Part shown: positions 1 through 35,920 of the stretch, one piece after another
How the letters are laid out: every line of letters starts with the position of its first letter
Position numbering within the stretch: the first letter of the stretch is position 1
From: a virus
DNA length: 35,920 nt
IMG/VR virus record: IMGVR_UViG_3300044998_000491
Location: 1 to 35,920 of that record
Direction: 5' to 3' (one strand)
Position numbers and translations under genes: made by a program
The notes under the pieces: model-generated
Seen by the model: the letters and a program-made list of their open reading frames with translations, nothing else
The model's database searches: none
Told to the model about the DNA's origin: nothing

Positions 1-550
1 CGTCGCTGTCTGTCGCCACGTTGACCAGCCCCATGTCAACGCCCAAGTACTCGTCAGGGTCAAAGCCTTCATCTTCGAGGATGTTGCAGGGCTGGTGCAG
101 ATAATACGTTCCATTGCGGTAAACAAGGTCGGCCTCACCTTGCAGCGTTTCCAGCAGCGCGCGCTGGCGTTCACCGCACACAAAGGAGATGCGTTGCCGC
201 CCTGTCATCGTCCAGATGTTGACCTGAGACTTGTCCAGTTCCCAACGCAGTACACGGCTGTCATAGGTGACGCTGCCCATCTTGCGGAAGGTGCGCCGCT
301 TCTTGGTGTCCAGTTTGTAGGCGTTGGCAACGTCGGCAATCAGGCGCACCGTCAACTGCGCCGAAAGGCCAAACTGAGCGCGCACGGCGTAGTAAGTGGC
401 GTGATGCAAGTCATAGGAACGGAACGACTTCTGTTCCCACGCCTGCGCGCTAATGTAGTCCGCAGCGGCATTGTAGGCCAGCATGGTTTGACGCAAGGCG
501 TCAGCCTGTTCATCCGTCGGCTGCAACTTGACTTGGGCAATCAGTTTCAT
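1..550 (-). CDS. tnpB: RNA-guided endonuclease TnpB (OrfB), N-terminal part
   Basis: This open frame starts with ATG at 550-548 and runs off the left edge, giving 183 residues. TnpB is the RNA-guided, RuvC-type nuclease carried by IS200/IS605 elements, which helps keep the element at its donor site. The N-terminal part is typical: it starts MKLIAQVKLQPTDEQ, has the helical wedge/REC-like region at about 20-90, and reaches the first RuvC aspartate in LGVDMGLVN (D172) just before the edge. It aligns without gaps with the complete TnpB at 16292-17413 for at least the first 150 residues, with roughly half the residues identical by eye. The copies are therefore diverged relatives, not a recent duplication. 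The start fits the promoter at 557-585, which leaves almost no leader. The second and third RuvC acids and the zinc ribbon are outside the window. Confidence 0.88.
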   Translation of the reverse strand, partial: MKLIAQVKLQPTDEQADALRQTMLAYNAAADYISAQAWEQKSFRSYDLHHATYYAVRAQFGLSAQLTVRLIADVANAYKLDTKKRRTFRKMGSVTYDSRVLRWELDKSQVNIWTMTGRQRISFVCGERQRALLETLQGEADLVYRNGTYYLHQPCNILEDEGFDPDEYLGVDMGLVNVATDSD

Positions 551-556
551 AGCCAC

Positions 557-585
557 AGTATAGCATGTTTCACTAGTGAATGCAA
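557..585 (-). promoter_or_regulatory. tnpB promoter, probably giving a leaderless mRNA
   Basis: On the - strand the sequence reads TTGCAT, 17 bases, then TATACT preceded by TGC (an extended -10). Only six bases separate the -10 box from the ATG at 550. Transcription usually starts about 7 bases after the -10, which here is the A of the start codon. No Shine-Dalgarno sequence is possible in that space. The second tnpB in this window has the same arrangement. Confidence 0.65.
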
Positions 586-594
586 GAAAGGAGG

Positions 595-636
595 CCGCCA
601 TTCCTCCACCGCCTGAAGGCGGTGGTATCCTGGCGG
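595..636 (-). repeat. IS left-end (LE) two-tier hairpin
   Basis: An inner hairpin at 606-625 has an 8-bp stem and a TGAA loop. It is enclosed by an outer stem, CCGCCA at 595-600 with TGGCGG at 631-636, and 5-base internal loops lie on both sides. The left end of the second element (17471-17513) has the same plan with different but still paired stem bases. Subterminal hairpins of this kind are the sites recognised by the TnpA transposase in this family. Confidence 0.7.
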
Positions 637-660
637 GTTTTCGATGAATTGCGGCAGGTG

Positions 661-675
661 CGCGGGTATCCCGCG
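661..675 (+). other. Stem-loop before the first phage gene
   Basis: CGCGGG, TAT, CCGCGC-type pairing: the 15 bases at 661-675 form a perfect 6-bp GC stem with a TAT loop. It ends six bases before the AGGGGGA ribosome-binding sequence of the gene at 692. It could shape the 5' end of the message or be incidental in GC-rich DNA. I see no promoter in 637-691. Confidence 0.35.
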
Positions 676-691
676 ATAGAAGGGGGAATAG

Positions 692-1027
692 GTGACAACA
701 CGGCAAAAACTGATGCCTGACATGGCCGGGCGCATTGCGCTGGCGACACTGGGCATCTCGCCAGAGCAATACAAGGCAATCTGGGGAAATGGTGAATTAC
801 CTGTCGAAATGTTGAACTCCCCGACAGTATTGTACCGGCTGGCCGTGCTGGAACATCAGGTACGCACGATGGAAATCATGGTGCAGGCGATGATTGTCCT
901 GTCGGGTGTGGATGTGACGGCTATCAGCGAGACGGTGAAAGAACTGATGGCAGCGCATGGGAAAGCAGCGCAGGGAAAGGAGGAAAGCAAGACGAATGCT
1001 CAAGATGACACAGATCAAGCCGCGTAA
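692..1027 (+). CDS. Hypothetical protein, 111 aa
   Basis: The GTG start at 692 is preceded by a good ribosome-binding sequence (AGGGGGA at 681-687). I do not recognise the family. The N-terminal half is mixed helix and loop. Residues about 45-90 look helical, and the tail (from about 92) is rich in Lys, Glu, Gln and Asp and probably disordered. No signal peptide, membrane segment or metal motif is visible. It is the first phage gene after the insertion element. The next gene starts inside its 3' end, and the group runs in the same direction as the methyltransferase, so these genes are probably co-transcribed. Confidence 0.6.
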   Translation: MTTRQKLMPDMAGRIALATLGISPEQYKAIWGNGELPVEMLNSPTVLYRLAVLEHQVRTMEIMVQAMIVLSGVDVTAISETVKELMAAHGKAAQGKEESKTNAQDDTDQAA

Positions 1028-1187
1028 CCGCCTCGATCCGGCGCGGGATGACAATGGCAAATCGTGGCAACACTGGTTTTACCAGCGCGCGGCGTGGAAC
1101 ATCGCGTGGCAGGGCAATGCCGCGAAGCAGGCCGATGCGGTCAGATGCTTTGAGGCAATGAAGCGACGGGGGGAGAAACGGCAATGA
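996..1187 (+). CDS. Small basic hypothetical protein, 63 aa
   Basis: I chose ATG 996 because a perfect AAAGGAGG lies at 976-983, although the 12-base spacing is long. ATG 1005 and an upstream ATG at 957 are alternatives. The protein is short and basic (MLKMTQIKPRNRLDP...), with two Trp-rich stretches (WQHWFYQRAAWNIAW) and a C-terminal Lys/Arg cluster. I do not recognise it. Its stop overlaps the start of the DNA methyltransferase (ATGA, 1184-1187), which points to translational coupling. A small DNA- or RNA-binding role would suit its charge but is a guess. Confidence 0.6.
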   Translation: MLKMTQIKPRNRLDPARDDNGKSWQHWFYQRAAWNIAWQGNAAKQADAVRCFEAMKRRGEKRQ

Positions 1188-1963
1188 ATCTGTTTTACGC
1201 TGAGCCGCCCGCGCTGACGCTGTATCACGGCGACGCGCGGCGGCTGGATGCGCTGGCCGATGGCAGCGTGCAGATGATTATTTGCAGCCCACCCTATTTT
1301 AACGCGCGCCCGGAGTATTCCACATGGCCGACGTACAAAGATTACCTCAACGACATGGCGCTGGCGTGGGCTGAGTGCTGGCGGGTGCTGTGTGACGGCG
1401 GGCGCATTGCCGTCAACGTGCCGATGGGCTACGGGCGTTCCAATGGTTACATCCGCATTGGCGATGACACGGCGCGGGCGCTGGAATTCGTCGGGTTCAC
1501 GCTGCGCGGGCACATCATCTGGGACAAATCACCGGCTGGGCTGGGGACGGCATGGGGGACGGTGTACAGCGCGAACAACCCGGCGCTGCGCGATGTGCAC
1601 GAAATCATCATCGTGGCTCACAAGGGGCGCGCGGGGCGGGGTTGGCCGCCGGAAGCGGACACGGCGGAATCGGCGCGCGTCTATGATGACATTACACCCG
1701 CCGAGTTTCTGGAGGCCACGGCGTCCATCTGGCAGATTCCGCCGGTGCGGTCGTGGCATCCCGCGCCCATGCCGCCGAAAATCCCGTACCTGCTGACGCG
1801 GCTCTACACCTACCGCGGCGACACGGTGCTTGACCCGTTCTGTGGGAGTGCGACCGTGCCTTATGTCGCGCAGTCATTGGGGCGCAATGGCATTGGCGTT
1901 GACCTGAACGCCGACTATCTGGAACGGGCGGCGGGGCCGCTGTTTGCGAGGGTAGAAGCATGA
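1184..1963 (+). CDS. DNA methyltransferase (N4-cytosine/N6-adenine class), phage orphan
   Basis: The protein is a 259-residue SAM-dependent DNA methyltransferase. The catalytic motif SPPY (residues 35-38) comes before the SAM-binding motif DPFCGSAT (217-224). This order marks the beta class. SPPY rather than DPPY is more common in N4-cytosine enzymes, but the base cannot be fixed from the motif alone. A target-recognition stretch should lie between them (about 75-200, including WDKSPAGLG). No restriction enzyme is next to it, so it is an orphan, a common phage means of avoiding host restriction or marking its own DNA. It overlaps the genes on both sides by 4 bases. Confidence 0.9.
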   Translation: MNLFYAEPPALTLYHGDARRLDALADGSVQMIICSPPYFNARPEYSTWPTYKDYLNDMALAWAECWRVLCDGGRIAVNVPMGYGRSNGYIRIGDDTARALEFVGFTLRGHIIWDKSPAGLGTAWGTVYSANNPALRDVHEIIIVAHKGRAGRGWPPEADTAESARVYDDITPAEFLEATASIWQIPPVRSWHPAPMPPKIPYLLTRLYTYRGDTVLDPFCGSATVPYVAQSLGRNGIGVDLNADYLERAAGPLFARVEA

Positions 1964-2271
1964 GCGAAACGGAAATCCTTGCCCACGTGATCATGGGCGA
2001 GGCTAGCCTCTGCGGATTCGGCGCGATGCTGGCGGTGGCGTGGGTGTATCAGCGCAACCCGACGATGTACGGCTGGCAGCCGCCGTCGGCGCTGGCGCTG
2101 TGGACGGCGCTGATGTGGCGCTGGTTCCCTGACCCCACCGATGGAGCGCGCTATCTGGTGTCGAACAGCGATTTGCAGCGCCCGGCGGTGCGCTCTTTCA
2201 CGACGGACAGGGGATCGCCCACGTTTGTTGCGGAGTGCGCAGGGGGTAGGCAACTGCTGGCATTTCGGTGA
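1960..2271 (+). CDS. Putative SleB/CwlJ-like cell-wall hydrolase
   Basis: The protein has 103 residues and starts in an ATGA overlap with the methyltransferase stop. The N-terminal part reads HVIMGEASLCGFGAMLAVAW, close in pattern to the 'EA...G..AVA.V..NR' signature of SleB/CwlJ peptidoglycan hydrolases, and GEA would supply the catalytic Glu. Further on, DPTDGARYLVSNSD resembles the family's 'DPT.GA.yf' segment. There is no signal peptide, so if it is an endolysin it needs a holin, and a small membrane protein follows directly. The match is by motif only and the protein is short for a stand-alone lysin. A structural or chaperone role is possible. Confidence 0.5.
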   Translation: MSETEILAHVIMGEASLCGFGAMLAVAWVYQRNPTMYGWQPPSALALWTALMWRWFPDPTDGARYLVSNSDLQRPAVRSFTTDRGSPTFVAECAGGRQLLAFR

Positions 2272-2284
2272 AAGGGGGCCAACG

Positions 2285-2413
2285 ATGGAAATTTTACTGA
2301 CTCTGCTGGCGTGCGGTGTGTTGGCGGTGTTGTTCATCGTTGCGGCGCTGGTGACGTGGCTGGCGGTGGCGGCATTGCGGGCATGGTCTGACCTGTTGCA
2401 CGCGCTGGAATGA
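2285..2413 (+). CDS. Small single-span membrane protein, 42 aa
   Basis: A short frame with a strong ribosome-binding sequence (AAGGGGG at 2272-2278, six bases before the ATG) encodes a very hydrophobic 42-residue protein. Residues 3-31 form one long membrane segment (EILLTLLACGVLAVLFIV...), followed by a short amphipathic tail. It sits between the SleB-like hydrolase candidate and the ASCH gene, and its stop overlaps the next ATG. A role in lysis (holin-like or helper) would fit the context. Size and topology alone do not prove it. Confidence 0.55.
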   Translation: MEILLTLLACGVLAVLFIVAALVTWLAVAALRAWSDLLHALE

Positions 2414-3063
2414 AGCCGCCCCGCTGCCGCCCGATCATGATGGGCAACGCATCCATCTGGGCCATCCTGAACGGGACAAAGACGCAGACGCGGCGGCTGG
2501 TGAAACCGCAGCCGGTCGTTGACCCCGATAACTGGCAATTCGAGTCCATTGACTGGCTGCCGTACCACGAGGATTACCCTGACGGCACGTGGGTTCACTG
2601 GCGCATGGTGCGGCCCGGCGAATACGAGCCGGTTCCGCTGCGCTGTCGCTATGGCGAACGCGGCGCGCGGCTGTGGGTGAAAGAGGCCTACGCGCTGGCG
2701 GGCGGCAAGGTCTGGTATCAGGCCGCGGCGGACGCGCCGCCGCGCGCCGCTGTGGAATCCGCGCCGCGGTTCTGGCGCTCGCCCATGTTCATGCGCCGCG
2801 AGTATGCGCGAATCACGCTGGAAGTCGTGGATTACTGGATCGAACGCGTGCACGACATTTCATTGGCGGATATTGCGGCGGAAGGCATTGACCTGAGCGA
2901 TCTGGCGTTGCCGGTTGTGCCACCGCCGCTGCATCCTACCGACGCGCAGTTGTGCGTGGCGCGGCGGCGCTTCGCGGCGCATTGGGACAGGATCAACCCG
3001 CGATATCCCCTTGCTTCCAATCCGTATGTCTGGGTCGTTCAGTTTGAGAGGGTGAAGCCATGA
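2410..3063 (+). CDS. ASCH-domain-like phage protein
   Basis: The protein has 217 residues. The N-terminal signature IMMGNASIWAILNGTKTQTRR, followed by VKP, is the hallmark of a large family of phage ASCH-like proteins ('I..GRKTQTRR.VKP'). Later segments agree: LWVKEAY (about 90), YARITLEVVDYWIERVHDIS (about 135) and a C-terminal NPYVWVVQFERV strand. ASCH domains have a PUA-like beta-barrel and are thought to bind RNA or modified nucleotides. Their role in phages is not settled. It overlaps its neighbours by 4 bases on both sides, so it belongs to the same operon. Confidence 0.75.
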   Translation: MKPPRCRPIMMGNASIWAILNGTKTQTRRLVKPQPVVDPDNWQFESIDWLPYHEDYPDGTWVHWRMVRPGEYEPVPLRCRYGERGARLWVKEAYALAGGKVWYQAAADAPPRAAVESAPRFWRSPMFMRREYARITLEVVDYWIERVHDISLADIAAEGIDLSDLALPVVPPPLHPTDAQLCVARRRFAAHWDRINPRYPLASNPYVWVVQFERVKP

Positions 3064-3368
3064 CTAACGAACAACTGGCCGTGCTGCTGACGGCCATCAG
3101 CGAACAGATGGAAAACGCGCTGGCGGAAGCCCACGCGGCGCTGGAAGACAACGATTTGTCGCGAGCGGAAGAACGGCATTACATCGGGCCACCCAATGAA
3201 TATGGGGAGATTCCCTATGGTCATCAATTTGATCGCAACCCTGAGCATTGGGAGACGCGGCCTACGGGGGAGTTTACGGCGTTGCGCCCGATTGTGGGGG
3301 TCATCAAATGGCTGGAACATTACACAAAGATGCTGGGGCTGCCCAAAAACAACAGGGTCATTAAGTGA
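3060..3368 (+). CDS. Hypothetical protein, 102 aa
   Basis: ATG 3060 overlaps the stop of the ASCH gene. The protein starts with an acidic, Ala-rich helix (residues 1-40, with LAEAHAALEDNDLSRAEE) that could form a coiled coil. A Gly/Pro/Tyr-rich middle (GPPNEYGEIPYGHQFDRNPEHW) and a second helix follow. I do not recognise the family. It has no signal peptide or membrane segment. Its position among small accessory genes gives no firm clue. Confidence 0.6.
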   Translation: MTNEQLAVLLTAISEQMENALAEAHAALEDNDLSRAEERHYIGPPNEYGEIPYGHQFDRNPEHWETRPTGEFTALRPIVGVIKWLEHYTKMLGLPKNNRVIK

Positions 3369-3709
3369 TGGGCCAGGCTTACCAGATCGTCAAGGTCAAG
3401 GTTCCGGCGCTGCTGTTGCGGCGGATACGGCGTGAGGCGGCGCGGCGCGGGTTGACAATGCACGGGCTGGTGCGCTACGCGCTGGCCGGCGCGCTGGCAC
3501 AGGGCGTCACCGTGCCGACGCAGCCGCCGTGTGACGCGGCGCTGACATTGCAGATTCCCGCCGACGATTACGATGCGCTGCACGCGCTGGCGGGGCGATG
3601 TAACACGACACTGAGCGCTGCGATTCGTGATATAGTCGTGATGGAGATCACGCGTAACGGGGCTACGCGTAGCGAGGCTACGGGTGATGAACAGGGCGCA
3701 CAAGGTTGA
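3368..3709 (+). CDS. Tandem ribbon-helix-helix protein, probable DNA-binding regulator
   Basis: The ATG at 3368 overlaps the previous stop (TGATG); a GTG one codon earlier is possible. The 113-residue protein contains two copies of a ribbon-helix-helix pattern. Copy one is at about residues 5-45: strand VKVKVP, helix LLRRIRREAARRG, turn, helix MHGLVRYALAGAL. Copy two is at about 55-95: strand LTLQIP, helix DDYDALHALAGRCN, helix LSAAIRDIVVMEI. RHH proteins bind DNA as dimers through a two-stranded sheet, so two units in one chain could form a single-chain dimer, as in F-plasmid TraY. The two strands differ in sequence, which would allow a non-symmetric operator. It may control late genes, but no target is known. 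Confidence 0.65.
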   Translation: MGQAYQIVKVKVPALLLRRIRREAARRGLTMHGLVRYALAGALAQGVTVPTQPPCDAALTLQIPADDYDALHALAGRCNTTLSAAIRDIVVMEITRNGATRSEATGDEQGAQG

Positions 3710-3971
3710 CGCGAATCAGGGCGAGATCGTGGCGGCGCTGCGCAAGGCGGGCGCGTTGGTCTGCATCACCTCGGCGGTGGGCGACGGGTTCCCTGATTTG
3801 CTGGTAGCCCACAGGGGCAGGCTGCTGTTGCTTGAGGTGAAGCGGAGCGATTTGTCGCCCTCCCGGCGTGCGCTGACGGACAAAGAGCAGGCGTTTCACC
3901 GTGAGTGGCAGGGCCATGTGGTGATTGTCACCTCGGCAGAGGATGCGCTGGCGGCTGTACAAAGGTCATAG
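3687..3971 (+). CDS. VRR-NUC-type nuclease
   Basis: A 94-residue protein that overlaps the end of the RHH gene by 23 bases (ATG 3687; GTG 3684 is possible). It has the compact restriction-enzyme-like fold pattern of VRR-NUC domains: an N-terminal helix DANQGEIVAALRKAGALV, then VGDGFPDLLV with the metal-binding Asp, then LLLLEVK with the E-x-K catalytic pair, and a C-terminal FHREWQGHVVIVTSAEDAL. Stand-alone phage members are thought to act as structure-specific (Holliday-junction-type) nucleases in recombination or before packaging. The place just before the terminase genes fits a role in preparing DNA for packaging. Confidence 0.75.
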   Translation: MNRAHKVDANQGEIVAALRKAGALVCITSAVGDGFPDLLVAHRGRLLLLEVKRSDLSPSRRALTDKEQAFHREWQGHVVIVTSAEDALAAVQRS

Positions 3972-4003
3972 AGACGCGGCGCGGGGCGGGGCTTACAATG
4001 CGG

Positions 4004-4018
4004 GCAAACGGAGTTTGC
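4004..4018 (+). promoter_or_regulatory. Palindromic element before the packaging genes
   Basis: GCAAAC GGA GTTTGC is a perfect 6-bp inverted repeat in the 73-base gap that separates the nuclease gene from the packaging genes. It is one of the few non-overlapping junctions in the left half. It may be an operator or a weak stem-loop. A TACAAT at 3994-3999 could be a -10 box, but no good -35 precedes it. Confidence 0.3.
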
Positions 4019-4044
4019 AAAGCAATCTAGATCGAGGTGAGGCC

Positions 4045-4344
4045 ATGCCCCGCAAACCGTATAAAGAATCTGGCCCGCTGGTGGAACTGGTTCCCGACAC
4101 ATTGCAGCGGGCGCGCGCGCGCCGCAAGGCGTTGGACGATGGGTTTGCCGCGTTGCCGCCACAGGAACAGGACATCATCAAGCGGCAGGCGGAACGGCTG
4201 ATCAACGGGCCGCCGGAGACGCGGCAGCAGCCGGACGCGCCGAAGCCGATCAAGGGGCTGGGCCTCGATTCGGCGCAGGAAGTGTTGGCGGCGCTGGGAT
4301 CGCTGATGAACAGGGAAGCGGCGAAACGCGATGGCAAAAAGTAA
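4045..4344 (+). CDS. Hypothetical protein upstream of the terminase genes, 99 aa
   Basis: I chose ATG 4045 because GAGGTGAGG lies just before it (4034-4042). The protein is basic at the N-terminus (MPRKPYKESG) and then helical (about 15-60, QRARARRKALDDGFAALPPQEQDIIKRQAERL). It has a Pro-rich linker and a last helix SAQEVLAALGSLMNREAAKRDGKK. I do not recognise it. Its 3' end overlaps the start of the small-terminase candidate by 14 bases. The position and the helical, basic make-up would suit a DNA-binding packaging accessory, but this is inference. Confidence 0.6.
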   Translation: MPRKPYKESGPLVELVPDTLQRARARRKALDDGFAALPPQEQDIIKRQAERLINGPPETRQQPDAPKPIKGLGLDSAQEVLAALGSLMNREAAKRDGKK

Positions 4345-5047
4345 GGCGGCGCAGGCGCAGGGGCTGCCGCGCGTGTCGCCGCTGCGCAAGAAATATCAGA
4401 AACAGCAATGCACCGCCACATCGAAGCGGACGCATGAGCGGTGCAAGGCGTGGGCGCTGGAAGGGCGGACGGTGTGCCGCCATCATGGGGGGCGGTCATT
4501 GGCCGGCCCGGCGCATCCGGCGTACAAACATGGCCGGTACAGCAAATATCTGCCGGAAACGCTGTTGCCCGACTTTGTGGCGGCGCGCAAAGACAAAGAA
4601 TTGCTGGTGCTGATTGACGAGATTGGCCTTGTCGACACGCGGCTGAGCGATCTGGTGCGGCGGCTGGACAAGAAAGAATCGGGCGCGCTGTGGAAGATGC
4701 TGGGCAACGCGTGGAAAGCGTACAAGGGGGCGCGGAACGATGACGACGCGGCCCATTGGCTGGCCGAAGTGGGGCGGCTGATTCAGCAGGGCGTGGGCGA
4801 CTGGGCAATCTGGAATGACATTCTGGGGACGATTGACCAGCGCCGCAAACTGGTGGAATCGGAACGCAAACGGATGGTGGAGTTGCAGCAGATCATCACC
4901 GCGGATCAGGCGGTGACGCTGATTTCAACCCTTGTGGATTCGGTACGGCGCAATGTTAAAGACCCTGTTGCCCTCTCCAACATCTCGCGGGACATTGCTG
5001 CAATCGCTGGCGCAACAGTTGAGCGAGCAGATCAGGCAGCCGAATGA
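4331..5047 (+). CDS. HGG-motif Zn-binding phage protein, probable terminase small subunit
   Basis: The protein has 238 residues. Near residues 27-55 it shows a probable zinc site: a Cys in KQQCTATSKRTHERC, a second Cys, then CRHHGG. The conserved phage motif HGGRSLAGPAHPAYKHGRYS follows directly. Proteins with this 'HGG..x..HP..KHGRYS' signature lie upstream of TerL in many phages and are taken to be small terminase or DNA-binding packaging factors. The rest is mostly helical, with a long helix around 165-200 (QRRKLVESERKRMVELQQI) suited to oligomerisation. Its 3' end overlaps the TerL frame. Family membership is by motif only. Confidence 0.65.
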   Translation: MAKSKAAQAQGLPRVSPLRKKYQKQQCTATSKRTHERCKAWALEGRTVCRHHGGRSLAGPAHPAYKHGRYSKYLPETLLPDFVAARKDKELLVLIDEIGLVDTRLSDLVRRLDKKESGALWKMLGNAWKAYKGARNDDDAAHWLAEVGRLIQQGVGDWAIWNDILGTIDQRRKLVESERKRMVELQQIITADQAVTLISTLVDSVRRNVKDPVALSNISRDIAAIAGATVERADQAAE

Positions 5048-6371
5048 GTACGCGGGCGAATCATATGTGCCATATGGCGCGGCAAGGGAACTGCTGGACT
5101 GCACGGCTGCTGAAGCGATCATGTCCGGCCCGGCGGGGACGGGGAAAAGCCGCGCGGGGCTGCAAAAGATGTACTGGTGCGCGCGGGAATATCCGGGATT
5201 TCGCGGGCTGATCATTCGCAAGACGCGGGCCTCGCTGACGCAAACGGGGCTGGCGACGTTTGAGGCGCACATTCTGGGCGCGCTGCATCCGCTGGTGGTG
5301 GGCGGCCCGCAACGGCGCAACCGGCAATCGTACGCGTTCTCCTACGGGTCGGAGATTGCCGTTGGCGGCATGGATGAGCCGTCGCGGGTGCTGTCGGCTG
5401 AGTATGACATGATCTACGTGCAGCAGGCCGAGGAGTTGCGGGAAAACGAGTGGGAAACGCTGATGACGCGGCTGCGCAACCACAAGATGCCCTACCAGCA
5501 GATCATGGGCGACTGTAACCCCGACGCGCCGACCCACTGGATCAAACAGCGGGCCAACGCGGGGAAACTCTTGCTGTTGGAGTCGCGGCATGAGGATAAC
5601 CCCGTGCTGTGGGACAGGGGCAAGCAGGCATGGACGCCGTTTGGGGTGGAGTACATTGCGATTCTCGATGCGCTGACGGGGGTGCTGAAGCAGCGGCTGC
5701 GCTTTGGCAAGTGGGTGCAGGCCGAAGGCATCGTCTATGACAACTATGACGCGGCGGTGCATCTGGTGACGAAAGTGCAGTTGATTCAGTGGGGCATTTT
5801 GCGGGACACAGGGGAAATCAACACCGACGCGGTGAAAACGATGTTTGTCGCGGTGGACTGGGGCTACACCAATCCCGGCGTGATGCAGTTGTGGGGGCTG
5901 GACGGCGACCGGCGGCTGTACCTGCTGCGGGAACGGTATCAGACGAAGAAACTGATTGGCTGGTGGGCTGAGCAGGGCAAAGCGTGGCGTGAACGCCATG
6001 GGCCGCTGATGTTTGTGTGCGACCCGGCGGAACCGGCGTACATTCAGGAACTGAAAAACGCGGGGCTGCGCGCGGTGGCGGCCAACAATGAGGTCAGCCC
6101 CGGCATTCAGGCGGTGCAAAAACGGCTGGCCGTGCAGAAAGACGGGCGCGCGCGGCTGTACCTGTTCCGCGACGCATTGGAAGAAGCGGATCAAGACCTG
6201 ATCCGTGAGAAAAAGCCGTATGCGACCGCGCAGGAGTTTGACGGCTATGTGTGGAAAGAGAAGTCACGCAAAGAGGAGCCGGAGAAGGTCAACGACCACG
6301 GTGTCGACGCGTTACGCTATGCCTGTATGTACGCTGACAAAGGCAGCAGGGTTCTGGTGGGGGCCGCGTAA
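4953..6371 (+). CDS. terL: Terminase large subunit
   Basis: TerL is the ATPase-nuclease motor that cuts concatemers and drives DNA into the procapsid. The Walker A motif SGPAGTGKS is near residues 58-66. The Walker B region reads YDMIYVQQAEEL, where the usual Asp-Glu pair appears as Gln-Gln before AEE, an oddity of this copy or subfamily. The RNase H-type nuclease domain has acidic residues in VAVDWGYTNPG, FVCDPAEPAYI and NDHGVDALRY. The length (472 aa) is normal. The start is uncertain: ATG 4953 overlaps the upstream gene by 95 bases and has no clear ribosome-binding site; TTG 4932 or a later TTG near 5019 are alternatives. The conserved segment begins only at about residue 40. Confidence 0.95.
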   Translation: MLKTLLPSPTSRGTLLQSLAQQLSEQIRQPNEYAGESYVPYGAARELLDCTAAEAIMSGPAGTGKSRAGLQKMYWCAREYPGFRGLIIRKTRASLTQTGLATFEAHILGALHPLVVGGPQRRNRQSYAFSYGSEIAVGGMDEPSRVLSAEYDMIYVQQAEELRENEWETLMTRLRNHKMPYQQIMGDCNPDAPTHWIKQRANAGKLLLLESRHEDNPVLWDRGKQAWTPFGVEYIAILDALTGVLKQRLRFGKWVQAEGIVYDNYDAAVHLVTKVQLIQWGILRDTGEINTDAVKTMFVAVDWGYTNPGVMQLWGLDGDRRLYLLRERYQTKKLIGWWAEQGKAWRERHGPLMFVCDPAEPAYIQELKNAGLRAVAANNEVSPGIQAVQKRLAVQKDGRARLYLFRDALEEADQDLIREKKPYATAQEFDGYVWKEKSRKEEPEKVNDHGVDALRYACMYADKGSRVLVGAA

Positions 6372-8099
6372 ATGGCAAACCGGTTGGGGCGCGCGCTGGC
6401 GTATCTGACGGAGGCATGGCGTTTTGCCCGCGCCGATGTGCAGGGCAAGCGGTTGCTGTTTGACGCGTCGCTGGCTGCGATGGCGCGCGCCGGGCAGTAT
6501 CAGACCGCGGAGACGGTGGACACCGACGCGGCATTGCGGCTGGCCGTTACATCGGCTTGGGTCTATTCGGCGCTGAACCTGATTGCCAACCGCGTCTCGG
6601 CGCGCGACGCGTTGCCGGAAGTGAAGCAGCGCGTGGGCGACGAACTGGAAGACATGGGCAACCATGAATTCGAGCGGCTGTTGCAGCGGCCCAACTCGCT
6701 GATGACCGGCAGTTACCTGCTGCGTTACACCGCATGGTGGTATGGGCTGCTGGGCAACGCGTATATCTTCATTGCCACCGCGGCGCCGGGCCGCGGCGAA
6801 CCGCAGGAACTGTGGCCGCTGCCCGCCAACATGATGCGCCCGCTGCCCGAAACGCTGCGCAACAGCGTGTTGACGGGGCAGCCTGTGGTGGATTACGAGT
6901 ACACCGTTGGCGGCGAACGGCAGACCTTGCCGGGCGAAAACGTGGTGCATTTCCGTTACCCGAACCCGTTCGACTGGTGGCAGGGTCTATCGCCGCTGAC
7001 CGCCGCGCTGCTGCCGGTGCAAACCGATCTAGCGCAGGCGCGGTGGGTGCGCGACTATTTCCGCAAAGATAACGCCGTGCCGACGGCACTGGCAACGCTG
7101 CCCGAAGGGATCACGGAAACCGATTTCGATGTCATTGTTGAGCAGGTGAAAGAGCAGATTGCATCGGGCGCGCGGATTCTGTTTACCCGCTCCGGCGACA
7201 TGACGTTGCAGACGCTGACGCACACGCTGGAACAGATGCAGGTGATTGCGTCGCGGACGTTCAGCCGCGACGAGATTGACCGCGTCTACGGGATTCCACA
7301 GGGGCTGATCAGCGGTGGGTTGTCGGGCGATTCGCGGCTGGCGGCGGAAATCAGTTTTTCGCGCAACACGGTGCAGCCGACGTGCGACTATTTTGCCGAT
7401 GTCTGGACGGAGAAGATCGGGCCGTACTACGGCGATGACATTGTGCTGGTGGCGCGGGACGTTGTGCCGCAGGATCGCGCGCTGGACGTGGCGGAATATA
7501 CCCAGTATGCGCAGGACAGAACGATCAACGAGAACCGGGCCGAACTGGAACTGGACGAAATTGAGCACCCGCTGGCCGAGATTCCCGTGCGCCTGCTGCA
7601 ATACATAGCGCCGCAGTATGCGACGCTGGACGGCAAGGAGAAGCCCGCCGCCGCTGTGGAATCCACAGGCGGGGGCGACGGCGGCGACGACGACCCGCCG
7701 GGCGTCGGGAACATCGCGGGGCAGGTGACGCCGGAGCAGGAAGCGGCGGCGCAGGCGGCGCGCAGTATCGCAATTCGCGCGGAGATGGATCGCTGGGAAC
7801 GGGTGGCGCTGAAAGAGGCGAAGGCGGGGCGCAACCCGGCTGAGCGGCCATTCAACAGCGATGTAATCCCCGACACGCTGCGCGATTCTGTGATAGCATC
7901 GTTGCAGGGGGCTGACGCGGAGACGGTGAAAGCGGTGTTTGACGGCGCAATGCAACACTGGACGGCAGGGAGCGACCCGCCCCCGCTGTGGATTCCACAG
8001 GAACGCAAGGCAGCGCGTAGCGACGTGGCTGATGCGCTGGTGGTGGCGGCGGCGCGCATTGTGGCACAGGGGGAAGCCGATGGCGTCGGCGCAGGCTAA
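6372..8099 (+). CDS. Portal protein, HK97 family, with C-terminal extension
   Basis: The ATG follows the TerL stop directly. Residues 1 to about 420 match the HK97-type portal, which forms the dodecameric ring at the capsid vertex. Typical parts are VTSAWVYSALNLIANRVS (about 57-75), LLRYTAWWYGLLGNAYIF (about 115-135), VVHFRYPNPFDWWQGLSPL, and TFSRDEIDRVYGIPQGLI followed by a GDSRLA segment near 320. At 575 aa it is longer than the usual 400-500. From about residue 428 a Gly/Asp-rich linker leads into a ~130-residue helical extension. The extension begins at one copy of the 15-bp palindrome (7654-7668) and contains another (7986-8000). It may contact the internal or minor head protein. Confidence 0.93.
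   Translation: MANRLGRALAYLTEAWRFARADVQGKRLLFDASLAAMARAGQYQTAETVDTDAALRLAVTSAWVYSALNLIANRVSARDALPEVKQRVGDELEDMGNHEFERLLQRPNSLMTGSYLLRYTAWWYGLLGNAYIFIATAAPGRGEPQELWPLPANMMRPLPETLRNSVLTGQPVVDYEYTVGGERQTLPGENVVHFRYPNPFDWWQGLSPLTAALLPVQTDLAQARWVRDYFRKDNAVPTALATLPEGITETDFDVIVEQVKEQIASGARILFTRSGDMTLQTLTHTLEQMQVIASRTFSRDEIDRVYGIPQGLISGGLSGDSRLAAEISFSRNTVQPTCDYFADVWTEKIGPYYGDDIVLVARDVVPQDRALDVAEYTQYAQDRTINENRAELELDEIEHPLAEIPVRLLQYIAPQYATLDGKEKPAAAVESTGGGDGGDDDPPGVGNIAGQVTPEQEAAAQAARSIAIRAEMDRWERVALKEAKAGRNPAERPFNSDVIPDTLRDSVIASLQGADAETVKAVFDGAMQHWTAGSDPPPLWIPQERKAARSDVADALVVAAARIVAQGEADGVGAG
7654..7668. repeat. 15-bp palindrome CTGTGGAATCCACAG, copy 1
   Basis: A perfect inverted repeat around a central A lies inside the portal gene at the start of its linker, read as AAVESTG. 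Identical or A/T-variant copies occur at 7986-8000 and 13475-13489, and partial copies occur elsewhere. Copies 1 and 2 are in different reading phases. Confidence 0.6.
7986..8000. repeat. 15-bp palindrome CTGTGGATTCCACAG, copy 2
   Basis: The second perfect copy lies in the 3' part of the portal gene, 332 bp after copy 1. Here it is read as PLWIPQ, in another phase than copies 1 and 3, so shared protein sequence cannot explain it. Confidence 0.6.
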
Positions 8100-8388
8100 A
8101 GAGGTTGAACGCGAGATGGCGGCGCTGATTGAAGCGGGTGTGAACCCGCTGGACGCCGACGCCGCGCTGACATGGGCGCTGGCGCTGTTGCCCGCGGGGG
8201 TGGCGCTGGCCGATTGGGTTCCGTCGCCAGAGACGATGCAGATTTCCGCGGAGGTGACGCGGGCCAGCATTGCCGACGCACGGGCGGCGTGGTATGCCGA
8301 TGATGCGGTTCCGGCGCGGTTCAAGCGGCTGTTGGACGCCTCTCTTTTTGCCGCCGACCATCGGCAAAACGCGCAGAACATCGGTTAG
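8080..8388 (+). CDS. Hypothetical protein between portal and minor head protein, 102 aa
   Basis: ATG 8080 has ACAGGGGGA just before it and overlaps the portal gene by 20 bases. The protein is Ala-rich and helical. It starts MASAQAKEVEREMAALIEAG, followed by DADAALTWALALLPAGVALADW, and ends with a small charged domain (RFKRLLDASLFAADHRQN). The middle is moderately hydrophobic but not a clear membrane span. I do not recognise the family. Its place in the capsid block suggests a small head protein. Confidence 0.6.
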   Translation: MASAQAKEVEREMAALIEAGVNPLDADAALTWALALLPAGVALADWVPSPETMQISAEVTRASIADARAAWYADDAVPARFKRLLDASLFAADHRQNAQNIG

Positions 8389-8397
8389 AGCGAAATT

Positions 8398-9066
8398 GTG
8401 GCTGAGAGCGTTCTGCCGGGCTGGGAGTGGGATGCAACGTCGCGGCGTTACCGTTCCGTCGGGACAGGGCGCTATGTGGCCCGGCACGCGATTGTGGATT
8501 TGCTGGACGGCCACATTGACGCAGCGGAACGGCGGCTGTCGGGGCTGATGACAGCGTTTCACGAAGGCCGCGTATCGCCGGGGACGTGGGTGGCGGTGAC
8601 GCGCACGGAGTTGCAGCGGCTGCACCTGCAAAACGCGGCGTTGGGCGCGGGTGGCTGGGACAGGCTGCGCGCAACGGACTACGGGCGCATTGGTGGTGCA
8701 TTGCAGGCCGATTACCGGCGGCTGCTGGGCTTTGCGGAGGATGTGCGGGCCGGGAAACTGACGCTGGCGCAGGCGCAGGCACGGATGGCGCTGTATGCGG
8801 GCAATGCGCGGCGGGAGTTTTACCACGCTGAACGGGACAGGATACGGCCCAGCGCCGCAGGCAGGGTAGTCATCGAACGGCGGCGACTGAACAGCCGGGA
8901 ATCGTGCGAAGACTGTGTAGGCTATTACCAGCAGGGGTGGGAGCCGGTGGGCGTGTTGCCCGTACCGGGTGAGGGCAGCAAATGCCTGACCAACTGCCGG
9001 TGCAATCTGGAACAGCGGGAAGTGTCGCTGACAGAAGTCAACGAATGGATAGGGACAAAGCGATGA
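8398..9066 (+). CDS. Minor head / head morphogenesis protein
   Basis: A 222-residue protein with GTG start at 8398; no strong ribosome-binding sequence is visible. The N-terminal two thirds is helical. The C-terminus holds the tell-tale phage pattern SCEDCVGYYQQGWEPVGVLP, followed by PGEGSKC and TNCRCNLE: paired cysteines then a C-x-TNCRC end. This is the form seen in minor head proteins related to Mu gpF and SPP1 gp7, which bind the portal and may enter the host with the DNA. The four to five cysteines may bind zinc. The place between portal and protease agrees. Confidence 0.65.
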   Translation: MAESVLPGWEWDATSRRYRSVGTGRYVARHAIVDLLDGHIDAAERRLSGLMTAFHEGRVSPGTWVAVTRTELQRLHLQNAALGAGGWDRLRATDYGRIGGALQADYRRLLGFAEDVRAGKLTLAQAQARMALYAGNARREFYHAERDRIRPSAAGRVVIERRRLNSRESCEDCVGYYQQGWEPVGVLPVPGEGSKCLTNCRCNLEQREVSLTEVNEWIGTKR

Positions 9067-10247
9067 AAAAGACGTGGGAACAGATCGGCGCGGGGATGCT
9101 GAAAGCAGCGAACATGGCCGATTGGCTCGAAGGCTATTTGCACCGCAGTTTCACGGTGCAGGCTGACGAGATGTTCATGTCGGGCTATGTGACCCGCGCC
9201 GAGCGCATCGCGTTGTCCAACGGGATCGGCGGCGCGCTGGACGCGTTCCACACGCGGCTGCAACAGGACGATTTGGCCGCGCTGCAAACGCGGAAGCCCT
9301 ATGAGCAAGCGCCGGGAAGCAACGGCAATGCGCAGAAAGATTTGAGCCTCAACCAGCAGAGCGAAAAGATCCGCGATGCGTGGCACGATTGGTTCAGGGA
9401 TGACAACGGCGCGGCGCGCGCAGAAACGTGGGTCAGTGAGGTCTATGACGATTATGTCGTCGTCCGCTTCGACGATGTGTTTTACCGTGTCGCCTACGCC
9501 GAATCGCTGAACGACGGCGTTGAATTTGCCACGCGCGACCAGTGGGTTGAGGTGGAACGGCAGTGGGTGGAAGTGGGCAAGGCATTGCCTATCGCCAGCG
9601 CGGTGAAGGCGCTGGGCGAAAACCGCATTGGCGGCTATGCCGTGCTGTGGGGGGACAGCAAAGCCCGCGACCTGACCGGCGAATACTTTACGCCACAGAC
9701 GGAGGAACTGACCAGCATTTTTGAGGCAATGAAGGCGCTGCCGTACCTGTACCACCACGCGATGGACGGCGCGGTCAAGGCGTCGGTTGTCGGCGTGGTG
9801 GACGTGCTGCAACGGGACAACATCGGCCTGTGGTATGAAGCGCAATTGTCGCAATCGAACAAATACAAACAGGCGATCATGCAACTGGTGGGCAAGGGCG
9901 CGCTGGGCACGAGCACGGGGACGCTGCCGGGCGCGCGCAAGGCAATGCCCAACGGGTTCATCGCTCGCTGGCCGATTGTGGAAGTGTCGGGGACGCCGAC
10001 ACCCGCTGAGCCGCGGATGATGGAACGGCCCGTGGCGGAAATCAAGGCTGCATATCAGGCGCTGGGTCTGAGTTTTCATATTGGCTCAACACAGTTGAGC
10101 ACGCAGACGGACGGTTCCCACCCCGCACAAGGCGCTGAGAAAGCGCGCGACGGCGGCGATACCGAGGCTGTGGCGGCTGTGAAGCGGATGCTATTGCAGG
10201 ACGAAATGGCATGGGACTTGCTGGACATTGAGACGGTGGGAACATGA
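9063..10247 (+). CDS. Prohead protease (HK97 type) with extra N-terminal domain
   Basis: The ATG overlaps the previous stop (ATGA). The C-terminal part (about 180-330) is an HK97-type prohead serine protease, which cuts the capsid protein's delta domain and itself during maturation. Candidate catalytic residues are H231/H232 (ALPYLYHHA), S284 (ALGTSTGT) and E307 (WPIVEVSGTPTPAEPR). The family is usually about 200-230 aa, but this one has 394. Residues 1-100 are helical, and about 105-180 form a beta-rich module (VYDDYVVVRFDDVFYRVAY, then DQWVEVERQWVEV). This could be a fused scaffold or portal-binding domain. The protein also has a ~55-residue tail. It overlaps the capsid gene by 4 bases. Confidence 0.85.
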   Translation: MKKTWEQIGAGMLKAANMADWLEGYLHRSFTVQADEMFMSGYVTRAERIALSNGIGGALDAFHTRLQQDDLAALQTRKPYEQAPGSNGNAQKDLSLNQQSEKIRDAWHDWFRDDNGAARAETWVSEVYDDYVVVRFDDVFYRVAYAESLNDGVEFATRDQWVEVERQWVEVGKALPIASAVKALGENRIGGYAVLWGDSKARDLTGEYFTPQTEELTSIFEAMKALPYLYHHAMDGAVKASVVGVVDVLQRDNIGLWYEAQLSQSNKYKQAIMQLVGKGALGTSTGTLPGARKAMPNGFIARWPIVEVSGTPTPAEPRMMERPVAEIKAAYQALGLSFHIGSTQLSTQTDGSHPAQGAEKARDGGDTEAVAAVKRMLLQDEMAWDLLDIETVGT

Positions 10248-11692
10248 AAACATTGATCGAACAACTGGCCGCGCTGAAAGTGGAGGCGCGGACGAAACTG
10301 GCTGACGCGGCAAAGGCGCTGGAAGCCGGTGACACGGACAAGGCGCAAAGCCTGCGCGCGGAAGCGCAGGGGCTGTTGAAGAAGGCTGAAACGGTGAAGG
10401 CCATTGCCGACGAATCGGCGGCGCTGGAAGGGCTGAAGATTGACGTGCCTGAGCCGATGCGCCCCATGTTGCCGGGCACGAGTGGGCAGACGCTGCCGAC
10501 GCTGAGCGTTGCGCCCGCCGACCCGCCGCAGGCTGCGCCCGCTGTGAAGGCCGCCTACGCGATGCGCTTTGGCGAGACGGACAGCGCCATCAAAGCGGTG
10601 CTGACCGACCTGCACGGCGCGGACTATGAAGGCCAATACTTCGCGCACAAGGCCGCGTTCAACCGCTATCTGCGGGGCGGCGAGGCGGCGCTGACAACGG
10701 AACACCAGCGGCTGCTCAAGACGATGGTGTTGACACCCGGCGCGGTCAAGGAAGCCCTGATGAAGGGGCTGGACGTGGCCGCGATGAAGGCGACGCTGGT
10801 GGACGCCATTGACAGCCTGGGCGGCTATCTGGTTCCCGTTGACTTTCAGGCGCGCATCATCGAACGGATGCAGGGGCTGACGGTTATGCGGGGCCGCGCC
10901 AACGTGACCAACACCAGCCGCGACCGCGTGGAGTTTCCCAAAGCCACCGGCGGTGACGACCAGTACACCAGTGCGGTGCGCGTGTCGTGGGTGGCGGAAA
11001 CCGGCCCGTCGGTGGAAACCAATCCGACGTGGGGCTTGGACGCCATTGACGTGCACACGATGATGGCGCACACCTACCTGTCGCGCAACCACGTGGAAGA
11101 TGCCGCGGTGGACATCGAATCGTACCTCGTCCGGCAATTGGGGCTGGGGGTGGCGATTGATGAAGACAATCGGTTCCTGGTGGGCGACGGTGTGGGCAAG
11201 CCGAAGGGCATCCTGCCGGGTGGCACGAATGGGCTGGGCCTGACGGAAGTCGTCACCGGCGATGCCAATCTGGTGACGTGGGATGGCCTGATTGACCTGT
11301 CTTACGGCGTGGCGACGCAATACCGCAACCGCTGTGTGTACATCATGGAGCGGGCGACGGTGAACGCGATTGCCAAACTGAAGGATGGCAACGGGCAGTA
11401 CCTGTGGCGCGAGCAGTTTGGCAACAACGTCGCCGGACAGGCGCGGACGCTCAACGGGTTCCCTGTGCTGGAACAGGAAGTGATGCCCAGCGTTGCAGCC
11501 AACGCCTACCCGATCCTGTTCGGCGACCCCGACGCCTACACCATCGTTGACCGGCTTGGCATGGCGGTGGAACGGTTCCTCGACTCCGGCACGGCGTTGT
11601 CTAACCGCGTCGTGTTCGTGTTGCGGCGGCGGCTGGGCGGCAAACTGCTGGAACCGTGGCGCTGGGCTGTCCAGAAGGTCGCGGCCTCGTAA
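10244..11692 (+). CDS. Major capsid protein, HK97 fold
   Basis: A 482-residue HK97-type capsid protein. Residues 1 to about 70 form a charged coiled coil (LIEQLAALKVEARTKLADAA), the delta domain that acts as a built-in scaffold and should be cut off by the upstream protease. A Pro-rich linker (about 70-105) follows. The fold proper begins about residue 185 with SLGGYLVPVDFQARIIERM. Other typical parts are WVAETGPSVETNPTWG, SYLVRQLGLGVAIDEDNRFLVGDG and GFPVLEQEVMPS, and the C-terminal strands include RVVFVLRRRLGGKL. The start overlaps the protease stop. It is probably the most highly expressed gene here. Confidence 0.95.
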   Translation: MKTLIEQLAALKVEARTKLADAAKALEAGDTDKAQSLRAEAQGLLKKAETVKAIADESAALEGLKIDVPEPMRPMLPGTSGQTLPTLSVAPADPPQAAPAVKAAYAMRFGETDSAIKAVLTDLHGADYEGQYFAHKAAFNRYLRGGEAALTTEHQRLLKTMVLTPGAVKEALMKGLDVAAMKATLVDAIDSLGGYLVPVDFQARIIERMQGLTVMRGRANVTNTSRDRVEFPKATGGDDQYTSAVRVSWVAETGPSVETNPTWGLDAIDVHTMMAHTYLSRNHVEDAAVDIESYLVRQLGLGVAIDEDNRFLVGDGVGKPKGILPGGTNGLGLTEVVTGDANLVTWDGLIDLSYGVATQYRNRCVYIMERATVNAIAKLKDGNGQYLWREQFGNNVAGQARTLNGFPVLEQEVMPSVAANAYPILFGDPDAYTIVDRLGMAVERFLDSGTALSNRVVFVLRRRLGGKLLEPWRWAVQKVAAS

Positions 11693-11716
11693 GGGCCGGA
11701 AGGGAGATAACGCATC

Positions 11717-12166
11717 ATGCGCACATTTGACGACAATCTGTACATCCAGAAGGTCAACAACTTCAACACGGCGATTGCCGACACGACGTATTACCCTGCG
11801 TCGGCCAGTTTCATTGACGTGTCGCGGTTCGAGCGGTTCGCGTTCCTGATTCTGGCGGGGACGCTGGACAGCGCGTTGACCTTCACCGTGCGGCAGGACA
11901 CCAGCGCGACGGCGACGGCGGGCGTCAAGGCCATCACCGACGCGGCGGTCGTCATCGGGACGGACGATGACAACAAGTGGGCCAGCATCGAAGTCCAGTG
12001 CAACAAACTGGACATCGCCAACGGCTACCGCTATGTGTCGCTATATGCAACCGGCGGGGCGGGGTCGAACGACTATGCGGCCATCGTCTTCATCGGCCAC
12101 CGCGCGGGTGAAGCGCCGGTTGTGCAGTCGGCCAGTTACCTGACGCCGGTGGTGGTGGCAGGGTAG
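11717..12166 (+). CDS. Probable capsid-associated (decoration/cement) protein
   Basis: A 149-residue protein directly after the capsid gene, with a purine-rich ribosome-binding region (GGAAGGGAGA at 11698-11707). It is beta-rich throughout, with strands such as FERFAFLILAG, ALTFTVRQDTSA, WASIEVQCNKLD and YRYVSLYATGG. It lacks cysteine clusters, membrane segments and a signal peptide. In related phages this position holds small proteins that bind the capsid surface. I do not recognise the exact family, so the role is inferred from position and fold type. Confidence 0.6.
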   Translation: MRTFDDNLYIQKVNNFNTAIADTTYYPASASFIDVSRFERFAFLILAGTLDSALTFTVRQDTSATATAGVKAITDAAVVIGTDDDNKWASIEVQCNKLDIANGYRYVSLYATGGAGSNDYAAIVFIGHRAGEAPVVQSASYLTPVVVAG

Positions 12167-12206
12167 TATTTACGGCGCAGTAGATTCGTGTCCTTGTGAC
12201 TAGGCA

Positions 12207-12232
12207 GCGGGGGAGTTTTGCCGCTCCCCCGC
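12207..12232 (+). terminator. Strong stem-loop after the capsid block
   Basis: GCGGGGGAG (12207-12215) pairs with CTCCCCCGC (12224-12232) around an 8-base loop, giving a perfect 9-bp GC-rich stem. It lies in a 96-base gap, one of the longest in the structural region. There is no T run after it, so it would be an imperfect terminator. It may instead protect the 3' end of the abundant capsid messages or reduce read-through to later genes. Confidence 0.5.
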
Positions 12233-12262
12233 CCGCCGTAACCAACGAAAGGAAGGCAAATC

Positions 12263-12844
12263 ATGAGCACAGGATACCAACCGAAAGTCCGCAGGCTTCA
12301 AGGCGGCAACGTGCTGGAAGCGGCAGAGGGCGGCGAGATCAACGTGCTGGCGGGCGCAACGCTGAACGTTGACGGGACGCTGAACATTGACGGCTCGCCG
12401 GTGGAAGTCGCGCCCGTCGCGGTGGATGAAATCACCGATGTGGATGCCACTGCCGCGGAACTGAACACGCTGGACGGCGCGCCCGCCGCGACGACGACCA
12501 TTGGCGTGGGCGCGGAGACGGGCGGCGACACGATTACCGTGACCATCCAGTTGAAAGACGCCAACGACGCCGACCTGGCAACGCGGGCGACAGTCTTTGC
12601 CTACCTGTCGGACGATGCGAACGGCGACAGCATCGCCGGAACCGCGCCCAGCGGCGGGGTGGCAATCAACACCGACGGGCTGCTGATTCCCGTGGTGGCG
12701 AACAAGGCGTTCTACCTGACCAGTGAGGCCGACGGCGACATTGCCCTCGACATTGTTGAGGCGGCGGGCGATACCTGGTATCTGATTCTGGTGCTGCCCA
12801 ACGGGTTGCTGAAGGCCAGCGGAGCCATCACCTTCGGGGCGTAA
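12263..12844 (+). CDS. Phage structural protein, head-fibre/decoration-like
   Basis: The protein has 193 residues and a good ribosome-binding site (GAAAGGAAGG before ATG 12263). The N-terminal part is a repeat-like beta region (GGEINVLAGATLNVDGTLNI, then DGSPVEV). The motif VDEITDVDATAAELNTLDGA follows; 'DVTATAAELNYLDG' is a recurring linker in phage fibres and head-fibre proteins. The C-terminal half (about 75-193) looks like an all-beta, possibly Ig-like domain. This suggests a surface appendage of the head or neck. Exposed Thr/Ser-rich strands would be plausible acceptors for the glycosyltransferases encoded downstream, though nothing shows this directly. Confidence 0.65.
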   Translation: MSTGYQPKVRRLQGGNVLEAAEGGEINVLAGATLNVDGTLNIDGSPVEVAPVAVDEITDVDATAAELNTLDGAPAATTTIGVGAETGGDTITVTIQLKDANDADLATRATVFAYLSDDANGDSIAGTAPSGGVAINTDGLLIPVVANKAFYLTSEADGDIALDIVEAAGDTWYLILVLPNGLLKASGAITFGA

Positions 12845-12856
12845 GGAGAGTGAGCG

Positions 12857-13219
12857 ATGACGGTTCTGCTGACGGCGGCGCAGCGGCAGGTTGAAATACT
12901 GGCCGTTGCGCCGGATGCGCAGGCCAGCACGAACACGGCGACGGCGGTGGCGGGTTCAGCGCTGGACGCGCGCCCGTGGCGCAGCGTGGCCTATACCATT
13001 GTCGGCGCAACGCAAACCATCGAATGGTGGGTGTACGGCGCGAACGCGGCGGACTTCAGCGATGAGGTCATCGTTGACGGGCCAGCGGACGTGGCTGCCG
13101 CCGCGGTGGATTCCTACGCCGTCGCGCAGGCTCCCTACGCTTACTACCGCGTCAAAATCAAGTCGAAGGTCAATGACGTACACGGGGCGGCGCTGGTTCG
13201 TGGTCTGGCGAAATCCTGA
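12857..13219 (+). CDS. Hypothetical structural protein, 120 aa
   Basis: ATG 12857 has GGAGAGTGAG just upstream (12844-12853). The sequence is beta-rich and Ala/Val-rich (SVAYTIVGATQTIEWWVYGA, then SYAVAQAPYAYYRVKIKSKV). The pattern resembles small beta-sandwich virion proteins, and the protein is somewhat similar in style to the one at 11717. I do not recognise a family. It lies between the head-fibre-like protein and the connector genes and is probably part of the particle. Confidence 0.55.
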   Translation: MTVLLTAAQRQVEILAVAPDAQASTNTATAVAGSALDARPWRSVAYTIVGATQTIEWWVYGANAADFSDEVIVDGPADVAAAAVDSYAVAQAPYAYYRVKIKSKVNDVHGAALVRGLAKS

Positions 13220-13227
13220 GGTGAAAT

Positions 13228-13557
13228 ATGCCTGACGAAAAATCGCCACTGGCGAAAGCCATTGATGCCATGAACGAACAGGCGCGCAAAGCGCCGCCGC
13301 GCCCCGCACCGTCAACGGAGACGGTGCGGGTGTTGGTGGCAGGGGTTTATAACGGCGCGCGGCACAAATCATTGGGATGGCGCAAAGCGGGTGAGGTTAT
13401 CGAAGTGGCAGGGGGCGCATACGCCGCCGACCTGGTGGCGGCGGGGCTGGTGGAACGCTATGAACCGCCCGCCGCTGTGGATTCCACAGCAAAGACGGTG
13501 AACACAGAAACCCCAGCGCCCGCGCCAGCGCCCACGCGCCGCCCGCGGAGGCGTTGA
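13228..13557 (+). CDS. Small phage protein with a conserved 'G-x-vi-v...A..L..aGLVE' domain
   Basis: A 109-residue protein. A short charged start and a Pro-rich stretch (about 22-30) lead to a ~50-residue domain: VRVLVAGVYNGARHKSLGWR, KAGEVIEVAGGAYAADLVAA, then GLVERY. Similar small domains occur beside head-tail connector genes in many siphophages, but their function is unknown. The C-terminus is a low-complexity Pro/Ala/Arg tail. One copy of the 15-bp palindrome (13475-13489, read as AAVDSTA) marks the junction between domain and tail. Confidence 0.6.
   Translation: MPDEKSPLAKAIDAMNEQARKAPPRPAPSTETVRVLVAGVYNGARHKSLGWRKAGEVIEVAGGAYAADLVAAGLVERYEPPAAVDSTAKTVNTETPAPAPAPTRRPRRR
13475..13489. 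repeat. 15-bp palindrome CTGTGGATTCCACAG, copy 3
   Basis: The third perfect copy sits at the boundary between the folded domain and the low-complexity tail of the gene at 13228. It is read in the same phase as copy 1 (AAVDSTA versus AAVESTG) but in an unrelated gene. Confidence 0.6.
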
Positions 13558-13558
13558 C

Positions 13559-14155
13559 GTGGCAACGGGCGACTACACCGCGAAAGCCGATGTCAAGGCG
13601 CACGTGGGCATTGCCACCGCGGACACATCGAAAGACACGCTGATCGACGCGCTGATCACGGCGTTTTCGCGGGCGATTGACAATTTCTGTCACCGTCAAT
13701 TCTACGCGACGACGGAGACGCGGGTTTTCGATTGCCCCGACGGCGACCGGCTGTGGCTGGACAGGGATTTGGTATCGGTGACGGAAATGCTGAACGGCGA
13801 CGGCGATGAACTGGTCGTCGGAACCGATGTGCTGCTGTGGCCGTACAGCGGGCCGCCATACCGACGGCTGGACATCATCGCGGGTAGCGGCGCGGCGTTC
13901 ACCTACACCACGACACCGCAACAGGCGATCAGCATCGAAGGATCGTGGGGCTATGCGGCGACGACGCCGACACCCATCGCGCGGGCGTGTATCCTGTGGG
14001 TGGCGGATGTGATCGGGCGGCAGGGCTTTGAGGCGGTGGCCGACGCGCAGATTGCCGACGAGCGGATCAAGTACACCGAGCAGATCGCTGACGCGCCGCC
14101 GCCAACGGTGAAAGCGATGCTGTTGCCATACGTTTACCGGCGGGCGCGCGCATGA
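13559..14155 (+). CDS. Head-tail connector protein (HK97 gp6-like)
   Basis: GTG 13559 begins two bases after the previous stop. The protein has 198 residues and fits the gp6/gp15-like adaptor family, which forms a ring below the portal. The typical start YTAKADVKAHVGIATADTSK, then KDTLIDALITAFSRAIDNFC, is an alpha-helical 'ladder' that packs against the portal. A beta insert (about 45-110) and C-terminal helices (ARACILWVADVIGRQGFEAV) follow. Its place before the head-closure protein is the normal order. Confidence 0.8.
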   Translation: MATGDYTAKADVKAHVGIATADTSKDTLIDALITAFSRAIDNFCHRQFYATTETRVFDCPDGDRLWLDRDLVSVTEMLNGDGDELVVGTDVLLWPYSGPPYRRLDIIAGSGAAFTYTTTPQQAISIEGSWGYAATTPTPIARACILWVADVIGRQGFEAVADAQIADERIKYTEQIADAPPPTVKAMLLPYVYRRARA

Positions 14156-14165
14156 GGATCAAGAT

Positions 14166-14579
14166 ATGAGCGCCTTCGATGCCCTGTGGACACACACCTG
14201 CACGGTGCAGGTGAAATCTACAGGGGCGGGATCGTCGGCGGGCTACGGGCACGGCACGGATTCGTGGGCCGACTACGCGACGGGCGTCAGATGCCGCCTG
14301 ATGAACCGCGCCGGTTCAACGGGCTGGCAGGCGGAGATCGTGCGCGCGGACGTGGCGGCAGCGCAGATCAGTTGGAACGTGTTGCACATGGCGTACCAAA
14401 GTTACCTGGTGCCTGACCTGGACGATCCGCCGGAAGCGAAGTACCGGATCACGAATATCCGCGACAGAGCGGGGAACCTCGTTGACGCGGGGCCGTTCAA
14501 CATCCGCAACGTGTTCAACGCGGCAGGGCGGCAGCACCACATGGAAATCGCGGTGATCCGGCAGCCGGTGGCGGCATAG
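14166..14579 (+). CDS. Head closure / head-tail joining protein (SPP1 gp16-like)
   Basis: A 137-residue protein of the phage head-tail joining type: LWTHTCTVQVKSTGAGSSAG at the start, DYATGVRCRLM in the middle, then LVPDLDDPPEAKYRITNIRD and a C-terminal HHMEIAVIR strand. The family forms the stopper ring that closes the portal channel after packaging and binds the tail. It lies between connector and gp10-like genes, as expected. It is followed by the tandem hairpin repeats. Confidence 0.75.
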   Translation: MSAFDALWTHTCTVQVKSTGAGSSAGYGHGTDSWADYATGVRCRLMNRAGSTGWQAEIVRADVAAAQISWNVLHMAYQSYLVPDLDDPPEAKYRITNIRDRAGNLVDAGPFNIRNVFNAAGRQHHMEIAVIRQPVAA

Positions 14580-14580
14580 G

Positions 14581-14637
14581 GCCGACGGGAGTCGGCTGGG
14601 GGCCGACGGGAGTCGGCACAGGGCCGCAGGAACGCGG
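14581..14637 (+). repeat. Tandem hairpin repeats in the head-tail gene gap
   Basis: GCCGAC GGGA GTCGGC occurs twice, at 14581-14596 and 14602-14617, with a 21-bp period. A degenerate third unit lies at about 14621-14637. Each unit is a perfect 6-bp stem with a GGGA loop that exposes a GGGAG sequence. The array fills the 82-base gap before the 38-residue membrane protein gene. A similar hairpin with an AGGA loop lies before the gene at 34392, where it holds the ribosome-binding site. Confidence 0.6.
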
Positions 14638-14661
14638 ACAGAATCGCAGAGAGGTGATGCG

Positions 14662-14778
14662 ATGTTCATTGACCGGGGTGTGTTTCTCTTTTGTGGCGGC
14701 GCGCTGCTGGGCGGCGCGCTGGTTTTTGCCCTGTTCCTGTGGGCATACCTGAGCGAGAAACGGCGGGAGAAACGGTGA
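14662..14778 (+). CDS. Small membrane protein, 38 aa
   Basis: A short frame with a good ribosome-binding sequence (GAGAGGTGA at 14649-14657) gives MFIDRGVFLFCGGALLGGAL and continues to a basic end. Residues about 7-29 are one membrane span; the C-terminus SEKRREKR is strongly positive and should stay in the cytoplasm. The stop overlaps the next start (GTGA). It sits between head closure and gp10-like genes, where membrane proteins are not expected. It may be a lysis or superinfection factor, or a moron gene. I do not recognise it. Confidence 0.55.
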   Translation: MFIDRGVFLFCGGALLGGALVFALFLWAYLSEKRREKR

Positions 14779-15179
14779 AACTGACCGCGCAGGTGGCCGT
14801 GAACCTGAATACCACGCGCGCGCGGCAGCAGGCCGACGGGTTCGCGCGGGCCTTGGTGCTGGAACTGGCGCGGGCAACGCAACTGGCCGCGCGGGAAAAC
14901 GTTGCGCCGGGCCGCGGGCCGGGGCCGCACCCGCACCGTTCGGGCCACACGGACACGGGCGAACTGCGGGACAACATCGAAATCAAGGAAGTGCAGCAGG
15001 GATTCCTTAAGACGGCGCTGGCCTACACCGACCTGCTGCATGGCTTGTACCTCGAATTGGGGTGGCACACCCGCGCGGGGACGTTCTACCGCTATCCGTG
15101 GCTGAAACCCGCGCTGGACAAGGCGTTGGAGAAGGGCATTGAAATCGCCAAAGCCAAAGGGAAACTGTATTTTGGGTAA
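14775..15179 (+). CDS. HK97 gp10-like tail completion / neck protein
   Basis: GTG 14775 overlaps the stop of the small membrane protein gene, and a purine-rich GGCGGGAGA lies just upstream. The 134-residue protein matches the HK97 gp10-like family. Key parts are a basic helix ARQQADGFARALVLELARAT, then HTDTGELRDNIEIKEVQQGF, then LLHGLYLELGWHTRAGTFYR and YPWLKPALDKALE. The 'DTGELR..I' and 'YP.LEFG..'-like segments are the signature. Members act at the neck, joining the tail to the head or finishing the tail. Confidence 0.8.
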   Translation: MKLTAQVAVNLNTTRARQQADGFARALVLELARATQLAARENVAPGRGPGPHPHRSGHTDTGELRDNIEIKEVQQGFLKTALAYTDLLHGLYLELGWHTRAGTFYRYPWLKPALDKALEKGIEIAKAKGKLYFG

Positions 15180-15185
15180 CGTGCC

Positions 15186-15602
15186 ATGATTGACACCACG
15201 GAAACGCTGCACAAATATCTATCCACAGTGGCGGGCATTACGGCGCAGGTGGGCGCGCGGCTGTACGGGCCGCCGGGGTTGCCGGCGGGCTACAACGGGC
15301 AGAAAGCGTTGGTATTGCTGCCCGACGGCGGCGAATCGCGTACCACGGTGCCGCTGGAACCCAACGATTTTCAGATTCGCTGCTACGGCCCGACGGCCGC
15401 CGACGGACAAGCGGTGTACCGCGCGCTGCACGCGGCGCTGAACGGCACGGGGCCGGTCAAGGTGGCTGTCACCGGCGGCAACGTGATTCTGGGCCGCGCC
15501 TGGAAAACGATGGGGCCGCGCTACATGGTGGAGCCGGAACTGGGCTGGCCTCTGTGGGTGACGGGGTGGCACATTATTTTCACTGACCGGACAGTGCCAT
15601 GA
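15186..15602 (+). CDS. Tail terminator protein
   Basis: A 138-residue protein with the alpha/beta layout of tail terminators. It has an N-terminal helix TTETLHKYLSTVAGITAQVG, the segment ARLYGPPGLPAGYNGQKALV, a strand FQIRCYGPTAADGQAVYRAL, and a C-terminal beta hairpin PLWVTGWHIIFTDR. Tail terminators cap the growing tail tube when it reaches tape-measure length. The order connector, head closure, gp10-like, terminator is standard. The tail tube gene should follow, but it comes only at 21175, after the sugar-modification island. The 3' end overlaps the first glycosyltransferase gene by 4 bases. Confidence 0.72.
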   Translation: MIDTTETLHKYLSTVAGITAQVGARLYGPPGLPAGYNGQKALVLLPDGGESRTTVPLEPNDFQIRCYGPTAADGQAVYRALHAALNGTGPVKVAVTGGNVILGRAWKTMGPRYMVEPELGWPLWVTGWHIIFTDRTVP

Positions 15603-16282
15603 ATGTTGTGGTGGCGATGATTACGTTTCGGCGTCCGCATTTGCTGCGGCGGACACTGGCATCGCTGGACAACACGGATTTGCCGTTTACGCTGTGCCTG
15701 ATGGATAACGGGTCGCAGGACGCGGAGACGCACAGCATTGTCAGCGGGCGCGGCGGGTTTACCTCGGCGTTTCCCCACAGTGTGGGCTTTGCGAAAAACA
15801 TGGTGATGACTGTGGCGCTGGCGCGCAAGCCCGATCTGGTGCTGCTTTCCGATGATGATTACGAGTACCGCGCGGGCTGGCTGGAAACGCTGACGGCGTT
15901 CTGGCGGGGTATCATGGGCGGCTATCAGTGGCGCGCGCCACACCATGATATTATCATTGCGGGAACGACGATTGAGCCGGTGTATCGCTGGAACGCGGTG
16001 ACGGGGAGCATTGAAGGGAACGGCGTGCGCGCGCTGATACGTGAGAGCGTGCCGGGCGGCGGGTGGTCGTTCCCCGCGCTGCACTGGCCGCTGATCTCGC
16101 CGTTCCCTGACCAGACCCAAAATGAGGACACGGCGCTTGTGCGGCTGCTGGCGCGGCGCGGCTGGCGCTTTGCGGCGCTGAATCTGGCGCAGCACATCGG
16201 CGCGGCGGAATCGCTGGCGGGCAACGAAACGCCGGACGATGCACCGCCGGTGGATTTGGCCGCGTGGGGGGTGGCGTCATAG
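15599..16282 (+). CDS. Family 2-like glycosyltransferase (GT-A fold)
   Basis: The ATG overlaps the tail terminator stop (ATGA). The start VVVAMITFRRPHLLRRTLAS is typical of GT2 enzymes, and DNGSQD follows about 40 residues on. LVLLSDDDYEY supplies the acidic cluster (D85-D87) that binds the metal and nucleotide sugar. The QTQNEDTALVRLLARRG segment (about 180) could hold the catalytic base. It has 227 residues and no membrane segment, so it is a soluble sugar transferase acting in the cytoplasm. The acceptor is unknown. The gene ends right at the insertion element. Its TAG (16280-16282) may lie at or within the element's end, so the last residues may not be original. Confidence 0.82.
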   Translation: MNVVVAMITFRRPHLLRRTLASLDNTDLPFTLCLMDNGSQDAETHSIVSGRGGFTSAFPHSVGFAKNMVMTVALARKPDLVLLSDDDYEYRAGWLETLTAFWRGIMGGYQWRAPHHDIIIAGTTIEPVYRWNAVTGSIEGNGVRALIRESVPGGGWSFPALHWPLISPFPDQTQNEDTALVRLLARRGWRFAALNLAQHIGAAESLAGNETPDDAPPVDLAAWGVAS

Positions 16283-16450
16283 ACCCCACGCCTAAAGGCG
16301 GGGGCTTGGCGCTGACTGTGCCAACGGATGTTGGCCAAACGTCGCACCATGAGGCGAAATGACCGTCGCCCACACGGATATATTCGTAGCGCCTACAACG
16401 TCGGCATGTTCTGAAAACCCGCAGGCGCAGCAAAGGAACTGAGATTGAGA
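16283..16450 (-). ncRNA. Probable omega RNA (TnpB guide RNA)
   Basis: In studied IS200/IS605 elements the guide RNA comes from the 3' end of tnpB and the right end, with its guide segment read from the DNA just outside the element. Here that would be - strand RNA covering the last ~150 bases of tnpB and the hairpin at 16284-16304. The guide would be copied from the 3' end of the GT2 gene (below 16283). The limits are inferred from the family, not seen as such. Confidence 0.4.
16284..16304 (-). repeat. IS right-end (RE) hairpin overlapping the tnpB stop
   Basis: CCCC, a bulged A, CGCC, loop TAAA, GGCG, GGGG. The tnpB stop codon (TAG, 16294-16292) lies in the loop and stem. The same hairpin, in the same orientation, recurs at the left end (17482-17502). 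Confidence 0.75.
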
Positions 16451-17413
16451 CCGACGATTCGCACGCTCGATATGACCACAGGCAAGGCAACGCTGGCTGG
16501 TGTATGCCGGTGCAACGACACGCACGGGCGTACCGGCCATCTTTGCCTTGTACTCAATCATGTCGCGCAACGAACCAAAATTCCAATTGCTGTGCCTGCC
16601 CCGTTGTTCACGCCGGATAGCCCTAGTCCGCTCGCGGATGCCCGCCAAATCTTCTATGGCAACCGCTCGCTTTGTGCGCGTGGCGTTGGCAACGATACGT
16701 TTGGCGATACAGTGGTTCGTGTCTTTCTGGAAACGTGCCTGCTTACCGGAGAGTCGTTTGAGTCTGCGCTTGGCGCTTTTCGTGCCACACTTTTGCAGGC
16801 GGCGGCGGGTCTTGTGCATCCGTTGGCGTGTCTTCTCAATCGCCTCACCACTGTAAAAGTTGGCGTCCGAATCCACCGCCAGATTGACGATGCCCATGTC
16901 CACACCCAGCGCCAACGTAGTCTCTTGCTCATCAGGGTCGGGAATCTCACAGGTGGCCAGCAGATAGAACGTGCCATTCTGGTACACCAAATCAGACTCG
17001 CCCTTCTGGTAACGCAGCAAGTCTCGTTGGCGCTCACCCGCCTGATAGGGAATGTTGAGGCGTCCGGACACCGACCAGATGGAAACGCGCTGCTTGTCGG
17101 TGTACCAGCGGAGGATGCGATTATCGTAGGCAATCGCGCCGTGCTTGCGGAAGGAGCGTTGCGTCTCTTTGTCCAGCCGGTAGGCATCGGCCACCTTAGC
17201 CACCAGACGCACGACCATCTGCGCCGTCAAATCGAAGCGGGCGCGAACGTCGGCATAGACCAGTTTTTGCAGACGGAACGTGCCAAACGTTCTACTTGCC
17301 CACGCCTGTTCACTGACAAAATTACAGGCAACATTCGCTTTCTCAAGCGTCTGCAAGAGGGCGGCGCGCTGTTCGTCTGTTGGTTGCAGTTTCACTTTCA
17401 CTGTCAGTTTCAT
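16292..17413 (-). CDS. tnpB: RNA-guided endonuclease TnpB, complete
   Basis: A 373-residue TnpB of normal length with all catalytic parts intact: RuvC acids D172 (LALGVDMGIVN), E254 (VAIEDLAGIRERTR) and D338 (SEHADVVGATNI). The zinc ribbon has CLAC at 309-312 and CCAC at 328-331. The arginine-rich helix (about 195-225) is typical. TnpB uses the omega RNA to cut DNA next to a short motif matching the element's insertion site, which favours re-copying of the element after its loss. The ATG is placed by the promoter, six bases downstream of the -10. The gene is antisense to the phage genes on both sides. The N-terminal half is roughly 50% identical by eye to the partial TnpB at 1-550. Confidence 0.96.
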   Translation of the reverse strand: MKLTVKVKLQPTDEQRAALLQTLEKANVACNFVSEQAWASRTFGTFRLQKLVYADVRARFDLTAQMVVRLVAKVADAYRLDKETQRSFRKHGAIAYDNRILRWYTDKQRVSIWSVSGRLNIPYQAGERQRDLLRYQKGESDLVYQNGTFYLLATCEIPDPDEQETTLALGVDMGIVNLAVDSDANFYSGEAIEKTRQRMHKTRRRLQKCGTKSAKRRLKRLSGKQARFQKDTNHCIAKRIVANATRTKRAVAIEDLAGIRERTRAIRREQRGRHSNWNFGSLRDMIEYKAKMAGTPVRVVAPAYTSQRCLACGHIERANRRSQSQFLCCACGFSEHADVVGATNISVWATVISPHGATFGQHPLAQSAPSPRL

Positions 17414-17419
17414 GCCTGT

Positions 17420-17448
17420 ATTCTAGCACAAGGGGGCTAATGTGTCAA
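17420..17448 (-). promoter_or_regulatory. tnpB promoter, near-consensus, probably leaderless
   Basis: On the - strand: TTGACA (17448-17443), 17 bases, TAGAAT (17425-17420) with TGC before it (extended -10). Six bases later comes the ATG (17413). The expected transcription start coincides with the start codon, as for the tnpB at the left edge. Confidence 0.75.
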
Positions 17449-17470
17449 ATATCAGTCATGGAGAAAGGAG

Positions 17471-17513
17471 CCGCACTTCCTCCCCACGCCTAAAGGCGGG
17501 GGCTTCCGTGCGG
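17471..17513 (-). repeat. IS left-end (LE) two-tier hairpin
   Basis: The outer stem CCGCAC (17471-17476) pairs with GTGCGG (17508-17513). Five-base loops follow on each side, then the inner hairpin 17482-17502. It matches the fold at 595-636 with changed but compensated stem pairs. Confidence 0.75.
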
Positions 17514-17521
17514 AATCTTTG

Positions 17522-18421
17522 GTGAACGTTCTCATTGCCCTCTGGCAATTTCTGACGCTGACGGGCGCGGAGATGTACGCGTACGAACTGGCGCGCGGCC
17601 TGGTCGCGCGCGGGCAGCGGGTGACGGTGACGGCGCCGCGGGTGGGCGGCGAAATTGCCGTGCGCGCGCAGGCGTTTGGCGTCAACGTGGTGCGGCGGGA
17701 CGATCTCACGGAGACGGCGTTTGACATTTTGCATCTGCAACAGCCAGAGCCGACGGCATGGGCGCTGCAACGCTTCCCCGAAGCGCCCGCAGTGATGACG
17801 GTGCATGGCCGCGTGGAGCCGTTTGAACGGCCCGTGCTGGACGAGAGAATCCGCCGTTACATCTGCGTGCTGCCAGAGATTCAGGACAGGGCGATCCACA
17901 AATACGGCGTGCCTGAGGAACAGACAACGGTTATCTACAACCCCATTGACCGTCGCCGGTTCAACACCGACGGCGCGGAAGCCGTTGACCCGCCGACAAT
18001 CCTGATGGCAGGGACACTGAACGACATCCGCGCGCCGATGTTCCGGCGGTTACAGTGGATTGCCGCGCGCGACCGGATGCAGTTGGTGGTCATTGGTGGA
18101 CAAATGGCGACATGGGACATTGAACACCATGTCAAACGGGCGCGGCTCGTGGCTGGGCTGTATCTGGGCCGCGCCGTCATCGAAGGGTGGTGTTGTGGGA
18201 AAACCGCGCTGGTGTTTCACTACGACGACACGGGGCTGGTGATAGACGACGAGCACCGCCTTGACCCGCCCGCCGACCTGACGATGTTCGACGCGGAACA
18301 TGTCACCGACCAGACGCTGGCGGTGTACAGGAAAGCCGCTGAGGGGGCCAGCGTCGGCGCTGACTTAGGCAAAGGTCGTAAGACACCGGAAAACGCTAAA
18401 AACCCGCCAGCGGCCTTGTAG
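17522..18421 (+). CDS. GT4-like glycosyltransferase (GT-B fold), divergent
   Basis: The N-terminal domain is a clear GT-B donor of the GT4 type: VNVLIALWQFLTLTGAEMYA, then YELARGLVARGQRVTVTAP. The linker holds YICVLPEIQDRAIHKYGVPE and VIYNPIDRRRF, typical of GT4 ('vi.NGvD...F'). The C-terminal nucleotide-sugar domain is short. It has a single Glu in AVIEGWCCGKTALVF (about residue 221) where GT4 enzymes usually have E-x7-E, so the first Glu is missing. I chose GTG 17522; TTG 17519 is also open. The start lies within ~10 bases of the insertion element and has no ribosome-binding sequence. The original one may have been in the 3' end of the GT2 gene and been separated by the insertion. Confidence 0.75.
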   Translation: MNVLIALWQFLTLTGAEMYAYELARGLVARGQRVTVTAPRVGGEIAVRAQAFGVNVVRRDDLTETAFDILHLQQPEPTAWALQRFPEAPAVMTVHGRVEPFERPVLDERIRRYICVLPEIQDRAIHKYGVPEEQTTVIYNPIDRRRFNTDGAEAVDPPTILMAGTLNDIRAPMFRRLQWIAARDRMQLVVIGGQMATWDIEHHVKRARLVAGLYLGRAVIEGWCCGKTALVFHYDDTGLVIDDEHRLDPPADLTMFDAEHVTDQTLAVYRKAAEGASVGADLGKGRKTPENAKNPPAAL

Positions 18422-18454
18422 GGCGTTCTGGAAGCCAACAACAGAAAGGATGGC

Positions 18455-19186
18455 ATGATGGAACAGCAGCAACGACAGTCTTACGATGGCTCTTGGTACG
18501 ACAAGGACTACTTTGACAACCCCCTGTCAGGCAAGGGCTATCCGATGCGCTACGCGCCGGACAGCGCGCCGTGGGCCGCGCTGGCGCGGTGGATTATCCA
18601 CAAGGTGAAGCCGCAGACGGTGGCCGACCTGGGCGCGGCCAAAGGGTATCTGCTGTACGAATTCGTCAAGCGGGGCATCTTTGGCATTGGCTGGGACTTT
18701 TCGCCGTATGCGGTGGAACACTGCCTGAAGCAGGTTATCGTGTACCAGCATGACATCCGCAAACCCGTCGAGTGGTCATTGAACAGACCGCCGGACGTGG
18801 CCTTTCTGCTGGACGTGCTGGAACACCAGACCGAAACCGACCTGGACGCGATTATGATCACGCTGGCGCTGCTGCGCCCGCGGCTCATCGTGGTTCATGC
18901 CGGGCTGGCGGGAACAGAGGACGAAAACGAGGCGTCGCACGTGACGCTGTGGACGCGCGCCGAATGGCTGGCGTATTTCCATGACAACGCGTTGCAGGCG
19001 GTGGACTGGCAGGACGAATACCGCGCGCACCTGAACGACCTCGGCGCGGTGGGGCAGACCTGGGCTGAACGCGCCTTTGTGCTGGAACGGCAACCGACGG
19101 TGTACCGCGATATGCCCGTGAGCCAGTGGATGCAGGATGAGAACCTGAAAGGCGGCGTGACGGTGTTGGAGCCGGTGCATGGCTGA
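18455..19186 (+). CDS. Class I SAM-dependent methyltransferase
   Basis: A 243-residue protein (ATG 18455, or the next codon 18458; GAAAGGATGG lies just upstream). It has the Rossmann-type SAM-binding motif TVADLGAAKGYLLYEFVKRG (motif I at about 56-65), the acidic end of beta 2 in GIGWDFSPYAVEH, and DVAFLLDVLEHQTE as motif IV. The form is that of methyltransferases that modify sugars or small molecules; it lacks the motifs of DNA methyltransferases. A C-terminal tail (about 200-243) includes YRDMPVSQWMQDENLKGG. Lying among glycosyltransferases, it may methylate the glycan they build, for instance as a cap, which is inference. Confidence 0.8.
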   Translation: MMEQQQRQSYDGSWYDKDYFDNPLSGKGYPMRYAPDSAPWAALARWIIHKVKPQTVADLGAAKGYLLYEFVKRGIFGIGWDFSPYAVEHCLKQVIVYQHDIRKPVEWSLNRPPDVAFLLDVLEHQTETDLDAIMITLALLRPRLIVVHAGLAGTEDENEASHVTLWTRAEWLAYFHDNALQAVDWQDEYRAHLNDLGAVGQTWAERAFVLERQPTVYRDMPVSQWMQDENLKGGVTVLEPVHG

Positions 19187-19433
19187 CGGCGCGGGGCCGC
19201 ACAAAGCCGATTTACCTGTGACCGTGCGTTTCCGCCTGAACCGGGCGGGCACGATGTTCCGCGTGGCCGTGTCGCCGTTACCGCCGCAAATCGTTGAGAT
19301 CACCTATGCCGAAATTGGCGGCCAGCGCGTGCCGCGGCCGTGGTGGGTGGCCGACATGGCGGCGCGCACCATCACCATTTATGAGCCGATGAAGATCATG
19401 GACGCGCCCACGATCCTGCCGACGCGCAACTGA
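19179..19433 (+). CDS. Hypothetical protein, 84 aa
   Basis: ATG 19179 overlaps the methyltransferase stop by 8 bases. The protein is small and mostly beta: LPVTVRFRLNRAGTMFRVAV, then PQIVEITYAEIGGQRVPRPW and ARTITIYEPMKIM. There is no signal peptide or membrane segment. I do not recognise it. It ends the first part of the island and is followed by the strong terminator at 19462. Confidence 0.55.
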   Translation: MADGAGPHKADLPVTVRFRLNRAGTMFRVAVSPLPPQIVEITYAEIGGQRVPRPWWVADMAARTITIYEPMKIMDAPTILPTRN

Positions 19434-19461
19434 ATCCACAGTAGGGAGAGACGACAATGGG

Positions 19462-19492
19462 ACGGCGTTCCCGCGCGGGAACGCCGTTTTTT
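19462..19492 (+). terminator. Strong rho-independent terminator
   Basis: A perfect 26-base GC-rich palindrome (19462-19487, two arms of 13) is followed directly by six T residues (19487-19492). It is the best terminator in the window and splits the late region in the middle of the sugar-modification island. Transcription must restart, or read through under antitermination, for the tail genes. Confidence 0.85.
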
Positions 19493-19504
19493 ATGTCAAA
19501 TGTA

Positions 19505-19571
19505 GTGTATGGTTGGTGTGTAGTGTATAGGAAAAGGATTGACGTATACGTGAAAAAAGGGGTGTATACGT
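19505..19571. promoter_or_regulatory. Phased operator/iteron-like repeats
   Basis: The motif GTGTAT (or ACGTAT) recurs at 19505, 19523, 19542 and 19562, steps of 18, 19 and 20 bp, about two helical turns each. The third unit is a perfect palindrome, ACGTATACGT (19542-19551), and the fourth is 9/10 identical (GTGTATACGT, 19562-19571). They overlap the promoter spacer and -10 box, which suits a repressor or activator array. Confidence 0.55.
19539..19568 (+). promoter_or_regulatory. Candidate sigma70-type promoter
   Basis: TTGACG (19539-19544), an 18-base spacer, TGTATA (19563-19568), just after the terminator. It would transcribe the holin-like gene, GT4 and the tail genes, leaving a leader of about 250 bases. 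The -10 coincides with an operator-like unit. Confidence 0.5.
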
Positions 19572-19829
19572 AGGGGATATGTGAAATCGGCTGCATAACC
19601 CTACAAACCCTACATTTGACGCTCAGGGGCGCGGTGGGGCCGCGCAAACCCACCATGACGCGCCCGCGCCGCCTCTGTGGGGGTGCAAGGCGCGGGCATG
19701 GCGCTATGTAGTGGCAGAAACACTGCCGCGAATCATGATATACAGGATACGAGGCGGCTTTTTTGCGGGCTGCGATATCGAGTAATCCGATGTGATGCAA
19801 TTTCGGGCGATGACAGAAAGGGGCGGGTC
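19572..19829 (+). other. Long untranslated leader with stem-loops, no gene seen
   Basis: Together with the upstream signals this makes a ~400-base stretch (19434-19829) without a convincing gene. I see hairpins at 19629-19645 (GCGCGG/CCGCGC) and 19713-19727 (GGCAG/CTGCC). GCCGC (19725-19729) and GCGGC (19754-19758) are separated by a long loop and followed by TTTTTT (19759-19764), a possible weak terminator or attenuator. Short frames inside it lack good ribosome-binding sites. Confidence 0.4.
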
Positions 19830-20138
19830 ATGTCATTCATCGAAGCGCTGGCGTGGGCCAGCACGTCTGAGGGGATTAACGCGATCCTCGGCGTGCTGCT
19901 GTCGTGGGTGGTGGAGTTGTTTCCGGAGTGGGCGGATATTTCGCCGTTCCACAAACGGCTGTATCTGCTGGTGGCGTCGCTGGCGATTCCGCTGGGCGCG
20001 GCGGGGCTGGCGGTGGCGACGGGGTACAGGGAACACAGCATTGAATTGACGTATTGGCCCGCTGTTGAGGCGGGTGCAGCCGCGTTCATCGCGGGGCAAA
20101 TCCGGCACGGGCTGACGCTGAGCCGCAGGGGCAAATGA
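19830..20138 (+). CDS. Holin-like membrane protein
   Basis: ATG 19830 follows GAAAGGGGCGGG. The 102-residue protein has a first hydrophobic segment (about 15-30, INAILGVLLSWVVELFP), the charged loop SPFHKRLY, a second span (about 45-65, LLVASLAIPLGAAGLAVATG), and a third weaker one near 80-92 (VEAGAAAFIAGQ). The pattern 'YFP.w..lp..kKRl...l' followed by two spans is common in holin-like proteins of siphophages. Holins time lysis by opening the inner membrane. It stands apart from any endolysin in this window. Its stop overlaps the GT4 start. Confidence 0.6.
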   Translation: MSFIEALAWASTSEGINAILGVLLSWVVELFPEWADISPFHKRLYLLVASLAIPLGAAGLAVATGYREHSIELTYWPAVEAGAAAFIAGQIRHGLTLSRRGK

Positions 20139-21178
20139 CGATGCGCGCACCGTACCGCGTGGCGTGGATTCCGTTGCATGACGATGACGCGTCGGGCTAT
20201 GGCCGGGTGGGGCAATATCTGTTCCATGCGCTGAAGAACGCGGGCGCGCAGATGTGCCAGCGGCGGGACTGGGATTGGGATGCGCGGGTGGCGGTGGGCG
20301 GCCCGCGGTCGTGGCTGGTGGGTCGCGGCGATGACGTGAAGGATGACCTCGTTTTTCACACGATGTTCGAGGCCCGTCCGTTGCCCGCGGATTGGGCGCC
20401 GGTATTGAATCGCTGTGCCGCCGTCTGGACACCGGCAGAATGGAATGTCGGCGTGTTGCGGGAATCGGGCGTGACTGCGCCGATCTTCGTCAGCGGGTAC
20501 GGCGTTTCGGACAAAGAATTCACCTATGTGGAGCGAAACAGGGCCGCTGATGCCCCCTATATTTTCATGTGGGCTGGGACAAGTTGGGGCGAGACGATAG
20601 ACGGCACGATGTTGGGAGATCGCAAGGGAGGCGATCTGGTCGTCGAGGCGTTTCGCAAACTGAACCTGCCGGACGCGCGGTTGATCCTGAAGGCGGGCGG
20701 GCGATCGGCCATCACCGAGATTCGGGGTGATGACCGGATTGCGCTGCTGAGCGGACGGATGCCACTGCCTGAGTATGCAGCGCTCATGGCGACGGCGGAC
20801 TGTTTCGTTTACCCCTCGCGCGGGGAAGGGTTTGGCCTGCAACCGCTGGAAGCGATGGCGACGGGGTTGCCGTGCATCGTGACGCAGTACAGCGGCATGG
20901 CCGAGTACGCGCGGGAAGGCGTGACGCTGCCCCTTGCGCCTGTGGGCGAGGAGCCATCGCAAGCCTTCGAGTTTGTGTATGGCTACCGGTGCTGGTGGGC
21001 GCAGATCAGCGTTGACGACATCTGTGACCGGATGCAGTGGTGCTATGAAAATCGGGAAGCCGCCGCGGAGATTGGCAAACGCGCGGCAGAATACGTTGCG
21101 CAGGAATGGACGTGGGATAGCGCAGGGGAACGGGCCTTGCAACTGCTGCAAGGCCATGTTGAGAGGGTGCGAACATGA
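20135..21178 (+). CDS. GT4-family glycosyltransferase (GT-B fold)
   Basis: A 347-residue GT4 enzyme with the classic C-terminal E-x7-E motif in YPSRGEGFGLQPLEAMATGL (E231 and E239). It also has AGTSWGETIDGT and KGGDLVVEAFRKLNLPDARL for the nucleotide-sugar side. The N-terminal acceptor domain begins YRVAWIPLHDDDASGYGRVG. It is soluble. The ATG overlaps the holin-like gene and its stop overlaps the tail tube ATG (21175-21178), so it is translated in line with tail genes. The sugar and acceptor are unknown: a virion protein, the host surface, or modified DNA are all possible, with the virion favoured by operon position. Confidence 0.88.
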   Translation: MTMRAPYRVAWIPLHDDDASGYGRVGQYLFHALKNAGAQMCQRRDWDWDARVAVGGPRSWLVGRGDDVKDDLVFHTMFEARPLPADWAPVLNRCAAVWTPAEWNVGVLRESGVTAPIFVSGYGVSDKEFTYVERNRAADAPYIFMWAGTSWGETIDGTMLGDRKGGDLVVEAFRKLNLPDARLILKAGGRSAITEIRGDDRIALLSGRMPLPEYAALMATADCFVYPSRGEGFGLQPLEAMATGLPCIVTQYSGMAEYAREGVTLPLAPVGEEPSQAFEFVYGYRCWWAQISVDDICDRMQWCYENREAAAEIGKRAAEYVAQEWTWDSAGERALQLLQGHVERVRT

Positions 21179-21696
21179 CAATCGCTGCAACTACCGCCGC
21201 GCGTATGTGGCTGGACGGCGGCACGTTTACGATTGACGGTGTGGATGTGGGCGCGTCGCCCCAGCAGACGGGAACCTTTGCCGTCGAGCAGGAAATCTAC
21301 AAACCGCGGCTGGCCGGCGCGCGGGGGTTCATTGCGGGCATCGCGAAGATCATCACGGAGCACGCGACGCTGCAAATGAACCTGGTGGAACTGAACGTCG
21401 GCAACCTGCAAAAGGTGCTGCCGATGGTGACGAGCACCAGCGACGCCAACAGCGAGTACACCGTTTCGGAGTCGTTTGGCTACATCGGCGCGTCGGAACA
21501 CCTGACCGTCATCTGGGACGGTGAGACGATGGACAACGACGATGTGCTGATCAAGTTGTACAACGCGCTGCCGGACGGCGGGCTGTCGGTGACGCTTTCG
21601 GACACGGCGGAATCGCAGATGGCGATCACGTACCGCAGCCATTACACGATGGCTGCGCCGAAAACCCGCAACTGGCAGGTGTTCGTCGCGAAGTAG
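21175..21696 (+). CDS. Major tail tube protein
   Basis: A 173-residue, beta-rich protein with the style of siphophage tail tube subunits: ARMWLDGGTFTIDGVDVGAS, then GTFAVEQEIYKPRLAGARG, a middle segment HATLQMNLVELNVGNLQKVL, and C-terminal SHYTMAAPKTRNWQVF. Tube proteins stack as hexameric rings around the tape measure. It is followed by the chaperone pair and the tape measure, the standard order. Its start overlaps the GT4 stop. Confidence 0.82.
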   Translation: MTIAATTAARMWLDGGTFTIDGVDVGASPQQTGTFAVEQEIYKPRLAGARGFIAGIAKIITEHATLQMNLVELNVGNLQKVLPMVTSTSDANSEYTVSESFGYIGASEHLTVIWDGETMDNDDVLIKLYNALPDGGLSVTLSDTAESQMAITYRSHYTMAAPKTRNWQVFVAK

Positions 21697-21729
21697 CCTT
21701 GCTTCTGACCTGAAAACTCTGGGAGGCCA

Positions 21730-22425
21730 GTGGAAACGATGGCAGTCAACGAATCTCCTGAACAGGAATTGAACATCCTTGACCTCGATGCGCTGATTCT
21801 GGAGCCGCCGCGCATTCTGCTGCCGCACCGCGTGGTGGTGGAACTGCGCGACCTGAGCCGCGATGAACTGCTGGCGTTTTTGCGGCAGGTGGATGAGATC
21901 GAGCGCGACAACCCCCAGCGCATTGCGGTACGCTATGCCGACCTGCTGGCGACGATTGCCGTTGACCCCACCGACGCGCTGCCCAAACTGGACGACATGA
22001 CCTTTGTGCATGTGATTCTGGCGATGCGCTGGCTGCGCGACCCGCAGACGGCGGTGTTTGACGCGTCGGAGCGCAGGGCTATCGGCACGGTGAAACTGGA
22101 CGGCAAGACGTATGACGTGCTGCCCATCACCGTCGGCACGTCGCGGCTGCTGGCCCAGCGCGCGGCGGTGATGGAAGGCGGCGACGCGGGCCGCCTGTCG
22201 CCGGTGGATGAGCACGAATACAACCTGACGTTTATGGCGCACCTGATAGACGGTATTTCGCTGGCGCGGTTGCAGCAGATGACGACGTTTCAGCGCGCGC
22301 CGCTGGCGCGGTATCTGTCCGAGCAGTTGCAGCGGCATTTTGAGGAACTGACGGCGGGGACAGGCGGCGGCGCAAACCCTACGCTGCCGACCGCGCGGCC
22401 TTCGCGTGGGCGTCGGCCAAGGTAG
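21730..22425 (+). CDS. Tail assembly chaperone, upstream product (gpG-like)
   Basis: A 231-residue protein with the usual position between tail tube and tape measure. Two starts are open: GTG 21730 and ATG 21739. GGGAGG at 21721-21726 is rather close to the first and far from the second. The N-terminus is acidic (ESPEQELNILDLDALILEPP), and a helical domain follows (LRDLSRDELLAFLRQVDEIE). Such proteins coat the tape measure before the tube assembles around it. The last ~15 residues (from about 217) are made only when no frameshift occurs; a -1 shift at AAACCCT gives the longer product. Confidence 0.8.
   Translation: METMAVNESPEQELNILDLDALILEPPRILLPHRVVVELRDLSRDELLAFLRQVDEIERDNPQRIAVRYADLLATIAVDPTDALPKLDDMTFVHVILAMRWLRDPQTAVFDASERRAIGTVKLDGKTYDVLPITVGTSRLLAQRAAVMEGGDAGRLSPVDEHEYNLTFMAHLIDGISLARLQQMTTFQRAPLARYLSEQLQRHFEELTAGTGGGANPTLPTARPSRGRRPR
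22374..22417 (+). other. -1 programmed ribosomal frameshift signal
   Basis: A_AAC_CCT (22374-22380) fits the slippery rule X_XXY_YYZ in the frame of the upstream gene. After 5 bases a stem-loop follows: GCCGAC+CGCG (22386-22395) with CGCG and, after a 5-base bulge, GTCGGC (22403-22417). A slip by one base joins residue 217 of the upstream protein to the frame that opens with YAADRAAFAW and ends at 22847, giving 372 residues. Confidence 0.85.
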
Positions 22426-22847
22426 CGCGGTTCTATGGCTGGACGGACGCGGCGATGGGGTGCATGTCGTGGCGGCGGCTGATGGTGTATCAGCGGATGA
22501 TCGGCAGGCTGGAAGCGGAGGAACAGTTGCAATGGCTGCCCATACTGAAAACCGAAGGGAAGGGGTTGCAACCGTTGATCCGCGACCTGGAAGCCCGCGC
22601 GCGGGTGGGGGAATCCACAGGAACGGCGCCGCGCCGACGGCGGCGGAAAGAGGGGCAGGCGGCCGAACCGGCGACGTTCGTCCTCGATTACCAGATGAAC
22701 ACGCAGGGGGTTCACGACCCGCACAAGGAGCCGGGGATTGTGACGGGGAGCAAGGCGTTGAAAGCGCAGATCAAGGCGCAGTGGGTGGAAGAAGCGAAGC
22801 AGTTGCGGGCCGAGCGCATGGCGCAGAAAAGTGGTTCTTCGACGTGA
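22380..22847 (+). CDS. Tail assembly chaperone, frameshift extension (gpT-like)
   Basis: This frame is read only after the -1 shift and adds 155 residues to the upstream chaperone. The first part, AFAWASAKVARFYGWTDAAM, leads to MSWRRLMVYQRMIGRLEAEE, the common form of the second chaperone domain, which is thought to recruit tube subunits. The rest has a basic patch (PRRRRRKEGQ) and a helical end. An ATG at 22455 is in frame, but coding-like sequence extends well upstream of it. It has no good ribosome-binding site, so separate initiation is unlikely. The stop overlaps the next start (GTGA). Confidence 0.8.
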   Translation, partial: YAADRAAFAWASAKVARFYGWTDAAMGCMSWRRLMVYQRMIGRLEAEEQLQWLPILKTEGKGLQPLIRDLEARARVGESTGTAPRRRRRKEGQAAEPATFVLDYQMNTQGVHDPHKEPGIVTGSKALKAQIKAQWVEEAKQLRAERMAQKSGSST

Positions 22848-23020
22848 TTTGCCCGTATTGCGGCGAAATCCTGCTGCGCTGCGCGCCGCGGGGCGCGGTG
22901 GCCGTGTGTGACCGCGACGAGGCGACACTGGCGGTGAAATGCCGCCGCCGGAAGTCCAGCAAGTACGCGCACATGCGCTGTGGAAAAATCACCTATCTGC
23001 GGGTGATGGCCTTGTCTTAA
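22844..23020 (+). CDS. Small zinc-ribbon protein, Com-like, 58 aa
   Basis: GTG 22844 overlaps the chaperone stop. The protein begins VICPYCGEILLRC with a C-x-x-C knuckle and continues to AVKCRRRKSSKYAHMRCGK. The layout resembles the Mu Com family of small zinc-finger proteins (C-x-x-C ... KCRRCK), which act on mRNA translation, but the second knuckle reads CRRR, so its second Cys is missing. A later Cys (HMRCG) might serve instead. It lies between chaperones and tape measure, an odd place for a regulator. The function is not known. Confidence 0.6.
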   Translation: MICPYCGEILLRCAPRGAVAVCDRDEATLAVKCRRRKSSKYAHMRCGKITYLRVMALS

Positions 23021-23095
23021 GGCAAGGTGTGGCCGTGAGGCTGTATTTTTAGGGCCGGAGTCATCGGATTTTCCGACAAAATAAAGAACAAGACG

Positions 23096-26000
23096 ATGAT
23101 CAACATCGGCGAACTGGCCGCAAAACTGACACTGGATACGACCGAATACTACCGCGGGCTTGACAACGTAGAGCGTTCGTCGGCGTCGCTGGGCGAGCGG
23201 ATGACGCGCGGGCTGGCGACGGTGGGCACGGCGTTGACGGCGGGCGTGACGCTGCCGCTGGTGGGGATTGGGACAACGGCGGCGAAGGTGGCGGCGGATT
23301 TCGAGTCGCAGATGAATGTGCTGACGGTGGCGGCGCGGTCGTCGGGCACGGGGCTGGAGGATTTGCGGCAGGCGGCGCTGGCGGTGGGCGCGGACACGGA
23401 GTTGATTGGCATCAGCGCGGCGGAGGCTGCCGATGCGATGACCAACTTCTACAAAGCGGGCCTCGACACCACCGACATTTTCGGTGACCTCGAAGGCTAT
23501 CTCGAAGGCAACATTTCGCTGACGGGCGCGCTGCGCGCCGCTGTGGATTTGGCGGCAGCCAGCGAACTCGACTTGGCGCAGGCGTCGGATGTGGTGGCGA
23601 TTGCCATGGCGACGTTTGGCCTGAGCGCGGAGGATGCGGGGCGGATTGCGGACAGTTTTGTCGGGTCGGCGGATGCGTCGCTGGCGTCGGTGGGGGATTT
23701 GGCGCAGGCGATGATCAACTTTGGGCCGACGGCGGCCAGTTTTGGCTTTACGCTGGAACAGGCCAACACGGCGCTGGCGCTGCTGTCGACGCGGGGCATC
23801 AAGGGCGCGGAGGCGGGCACGGCGCTGAAGTCCATGCTGACCAACATGATGAGCAACACCAACGCTGTGAAAGATGCGTGGCGCGACCTGGGCGTTTCGC
23901 TGTATGACAGCGAAGGGGCGATGCGCGCTCTGCCCGATGTGATTGGCGATCTGGAAACGGCCATGGCGGGCATGACGGAGCAGCAGCGCAACCAGTACAT
24001 CCAGACGCTGGCGGGCACGTATGGCATGAAGGCGCTGCAAACGCTGTTGGCGGAGGGCAAGAGCGGCTGGGACGACATGACGGCGTCCATCGAAGACGCG
24101 GCGACGGCGCAGGAGGTGGCAAACGCGCGGACGCAGGGTTTCCACAGCGCGATGGAGCAGTTGCAGGGCGTGATTGAAACGCTGTTGATTCAGGTGGGGA
24201 CGCCGCTGATTGAGAACTTTTTGACGCCCGCCGCGCGGTGGCTGGGCGAGATGGCGGGGTCGCTGAGCGAGCGGCTGACTCCCGCGCTGGCGGATTTTCT
24301 CGTCAAGGCGGGGCTGGTGGTGGCGGGCGCGGGGCCGCTGGCGCTGCTGCTGGCGCAGTTGCCGAAGTTGATCGGGTTCCTGACGGGGCCGGTGGGGTTG
24401 ATTGCCGGCGTTATTGGGCTGGGCATTGCCTTTGAACTGCAAACGGGCATCATCAGTTCTTTTGCCAAATACATCGGCGCGGTGCTGGAAGATGGCGACA
24501 CGCTCAACGACTGGCTGACGCATTTGCCGAAGGCGATGCAGCCCGCGGCGAAAGCCTTTGGCGAACTGGTGGATGATCTGGCCGCGCTGGTGAAATACAT
24601 CGGCGCGGTGCTGGCAGATGGTGATTATCTCAATGACTGGCTGACGCATCTGCCGGAAGCGATCCGGGGCGTTGTGGTGGAGATGGGCAAGATGATTGCG
24701 CTGCTGGCCGAGGGCGACACCAAGGGCGCATTCGGGCTGTTCCAGACGTGGATCGCCGGTGGCATTCGCAGCATTGATGAGAATAAGGGCCAGTGGGTAG
24801 CCGACATTGGCAAGAGGATTGGCGATCTGCTGGGCGCGGCGGCGGCGTGGGTGAGCGCGAACATCGGGCCGCGGGCCGCCGAACTGTGGGCGCAGGTGCG
24901 GACGTGGGTTGAAGACGCCTGGGCTGAAATGGAAAGGAACAAGGATAAGTGGGCGGCGCAGATTGGGCAGGGACTAAAAGACGCTCTGGACGGCGCGGCG
25001 GCGTGGCTGGCGCAGAACGTCGGTGACAAGGTGGAACTGCCCGCGGCTTTCAAGGGATTGATTGACGAGTGGAATGAGATAGCCACAGATTTGCAGACGG
25101 TGTGGGATACCGTCACCGCCTATCTGACCCCGACGATTGATCAGTTGCACGAATCTTTCGGCAATATGCTGGATGGCCTGAGCAAACTGGGGCCGTCATG
25201 GCAGCGCTTCTGGGACACCATCAAGCCGGTCATTGATGGGCTGGCAAAACTTTTGGGCGGGGCGGTTATCCTTGCCGTCAAACTGTTGGGCGAGACGGTG
25301 GCCGCTGTTTTCGATTCGATTCCTGGCACAATTGAGAACGTGCTGGATACAGCAACGACTTTCCTCGAAACCGTTGAAACCACATGGAATGAAACAGTTA
25401 AGCTGGTCAAGGCTGTCGTTGACGGTGATTGGAACAAGGCTTGGAAGTCGGCGGAAAACATCGCGGCGGCGCTGGTTACTTTTGTTGGAACGTCACTGAC
25501 TGGCCTGATTGATACAGTAAAGACATGGGGAGGCAATCTGCTGCGGGGAGTACGCAGCGCGCTGGAAGACTTGCCGGGCGATGCAGGCAAATTCTTTACG
25601 GAACTGTTTGAGAAAGCGGATGAGGAACTGGGCAAGGTCAAGGCATTTCTCGATGACACATTGCCCAAAGCCGCCGCGTTCTTGCAGGAAAAGTTTGACG
25701 AGTACTGGCCCAAGATTCAGGAGGCTGTCACTGATGTCACGGATACCCTGTGGCCTGTACTGGACGGGCTGAAAGAATTCCTTTTCACTGACTTGCCTGA
25801 CGCGGCAAGTGAACTGAAAACCAAGTTTGAAGAATATTGGCCCAAAGTGCAGGAAGCCGTTAGTACGGCATGGGACACGATCAAGCCGTGGCTGGAAGCG
25901 CTGGAAGATGTCATTGTTGCAATCAAGGATAGCGTTGTCACCTTCGCTTCAACATGGGATGAAAAATGGAACGCGGCCAAGCAGAAGATCACCGACATTG

Positions 26001-29000
26001 GCGATGCGCTAAAGACACCCATTGAAGCCGTTAAGGGTGCGATTGACGATGTGATCAGCGCCGTCAATTCACTGGTGGACTTGATTGCCAATCCGTTTAC
26101 GATCACCATTCGGGTACCAACCCCCACATGGCCGACGCCGCCCCAATGGTTGCAGAATCTGTGGAATGGCATCACAGGGGTTCCATCAGGGCCGCCTTCC
26201 ACACCGCCCAATGTACCGCCGACGAATCCCGACGGATCGCGCCGCTTTGAGTCGGTGATAGGGGGCAGTGGTCTGATTGCGGGCGGCAAGGCGCTGCTCA
26301 CCGATTTCACCGGCATTGTTGACCAGTTGGCGCGGGTGGCGCGGGCGATGATTGACGTGGCGCGCGACCTGTTCGCGGAGGTGGGCGACGAGGAACAGCG
26401 CAAGGTCATTGACAAGCAGATGGAGTTGTTCAACCAGTTGGCGGCCTCCACGCGGGGGCTGACCGACGCCTACGCCGCGCTGGCGCAGGAATTGCCAGAG
26501 GTGGACACAGCGCGCATCACGAGTGTCATGCGCGTGGCACGCGAACTGATGGGCGAACTCCTGATTGCCGCACGCGAACTGTTTGGCGATGCCAGCGCGG
26601 AAGACCTCGACAAGCGGCTCCCTGCTGTGGAAGCCTTCGCGTCGCTGGGCAGTAAACTGGGTTCCTTCGTGTCCGGCGTGGTGGGCGCGTGGGGGACGCT
26701 GGGCGGTGAGTTGCCGCCTGTGCCTGACGATTTGCGGCAGCGGATTGGCGCGCTGCTGGGCGTGGTGGCGGTGGTGGCCGACGAAATCGAAGGCATGACG
26801 GCGCGCGATTGGGCCAACGTGGCGGCGCTGGCTGCGCAGATGCAGCCGGTGATGGATATTGTGTCGGGCGCGGCGCGGGCCTTGCAGGACATGGCCGCGT
26901 GGAAGCCGACGCCGGGCATGGGCCAGATTTCAACCGAAATCCTGAAATGGGCCGTGTCGGTGGTGGAATTCCTGCGCGGCCACGCGGCCCAGCACATGGG
27001 CGACGAAGCGCCGCAGATGGATGTCTTTGGTGACGCGGTGGGCGCGGCCATGTCTGTCCTGTCGGACACGGCGCAGGCGTTGCAGACGCTGGCGCAGTGG
27101 AAACCGACGGCGGGCATGGGTGAGATCAGTACGAATCTGGCGAAATTCGCCGTCGCGGTGGTGGAACTGATGGCGGGCCACGCGCAGAAGGTGTTGGGCG
27201 ATGAGGTGCCCAACATCACGGCCTTTGGCGAGGCGGCGGGCGCGGCCATGGCGGTCTTGTCCGACACGGCGCAGGCGCTGATGGTTCTGAAACAGTGGAC
27301 ACCCACAGCGGGGATGGGTGCGATCAGCACCAACGTCGCGAAATTCGCGGTGGCGGTGGTGGAACTGATCGTGTCGCTGGCGAAACGGTTCGATCAGGAA
27401 GGGTTGGACGCGGCGAAGCGGATGGCCGAGGCGCAGACGCCCATCATGCAGGCGATTCAGTCCACGGTGCTGATGATGCAGGCGCTGAAAGAGTGGGAAG
27501 GCGCGCCGAATCTGGGCCGGATCAGCACCAACGTCGCCTTGTTCGCGGCCGCGGTGATTGATCTGATGGTGTCGCTGGCGACGCGGTTCCAGCAGGAAGG
27601 GTTGGACGCGGCCAAAGCCATGTCCGAGGCGGCGGGGCCGGTGATGGATGCCCTGTCGGGCACGCTGTCCCTGATGGCCGGGCTGAAGGAGTGGCAGGGC
27701 GCGGAAGGGCTGGGCGTCAAATCGTCCAACGTGATCAAATTCGCGGTGGCGATTGTGGATTTCGTCATCGCGCTGGCGCAGAAATTCGACGCGGAAGGCA
27801 TCGCGGCGGCGCAGCGGTTCGCAACGGCCGCGGGGCCGGTGATGAGCGCGCTGGAATCTGCCCTCAACTTTATGAACGGGCTGAAGGAGTGGGAAGGCGC
27901 GCCGGGGCTGGGCGTCAAGTCCACCAACATCATCAAATTCGCGGTGGCGGTGGTTGACCTGGTGCGCGCTCTGGCGGCGCAATTCAGCGAAGAAGGGCTG
28001 GCGGCGGCGGCGGAACTGGGCGACACCATCGGCCGCGTGACGGCGGGCCTGAAAACGGCGCTGGATTTGCTGAACGGGCTGCGCGATTACACCGAAGTCC
28101 CCGAAACCAACGTGCTGCAATTCGAGCAGGACTTGCTCTTTATCATGCAGCGGCTGCGGGTGTGGCTCTCCGGCCCGCTGGCGACGCTGGCCGATGAAAC
28201 GGTGACGGCGGCGGCGCAGGCGATTGGCGTCATTGCGGGCGGGCTGCGCGGCGCGGTGGATTTGCTGAACGGGCTGCGCGATTACACCGCAGTCCCCGAA
28301 ACCAACGTGCTGCAATTCGAGCAGGACTTGACTTTCCTGTTGCAGCGGATGATCTTCTGGCTGACGGGGCCGCTGGCGATCTACGCCGATGAAGTGGTGG
28401 AAAAGGCGGGGCGCACCATCGGCGTTGTGCTGGGCGGGCTGGGCGATGCGCTGGGCCTGCTGAAGGGGCTGAAGGAATACACGCGGCCCACGATGAGCGT
28501 CATCGAAGACTTTGTGGCCGACGTGACCAAGACCTTCAGGATGTTTGCGGACTGGGTGCTTTTGGAATTCGCGGACGGCGTGCCGGACGTGATTGCCAAG
28601 TTTGGCGCGGCGGCGTCGTCGCTGTTCAGCGGCCTCACCAGCGCGCTGACGCTACTGAAGGGATTGAAGGATTACACACAGGTTCCGCAGCAGGCGATGG
28701 ACGATTTCATGGCCGACGTGCAGCGGATTGTGGATGCCTTTGTCCGCTGGGTGGGGGGCCGCTTTGGTGACAAGGTGGATGAAGGTGTGGTCGCATGGGG
28801 CGATGCAATGTCGTCGCTGTTTGGCGGGCTGTCCAGCGCGCTGAAACTGCTGCTGGAACTGCCCAAGTACGTGCCGCCCGCGCAGAGCGCGATGGATCGC
28901 TTTGTAGATGACGTGCTGCACATGATGGTTTATTTCATCTCCATCATGCCGCCGCTGGACGACGAAACGGCGAAGGCGGTGACGGCCTTTGGCAGCACCA

Positions 29001-30121
29001 TCGGCGCGTTGTTTGACGGCCTTGCCAGCGCGCTGGAAGTGCTGCAAGGGCTGGTCTGGTATGTGCGGCCCAGCCAGACGCGGATGGACAACTTTGCCAG
29101 CGACGTGAAGGCGCTGTTCGAGAAATTTGCCGCCTATGCCAAGACCGATCTGGTGACATCCAGCACCAAGGCGGTGACGGAGTTTGGCAACGCGCTGGGC
29201 GCGCTTTCCGGCGGGTTGGGCGCGGCGCTGTCGCTGTTCGAGAAACTGATGAGCGCCAACTTCGATGCGTGGCTGGCGAAACCCGCGGGGCCGGGGCAGA
29301 GCGCGTCGCCGTTTGAGAAAAAGTTGCAGCAATTCAACGAAGCCCTGCACACCGCGATTGTATCGTGGAATAACTGGATCATCAACACGCTGGACAAAGA
29401 GGCGATTGCGCTGGTGGGCAGTTTCAGCGACACGCTGAAGCGGATCAGCGAAGGCTTTGGCGCAGCGTTGCAACTGTTGATTGACCTGAACGAAGAAGGG
29501 TTGCCCAGCATGGAGCGGTTGCAGCAATACCTCGATCTGGTGCTGATGCTGTTCCGCGCTTTTCTGGAAGGGCAGGGCGACCAAGCCGGGCTGGACGATG
29601 TGCCGGGGCTGGTGAAGCGGGCCGGTGAGCAGGTCATCGGCGCGCTGGGCGACATTGGTGCTGGTTTGCAGCCGCAACAGGAGAAGTGGCGGCTGTGGGG
29701 CAGCAACATGATGAAAGATGGGCTGGTGGCGGGCATCGAACAGGGGTTGTGGGCATCGGCCACACGGCTGAAGGGCGCGGGCACGGGCGCGGCGCAGCAA
29801 CTGTTGGGCGGCTTCAAAACGACGCTGGGCATTGCGTCGCCGTCGCGGGCCTTCATGGAAGCGGCGGCGGAGATTCCCACAGGGATTGCGCTGGCGCTGG
29901 ACGCGGGGCGCAGCAAGGTAGGCAGCGCGCTCGATGGCCTGCTGGCGTCGGCAGGGATGGACAGCCCCAGCGTGGAGGTGAACGGACGCAAGGAAACGCA
30001 CGTCTACTTCCATCTGGACGGCAACGGGCTGGCGGGGTTGTCGCCGTCTGACCGGCGCGCGATTCTGGACGATCTGGCGAAGGCCATGCGGATGCAAGGC
30101 ATCAGCGCTGCGCGCGCGTGA
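23096..30121 (+). CDS. Tape measure protein, 2341 aa
   Basis: The tape measure sets tail length and is ejected ahead of the DNA. Residues 1 to about 450 match the TP901-1-type domain: LAAKLTLDTTEYYRGLDNVE, then AADFESQMNVLTVAARSSG and GIKGAEAGTALKSMLTNMMS. Hydrophobic segments follow (about 400-450). KYIGAVL-x-DGD-x-LNDWLTHLP occurs twice (about 458 and 499). The central part (about 650-1040) has lower GC and repeated EYWPKIQEAV-type motifs. From about residue 1266 to 1990 there is a regular 66/65-residue repeat array. The C-terminus has the family motif LGIASPSRAFMEAAAEIP. At ~0.15 nm per residue the tail should be near 350 nm. The ribosome-binding sequence before ATG 23096 is weak. Confidence 0.95.
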   Translation: MINIGELAAKLTLDTTEYYRGLDNVERSSASLGERMTRGLATVGTALTAGVTLPLVGIGTTAAKVAADFESQMNVLTVAARSSGTGLEDLRQAALAVGADTELIGISAAEAADAMTNFYKAGLDTTDIFGDLEGYLEGNISLTGALRAAVDLAAASELDLAQASDVVAIAMATFGLSAEDAGRIADSFVGSADASLASVGDLAQAMINFGPTAASFGFTLEQANTALALLSTRGIKGAEAGTALKSMLTNMMSNTNAVKDAWRDLGVSLYDSEGAMRALPDVIGDLETAMAGMTEQQRNQYIQTLAGTYGMKALQTLLAEGKSGWDDMTASIEDAATAQEVANARTQGFHSAMEQLQGVIETLLIQVGTPLIENFLTPAARWLGEMAGSLSERLTPALADFLVKAGLVVAGAGPLALLLAQLPKLIGFLTGPVGLIAGVIGLGIAFELQTGIISSFAKYIGAVLEDGDTLNDWLTHLPKAMQPAAKAFGELVDDLAALVKYIGAVLADGDYLNDWLTHLPEAIRGVVVEMGKMIALLAEGDTKGAFGLFQTWIAGGIRSIDENKGQWVADIGKRIGDLLGAAAAWVSANIGPRAAELWAQVRTWVEDAWAEMERNKDKWAAQIGQGLKDALDGAAAWLAQNVGDKVELPAAFKGLIDEWNEIATDLQTVWDTVTAYLTPTIDQLHESFGNMLDGLSKLGPSWQRFWDTIKPVIDGLAKLLGGAVILAVKLLGETVAAVFDSIPGTIENVLDTATTFLETVETTWNETVKLVKAVVDGDWNKAWKSAENIAAALVTFVGTSLTGLIDTVKTWGGNLLRGVRSALEDLPGDAGKFFTELFEKADEELGKVKAFLDDTLPKAAAFLQEKFDEYWPKIQEAVTDVTDTLWPVLDGLKEFLFTDLPDAASELKTKFEEYWPKVQEAVSTAWDTIKPWLEALEDVIVAIKDSVVTFASTWDEKWNAAKQKITDIGDALKTPIEAVKGAIDDVISAVNSLVDLIANPFTITIRVPTPTWPTPPQWLQNLWNGITGVPSGPPSTPPNVPPTNPDGSRRFESVIGGSGLIAGGKALLTDFTGIVDQLARVARAMIDVARDLFAEVGDEEQRKVIDKQMELFNQLAASTRGLTDAYAALAQELPEVDTARITSVMRVARELMGELLIAARELFGDASAEDLDKRLPAVEAFASLGSKLGSFVSGVVGAWGTLGGELPPVPDDLRQRIGALLGVVAVVADEIEGMTARDWANVAALAAQMQPVMDIVSGAARALQDMAAWKPTPGMGQISTEILKWAVSVVEFLRGHAAQHMGDEAPQMDVFGDAVGAAMSVLSDTAQALQTLAQWKPTAGMGEISTNLAKFAVAVVELMAGHAQKVLGDEVPNITAFGEAAGAAMAVLSDTAQALMVLKQWTPTAGMGAISTNVAKFAVAVVELIVSLAKRFDQEGLDAAKRMAEAQTPIMQAIQSTVLMMQALKEWEGAPNLGRISTNVALFAAAVIDLMVSLATRFQQEGLDAAKAMSEAAGPVMDALSGTLSLMAGLKEWQGAEGLGVKSSNVIKFAVAIVDFVIALAQKFDAEGIAAAQRFATAAGPVMSALESALNFMNGLKEWEGAPGLGVKSTNIIKFAVAVVDLVRALAAQFSEEGLAAAAELGDTIGRVTAGLKTALDLLNGLRDYTEVPETNVLQFEQDLLFIMQRLRVWLSGPLATLADETVTAAAQAIGVIAGGLRGAVDLLNGLRDYTAVPETNVLQFEQDLTFLLQRMIFWLTGPLAIYADEVVEKAGRTIGVVLGGLGDALGLLKGLKEYTRPTMSVIEDFVADVTKTFRMFADWVLLEFADGVPDVIAKFGAAASSLFSGLTSALTLLKGLKDYTQVPQQAMDDFMADVQRIVDAFVRWVGGRFGDKVDEGVVAWGDAMSSLFGGLSSALKLLLELPKYVPPAQSAMDRFVDDVLHMMVYFISIMPPLDDETAKAVTAFGSTIGALFDGLASALEVLQGLVWYVRPSQTRMDNFASDVKALFEKFAAYAKTDLVTSSTKAVTEFGNALGALSGGLGAALSLFEKLMSANFDAWLAKPAGPGQSASPFEKKLQQFNEALHTAIVSWNNWIINTLDKEAIALVGSFSDTLKRISEGFGAALQLLIDLNEEGLPSMERLQQYLDLVLMLFRAFLEGQGDQAGLDDVPGLVKRAGEQVIGALGDIGAGLQPQQEKWRLWGSNMMKDGLVAGIEQGLWASATRLKGAGTGAAQQLLGGFKTTLGIASPSRAFMEAAAEIPTGIALALDAGRSKVGSALDGLLASAGMDSPSVEVNGRKETHVYFHLDGNGLAGLSPSDRRAILDDLAKAMRMQGISAARA
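26891..29250 (+). repeat. Tape-measure repeat array, 198/195-bp units
   Basis: The codons for an 'L-x-x-W' or 'L-x-x-Y' core recur at 26891, 27089, 27287, 27485, 27683, 27881, 28079, 28274, 28469, 28664, 28859, 29051 and about 29246. The first six steps are exactly 198 bp (66 residues), the next four 195 bp and the next one 192 bp. Each unit ends one helix and begins another, with a conserved aromatic residue. Confidence 0.85.
28062..28330 (+). repeat. Near-identical 74-bp direct repeat inside the tape measure
   Basis: The bases 28062-28135 and 28257-28330 differ at one position (GAA/GCA in DYTEVPETN versus DYTAVPETN). They are two successive units of the array, offset by 195 bp. Such DNA identity is far above that of other units and points to recent duplication or gene conversion. 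Confidence 0.8.
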
Positions 30122-30133
30122 TGAAAAGGTGTT

Positions 30134-30805
30134 CTATGATTTTCGTCTTTTGTATCGCACAATGCGTCCAATTTGGCTCTGAGATACACCAAATTCCACC
30201 GCAAGCACGGTTTGCGTTATGTTCTCTTTGGCGTACCGTTGACGAATCTCTGCGACTTGCGCATCAGATAATTTATATAACGCATATTTCCCTTTGGGAG
30301 AACGTTTTCGGCGTTGAGCAGAGGATGGTACTCGGTTTTCATAATGCAAAATCCCCCAGACTTGGCGTATTCCAACGCCAAATCGTTGCGCTAATGCGGG
30401 TTGGCTTATCTCCCCTGTGGCATACAGTTGCCGGATTTCAGCGACTTGTTTATCGGATAATTTGCAACTGGGGTGTTTCTCTCCGCGCACCCAATTACGG
30501 CGTCCTTTCTTCTGACAATCTGACAGATTGTCTTTTTGTGTACCAAGAAACAGGTGTGAAGGATTTACACAAGAGGGATTATCACAGTGATGGCATACAC
30601 ATAGACAATCAGGGATGGAGCCATTGGTCAGTTCCCATGCAACGCGAGAGGCAATTGCCATATGGTTATTCCAACGAATCTCACCATATCCGCGCTTGTC
30701 TTTCGCGGCAATCCACAGCCAGCAAGCGTCAACGCCACCGGACTTGTCAACCTTTGACCAAAAACGTTGTAAATCACGTGCAGAAGGAGTATACTGGGGT
30801 TGCAT
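30134..30805 (-). CDS. HNH homing endonuclease with two helix-turn-helix repeats
   Basis: A 223-residue protein on the - strand, stop TAG at 30136-30134. It starts at ATG 30805 with AAAGGAGA about 8 bases upstream. The N-terminal half is an HNH nuclease of the phage homing type: FWSKVDKSGGVDACWLWIAA, then ASRVAWELTNGSIPD and CHHCDNPSCVNPSHLFLGTQ (H72/H73, N81, H84, with Cys 71, 74, 79). KDNLSD follows. The C-terminal half has two helix-turn-helix units (KLSDKQVAEIRQLYATGEIS at about 114, KLSDAQVAEIRQRYAKENIT at about 176). It lies antisense between tape measure and hub genes and has lower GC than its surroundings, signs of a free-standing selfish gene. Confidence 0.92.
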   Translation of the reverse strand: MQPQYTPSARDLQRFWSKVDKSGGVDACWLWIAAKDKRGYGEIRWNNHMAIASRVAWELTNGSIPDCLCVCHHCDNPSCVNPSHLFLGTQKDNLSDCQKKGRRNWVRGEKHPSCKLSDKQVAEIRQLYATGEISQPALAQRFGVGIRQVWGILHYENRVPSSAQRRKRSPKGKYALYKLSDAQVAEIRQRYAKENITQTVLAVEFGVSQSQIGRIVRYKRRKS

Positions 30806-30831
30806 TTCCGAATCTCCTTTCGGGATGCCAT

Positions 30832-30871
30832 CCCCAGGCTGTTCTAGCAGCGCTGGGGAGTTTTCTTGTCT
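30832..30871 (+). terminator. Stem-loop with T-rich tail, possible terminator
   Basis: CCCCAG (30832-30837) pairs with CTGGGG (30853-30858), with CTG/CAG able to pair inside. TTTTCTTGTCT follows on the + strand. It could stop + strand messages, or be part of the untranslated leader of the HNH gene on the - strand. Confidence 0.35.
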
Positions 30872-30874
30872 CTG

Positions 30875-30903
30875 ATTGTAACATAAATACGGAAATCAGG
30901 CAA
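30875..30903 (-). promoter_or_regulatory. Promoter of the HNH endonuclease gene
   Basis: On the - strand: TTGCCT (30903-30898), exactly 17 bases, TACAAT (30880-30875) preceded by TGT (extended -10). It lies about 70 bases upstream of the HNH start codon, so the gene can be expressed independently of, and against, the late operon. Confidence 0.7.
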
Positions 30904-30968
30904 GGAAAATACAGGGAAGATATGCGCCTGCATATTACTTGCATGATTTCCGCGCAAGGGCTTAACCA

Positions 30969-33698
30969 ATGCCAACACTGCTGGAAACCGACAAGACGGT
31001 CAAGATCACGATCAACAGCGTGGATCGCTCGGCCAATTACCGGACAGGGACAATCCACATTCACACGACGCTGGGCGCGGAAGTGGACACCTGCCAGTTT
31101 GAGTTGGAAGACACTGACGGGACGCTGCCCGCGTTCACCGGCTGGCTGGATGTGCTGGTGGAAGACGAAACGGGCGCTGACCTGTTTGGCGGCGTCATCG
31201 TCAATGCGATCCCCAAGCATCAGCCGGGCGGCGACCGGCTGATCTGGGCGATTTCGTGCGTTGACTACTCGGCGCTGATGCAGACGAAGGTGGTGGACGG
31301 GATTTACGTTGGCGAAACCGCCGCCGACATTCTGGACGATCTGTTCACCACGTATTTGCCGGAGATTGACGCGACGACCCACGTGGCAACGGGCGGGACG
31401 CGGACGATGCGCTTTGACCGCGTGACGCTGTTTGACGCGGTGAAGATGCTGGCCGATGTGGACGGGTATTTGTGGTGGGTGGACGCGTCCAAGAATCTGC
31501 ATTACATCGCGCCGGGCAGCGCGGCGGCTGCGCCGTTCAACGTGGGCGACGCGGAGAACAGCGATTACGCTGCGATCTACCCGTACCTCGATGGCACGCT
31601 CACTGTGGATTATGACGACAGGGAAATCCGCAACCGGGTCATCGTGCATGGCGGGACGTATGCCAGCGGGCAGACGACGGACACCTTCAGCGGCGACGAC
31701 ACGACGGAGACGTTTACGCTGACCAACCGGCCCCTGCGTTCGATCATTGCCGTGCTGGTGGGGGGTGCGGCGCAGGCGGTGGGGCGCGACTGGATTGACA
31801 ATCCCGCCAACTTTGACGTGCTGGTGAATTACAACTACGGCACGCTGACATGGGCCACGCCGCCGCCGACGGGAACCGACAACATCACCGTCATTTACAC
31901 CTATGACATCAGCATCCGCGTGACGCGCAACGACAGCGCGTCGCAGACGGCGTATGGTCGCGTGTTTGAGTTTGTGCATATTGACCGCTCCATTGGCAGC
32001 GAAGCGCAGGCTGAGGCGCTGGCCGACGCGATCCTGAATGCGTACGCGGGACGGCGGACGTATGGCTCATTTTCGGTGCAGATGCCGGGCCTTGCGCCGG
32101 GGCAGGAAATTGAAATCACCGACACGGCGATGGGGTGGTCAGCGGAAGCCTTTATCATCCAGTCGGTGACGCTGACGGAACCCGTTGTCGGCGTGTTTGA
32201 ATTGCGGGTGGCGTTTGGCGACCGGGAGCCGGGCTTCACCGCGATTGCGCGCGGCTTTGGTGGTGGTGCGGGCGGCGCGGCGGTGGGTGGCGCGGGAACA
32301 GGCGGCGGTGGCGGCGGGCAGGCCGCGTACGACGTGCCCGCGTCGCCGGGTGGGTTGGAGCACGTCAACCAGTCGTTGGGCATCATCTATGTGGGCCGCG
32401 CGCAGTTTCTGGAAATCGGCACAAATTTCAACGGCTGGAACGATTACGATACCGCGTCTGGTGTCGTGGTGGGCTATGACTACATTGATGATACGGGCAG
32501 GATACTGGTTCTCAATTCAGGGAACGCTCTGGTCACGGTTGACAATACTGGCATCAGCATTGCCGAAGGCGACTCTGTCAACAATCAGGTAAGGTGGTAT
32601 GACGGCTCCACCCGCATTGGTTGGCTCTACGGGCAGGGTGGTACATTTCCTAGCGAACCGACAATGCGACTTGGGGCTGAAGGCAATGCGTCAATAGACA
32701 CCGCAACTGTGGTTTTGGAAGTGCGTAGCGATGATGGCCTCGTCGCTGGCCTTCTGTCAGTAACTGTACAGGGCGGGGCCAGTTATACCGCCATTCGCCA
32801 CCATGCAGACACGCATATCTGGGAAAACGAGAACGGCAATGAACTGGCGCAACTGGTGACAGCCGATGGCCTGAAACTGAATGTCACGGACACGGCAAGC
32901 GGTGTCTTCCATGCGCGCGGCCTGTCGGCGGACAGTGGCGTGGTGGCGCGCTTCACCAACAGCAATTTTATTGTATCAACGCAGGGGTCGTCGCTGGTGG
33001 TCGGGCAGGGAGCGACGACGGGCGACACATACAGTTATCTGCAAGCGACACGGGCGGGCGCAACGGTGGTGACCGACCTGGCGCTGAACCCCAGCGGCGG
33101 CAACATTGGGCTGGGCGCGGCGGCGGTTAGCGGGATGCAGGTTGCCATCCCCGCGGGCAGCACGGCGGCGCTGAACCTGTCCAGCACGGCGGGGACGGCG
33201 GCGGGGGGCATCCTGTGGGGTACAGATACCAATCTGTACCGTGTCGCTGCAGGAATACTGGCAACCTCTGCCAATAGCGGCTCTGTTGTGCCGACATTTC
33301 GCCTTGTGGATACGGATACTGACGTTGGCAACGCGCAGATTATCGGCGCGCTGGAGTTCTATTCCAACGACGGTTCGACGGGGTTCCCCAATGTCGGCGC
33401 GGCGGTGAAGGCTGTCTCGGAGTCGGCGTTCGGCAATGATTATGGACTGGTCTTCTACACCAAAAACACATCGGGTAGCCTGACCGAAGGTGGGCGGTTC
33501 ACGGCGGCGGGCAACCTGTCGCTGGCTCAAAACATCCTGATGGGCGCGAAGTTCATCCAACTGACAGAGATGTCTGACCCGGCTGCTCCCGCTGCCAACG
33601 GCGCGCGGCTGTACACGAAAGACAATGGGGCGGGTAAGACGCAACTGGTGGTTCGTTTCAATTCGGGCGCGGTGCAGGTCATCGCGACAGAACCGTGA
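30969..33698 (+). CDS. Tail hub / baseplate protein fused to a tail fibre
   Basis: A 909-residue protein (ATG 30969, AAGGG eight bases before it). Residues 1 to about 425 have the form of a siphophage distal tail or hub protein: KITINSVDRSANYRTGTIHI, DTCQFELEDTDGTLPAF, AISCVDYSALMQTKVVDGIY, and a gp27-like middle. A glycine linker (about 430-452, GFGGGAGG... then GGGGGGQ) leads to a beta-rich fibre half. It ends QLTEMSDPAAPAANGARLYT and RFNSGAVQVIATEP, a very common phage fibre tail. The stretch 32400-32800 is less GC-rich, which suggests exchange of the receptor-binding part. It would bind the host surface. Confidence 0.85.
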   Translation: MPTLLETDKTVKITINSVDRSANYRTGTIHIHTTLGAEVDTCQFELEDTDGTLPAFTGWLDVLVEDETGADLFGGVIVNAIPKHQPGGDRLIWAISCVDYSALMQTKVVDGIYVGETAADILDDLFTTYLPEIDATTHVATGGTRTMRFDRVTLFDAVKMLADVDGYLWWVDASKNLHYIAPGSAAAAPFNVGDAENSDYAAIYPYLDGTLTVDYDDREIRNRVIVHGGTYASGQTTDTFSGDDTTETFTLTNRPLRSIIAVLVGGAAQAVGRDWIDNPANFDVLVNYNYGTLTWATPPPTGTDNITVIYTYDISIRVTRNDSASQTAYGRVFEFVHIDRSIGSEAQAEALADAILNAYAGRRTYGSFSVQMPGLAPGQEIEITDTAMGWSAEAFIIQSVTLTEPVVGVFELRVAFGDREPGFTAIARGFGGGAGGAAVGGAGTGGGGGGQAAYDVPASPGGLEHVNQSLGIIYVGRAQFLEIGTNFNGWNDYDTASGVVVGYDYIDDTGRILVLNSGNALVTVDNTGISIAEGDSVNNQVRWYDGSTRIGWLYGQGGTFPSEPTMRLGAEGNASIDTATVVLEVRSDDGLVAGLLSVTVQGGASYTAIRHHADTHIWENENGNELAQLVTADGLKLNVTDTASGVFHARGLSADSGVVARFTNSNFIVSTQGSSLVVGQGATTGDTYSYLQATRAGATVVTDLALNPSGGNIGLGAAAVSGMQVAIPAGSTAALNLSSTAGTAAGGILWGTDTNLYRVAAGILATSANSGSVVPTFRLVDTDTDVGNAQIIGALEFYSNDGSTGFPNVGAAVKAVSESAFGNDYGLVFYTKNTSGSLTEGGRFTAAGNLSLAQNILMGAKFIQLTEMSDPAAPAANGARLYTKDNGAGKTQLVVRFNSGAVQVIATEP

Positions 33699-33711
33699 GG
33701 GAGTACAATAC

Positions 33712-33960
33712 ATGGCCCGTATCACGCTGGATATTCCCGACCCGCTGGCGGCGCGCGTGGGCGCGGCGTTCATGGCGACGTTCAACTATGACGAGGCGAC
33801 GGACGGCGAACCGACGGCGGCAAACCGGTTGCGCTTTGTGGAAAAGCACCTGAAACGCTATTTGCGCGATGTGACACTGGCCTATGAGGTCGAACACGCC
33901 GTCCAGACCACGCGTGACACGGAAGGGCCGCGCCTGAAGGAAGAATTATCGTCGATCTAG
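33712..33960 (+). CDS. Small conserved-looking tail-region protein, 82 aa
   Basis: ATG 33712 follows GAGGGAG at 33696-33702. The protein starts MARITLDIPDPLAARVGAAF and is mostly helical, with charged patches (NRLRFVEKHLKRYLRDVTLA). The first ~15 residues look like the beta strand and helix of a ribbon-helix-helix or similar small module, but the next segment (NYDEATDGEPTAANRLRF) is not typical. Small proteins of this kind are frequent after tail fibre genes. The function is not known. Confidence 0.6.
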   Translation: MARITLDIPDPLAARVGAAFMATFNYDEATDGEPTAANRLRFVEKHLKRYLRDVTLAYEVEHAVQTTRDTEGPRLKEELSSI

Positions 33961-34006
33961 GGGAAAACTGACGCTAAACTTACAGAACTGACAGAAAGGA
34001 CACACG

Positions 34007-34405
34007 ATGAAGGTCGAGTTTGGGCAGATCATTGTAGACCTTGAGAATCAGCCGATTCACGACAATCAGGGCGACCCGACAAAATCGGGGCCGATCCTGA
34101 CACTGGCGCGCGCCAGCGTCAACGCGCTGCTGGCGATTTACCGCGGCGAAGAAAACATTGACGGGACGGAAAAGGTGCGCCGGTTCAACCTGGCGCAGCG
34201 CATCAGCAGCGGCGGCGTCGTTGACCTGACCGCGGAAGACACCGTGTTGGTCAAGACGCTGATCAGCAAACTGTATGGCCCGCTGGTGGTGGGCCGCGCC
34301 TACGCGATGCTGGAAAGCGGTGGGGCGACGGAACCCGCCGCGGGAAAGCCGGAGAAAGCCACAAGGCGGCAGGCTGACAGGAGTCAGCAAAATGGCAACG
34401 GTTGA
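34007..34405 (+). CDS. Hypothetical protein, 132 aa
   Basis: ATG 34007 has a good ribosome-binding sequence (AGAAAGGA). The start KVEFGQIIVDLENQPIHDNQ, then DPTKSGPILTLARASVNALL and EKVRRFNLAQRISSGGVVDL, is an alpha/beta pattern resembling small phage proteins that follow fibre genes. The C-terminal 25 residues are low-complexity and charged (KPEKATRRQADRSQQNGNG). The hairpin that holds the next gene's ribosome-binding site lies inside its 3' end. I do not recognise the family. Confidence 0.6.
   Translation: MKVEFGQIIVDLENQPIHDNQGDPTKSGPILTLARASVNALLAIYRGEENIDGTEKVRRFNLAQRISSGGVVDLTAEDTVLVKTLISKLYGPLVVGRAYAMLESGGATEPAAGKPEKATRRQADRSQQNGNG
34373..34388 (+). promoter_or_regulatory. Ribosome-binding site in a hairpin loop
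   Basis: GCTGAC AGGA GTCAGC is a perfect 6-bp stem whose loop and first 3' base give AGGAG (34379-34383), 8 bases before ATG 34392. The stem would hold the site open, or hide it if more of it pairs. It lies within the coding end of the previous gene and is a relative of the 14581-14637 repeats. Confidence 0.55.
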
Positions 34406-35765
34406 TCCGGCATTGCGGGCGCAGTTTGACGCATGGTGGGAGCAGGCCACAAAGCCCGCCAAAGATGCGTTGTGGGCGCGCACAGCAGAACTGTGGGCCA
34501 CGCGGGCGGAACTGAGGCTGGCGCAGGCACAGTTGGCAGACGCCGAACGCGCGCTGGCCGATTGCCTGACCGGCGAAGAACCGCCGCCGCAACCGCCGCC
34601 GCCGCCCGCTGTGGACTTTGCCACGCGGGCGGTGGTGTGGCTGCCGTCGCTGCGCGAAGCAGACTGGCGCGCGCTGCTGAATCAGGATTTGGCGCGCGTG
34701 CGCGCGGTGGTGGGCAGGCCGGACATGGCCTTCACCGCGTGGGGCGCAGAGGTATTGGCGCAACTGGCGGCGTTGGGCAAAGAGTTCTGGGCCTACATCC
34801 GCTCGCCGCTGCACACCGCGACCGCGCCCACGTCATACAGCGCGTATGAGATCGGCGTCAAGGATTTGGCGGGGCGCAAAAATGCGTGGGTGCGCTGGGC
34901 GACGACACCAGATATTCCACAGGACAGGCGCGGCACGGTGATGCAGCGCAGCGGTGGCTTTGACGCGGACACCGTGCCGTGGGCCATGTTTGCGGAACAC
35001 GCGGCGCTGACCATTGAAGCGGCGCAGCGGGTGGGCGGAAAAATCATCGTTGACGGTGTGCCGACGTGGCAAATCTACGCGACCGACCCCGCGGCGGCGG
35101 ATTACGACGGCGACGGCGTGGCCGATGCGAAGGCCATGGGCTTCGAGGCGTTGGCGACGAAACAGCACGCCGCGCTGGTGGCGTGGCTCAATATCCTGAC
35201 GGGCGCGGGCTTGCAGATCATCTGCAACAACGCGTGGGAACCCGCCGACATTGCCCTGACGCCGCGCGACGGGGGGCAGCGGTGGGAATTCGCGGGCGGC
35301 AAGCCATTCATCACACCGGCCACGTTTTGGGAGATGCCCATCGCGGGGATCATGTCGGAAGACGGTAGTTTTCCGTATTACCACCGCGGGCATCCGTACC
35401 AGCAGGGGCCGAAACTGTCGGAGACGTGGCACGTCCACATGGCGGCGGCGTGGGCGATGAAGCAGCGCGGCAAGCGGTTCTGGATGATGGGTAACTACAA
35501 ACTGTTTGCGCCGCCGCTGACGGCGGAACAGGCGCGGCGGTTCCGCATGGCTTCCGCGCTGCTGGTGGATGCCGATGTGGTGGTGGACGCGCCCGGTGAC
35601 TTGGCGCTGAATCTGGGTAAGCCGCTGGGGCCGGCGCGCGCCGGCGATGTGACCTTTGCCACTGCAACGGGCAACTGGGGCGCGCTGACGTGGGTGCGGG
35701 ATTTTGAGCATGGCCGGGTGGTGTGCAACGCCAGCACGAAGGAAGCGCAATTTTTGCCAACGTAG
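34392..35765 (+). CDS. Putative tail-associated glycoside hydrolase
   Basis: A 457-residue protein; its start is set by the hairpin-borne ribosome-binding site. Residues 1-60 are a coiled coil (ALWARTAELWATRAELRLAQ), then a proline linker (EEPPPQPPPPP), then a ~380-residue domain. That domain holds KIIVDGVPTWQIYATDP, ADYDGDGVADAKAMG (D237/D239/D241/D245, a calcium-loop pattern), GAGLQIICNNAWEPAD, SETWHVHMAAAWAMKQRGKR, and an end TWVRDFEHGRVVCNAST. The last part resembles the C-terminal strand of putative (beta/alpha)8 glycosidases ('RdFenG.vlvN'). I infer a virion enzyme acting on host surface sugars. The family is not certain. Confidence 0.55.
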   Translation: MATVDPALRAQFDAWWEQATKPAKDALWARTAELWATRAELRLAQAQLADAERALADCLTGEEPPPQPPPPPAVDFATRAVVWLPSLREADWRALLNQDLARVRAVVGRPDMAFTAWGAEVLAQLAALGKEFWAYIRSPLHTATAPTSYSAYEIGVKDLAGRKNAWVRWATTPDIPQDRRGTVMQRSGGFDADTVPWAMFAEHAALTIEAAQRVGGKIIVDGVPTWQIYATDPAAADYDGDGVADAKAMGFEALATKQHAALVAWLNILTGAGLQIICNNAWEPADIALTPRDGGQRWEFAGGKPFITPATFWEMPIAGIMSEDGSFPYYHRGHPYQQGPKLSETWHVHMAAAWAMKQRGKRFWMMGNYKLFAPPLTAEQARRFRMASALLVDADVVVDAPGDLALNLGKPLGPARAGDVTFATATGNWGALTWVRDFEHGRVVCNASTKEAQFLPT

Positions 35766-35772
35766 AGGGGCC

Positions 35773-35920
35773 ATGATTGACATCCCGCTGTTGCGCGAAG
35801 CAATGACGCTGGGGCTGGGCGCGCTGATTGCGGTCATTACACTGATCTGGAAGCGGGCTGACGATCTGCGTTATGCCAAAGCGCTGGAGGACATGAACAG
35901 GACATTGCTGACCGCGCTGG
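35773..35920 (+). CDS. Membrane-anchored protein, partial (N-terminus)
   Basis: ATG 35773 has GAGGGG just before it. The 49 residues seen are a short head, a membrane span (about 9-26, MTLGLGALIAVITLIW) and the start of a charged helix (KRADDLRYAKALEDMNRTLL) that looks like a coiled coil. The frame runs off the right edge. Small proteins with one span and a coiled coil near the end of phage tail modules are often holin- or spanin-like. Confidence 0.6.
   Translation, partial: MIDIPLLREAMTLGLGALIAVITLIWKRADDLRYAKALEDMNRTLLTAL

Follow-up and report, generated by a model that had tools for sequence, protein, structure and literature searches.

Our analysis of a viral genome fragment reveals a glycosyltransferase gene, GT4b, which, as judged from its conservation in relatives, counts as near-core in the tail module and is inherited together with the gene for the tail tube protein. 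Its most likely role is virion glycosylation, probably with the tail tube as the main acceptor. The window (the whole stretch of DNA analyzed) comprises 35,920 nt of IMG/VR record IMGVR_UViG_3300044998_000491, which is itself a fragment.

Organization of the locus

Six genes that the original prediction had placed between a tail terminator gene and the tail tube gene are all present as open reading frames (Table 1), and all have family or hydropathy support except that for the 84-aa protein, which has no family match in Pfam, PHROG, and NCBIfam searches. The 102-aa membrane protein has no family match and has a weak positional counterpart in one relative (L009:9065-9370). The left border agrees with a tail terminator in position and synteny, the two features on which the call is made, and the candidate has no Pfam or PHROG match. 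An Rfam search of the sequence returned no known RNA.

The 4-base overlaps with the flanking tail genes are real at both edges (15599-15602 and 21175-21178). The proposed fusion of the cassette into the morphogenesis unit holds at the edges but not internally: a perfect intrinsic transcription terminator (−24 kcal/mol, z −4.35) and a non-coding gap of ~400 nt part the genes for GT2, the GT4-like enzyme, the methyltransferase, and the 84-aa protein from the genes for the membrane protein, GT4b, and the tube. This strong terminator, and a TnpB gene on the minus strand, had been overlooked in the original prediction.

Table 1. Features of the locus from the putative tail terminator gene to the tail tube gene
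Feature	Position	Strand	Evidence
Putative tail terminator, left border	15186..15602	+	Position 3′ of HK97-gp10-like tail completion protein; homologues at same place in all relatives
GT2 glycosyltransferase, accessory	15599..16282	+	PF00535 8.1e-8, above cut-off
Hairpin sequence at right end of TnpB element, copy 1	16284..16307	.	24-nt identical repeat CCCCACGCCTAAAGGCGGGGGCTT; stable fold
TnpB, IS200/IS605-type element inserted in cassette, complete, 373 aa	16292..17413	-	NCBIfam guided_TnpB NF040570 1e-55; PF07282 8e-21, PF01385
Hairpin sequence at left end of TnpB element, copy 2	17482..17505	.	24-nt repeat identical to copy 1; stable fold
GT4-like glycosyltransferase, GTG start, accessory	17522..18421	+	N-domain PF13439 1.5e-18
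Class I SAM methyltransferase, accessory	18455..19186	+	Weak but consistent: PF13489 4.6e-5 (below curated cut-off), phrog_27380 5.9e-6
84-aa protein, function unassigned	19179..19433	+	8-nt overlap with methyltransferase
Intrinsic transcription terminator within interval	19459..19490	+	14-bp stem, CGCG loop, T tract
102-aa holin-like membrane protein	19830..20138	+	Single strongly hydrophobic segment, 19-residue hydropathy 2.12
GT4b (canonical GT4 glycosyltransferase), near-core tail-module gene	20135..21178	+	PF13692 2.8e-18, PF00534 6.9e-17
Tail tube (major tail) protein, proposed acceptor	21175..21696	+	phrog_885 8.3e-14; tail-tube fold by Foldseek

GT4b is a predicted GT-B-fold glycosyltransferase

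The predicted structure of GT4b has a GT-B fold (AF2 pLDDT 89.3, pTM 0.89) and matches GT4 structures in Foldseek, PimB', MshA, and BshA among them. Profile PF13692 scores 67 bits against a cut-off of 27. In an alignment of 11 sequences, residue E231 of the EX7E motif is invariant and residue E239, the other half of the catalytic pair, is nearly invariant; R163-K164 is also conserved. The fold, together with the EX7E motif and a profile score above the curated cut-off, identifies GT4b as a CAZy-type GT4 enzyme. Its best structural match, which is also the closest solved structure and profile match, is Chlorella virus NY2A glycosyltransferase B736L (PDB 3oy2; Foldseek 5.6e-16, HMM 7e-14), a protein of a eukaryotic-algal virus that is 12% identical to GT4b.

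Only 154 of 50,697 phage records contain a GT4b homologue. The nearest in cultured phages are Streptomyces phage GT4s (Faust gp18/gp19 and Mildred21 gp40, Stanwilliamsviridae; 26-28% identity over 93%), the genes for which are found close to those for ribonucleotide reductase and endolysin, whereas GT4b is located between tail terminator and tube. A GTDB scan with the GT4 alignment retrieved only an unrelated actinobacterial GT4. In a tree of tail-linked and other GT4s, the outgroups sit on very long branches, and monophyly of the tail-linked GT4s is neither supported nor contradicted.

GT4b is co-inherited with the tail tube

Relatives were gathered from IMG/VR with a structural-gene probe, not with a glycosyltransferase query; the probe alignment was built from four members, all GT4-bearing. 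Single-protein IMG/VR scans with the window tube, major capsid protein (MCP), and GT4-like enzyme returned nothing, and alignments with more members were required. A GTDB scan with the MCP alignment returned nothing.

Among 12 non-redundant tail modules with the interval in view, a GT4b homologue lies between the terminator and tube genes in 11, and a GT2 takes its place in the 12th (L028); among modules recovered without any glycosyltransferase query, the count is eight of nine. The GT4 stop and the tube start are −4 to +13 nt apart in 8/10 modules, the two genes being set apart by other sequence in L002 and L022. The GT4 and tube trees have five of seven splits in common, a number reached in 0 of 20,000 label permutations, and the GT4 and tube identity matrices are correlated (r 0.60, p about 0.001). 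The conservation in relatives indicates that the placement of GT4b beside tail genes is more than chance, as had been predicted. Because one relative lacks it, GT4b is not strictly essential. The linkage is evidence of co-inheritance, not of substrate.

Head proteins of these phages are unlike one another: an HK97-like protein of 482 aa in the window, a DUF6260/Linocin type in L017, and a protease-head fusion type in L022 and L028. GT4b therefore follows the tail, independently of head type.

Accessory enzymes are exchanged between phages

Linkage to tail genes is conserved for GT4b but not for the particular accessory set, the content of which varies widely among relatives. No tblastn match to the GT2, GT4-like, or methyltransferase protein was found in the cultured-phage collection; BLAST detects no homology of the window GT2 to the GT2s of L002 and L017, or of the window methyltransferase to that of L002. 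A methyltransferase homologue is present in the same slot in L032 (L032:11343-11975, 29% identity, 3e-22). GT2s, methyltransferases, an acyltransferase, and an aminotransferase are exchanged between phages, and in L025 the GT4 stands alone with no accessory enzymes. The locus is not, as first proposed, a single island taken in as a block: GT4b is near-core and tube-linked, its companions are exchangeable, and a transposon lies among them.

The enzymes of the cassette look active, with the EX7E motif of GT4b and the DDD and ED motifs of GT2 intact. Specifically, GT2 scores 32.8 bits against PF00535 (cut-off 23.3), contains the DxD motif of Glycos_transf_2, and by eye in translation shows DDD at 85-87, E176-D177, and H199. 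Adjoining tailoring genes in relatives encode typical glycan enzymes (hexapeptide acyltransferase, DegT aminotransferase, GNT-I-like, CAP59-like, and methyltransferases), which supports the predicted function in glycan modification, as do the motifs and the retention of GT4 at exactly this place. The record contains neither DegT (PF01041) nor epimerase (PF01370) sugar-nucleotide genes, in agreement with the original prediction.

The TnpB gene encodes an RNA-guided nuclease and lies between the GT2 and GT4-like genes, on the opposite strand to them, with a GC3 of 0.65 compared to ~0.78 in its neighbors. RuvC/TNB domains and hairpin repeats at both ends identify an IS200/IS605-family element. 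The element resembles that family in its complete TnpB and differs from it in that TnpA (PF01797) is absent from the record; it is a TnpB-only element and only a passenger in the cassette, in which it probably arrived later, by insertion. TnpB is unlikely to serve the cassette as a homing device; TnpB genes of the relatives are never near the glycosyltransferase slot.

The tail tube as proposed acceptor

The tube protein has the highest Ser+Thr content of 32 window proteins (17.3%). Ser and Thr are abundant in tube beta-proteins generally. Residues T7, S89, and S93 are invariant in the tube alignment. The shared tube motif S-D-x-x-S-E is only a candidate glycosylation site, because L028, which lacks GT4b, has those serines too, as well as T7.

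For virion glycosylation with the tube as main acceptor, we infer the activity, sugar, acceptor, and benefit as follows. A siphophage-like tail module would carry a virion-glycosylation locus, in which GT4b would be translated directly before the tube protein and would put sugar from a host nucleotide-sugar donor on the tube, or on a different tail protein, in the course of tail assembly or ahead of it. The accessory GT2, GT4-like enzyme, and methyltransferase would then lengthen and cap the glycan, and their swapping between phages would be as expected under diversifying selection on glycan structure. The benefit may lie in stability, in adhesion, or in masking the tail against host or environmental binding.

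Glycosylation of a head protein (capsid or decoration) or of a non-tube tail protein is a lesser possibility. Capsid proteins are glycosylated too in mycobacteriophages (PMC11256854, PMC12363180), and the decoration protein at 11717 has 16.1% Ser+Thr. Further glycosyltransferase-type genes are present among the head genes of L002, L030, L034, and L035, and additional acceptors are therefore likely. Against this, the GT4b tree matches the tube tree, and GT4b remains with the tail module in phages with unrelated head proteins; the Thr/Ser-rich proteins at 11717-13219, originally suggested as acceptors, are for that reason disfavored, and the tube is the better candidate. A further, unlikely reading is that GT4b is a dedicated tail-morphogenesis enzyme, near-core and not an optional decoration gene, whose sugar on a conserved tube hydroxyl (e.g. 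S89/S93) would help to build or stabilize the tube.

Modification of the host surface, the second acceptor originally suggested, would change the glycans of the host envelope, either late in infection or during lysogeny (seroconversion or superinfection exclusion). Phage glycosyltransferase genes are often such morons, and the PHROGs category of the glycosyltransferase matches is moron/host takeover; the proposal is nevertheless improbable for this locus, where the genes are embedded with translational overlap in a late structural unit and co-inherited with the tube, where the cassette glycosyltransferases have no membrane-spanning segment by hydropathy, and where GtrA flippase (PF04138), and with it a GtrABC system, was found neither in the window nor in 10 relatives, some of the records being fragments.

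That host capsule genes were dropped by chance between two tail genes is very improbable and is largely refuted for GT4b, which occupies the same place across modules with tubes 20-45% identical; the GC3 of the cassette genes is also the same as in the remainder of the record. Single accessory genes may yet be chance cargo, given the transposon among them, their highly variable content, and the absence of relatives of GT2 and the GT4-like enzyme in the collections searched. Glycosylated (hypermodified) phage DNA, the third acceptor originally suggested, is the least likely reading and finds no support in the record: glycosyltransferases can glucosylate modified bases and a DNA N4/N6 methylase is encoded at 1184-1963, but the cassette sits among tail genes and no base-hydroxymethylating or thymidine-hypermodifying enzyme was detected among the window genes scanned, which in a fragment is weak evidence.

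Discussion

Phage virion glycosylation is known from a few actinobacteriophages. In Corndog and cluster O mycobacteriophages, gp35-gp38 (an O-methyltransferase, two glycosyltransferases, and an N-acetylglucosaminyltransferase) lie in the structural operon and are proposed to place methylated glycans on virion proteins (PMC4351075); later work reports glycans on mycobacteriophage capsid and tail tube (PMC12363180, PMC12619734 citing Freeman 2023). The window cassette has the Corndog-type content of glycosyltransferase and methyltransferase genes inside a virion structural operon. The Corndog cassette is flanked by the portal and capsid protease genes, and that of the window by the tail terminator and tail tube genes; unlike in Corndog, one GT4 has been inherited together with the tube in many phages, with variable partners, in a different, uncultured lineage. 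Virion-glycosylation cassettes are already known; new is a GT4 as a near-core tail-module gene.

This GT4 behaves like a near-core gene across at least 12 divergent tail modules with several head types, with tailoring enzymes swapped around it. The locus provides pairs of enzyme and acceptor, a set of naturally differing tailoring enzymes at a single slot, and a marker by which further glycosylated phages could be recognized. Should the tube be the acceptor, tail glycosylation would be a trait of the whole lineage, and GT4 plus tube protein would form a two-gene system simple enough to reveal it. Across this diverse group of uncultured viruses of microbes, the genes suggest that the viruses put a sugar coat on their own tails, while the other sugar-processing genes alongside come and go.

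Gene content and organization of the interval

The record, a viral fragment of 35.9 kb, has between its putative tail terminator and tail tube an interval that contains every + strand gene named in the original prediction, together with a 1.2-kb stretch, holding a complete TnpB, that the prediction had skipped. At each edge, as predicted, the outermost interval gene shares 4 bases with the adjoining tail gene. The tail tube model (pLDDT 74) has Foldseek matches to JBD30, YSD1, Mystique, and other tube proteins. SpaA1 is a cultured relative as judged from its tube sequence; there, a single gene separates the HK97-gp10-like gene from the tube gene, so terminator and tube can be neighbours, in line with the prediction that they normally are.

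Features of the terminator–tube interval
Feature	Position	Strand/location	Evidence
Putative tail terminator	15186-15602	left border	named by position
GT2	between terminator and tube	+	PF00535 8e-8
TnpB (complete)	16292-17413	−	guided_TnpB 1e-55
GT4-like protein	between terminator and tube	+	PF13439 1.5e-18
Class I SAM methyltransferase	between terminator and tube	+	weak PF13489 and phrog_27380 matches
84-aa orphan	between terminator and tube	+	
Intrinsic terminator	19459-19490	inside interval	-24 kcal/mol, z -4.35
102-aa protein	between terminator and tube	+	single strongly hydrophobic segment
GT4b (GT4)	20135-21178	+	PF13692 3e-18
Tail tube	21175-21696	right border	phrog_885 8e-14, tail-tube fold

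TnpB is flanked on both sides by identical 24-nt hairpin sequences and has a GC3 of 0.65, versus about 0.78 in neighbouring genes; no TnpA is present in the viral record. The GT2 gene stops shortly ahead of the element and the GT4-like gene begins shortly past it, so the insertion seems to have occurred between two complete genes. Single phage records of three related loci contain five (L030, G019), one (L034, G022), and three (L037, G024) TnpB matches; such elements are thus common among these phages.

About 400 nt of non-coding DNA and a textbook intrinsic terminator part the GT2, GT4-like, methyltransferase, and 84-aa genes from the genes for the 102-aa membrane protein, GT4b, and the tube. 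The cassette, predicted to be fused into the morphogenesis unit, is fused to the tail genes at its outer edges but split in its interior, and the interval is a single transcription unit only if there is read-through. A simple promoter scan gave no convincing + strand promoter downstream of the terminator. The non-coding stretch just 3′ of it (19495-19620) carries an imperfect inverted repeat of 17 nt (GTCAAATGTAG.../...CTACATTTGAC, 92 nt apart) and TATACGTA-like repeats, and may serve to regulate the tail genes.

Other features of the window

The perfect palindrome CTGTGGAWTCCACAG, possibly an operator-like or regulator-binding site, occurs three times (7654-7668, 7986-8000, and 13475-13489; 0.03 expected allowing up to 2 mismatches), with two copies inside the portal gene. 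The tape measure gene contains tandem repeats of ~195-198 nt (26944-28447), corresponding to 65-66 residues. The gene that follows it (30118-31242) is a probable recent acquisition, since its GC of 0.50 and GC3 of 0.49 lie below the 0.63 and 0.78 found elsewhere. A DNA N4/N6-methylase (1184-1963, PF01555 7e-32) likely has an anti-restriction or epigenetic role.

GT4b is conserved in the tail module and accessory enzymes vary

Related IMG/VR loci were recovered with GT4b (L002, later L017), with the head protein (MCP) alignment (L009, L014), and with a glycosyltransferase-free tail-completion alignment, built from GT4-bearing members, that yielded 17 loci. After removal of duplicate records, the interval 3′ of the terminator was visible in 12 tail modules (the window, L002, L009, L017, L022, L025, L026, L028, L030, L032, L034, and L035; L009 only partly), a small number composed mostly of fragments and of sequence data only. 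A GT4b homologue occupies the interval in 11 of the 12, including 8 of the 9 recovered without a glycosyltransferase query (L009 through the MCP, eight through tail completion); in the one exception, L028, the interval instead holds a GT2 (PF00535 3.5e-8) alongside an unassigned protein. By comparison, 154 of 50,697 phage records contain a GT4b homologue, which lies elsewhere in the genome in both records inspected. L014, a more distant relative, has no glycosyltransferase in its terminator–tube interval; a sulfotransferase gene (11802-12614, PF00685 9e-10) lies directly 3′ of its decoration gene.

The accompanying genes differ: a hexapeptide acyltransferase and a GT2/Anp1-like protein in L017; a GNT-I-like glycosyltransferase in L022; a methyltransferase, DegT sugar aminotransferase, CAP59-like glycosyltransferase, and hexapeptide acyltransferase in L030; methyltransferases in L032, one homologous to that of the window (29%, 3e-22); an extra gene without known family in L035; and no accessories in L025 and L026. 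In L002, a GT2, a methyltransferase, and a further glycosyltransferase sit before the head-tail connector, and the slot holds GT4 and an alginate-lyase-like gene (11095-12354, PF05426 6e-7, signal-like N-terminus, between GT4 and tube), a candidate phage depolymerase or virion part. Linkage to tail genes is therefore conserved for GT4b, but the particular accessory set is not; GT4b is the fixed part of the slot and the remaining enzymes are exchangeable.

GT4b is co-inherited with the tail tube

The GT4 stop falls -4 to +13 nt from the tube start in 8 of 10 modules. The GT4 and tube trees have 5 of 7 splits in common (none of 20,000 label permutations reached five; maximum four), and pairwise identities of the two proteins are correlated as well (Mantel r 0.60, p about 0.001). 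The GT4b–terminator correlation is 0.53, as expected of a single module. Head proteins do not follow GT4b: one MCP type is common to the window, L002, L009, and L025, the L017 protein is of DUF6260/Linocin type, and L022 and L028 have a protease-head fusion. Because GT4b tracks the tube while head proteins differ, the pattern points to an acceptor in the tail and away from the originally favoured decoration proteins.

Predicted function and relation to known systems

The GT4b model is a complete GT-B enzyme (pLDDT 89), whose closest matches are the chlorella virus structure 3oy2 and GT4 enzymes such as PimB', MshA, and BshA; its residues E231/E239 and R163-K164 are conserved. Among 32 window proteins, the tube protein is the richest in Ser+Thr (17.3%; mean 11.0, sd 2.7), and three of its hydroxyl residues (T7, S89, and S93) are invariant. 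This fits an O-linked acceptor but is not proof, because tube proteins are beta-rich and L028, with GT2 in place of GT4b, has the same residues. Searches for DegT and epimerase genes found none in the window, as predicted for nucleotide-sugar synthesis; relatives do have some, with DegT at the slot in L030 and an epimerase ~7 kb upstream, among head-tail genes, in L034.

Phage virion glycosylation is already known. In Corndog and other cluster O mycobacteriophages, genes for an O-methyltransferase, two glycosyltransferases, and a GlcNAc-transferase lie between those for portal and protease (PMC4351075), and capsid and tail tube are glycosylated in mycobacteriophages, according to two papers (PMC12363180, PMC12619734, both citing Freeman 2023). 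A non-exhaustive literature search found no description of a GT4 as a near-core tail-module gene in an uncultured lineage.

Gene identity, position, conservation, and co-inheritance are shown by these loci, whereas enzyme activity, sugar, acceptor, and benefit are inferred. The favoured reading is virion glycosylation in which the tube is the main acceptor, because GT4b is co-inherited with the tube, its motifs are conserved, and no GtrA flippase was found in the window or in the 10 relatives tested. GT4b would glycosylate the virion, chiefly on the tail tube, and the accessory enzymes would extend and methyl-cap the glycan.

Follow-up and report, generated by a model that had tools for sequence, protein, structure and literature searches.

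A candidate transcription boundary in the late region of an uncultured tailed phage: a terminator, an AT-rich block of repeats and a structured stretch

Introduction

Among the described systems with which the locus analysed here can be compared, the closest in layout is the boundary of a moron, or accessory cassette, in phage late operons. In the cited description, morons are extra genes among the structural genes, followed by an oligo-T hairpin and by non-coding space able to hold a promoter (PMC2147016). The ESAS elements of Cluster K mycobacteriophages are presented as imperfect 17-bp inverted repeats of unknown function upstream of genes; their arms lie mostly 4-13 bp apart, and they occur in many copies per genome beside the 13-bp SAS (PMC3203893). 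The stoperators of Cluster A are described as short, repeated phage-repressor sites able to act on transcription—asymmetric, 13 bp long, spread genome-wide and mostly in one orientation (PMC6550527). Finally, the account of Cluster O mycobacteriophages reports 17-bp dyad repeats, with >30 copies per genome, as well as AT-rich, promoter-bearing intergenic regions (PMC4351075).

The DNA analysed here, hereafter the window, is a whole IMG/VR virus record, linear and 35,920 bases long. As far as the cited descriptions go, a gap in its late region shares with the moron boundary the extra genes, the hairpin with its T tract and the non-coding space; unlike in a moron, the terminator divides the accessory block from the unit that follows, and the block comprises several genes, its own promoter not being established. 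The gap has an imperfect 17-bp inverted repeat like that of ESAS, but a single one with arms 92 bp apart; it has repeated short sites like stoperators, but within one block and in both orientations; and it has dyad-symmetric repeats in an AT-rich intergenic region as in Cluster O, but in one cluster. Measured against these accounts, the arrangement thus fails to show the dispersed copies typical of ESAS, stoperators and Cluster O dyads, its motif being confined, across the window, to the block. We read the gap (19434-19829) as a transcription boundary in the late region, composed of a terminator, an operator/promoter region and a structured leader, with a probability of about 0.52. Most likely, this is an ordinary kind of place where transcription ends and restarts under control.

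Results and discussion

Gene content and the boundary between two gene units

The phage is uncultured and tailed, and the window encodes a DNA methyltransferase, a ribbon-helix-helix (RHH) protein, the large terminase, portal, major capsid protein, head-tail connectors, major tail protein and a tape measure protein of 2341 aa. The top terminase matches among bacterial genomes were, among the matches listed, on Chloroflexi/Chloroflexota-labelled contigs (L087, 49%; L088, 47%), and the TnpB protein of the window was matched in 101 of 400 Chloroflexota-phylum genomes (top identity 57%). Judging from such sequence matches, the host is likely a member of the Chloroflexota.

On the plus strand, an accessory block (15599-19433) contains a GT2-like gene (15599-16282; Pfam PF00535, 8.1e-8), a gene for a GT4 N-domain protein (17519-18421; PF13439, 1.5e-18), a methyltransferase-like gene (18455-19186; PF13489, 4.6e-5, below the family cut-off) and, as its last ORF, one of 84 aa (19179-19433); the block is interrupted by a complete, minus-strand TnpB gene (16292-17413) assigned through PHROG transposase families. 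The next unit, likewise on the plus strand, starts with a gene for a 102-aa predicted membrane protein (19830-20138), preceded by an AAAGGGG ribosome-binding site and called transmembrane by eye. Family searches then identified a GT4 glycosyltransferase (20135-21178), the major tail protein (21175-21696) and the tape measure (23096-30121), so that the GT4 and tail genes that the first-pass annotation had placed downstream were indeed found there. Altogether, three glycosyltransferase-type genes and one methyltransferase-like gene lie among the tail genes between 15599 and 21178.

The gap extends over 396 bp from the stop codon of the 84-aa ORF to the ATG at 19830, and separates the accessory glycosyltransferase/methyltransferase/TnpB block from the membrane-protein, GT4 and tail unit. 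Codon-position GC revealed no coding bias across it, and it is the longest stretch lacking an assigned gene in our hand-picked gene list. The automatic gene call gives a gap of only 243 bp, ending at 19676, because it takes a GTG start at 19677; the longer frame of the membrane-protein gene that results (19677-20138) had no family match. In that automatic call, the gap showed the largest GC drop (-0.08) among the 7 gaps listed. A 38-aa ORF (19457-19573), in frame with the GTGTAT units discussed below and preceded by AGGGAGAG, was rejected as a gene: it crosses the terminator and has a low GC3 (0.51, where most of the listed ORFs have 0.58-0.85).

A strong terminator downstream of the accessory block

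The gap opens with a plus-strand intrinsic terminator, T1 (19462-19493), located 28 bp past the stop codon at 19433. It consists of a perfect 26-nt palindrome (19462-19474/19475-19487; 13+13, 100% complementary) and a run of six T residues (19487-19492), and folds into a stem of 11-14 bp with a tetraloop at -24.0 kcal/mol. When both strands of the window were scanned for perfect stems (≥7 bp) followed by a T tract, T1 was the sole site. The same scan in loci of terminase kin yielded 69 sites in 1.88 Mb, i.e., 1.31 per 36 kb, with a background of 0.27 per 36 kb for stems of at least 11 bp. The near-perfect terminator proposed at this place was therefore borne out, and by sequence criteria T1 is convincing as the intrinsic terminator of the upstream genes. 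The automatic terminator scan did not call it, probably because the stem extends through G-T pairs into the T run. A control region at a transcription boundary is thus the best reading; since T1 would end the upstream unit, the position that had been described as mid-operon is more aptly called a position separating two operons.

We also considered T1 as a terminator of host type. A hairpin identical to it at 25 of 26 positions occurs in one of the 400 Chloroflexota-phylum genomes (L144), in an intergenic position and without a T tract, and the exact pattern of stem and T run was found in none of the 400; the idea was rejected on these grounds.

An AT-rich block with direct and inverted repeats

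Directly beyond T1 lies an AT-rich block of 126 bp (19495-19620), whose ends form an inverted repeat matching at 15 of 17 positions (19495-19511/19604-19620). The contrast in composition that had been remarked upon was confirmed, with a GC content of 0.41 against 0.62, and no part of the window is more AT-rich than the block, which ties in this respect with the HNH region at 30.1-30.9 kb. The latter holds a minus-strand HNH endonuclease gene (30134-30805), AT-rich and placed between the tape measure and the tail gene that comes after it, and a 63-bp imperfect inverted palindrome (30890-30952) adjoins that gene; the region looks like a homing-type insertion.

Within the block, the 11-bp inverted repeat reported at 19495-19505/19610-19620 is exact and is the part that extends to the 15/17 match. 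A direct pair of TGTAGTGTAT occupies 19501-19530 on the plus strand, with copies at 19501 and 19519 (an 18 bp step), and an inverted pair of TGTAGGGTT lies on the minus strand at 19594-19614, with copies at 19594 and 19603, 9 bp apart. Between them, the inner pair ACGTATACGT / GTGTATACGT (19542-19571) shows an inverted pairing of 8-9 bp and falls within a weak promoter match. The first-pass annotation had described this block as a phased array of four GTGTAT units, one of them a full palindrome and another a 9/10 match. The palindrome is there (ACGTATACGT at 19542-19551), but GTGTATACGT differs from it at 2 of 10 positions and is thus an 8/10 match; likewise, GTGTAT is exact at 19505, 19523 and 19562, while the unit at 19542 reads ACGTAT and agrees at only 4 of 6 positions. 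The steps between these units are 18, 19 and 20 bp.

The statistics favour a different description of the repeats. Allowing one mismatch, GTGTAT occurs 5 times in the block against 2.77 expected (P 0.13), i.e., it is not enriched, and its role as the operator unit is left unsupported. In dinucleotide shuffles of the block, by comparison, the direct 10-mer repeat reached P 0.014 and the inverted 11-mer repeat P 0.0008, and the two together appeared in 0 of 5000 shuffles. The repeats thus exceed chance, as would be looked for in an operator array; the better-supported units are TGTAGKGTWT, with two direct copies on the left and two inverted copies on the right, rather than a single phased array. 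The four-copy 8-mer motif was matched by 10 of 400 shuffles. Taken alone, inverted repeats of 11 bp within 150 bp are frequent at the scale of the window (mean of 3.0 per shuffled window).

As a harder control, we used real AT dips (n=125) from 118 terminase-kin loci. The same combination of repeats was present in 4 of these 125 dips, which makes the block uncommon but not singular. Such figures also bear on the notion that only T1 matters and that the remainder is untranslated spacer, with repeats produced by chance and AT-rich drift. Direct repeats of at least 10 bp (13/125) and inverted repeats of at least 11 bp (12/125) are found in real dips, GTGTAT is not enriched and the promoter match is weak, all of which agrees with this notion; against it, just 2 of the 125 dips have an 11-bp inverted repeat whose arms are separated by 60 bp or more, both repeats together were never reproduced by shuffling and the top-ranking folding tile described below overlaps the block. 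On balance, we regard the spacer explanation as unlikely. Elsewhere in terminase-kin loci, AT-rich islands carry exact inverted repeats of 32 bases (L128, 7099-7224) and 22 bases (L072, 85-210), and one terminase-kin phage (L073, 1180-1810) has a long non-coding stretch with at least 5 partly palindromic repeats of the TACCTACAGTAAC type.

Alternatively, the 126-bp block itself could be a small non-autonomous mobile element, or what is left of one, with terminal inverted repeats of 11 perfect base pairs (15/17 overall). Its inverted ends do bound the GC dip, and the phage carries other mobile genes, namely TnpB, a cut-off second TnpB frame and the HNH endonuclease. However, there is no target-site duplication (the flanks read TTTAT and GCTCA), neither viral_contigs nor genome_contigs contained the inverted-repeat pair, no second copy exists in the window and, by eye, the ends are unlike the hairpin ends of the TnpB element, making a mobile origin very unlikely. 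Regarding those elements, the complete TnpB gene is flanked by a 24-nt identical direct repeat (16284-16307 and 17482-17505) containing a short palindrome (CCCCGCCTTTAGGCGTGGGG), and the second, diverged TnpB-like frame (2 to about 553, minus strand) is truncated by the left end of the window. The consensus of attC sites is GTTRRRY/RYYYAAC; the attC-like ends that we noticed (GTCAAAT/ATTTGAC) were rejected, having the wrong orientation and one mismatch each.

With two repeats per arm, the arms inverted relative to each other across a symmetric GTATAC core, the AT-rich block also resembles a recombination or replication site, be it an iteron origin or an attP-like array with sites in the arms and the core. 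Against this stand the location amid tail genes, after a terminator, and the lack of any recognised integrase or replication protein in the parts of the window scanned, although the record is a linear fragment and such genes could therefore lie outside it. We hold a site of this kind to be highly improbable; the relic of an iteron set, which had been offered as an option, likewise gains no support, with no replication gene recognised among the proteins scanned.

The promoter match and the candidate regulator

The proposed TTGACG-18-TGTATA promoter does exist at 19539-19568, but its score ranks only 205 in the window, so that its -35/-10 match is no better than background by a sigma-70-type measure; the automatic scan reported no promoter in the block. 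The matches ahead of the two TnpB frames are near consensus, ranking 1 (complete TnpB) and 6 (left-end frame). That the block's own match is weak while such promoters are found in the same window weakens the boundary reading. If a promoter at all, the block would be a weak or activator-dependent one.

As for the regulator, the RHH protein (3365-3709) had been named as a candidate binder. Its RHH fold is supported by a match to PF01402 (2.7e-7), and a second RHH-like half is visible by eye. Outside the block, sites within 2 mismatches of TGTAGKGTWTGG number 6 against about 4.1 expected, which is near chance. A 10/12 match, TGTTGTTTTTGG, lies at 3343-3354, 10 bp upstream of the RHH start; it belongs to a set of matches whose count outside the block is near chance. 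Little in the sequence thus supports the binding of this protein to the block.

A structured stretch and a second terminator-like hairpin

In the folding analysis, the block itself gave z-scores of -2.9 as RNA and -3.5 as DNA, with 9 of 285 tiles of 126 nt being at least as extreme (the block reaching -2.75 in that tile run), and the minus-strand 148-nt tile at 19493 had the lowest z-score among 484 tiles (-5.9, a value based on just 12 shuffles). Downstream, a GC-rich plus-strand stretch (19621-19768), a candidate untranslated leader or small RNA, has a minimum free energy (MFE) of -72.6 kcal/mol and a z-score of -3.1, with 0 of 200 shuffles as stable. At its end lies a terminator-like hairpin on the plus strand, T2 (19714-19768), made of an A-tract, an imperfect stem and six T residues; it folds at -20.4 kcal/mol (19713-19768) and was not picked up by the perfect-stem scan.

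This structure could mean that the block promoter drives a small RNA gene, i.e., an untranslated RNA of ~190 nt (about 19575-19768) ending at T2, with the tail unit being read by other means. The stretch does lie between two terminator-like sites, 19570-19768 is likewise more stable than each of its 200 shuffles (z -3.3), the 126-nt tile at 19657 has the second-lowest z-score of 285 and the whole gap is devoid of coding bias. At the same time, no Rfam family reached the gathering score, no homologue with covariation is available and the stretch ranks only 11th of 484 tiles by MFE, meaning that GC-rich coding stretches fold comparably. BLAST matches to 19626-19683 in 4 of the 400 Chloroflexota-phylum genomes were short, two of them (G150 and G077) falling in likely coding frames and the others (G265 and G271) overlapping weak frames only; we take them to be probably chance. 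A dedicated small RNA gene is, on this evidence, distinctly unlikely. We would give still less credence to an extended version, in which the structured RNA (about 19575-19768) would have a multi-site operator to itself, lie between two terminators ahead of the glycosyltransferase-tail unit, act as a switch for glycosyltransferase and tail dosage—either as a small RNA or as an attenuator—and represent a family outside Rfam.

Relatives of the locus

Searching for the motif in related genomes, as the first-pass annotation had suggested, produced no sequence relative of the block in any search. No stretch of viral_contigs contained the direct pair, blastn of 19440-19640 against phages and plasmids gave chance-level matches only and phage blastn of 18400-22500 gave nothing. 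Five of the 400 Chloroflexota-phylum genomes gave a match, none inside 19495-19620. Overall, no relative of the block was seen in viral contigs, genome contigs, phages, plasmids or the 400 phylum genomes.

At the protein level, the terminase alignment comprised at least 80 plus at least 54 loci (29-55% identity), the GT4 scan led to L141 and the tape measure scan to 8 records; the AT-rich block is absent from the terminase, GT4 and tape-measure relatives compared. When the major tail protein, the methyltransferase and the capsid were each scanned for singly, no relatives emerged; the major tail protein had 0 matches in the 400 Chloroflexota-phylum genomes and phrog_885, among 22 records, was matched only in that of L141. 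This relative shares four connector genes, the GT4 and the major tail protein with the window at 28-39% identity. The genes that separate its last connector from its major tail protein include a small membrane protein-like ORF, a GT4, a 419-aa ORF and a minus-strand ORF, where the window has GT2, TnpB, GT4, methyltransferase, membrane protein and GT4. The genes at this place differ, which indicates that the locus is variable and that the gap lies within it.

A second relative, L158 (tape measure segment, 64%; major capsid protein, 39%), has a 145-bp, AT-leaning intergenic gap in which GC drops and which contains nested inverted repeats unrelated in sequence, located just before the last genes ahead of its tape measure. 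Among five relatives, L158 alone has such a nested-repeat dip; none was seen in the gaps read in L141, L162, L155 and L159, and a gap of the latter (4290-4687), considered for comparison, was set aside since it looks coding by eye.

The tape measure gene offers two further observations. L155-L160 are 62-67% identical to the window (23096-24600) over the initial few hundred residues of the protein, while other genes hardly match; we read this N-terminal stretch as a tail domain exchanged as a unit. Moreover, the gene contains diverged tandem repeats of about 195 bp each (26862-28482).

A boundary where transcription may end and restart

Several lines favour reading the gap as a transcription boundary: T1 is the window's sole perfect-stem terminator and follows a stop codon by 28 bp, the combination of repeats escaped all 5000 shuffles, T2 and the structured leader are present, the gap sits in a variable accessory locus and L158 has a comparable gap. 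Additionally, AT-rich promoter-bearing intergenic regions have precedent in the description of Cluster O (PMC4351075). Besides the weak promoter match, the reading is weakened by the missing relatives of the block, by the 4 of 125 kin dips that are alike and by the fact that L158 stands alone among five, with an unrelated sequence.

The sequence and rarity of T1, the repeats, the base composition, the folding and the gene order are observations at the sequence level. Under the boundary reading, T1 would end the transcript of the accessory glycosyltransferase/methyltransferase block, and the AT-rich block would hold the promoter of the next unit, i.e., membrane protein, GT4, major tail protein and tape measure. 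The block may carry sites of a regulator, probably symmetric and multi-subunit, in the form of the TGTAGKGTWT repeats, two of which point inward from each side of the GTATAC core. A transcript starting near 19575 would continue into the structured leader and pass the weaker, terminator-like T2, a possible attenuator. The position of the promoter, the regulator and the attenuation are elements that we infer. Such a boundary may have been created where accessory genes come and go.

To our knowledge, little is known about late gene control in this phage group. The gap would mark a division of the late genes into units, beside an exchangeable glycosyltransferase/methyltransferase block. If the AT-rich block is an operator, it would provide a handle on late gene control in this phage group; otherwise, the arrangement would be routine.
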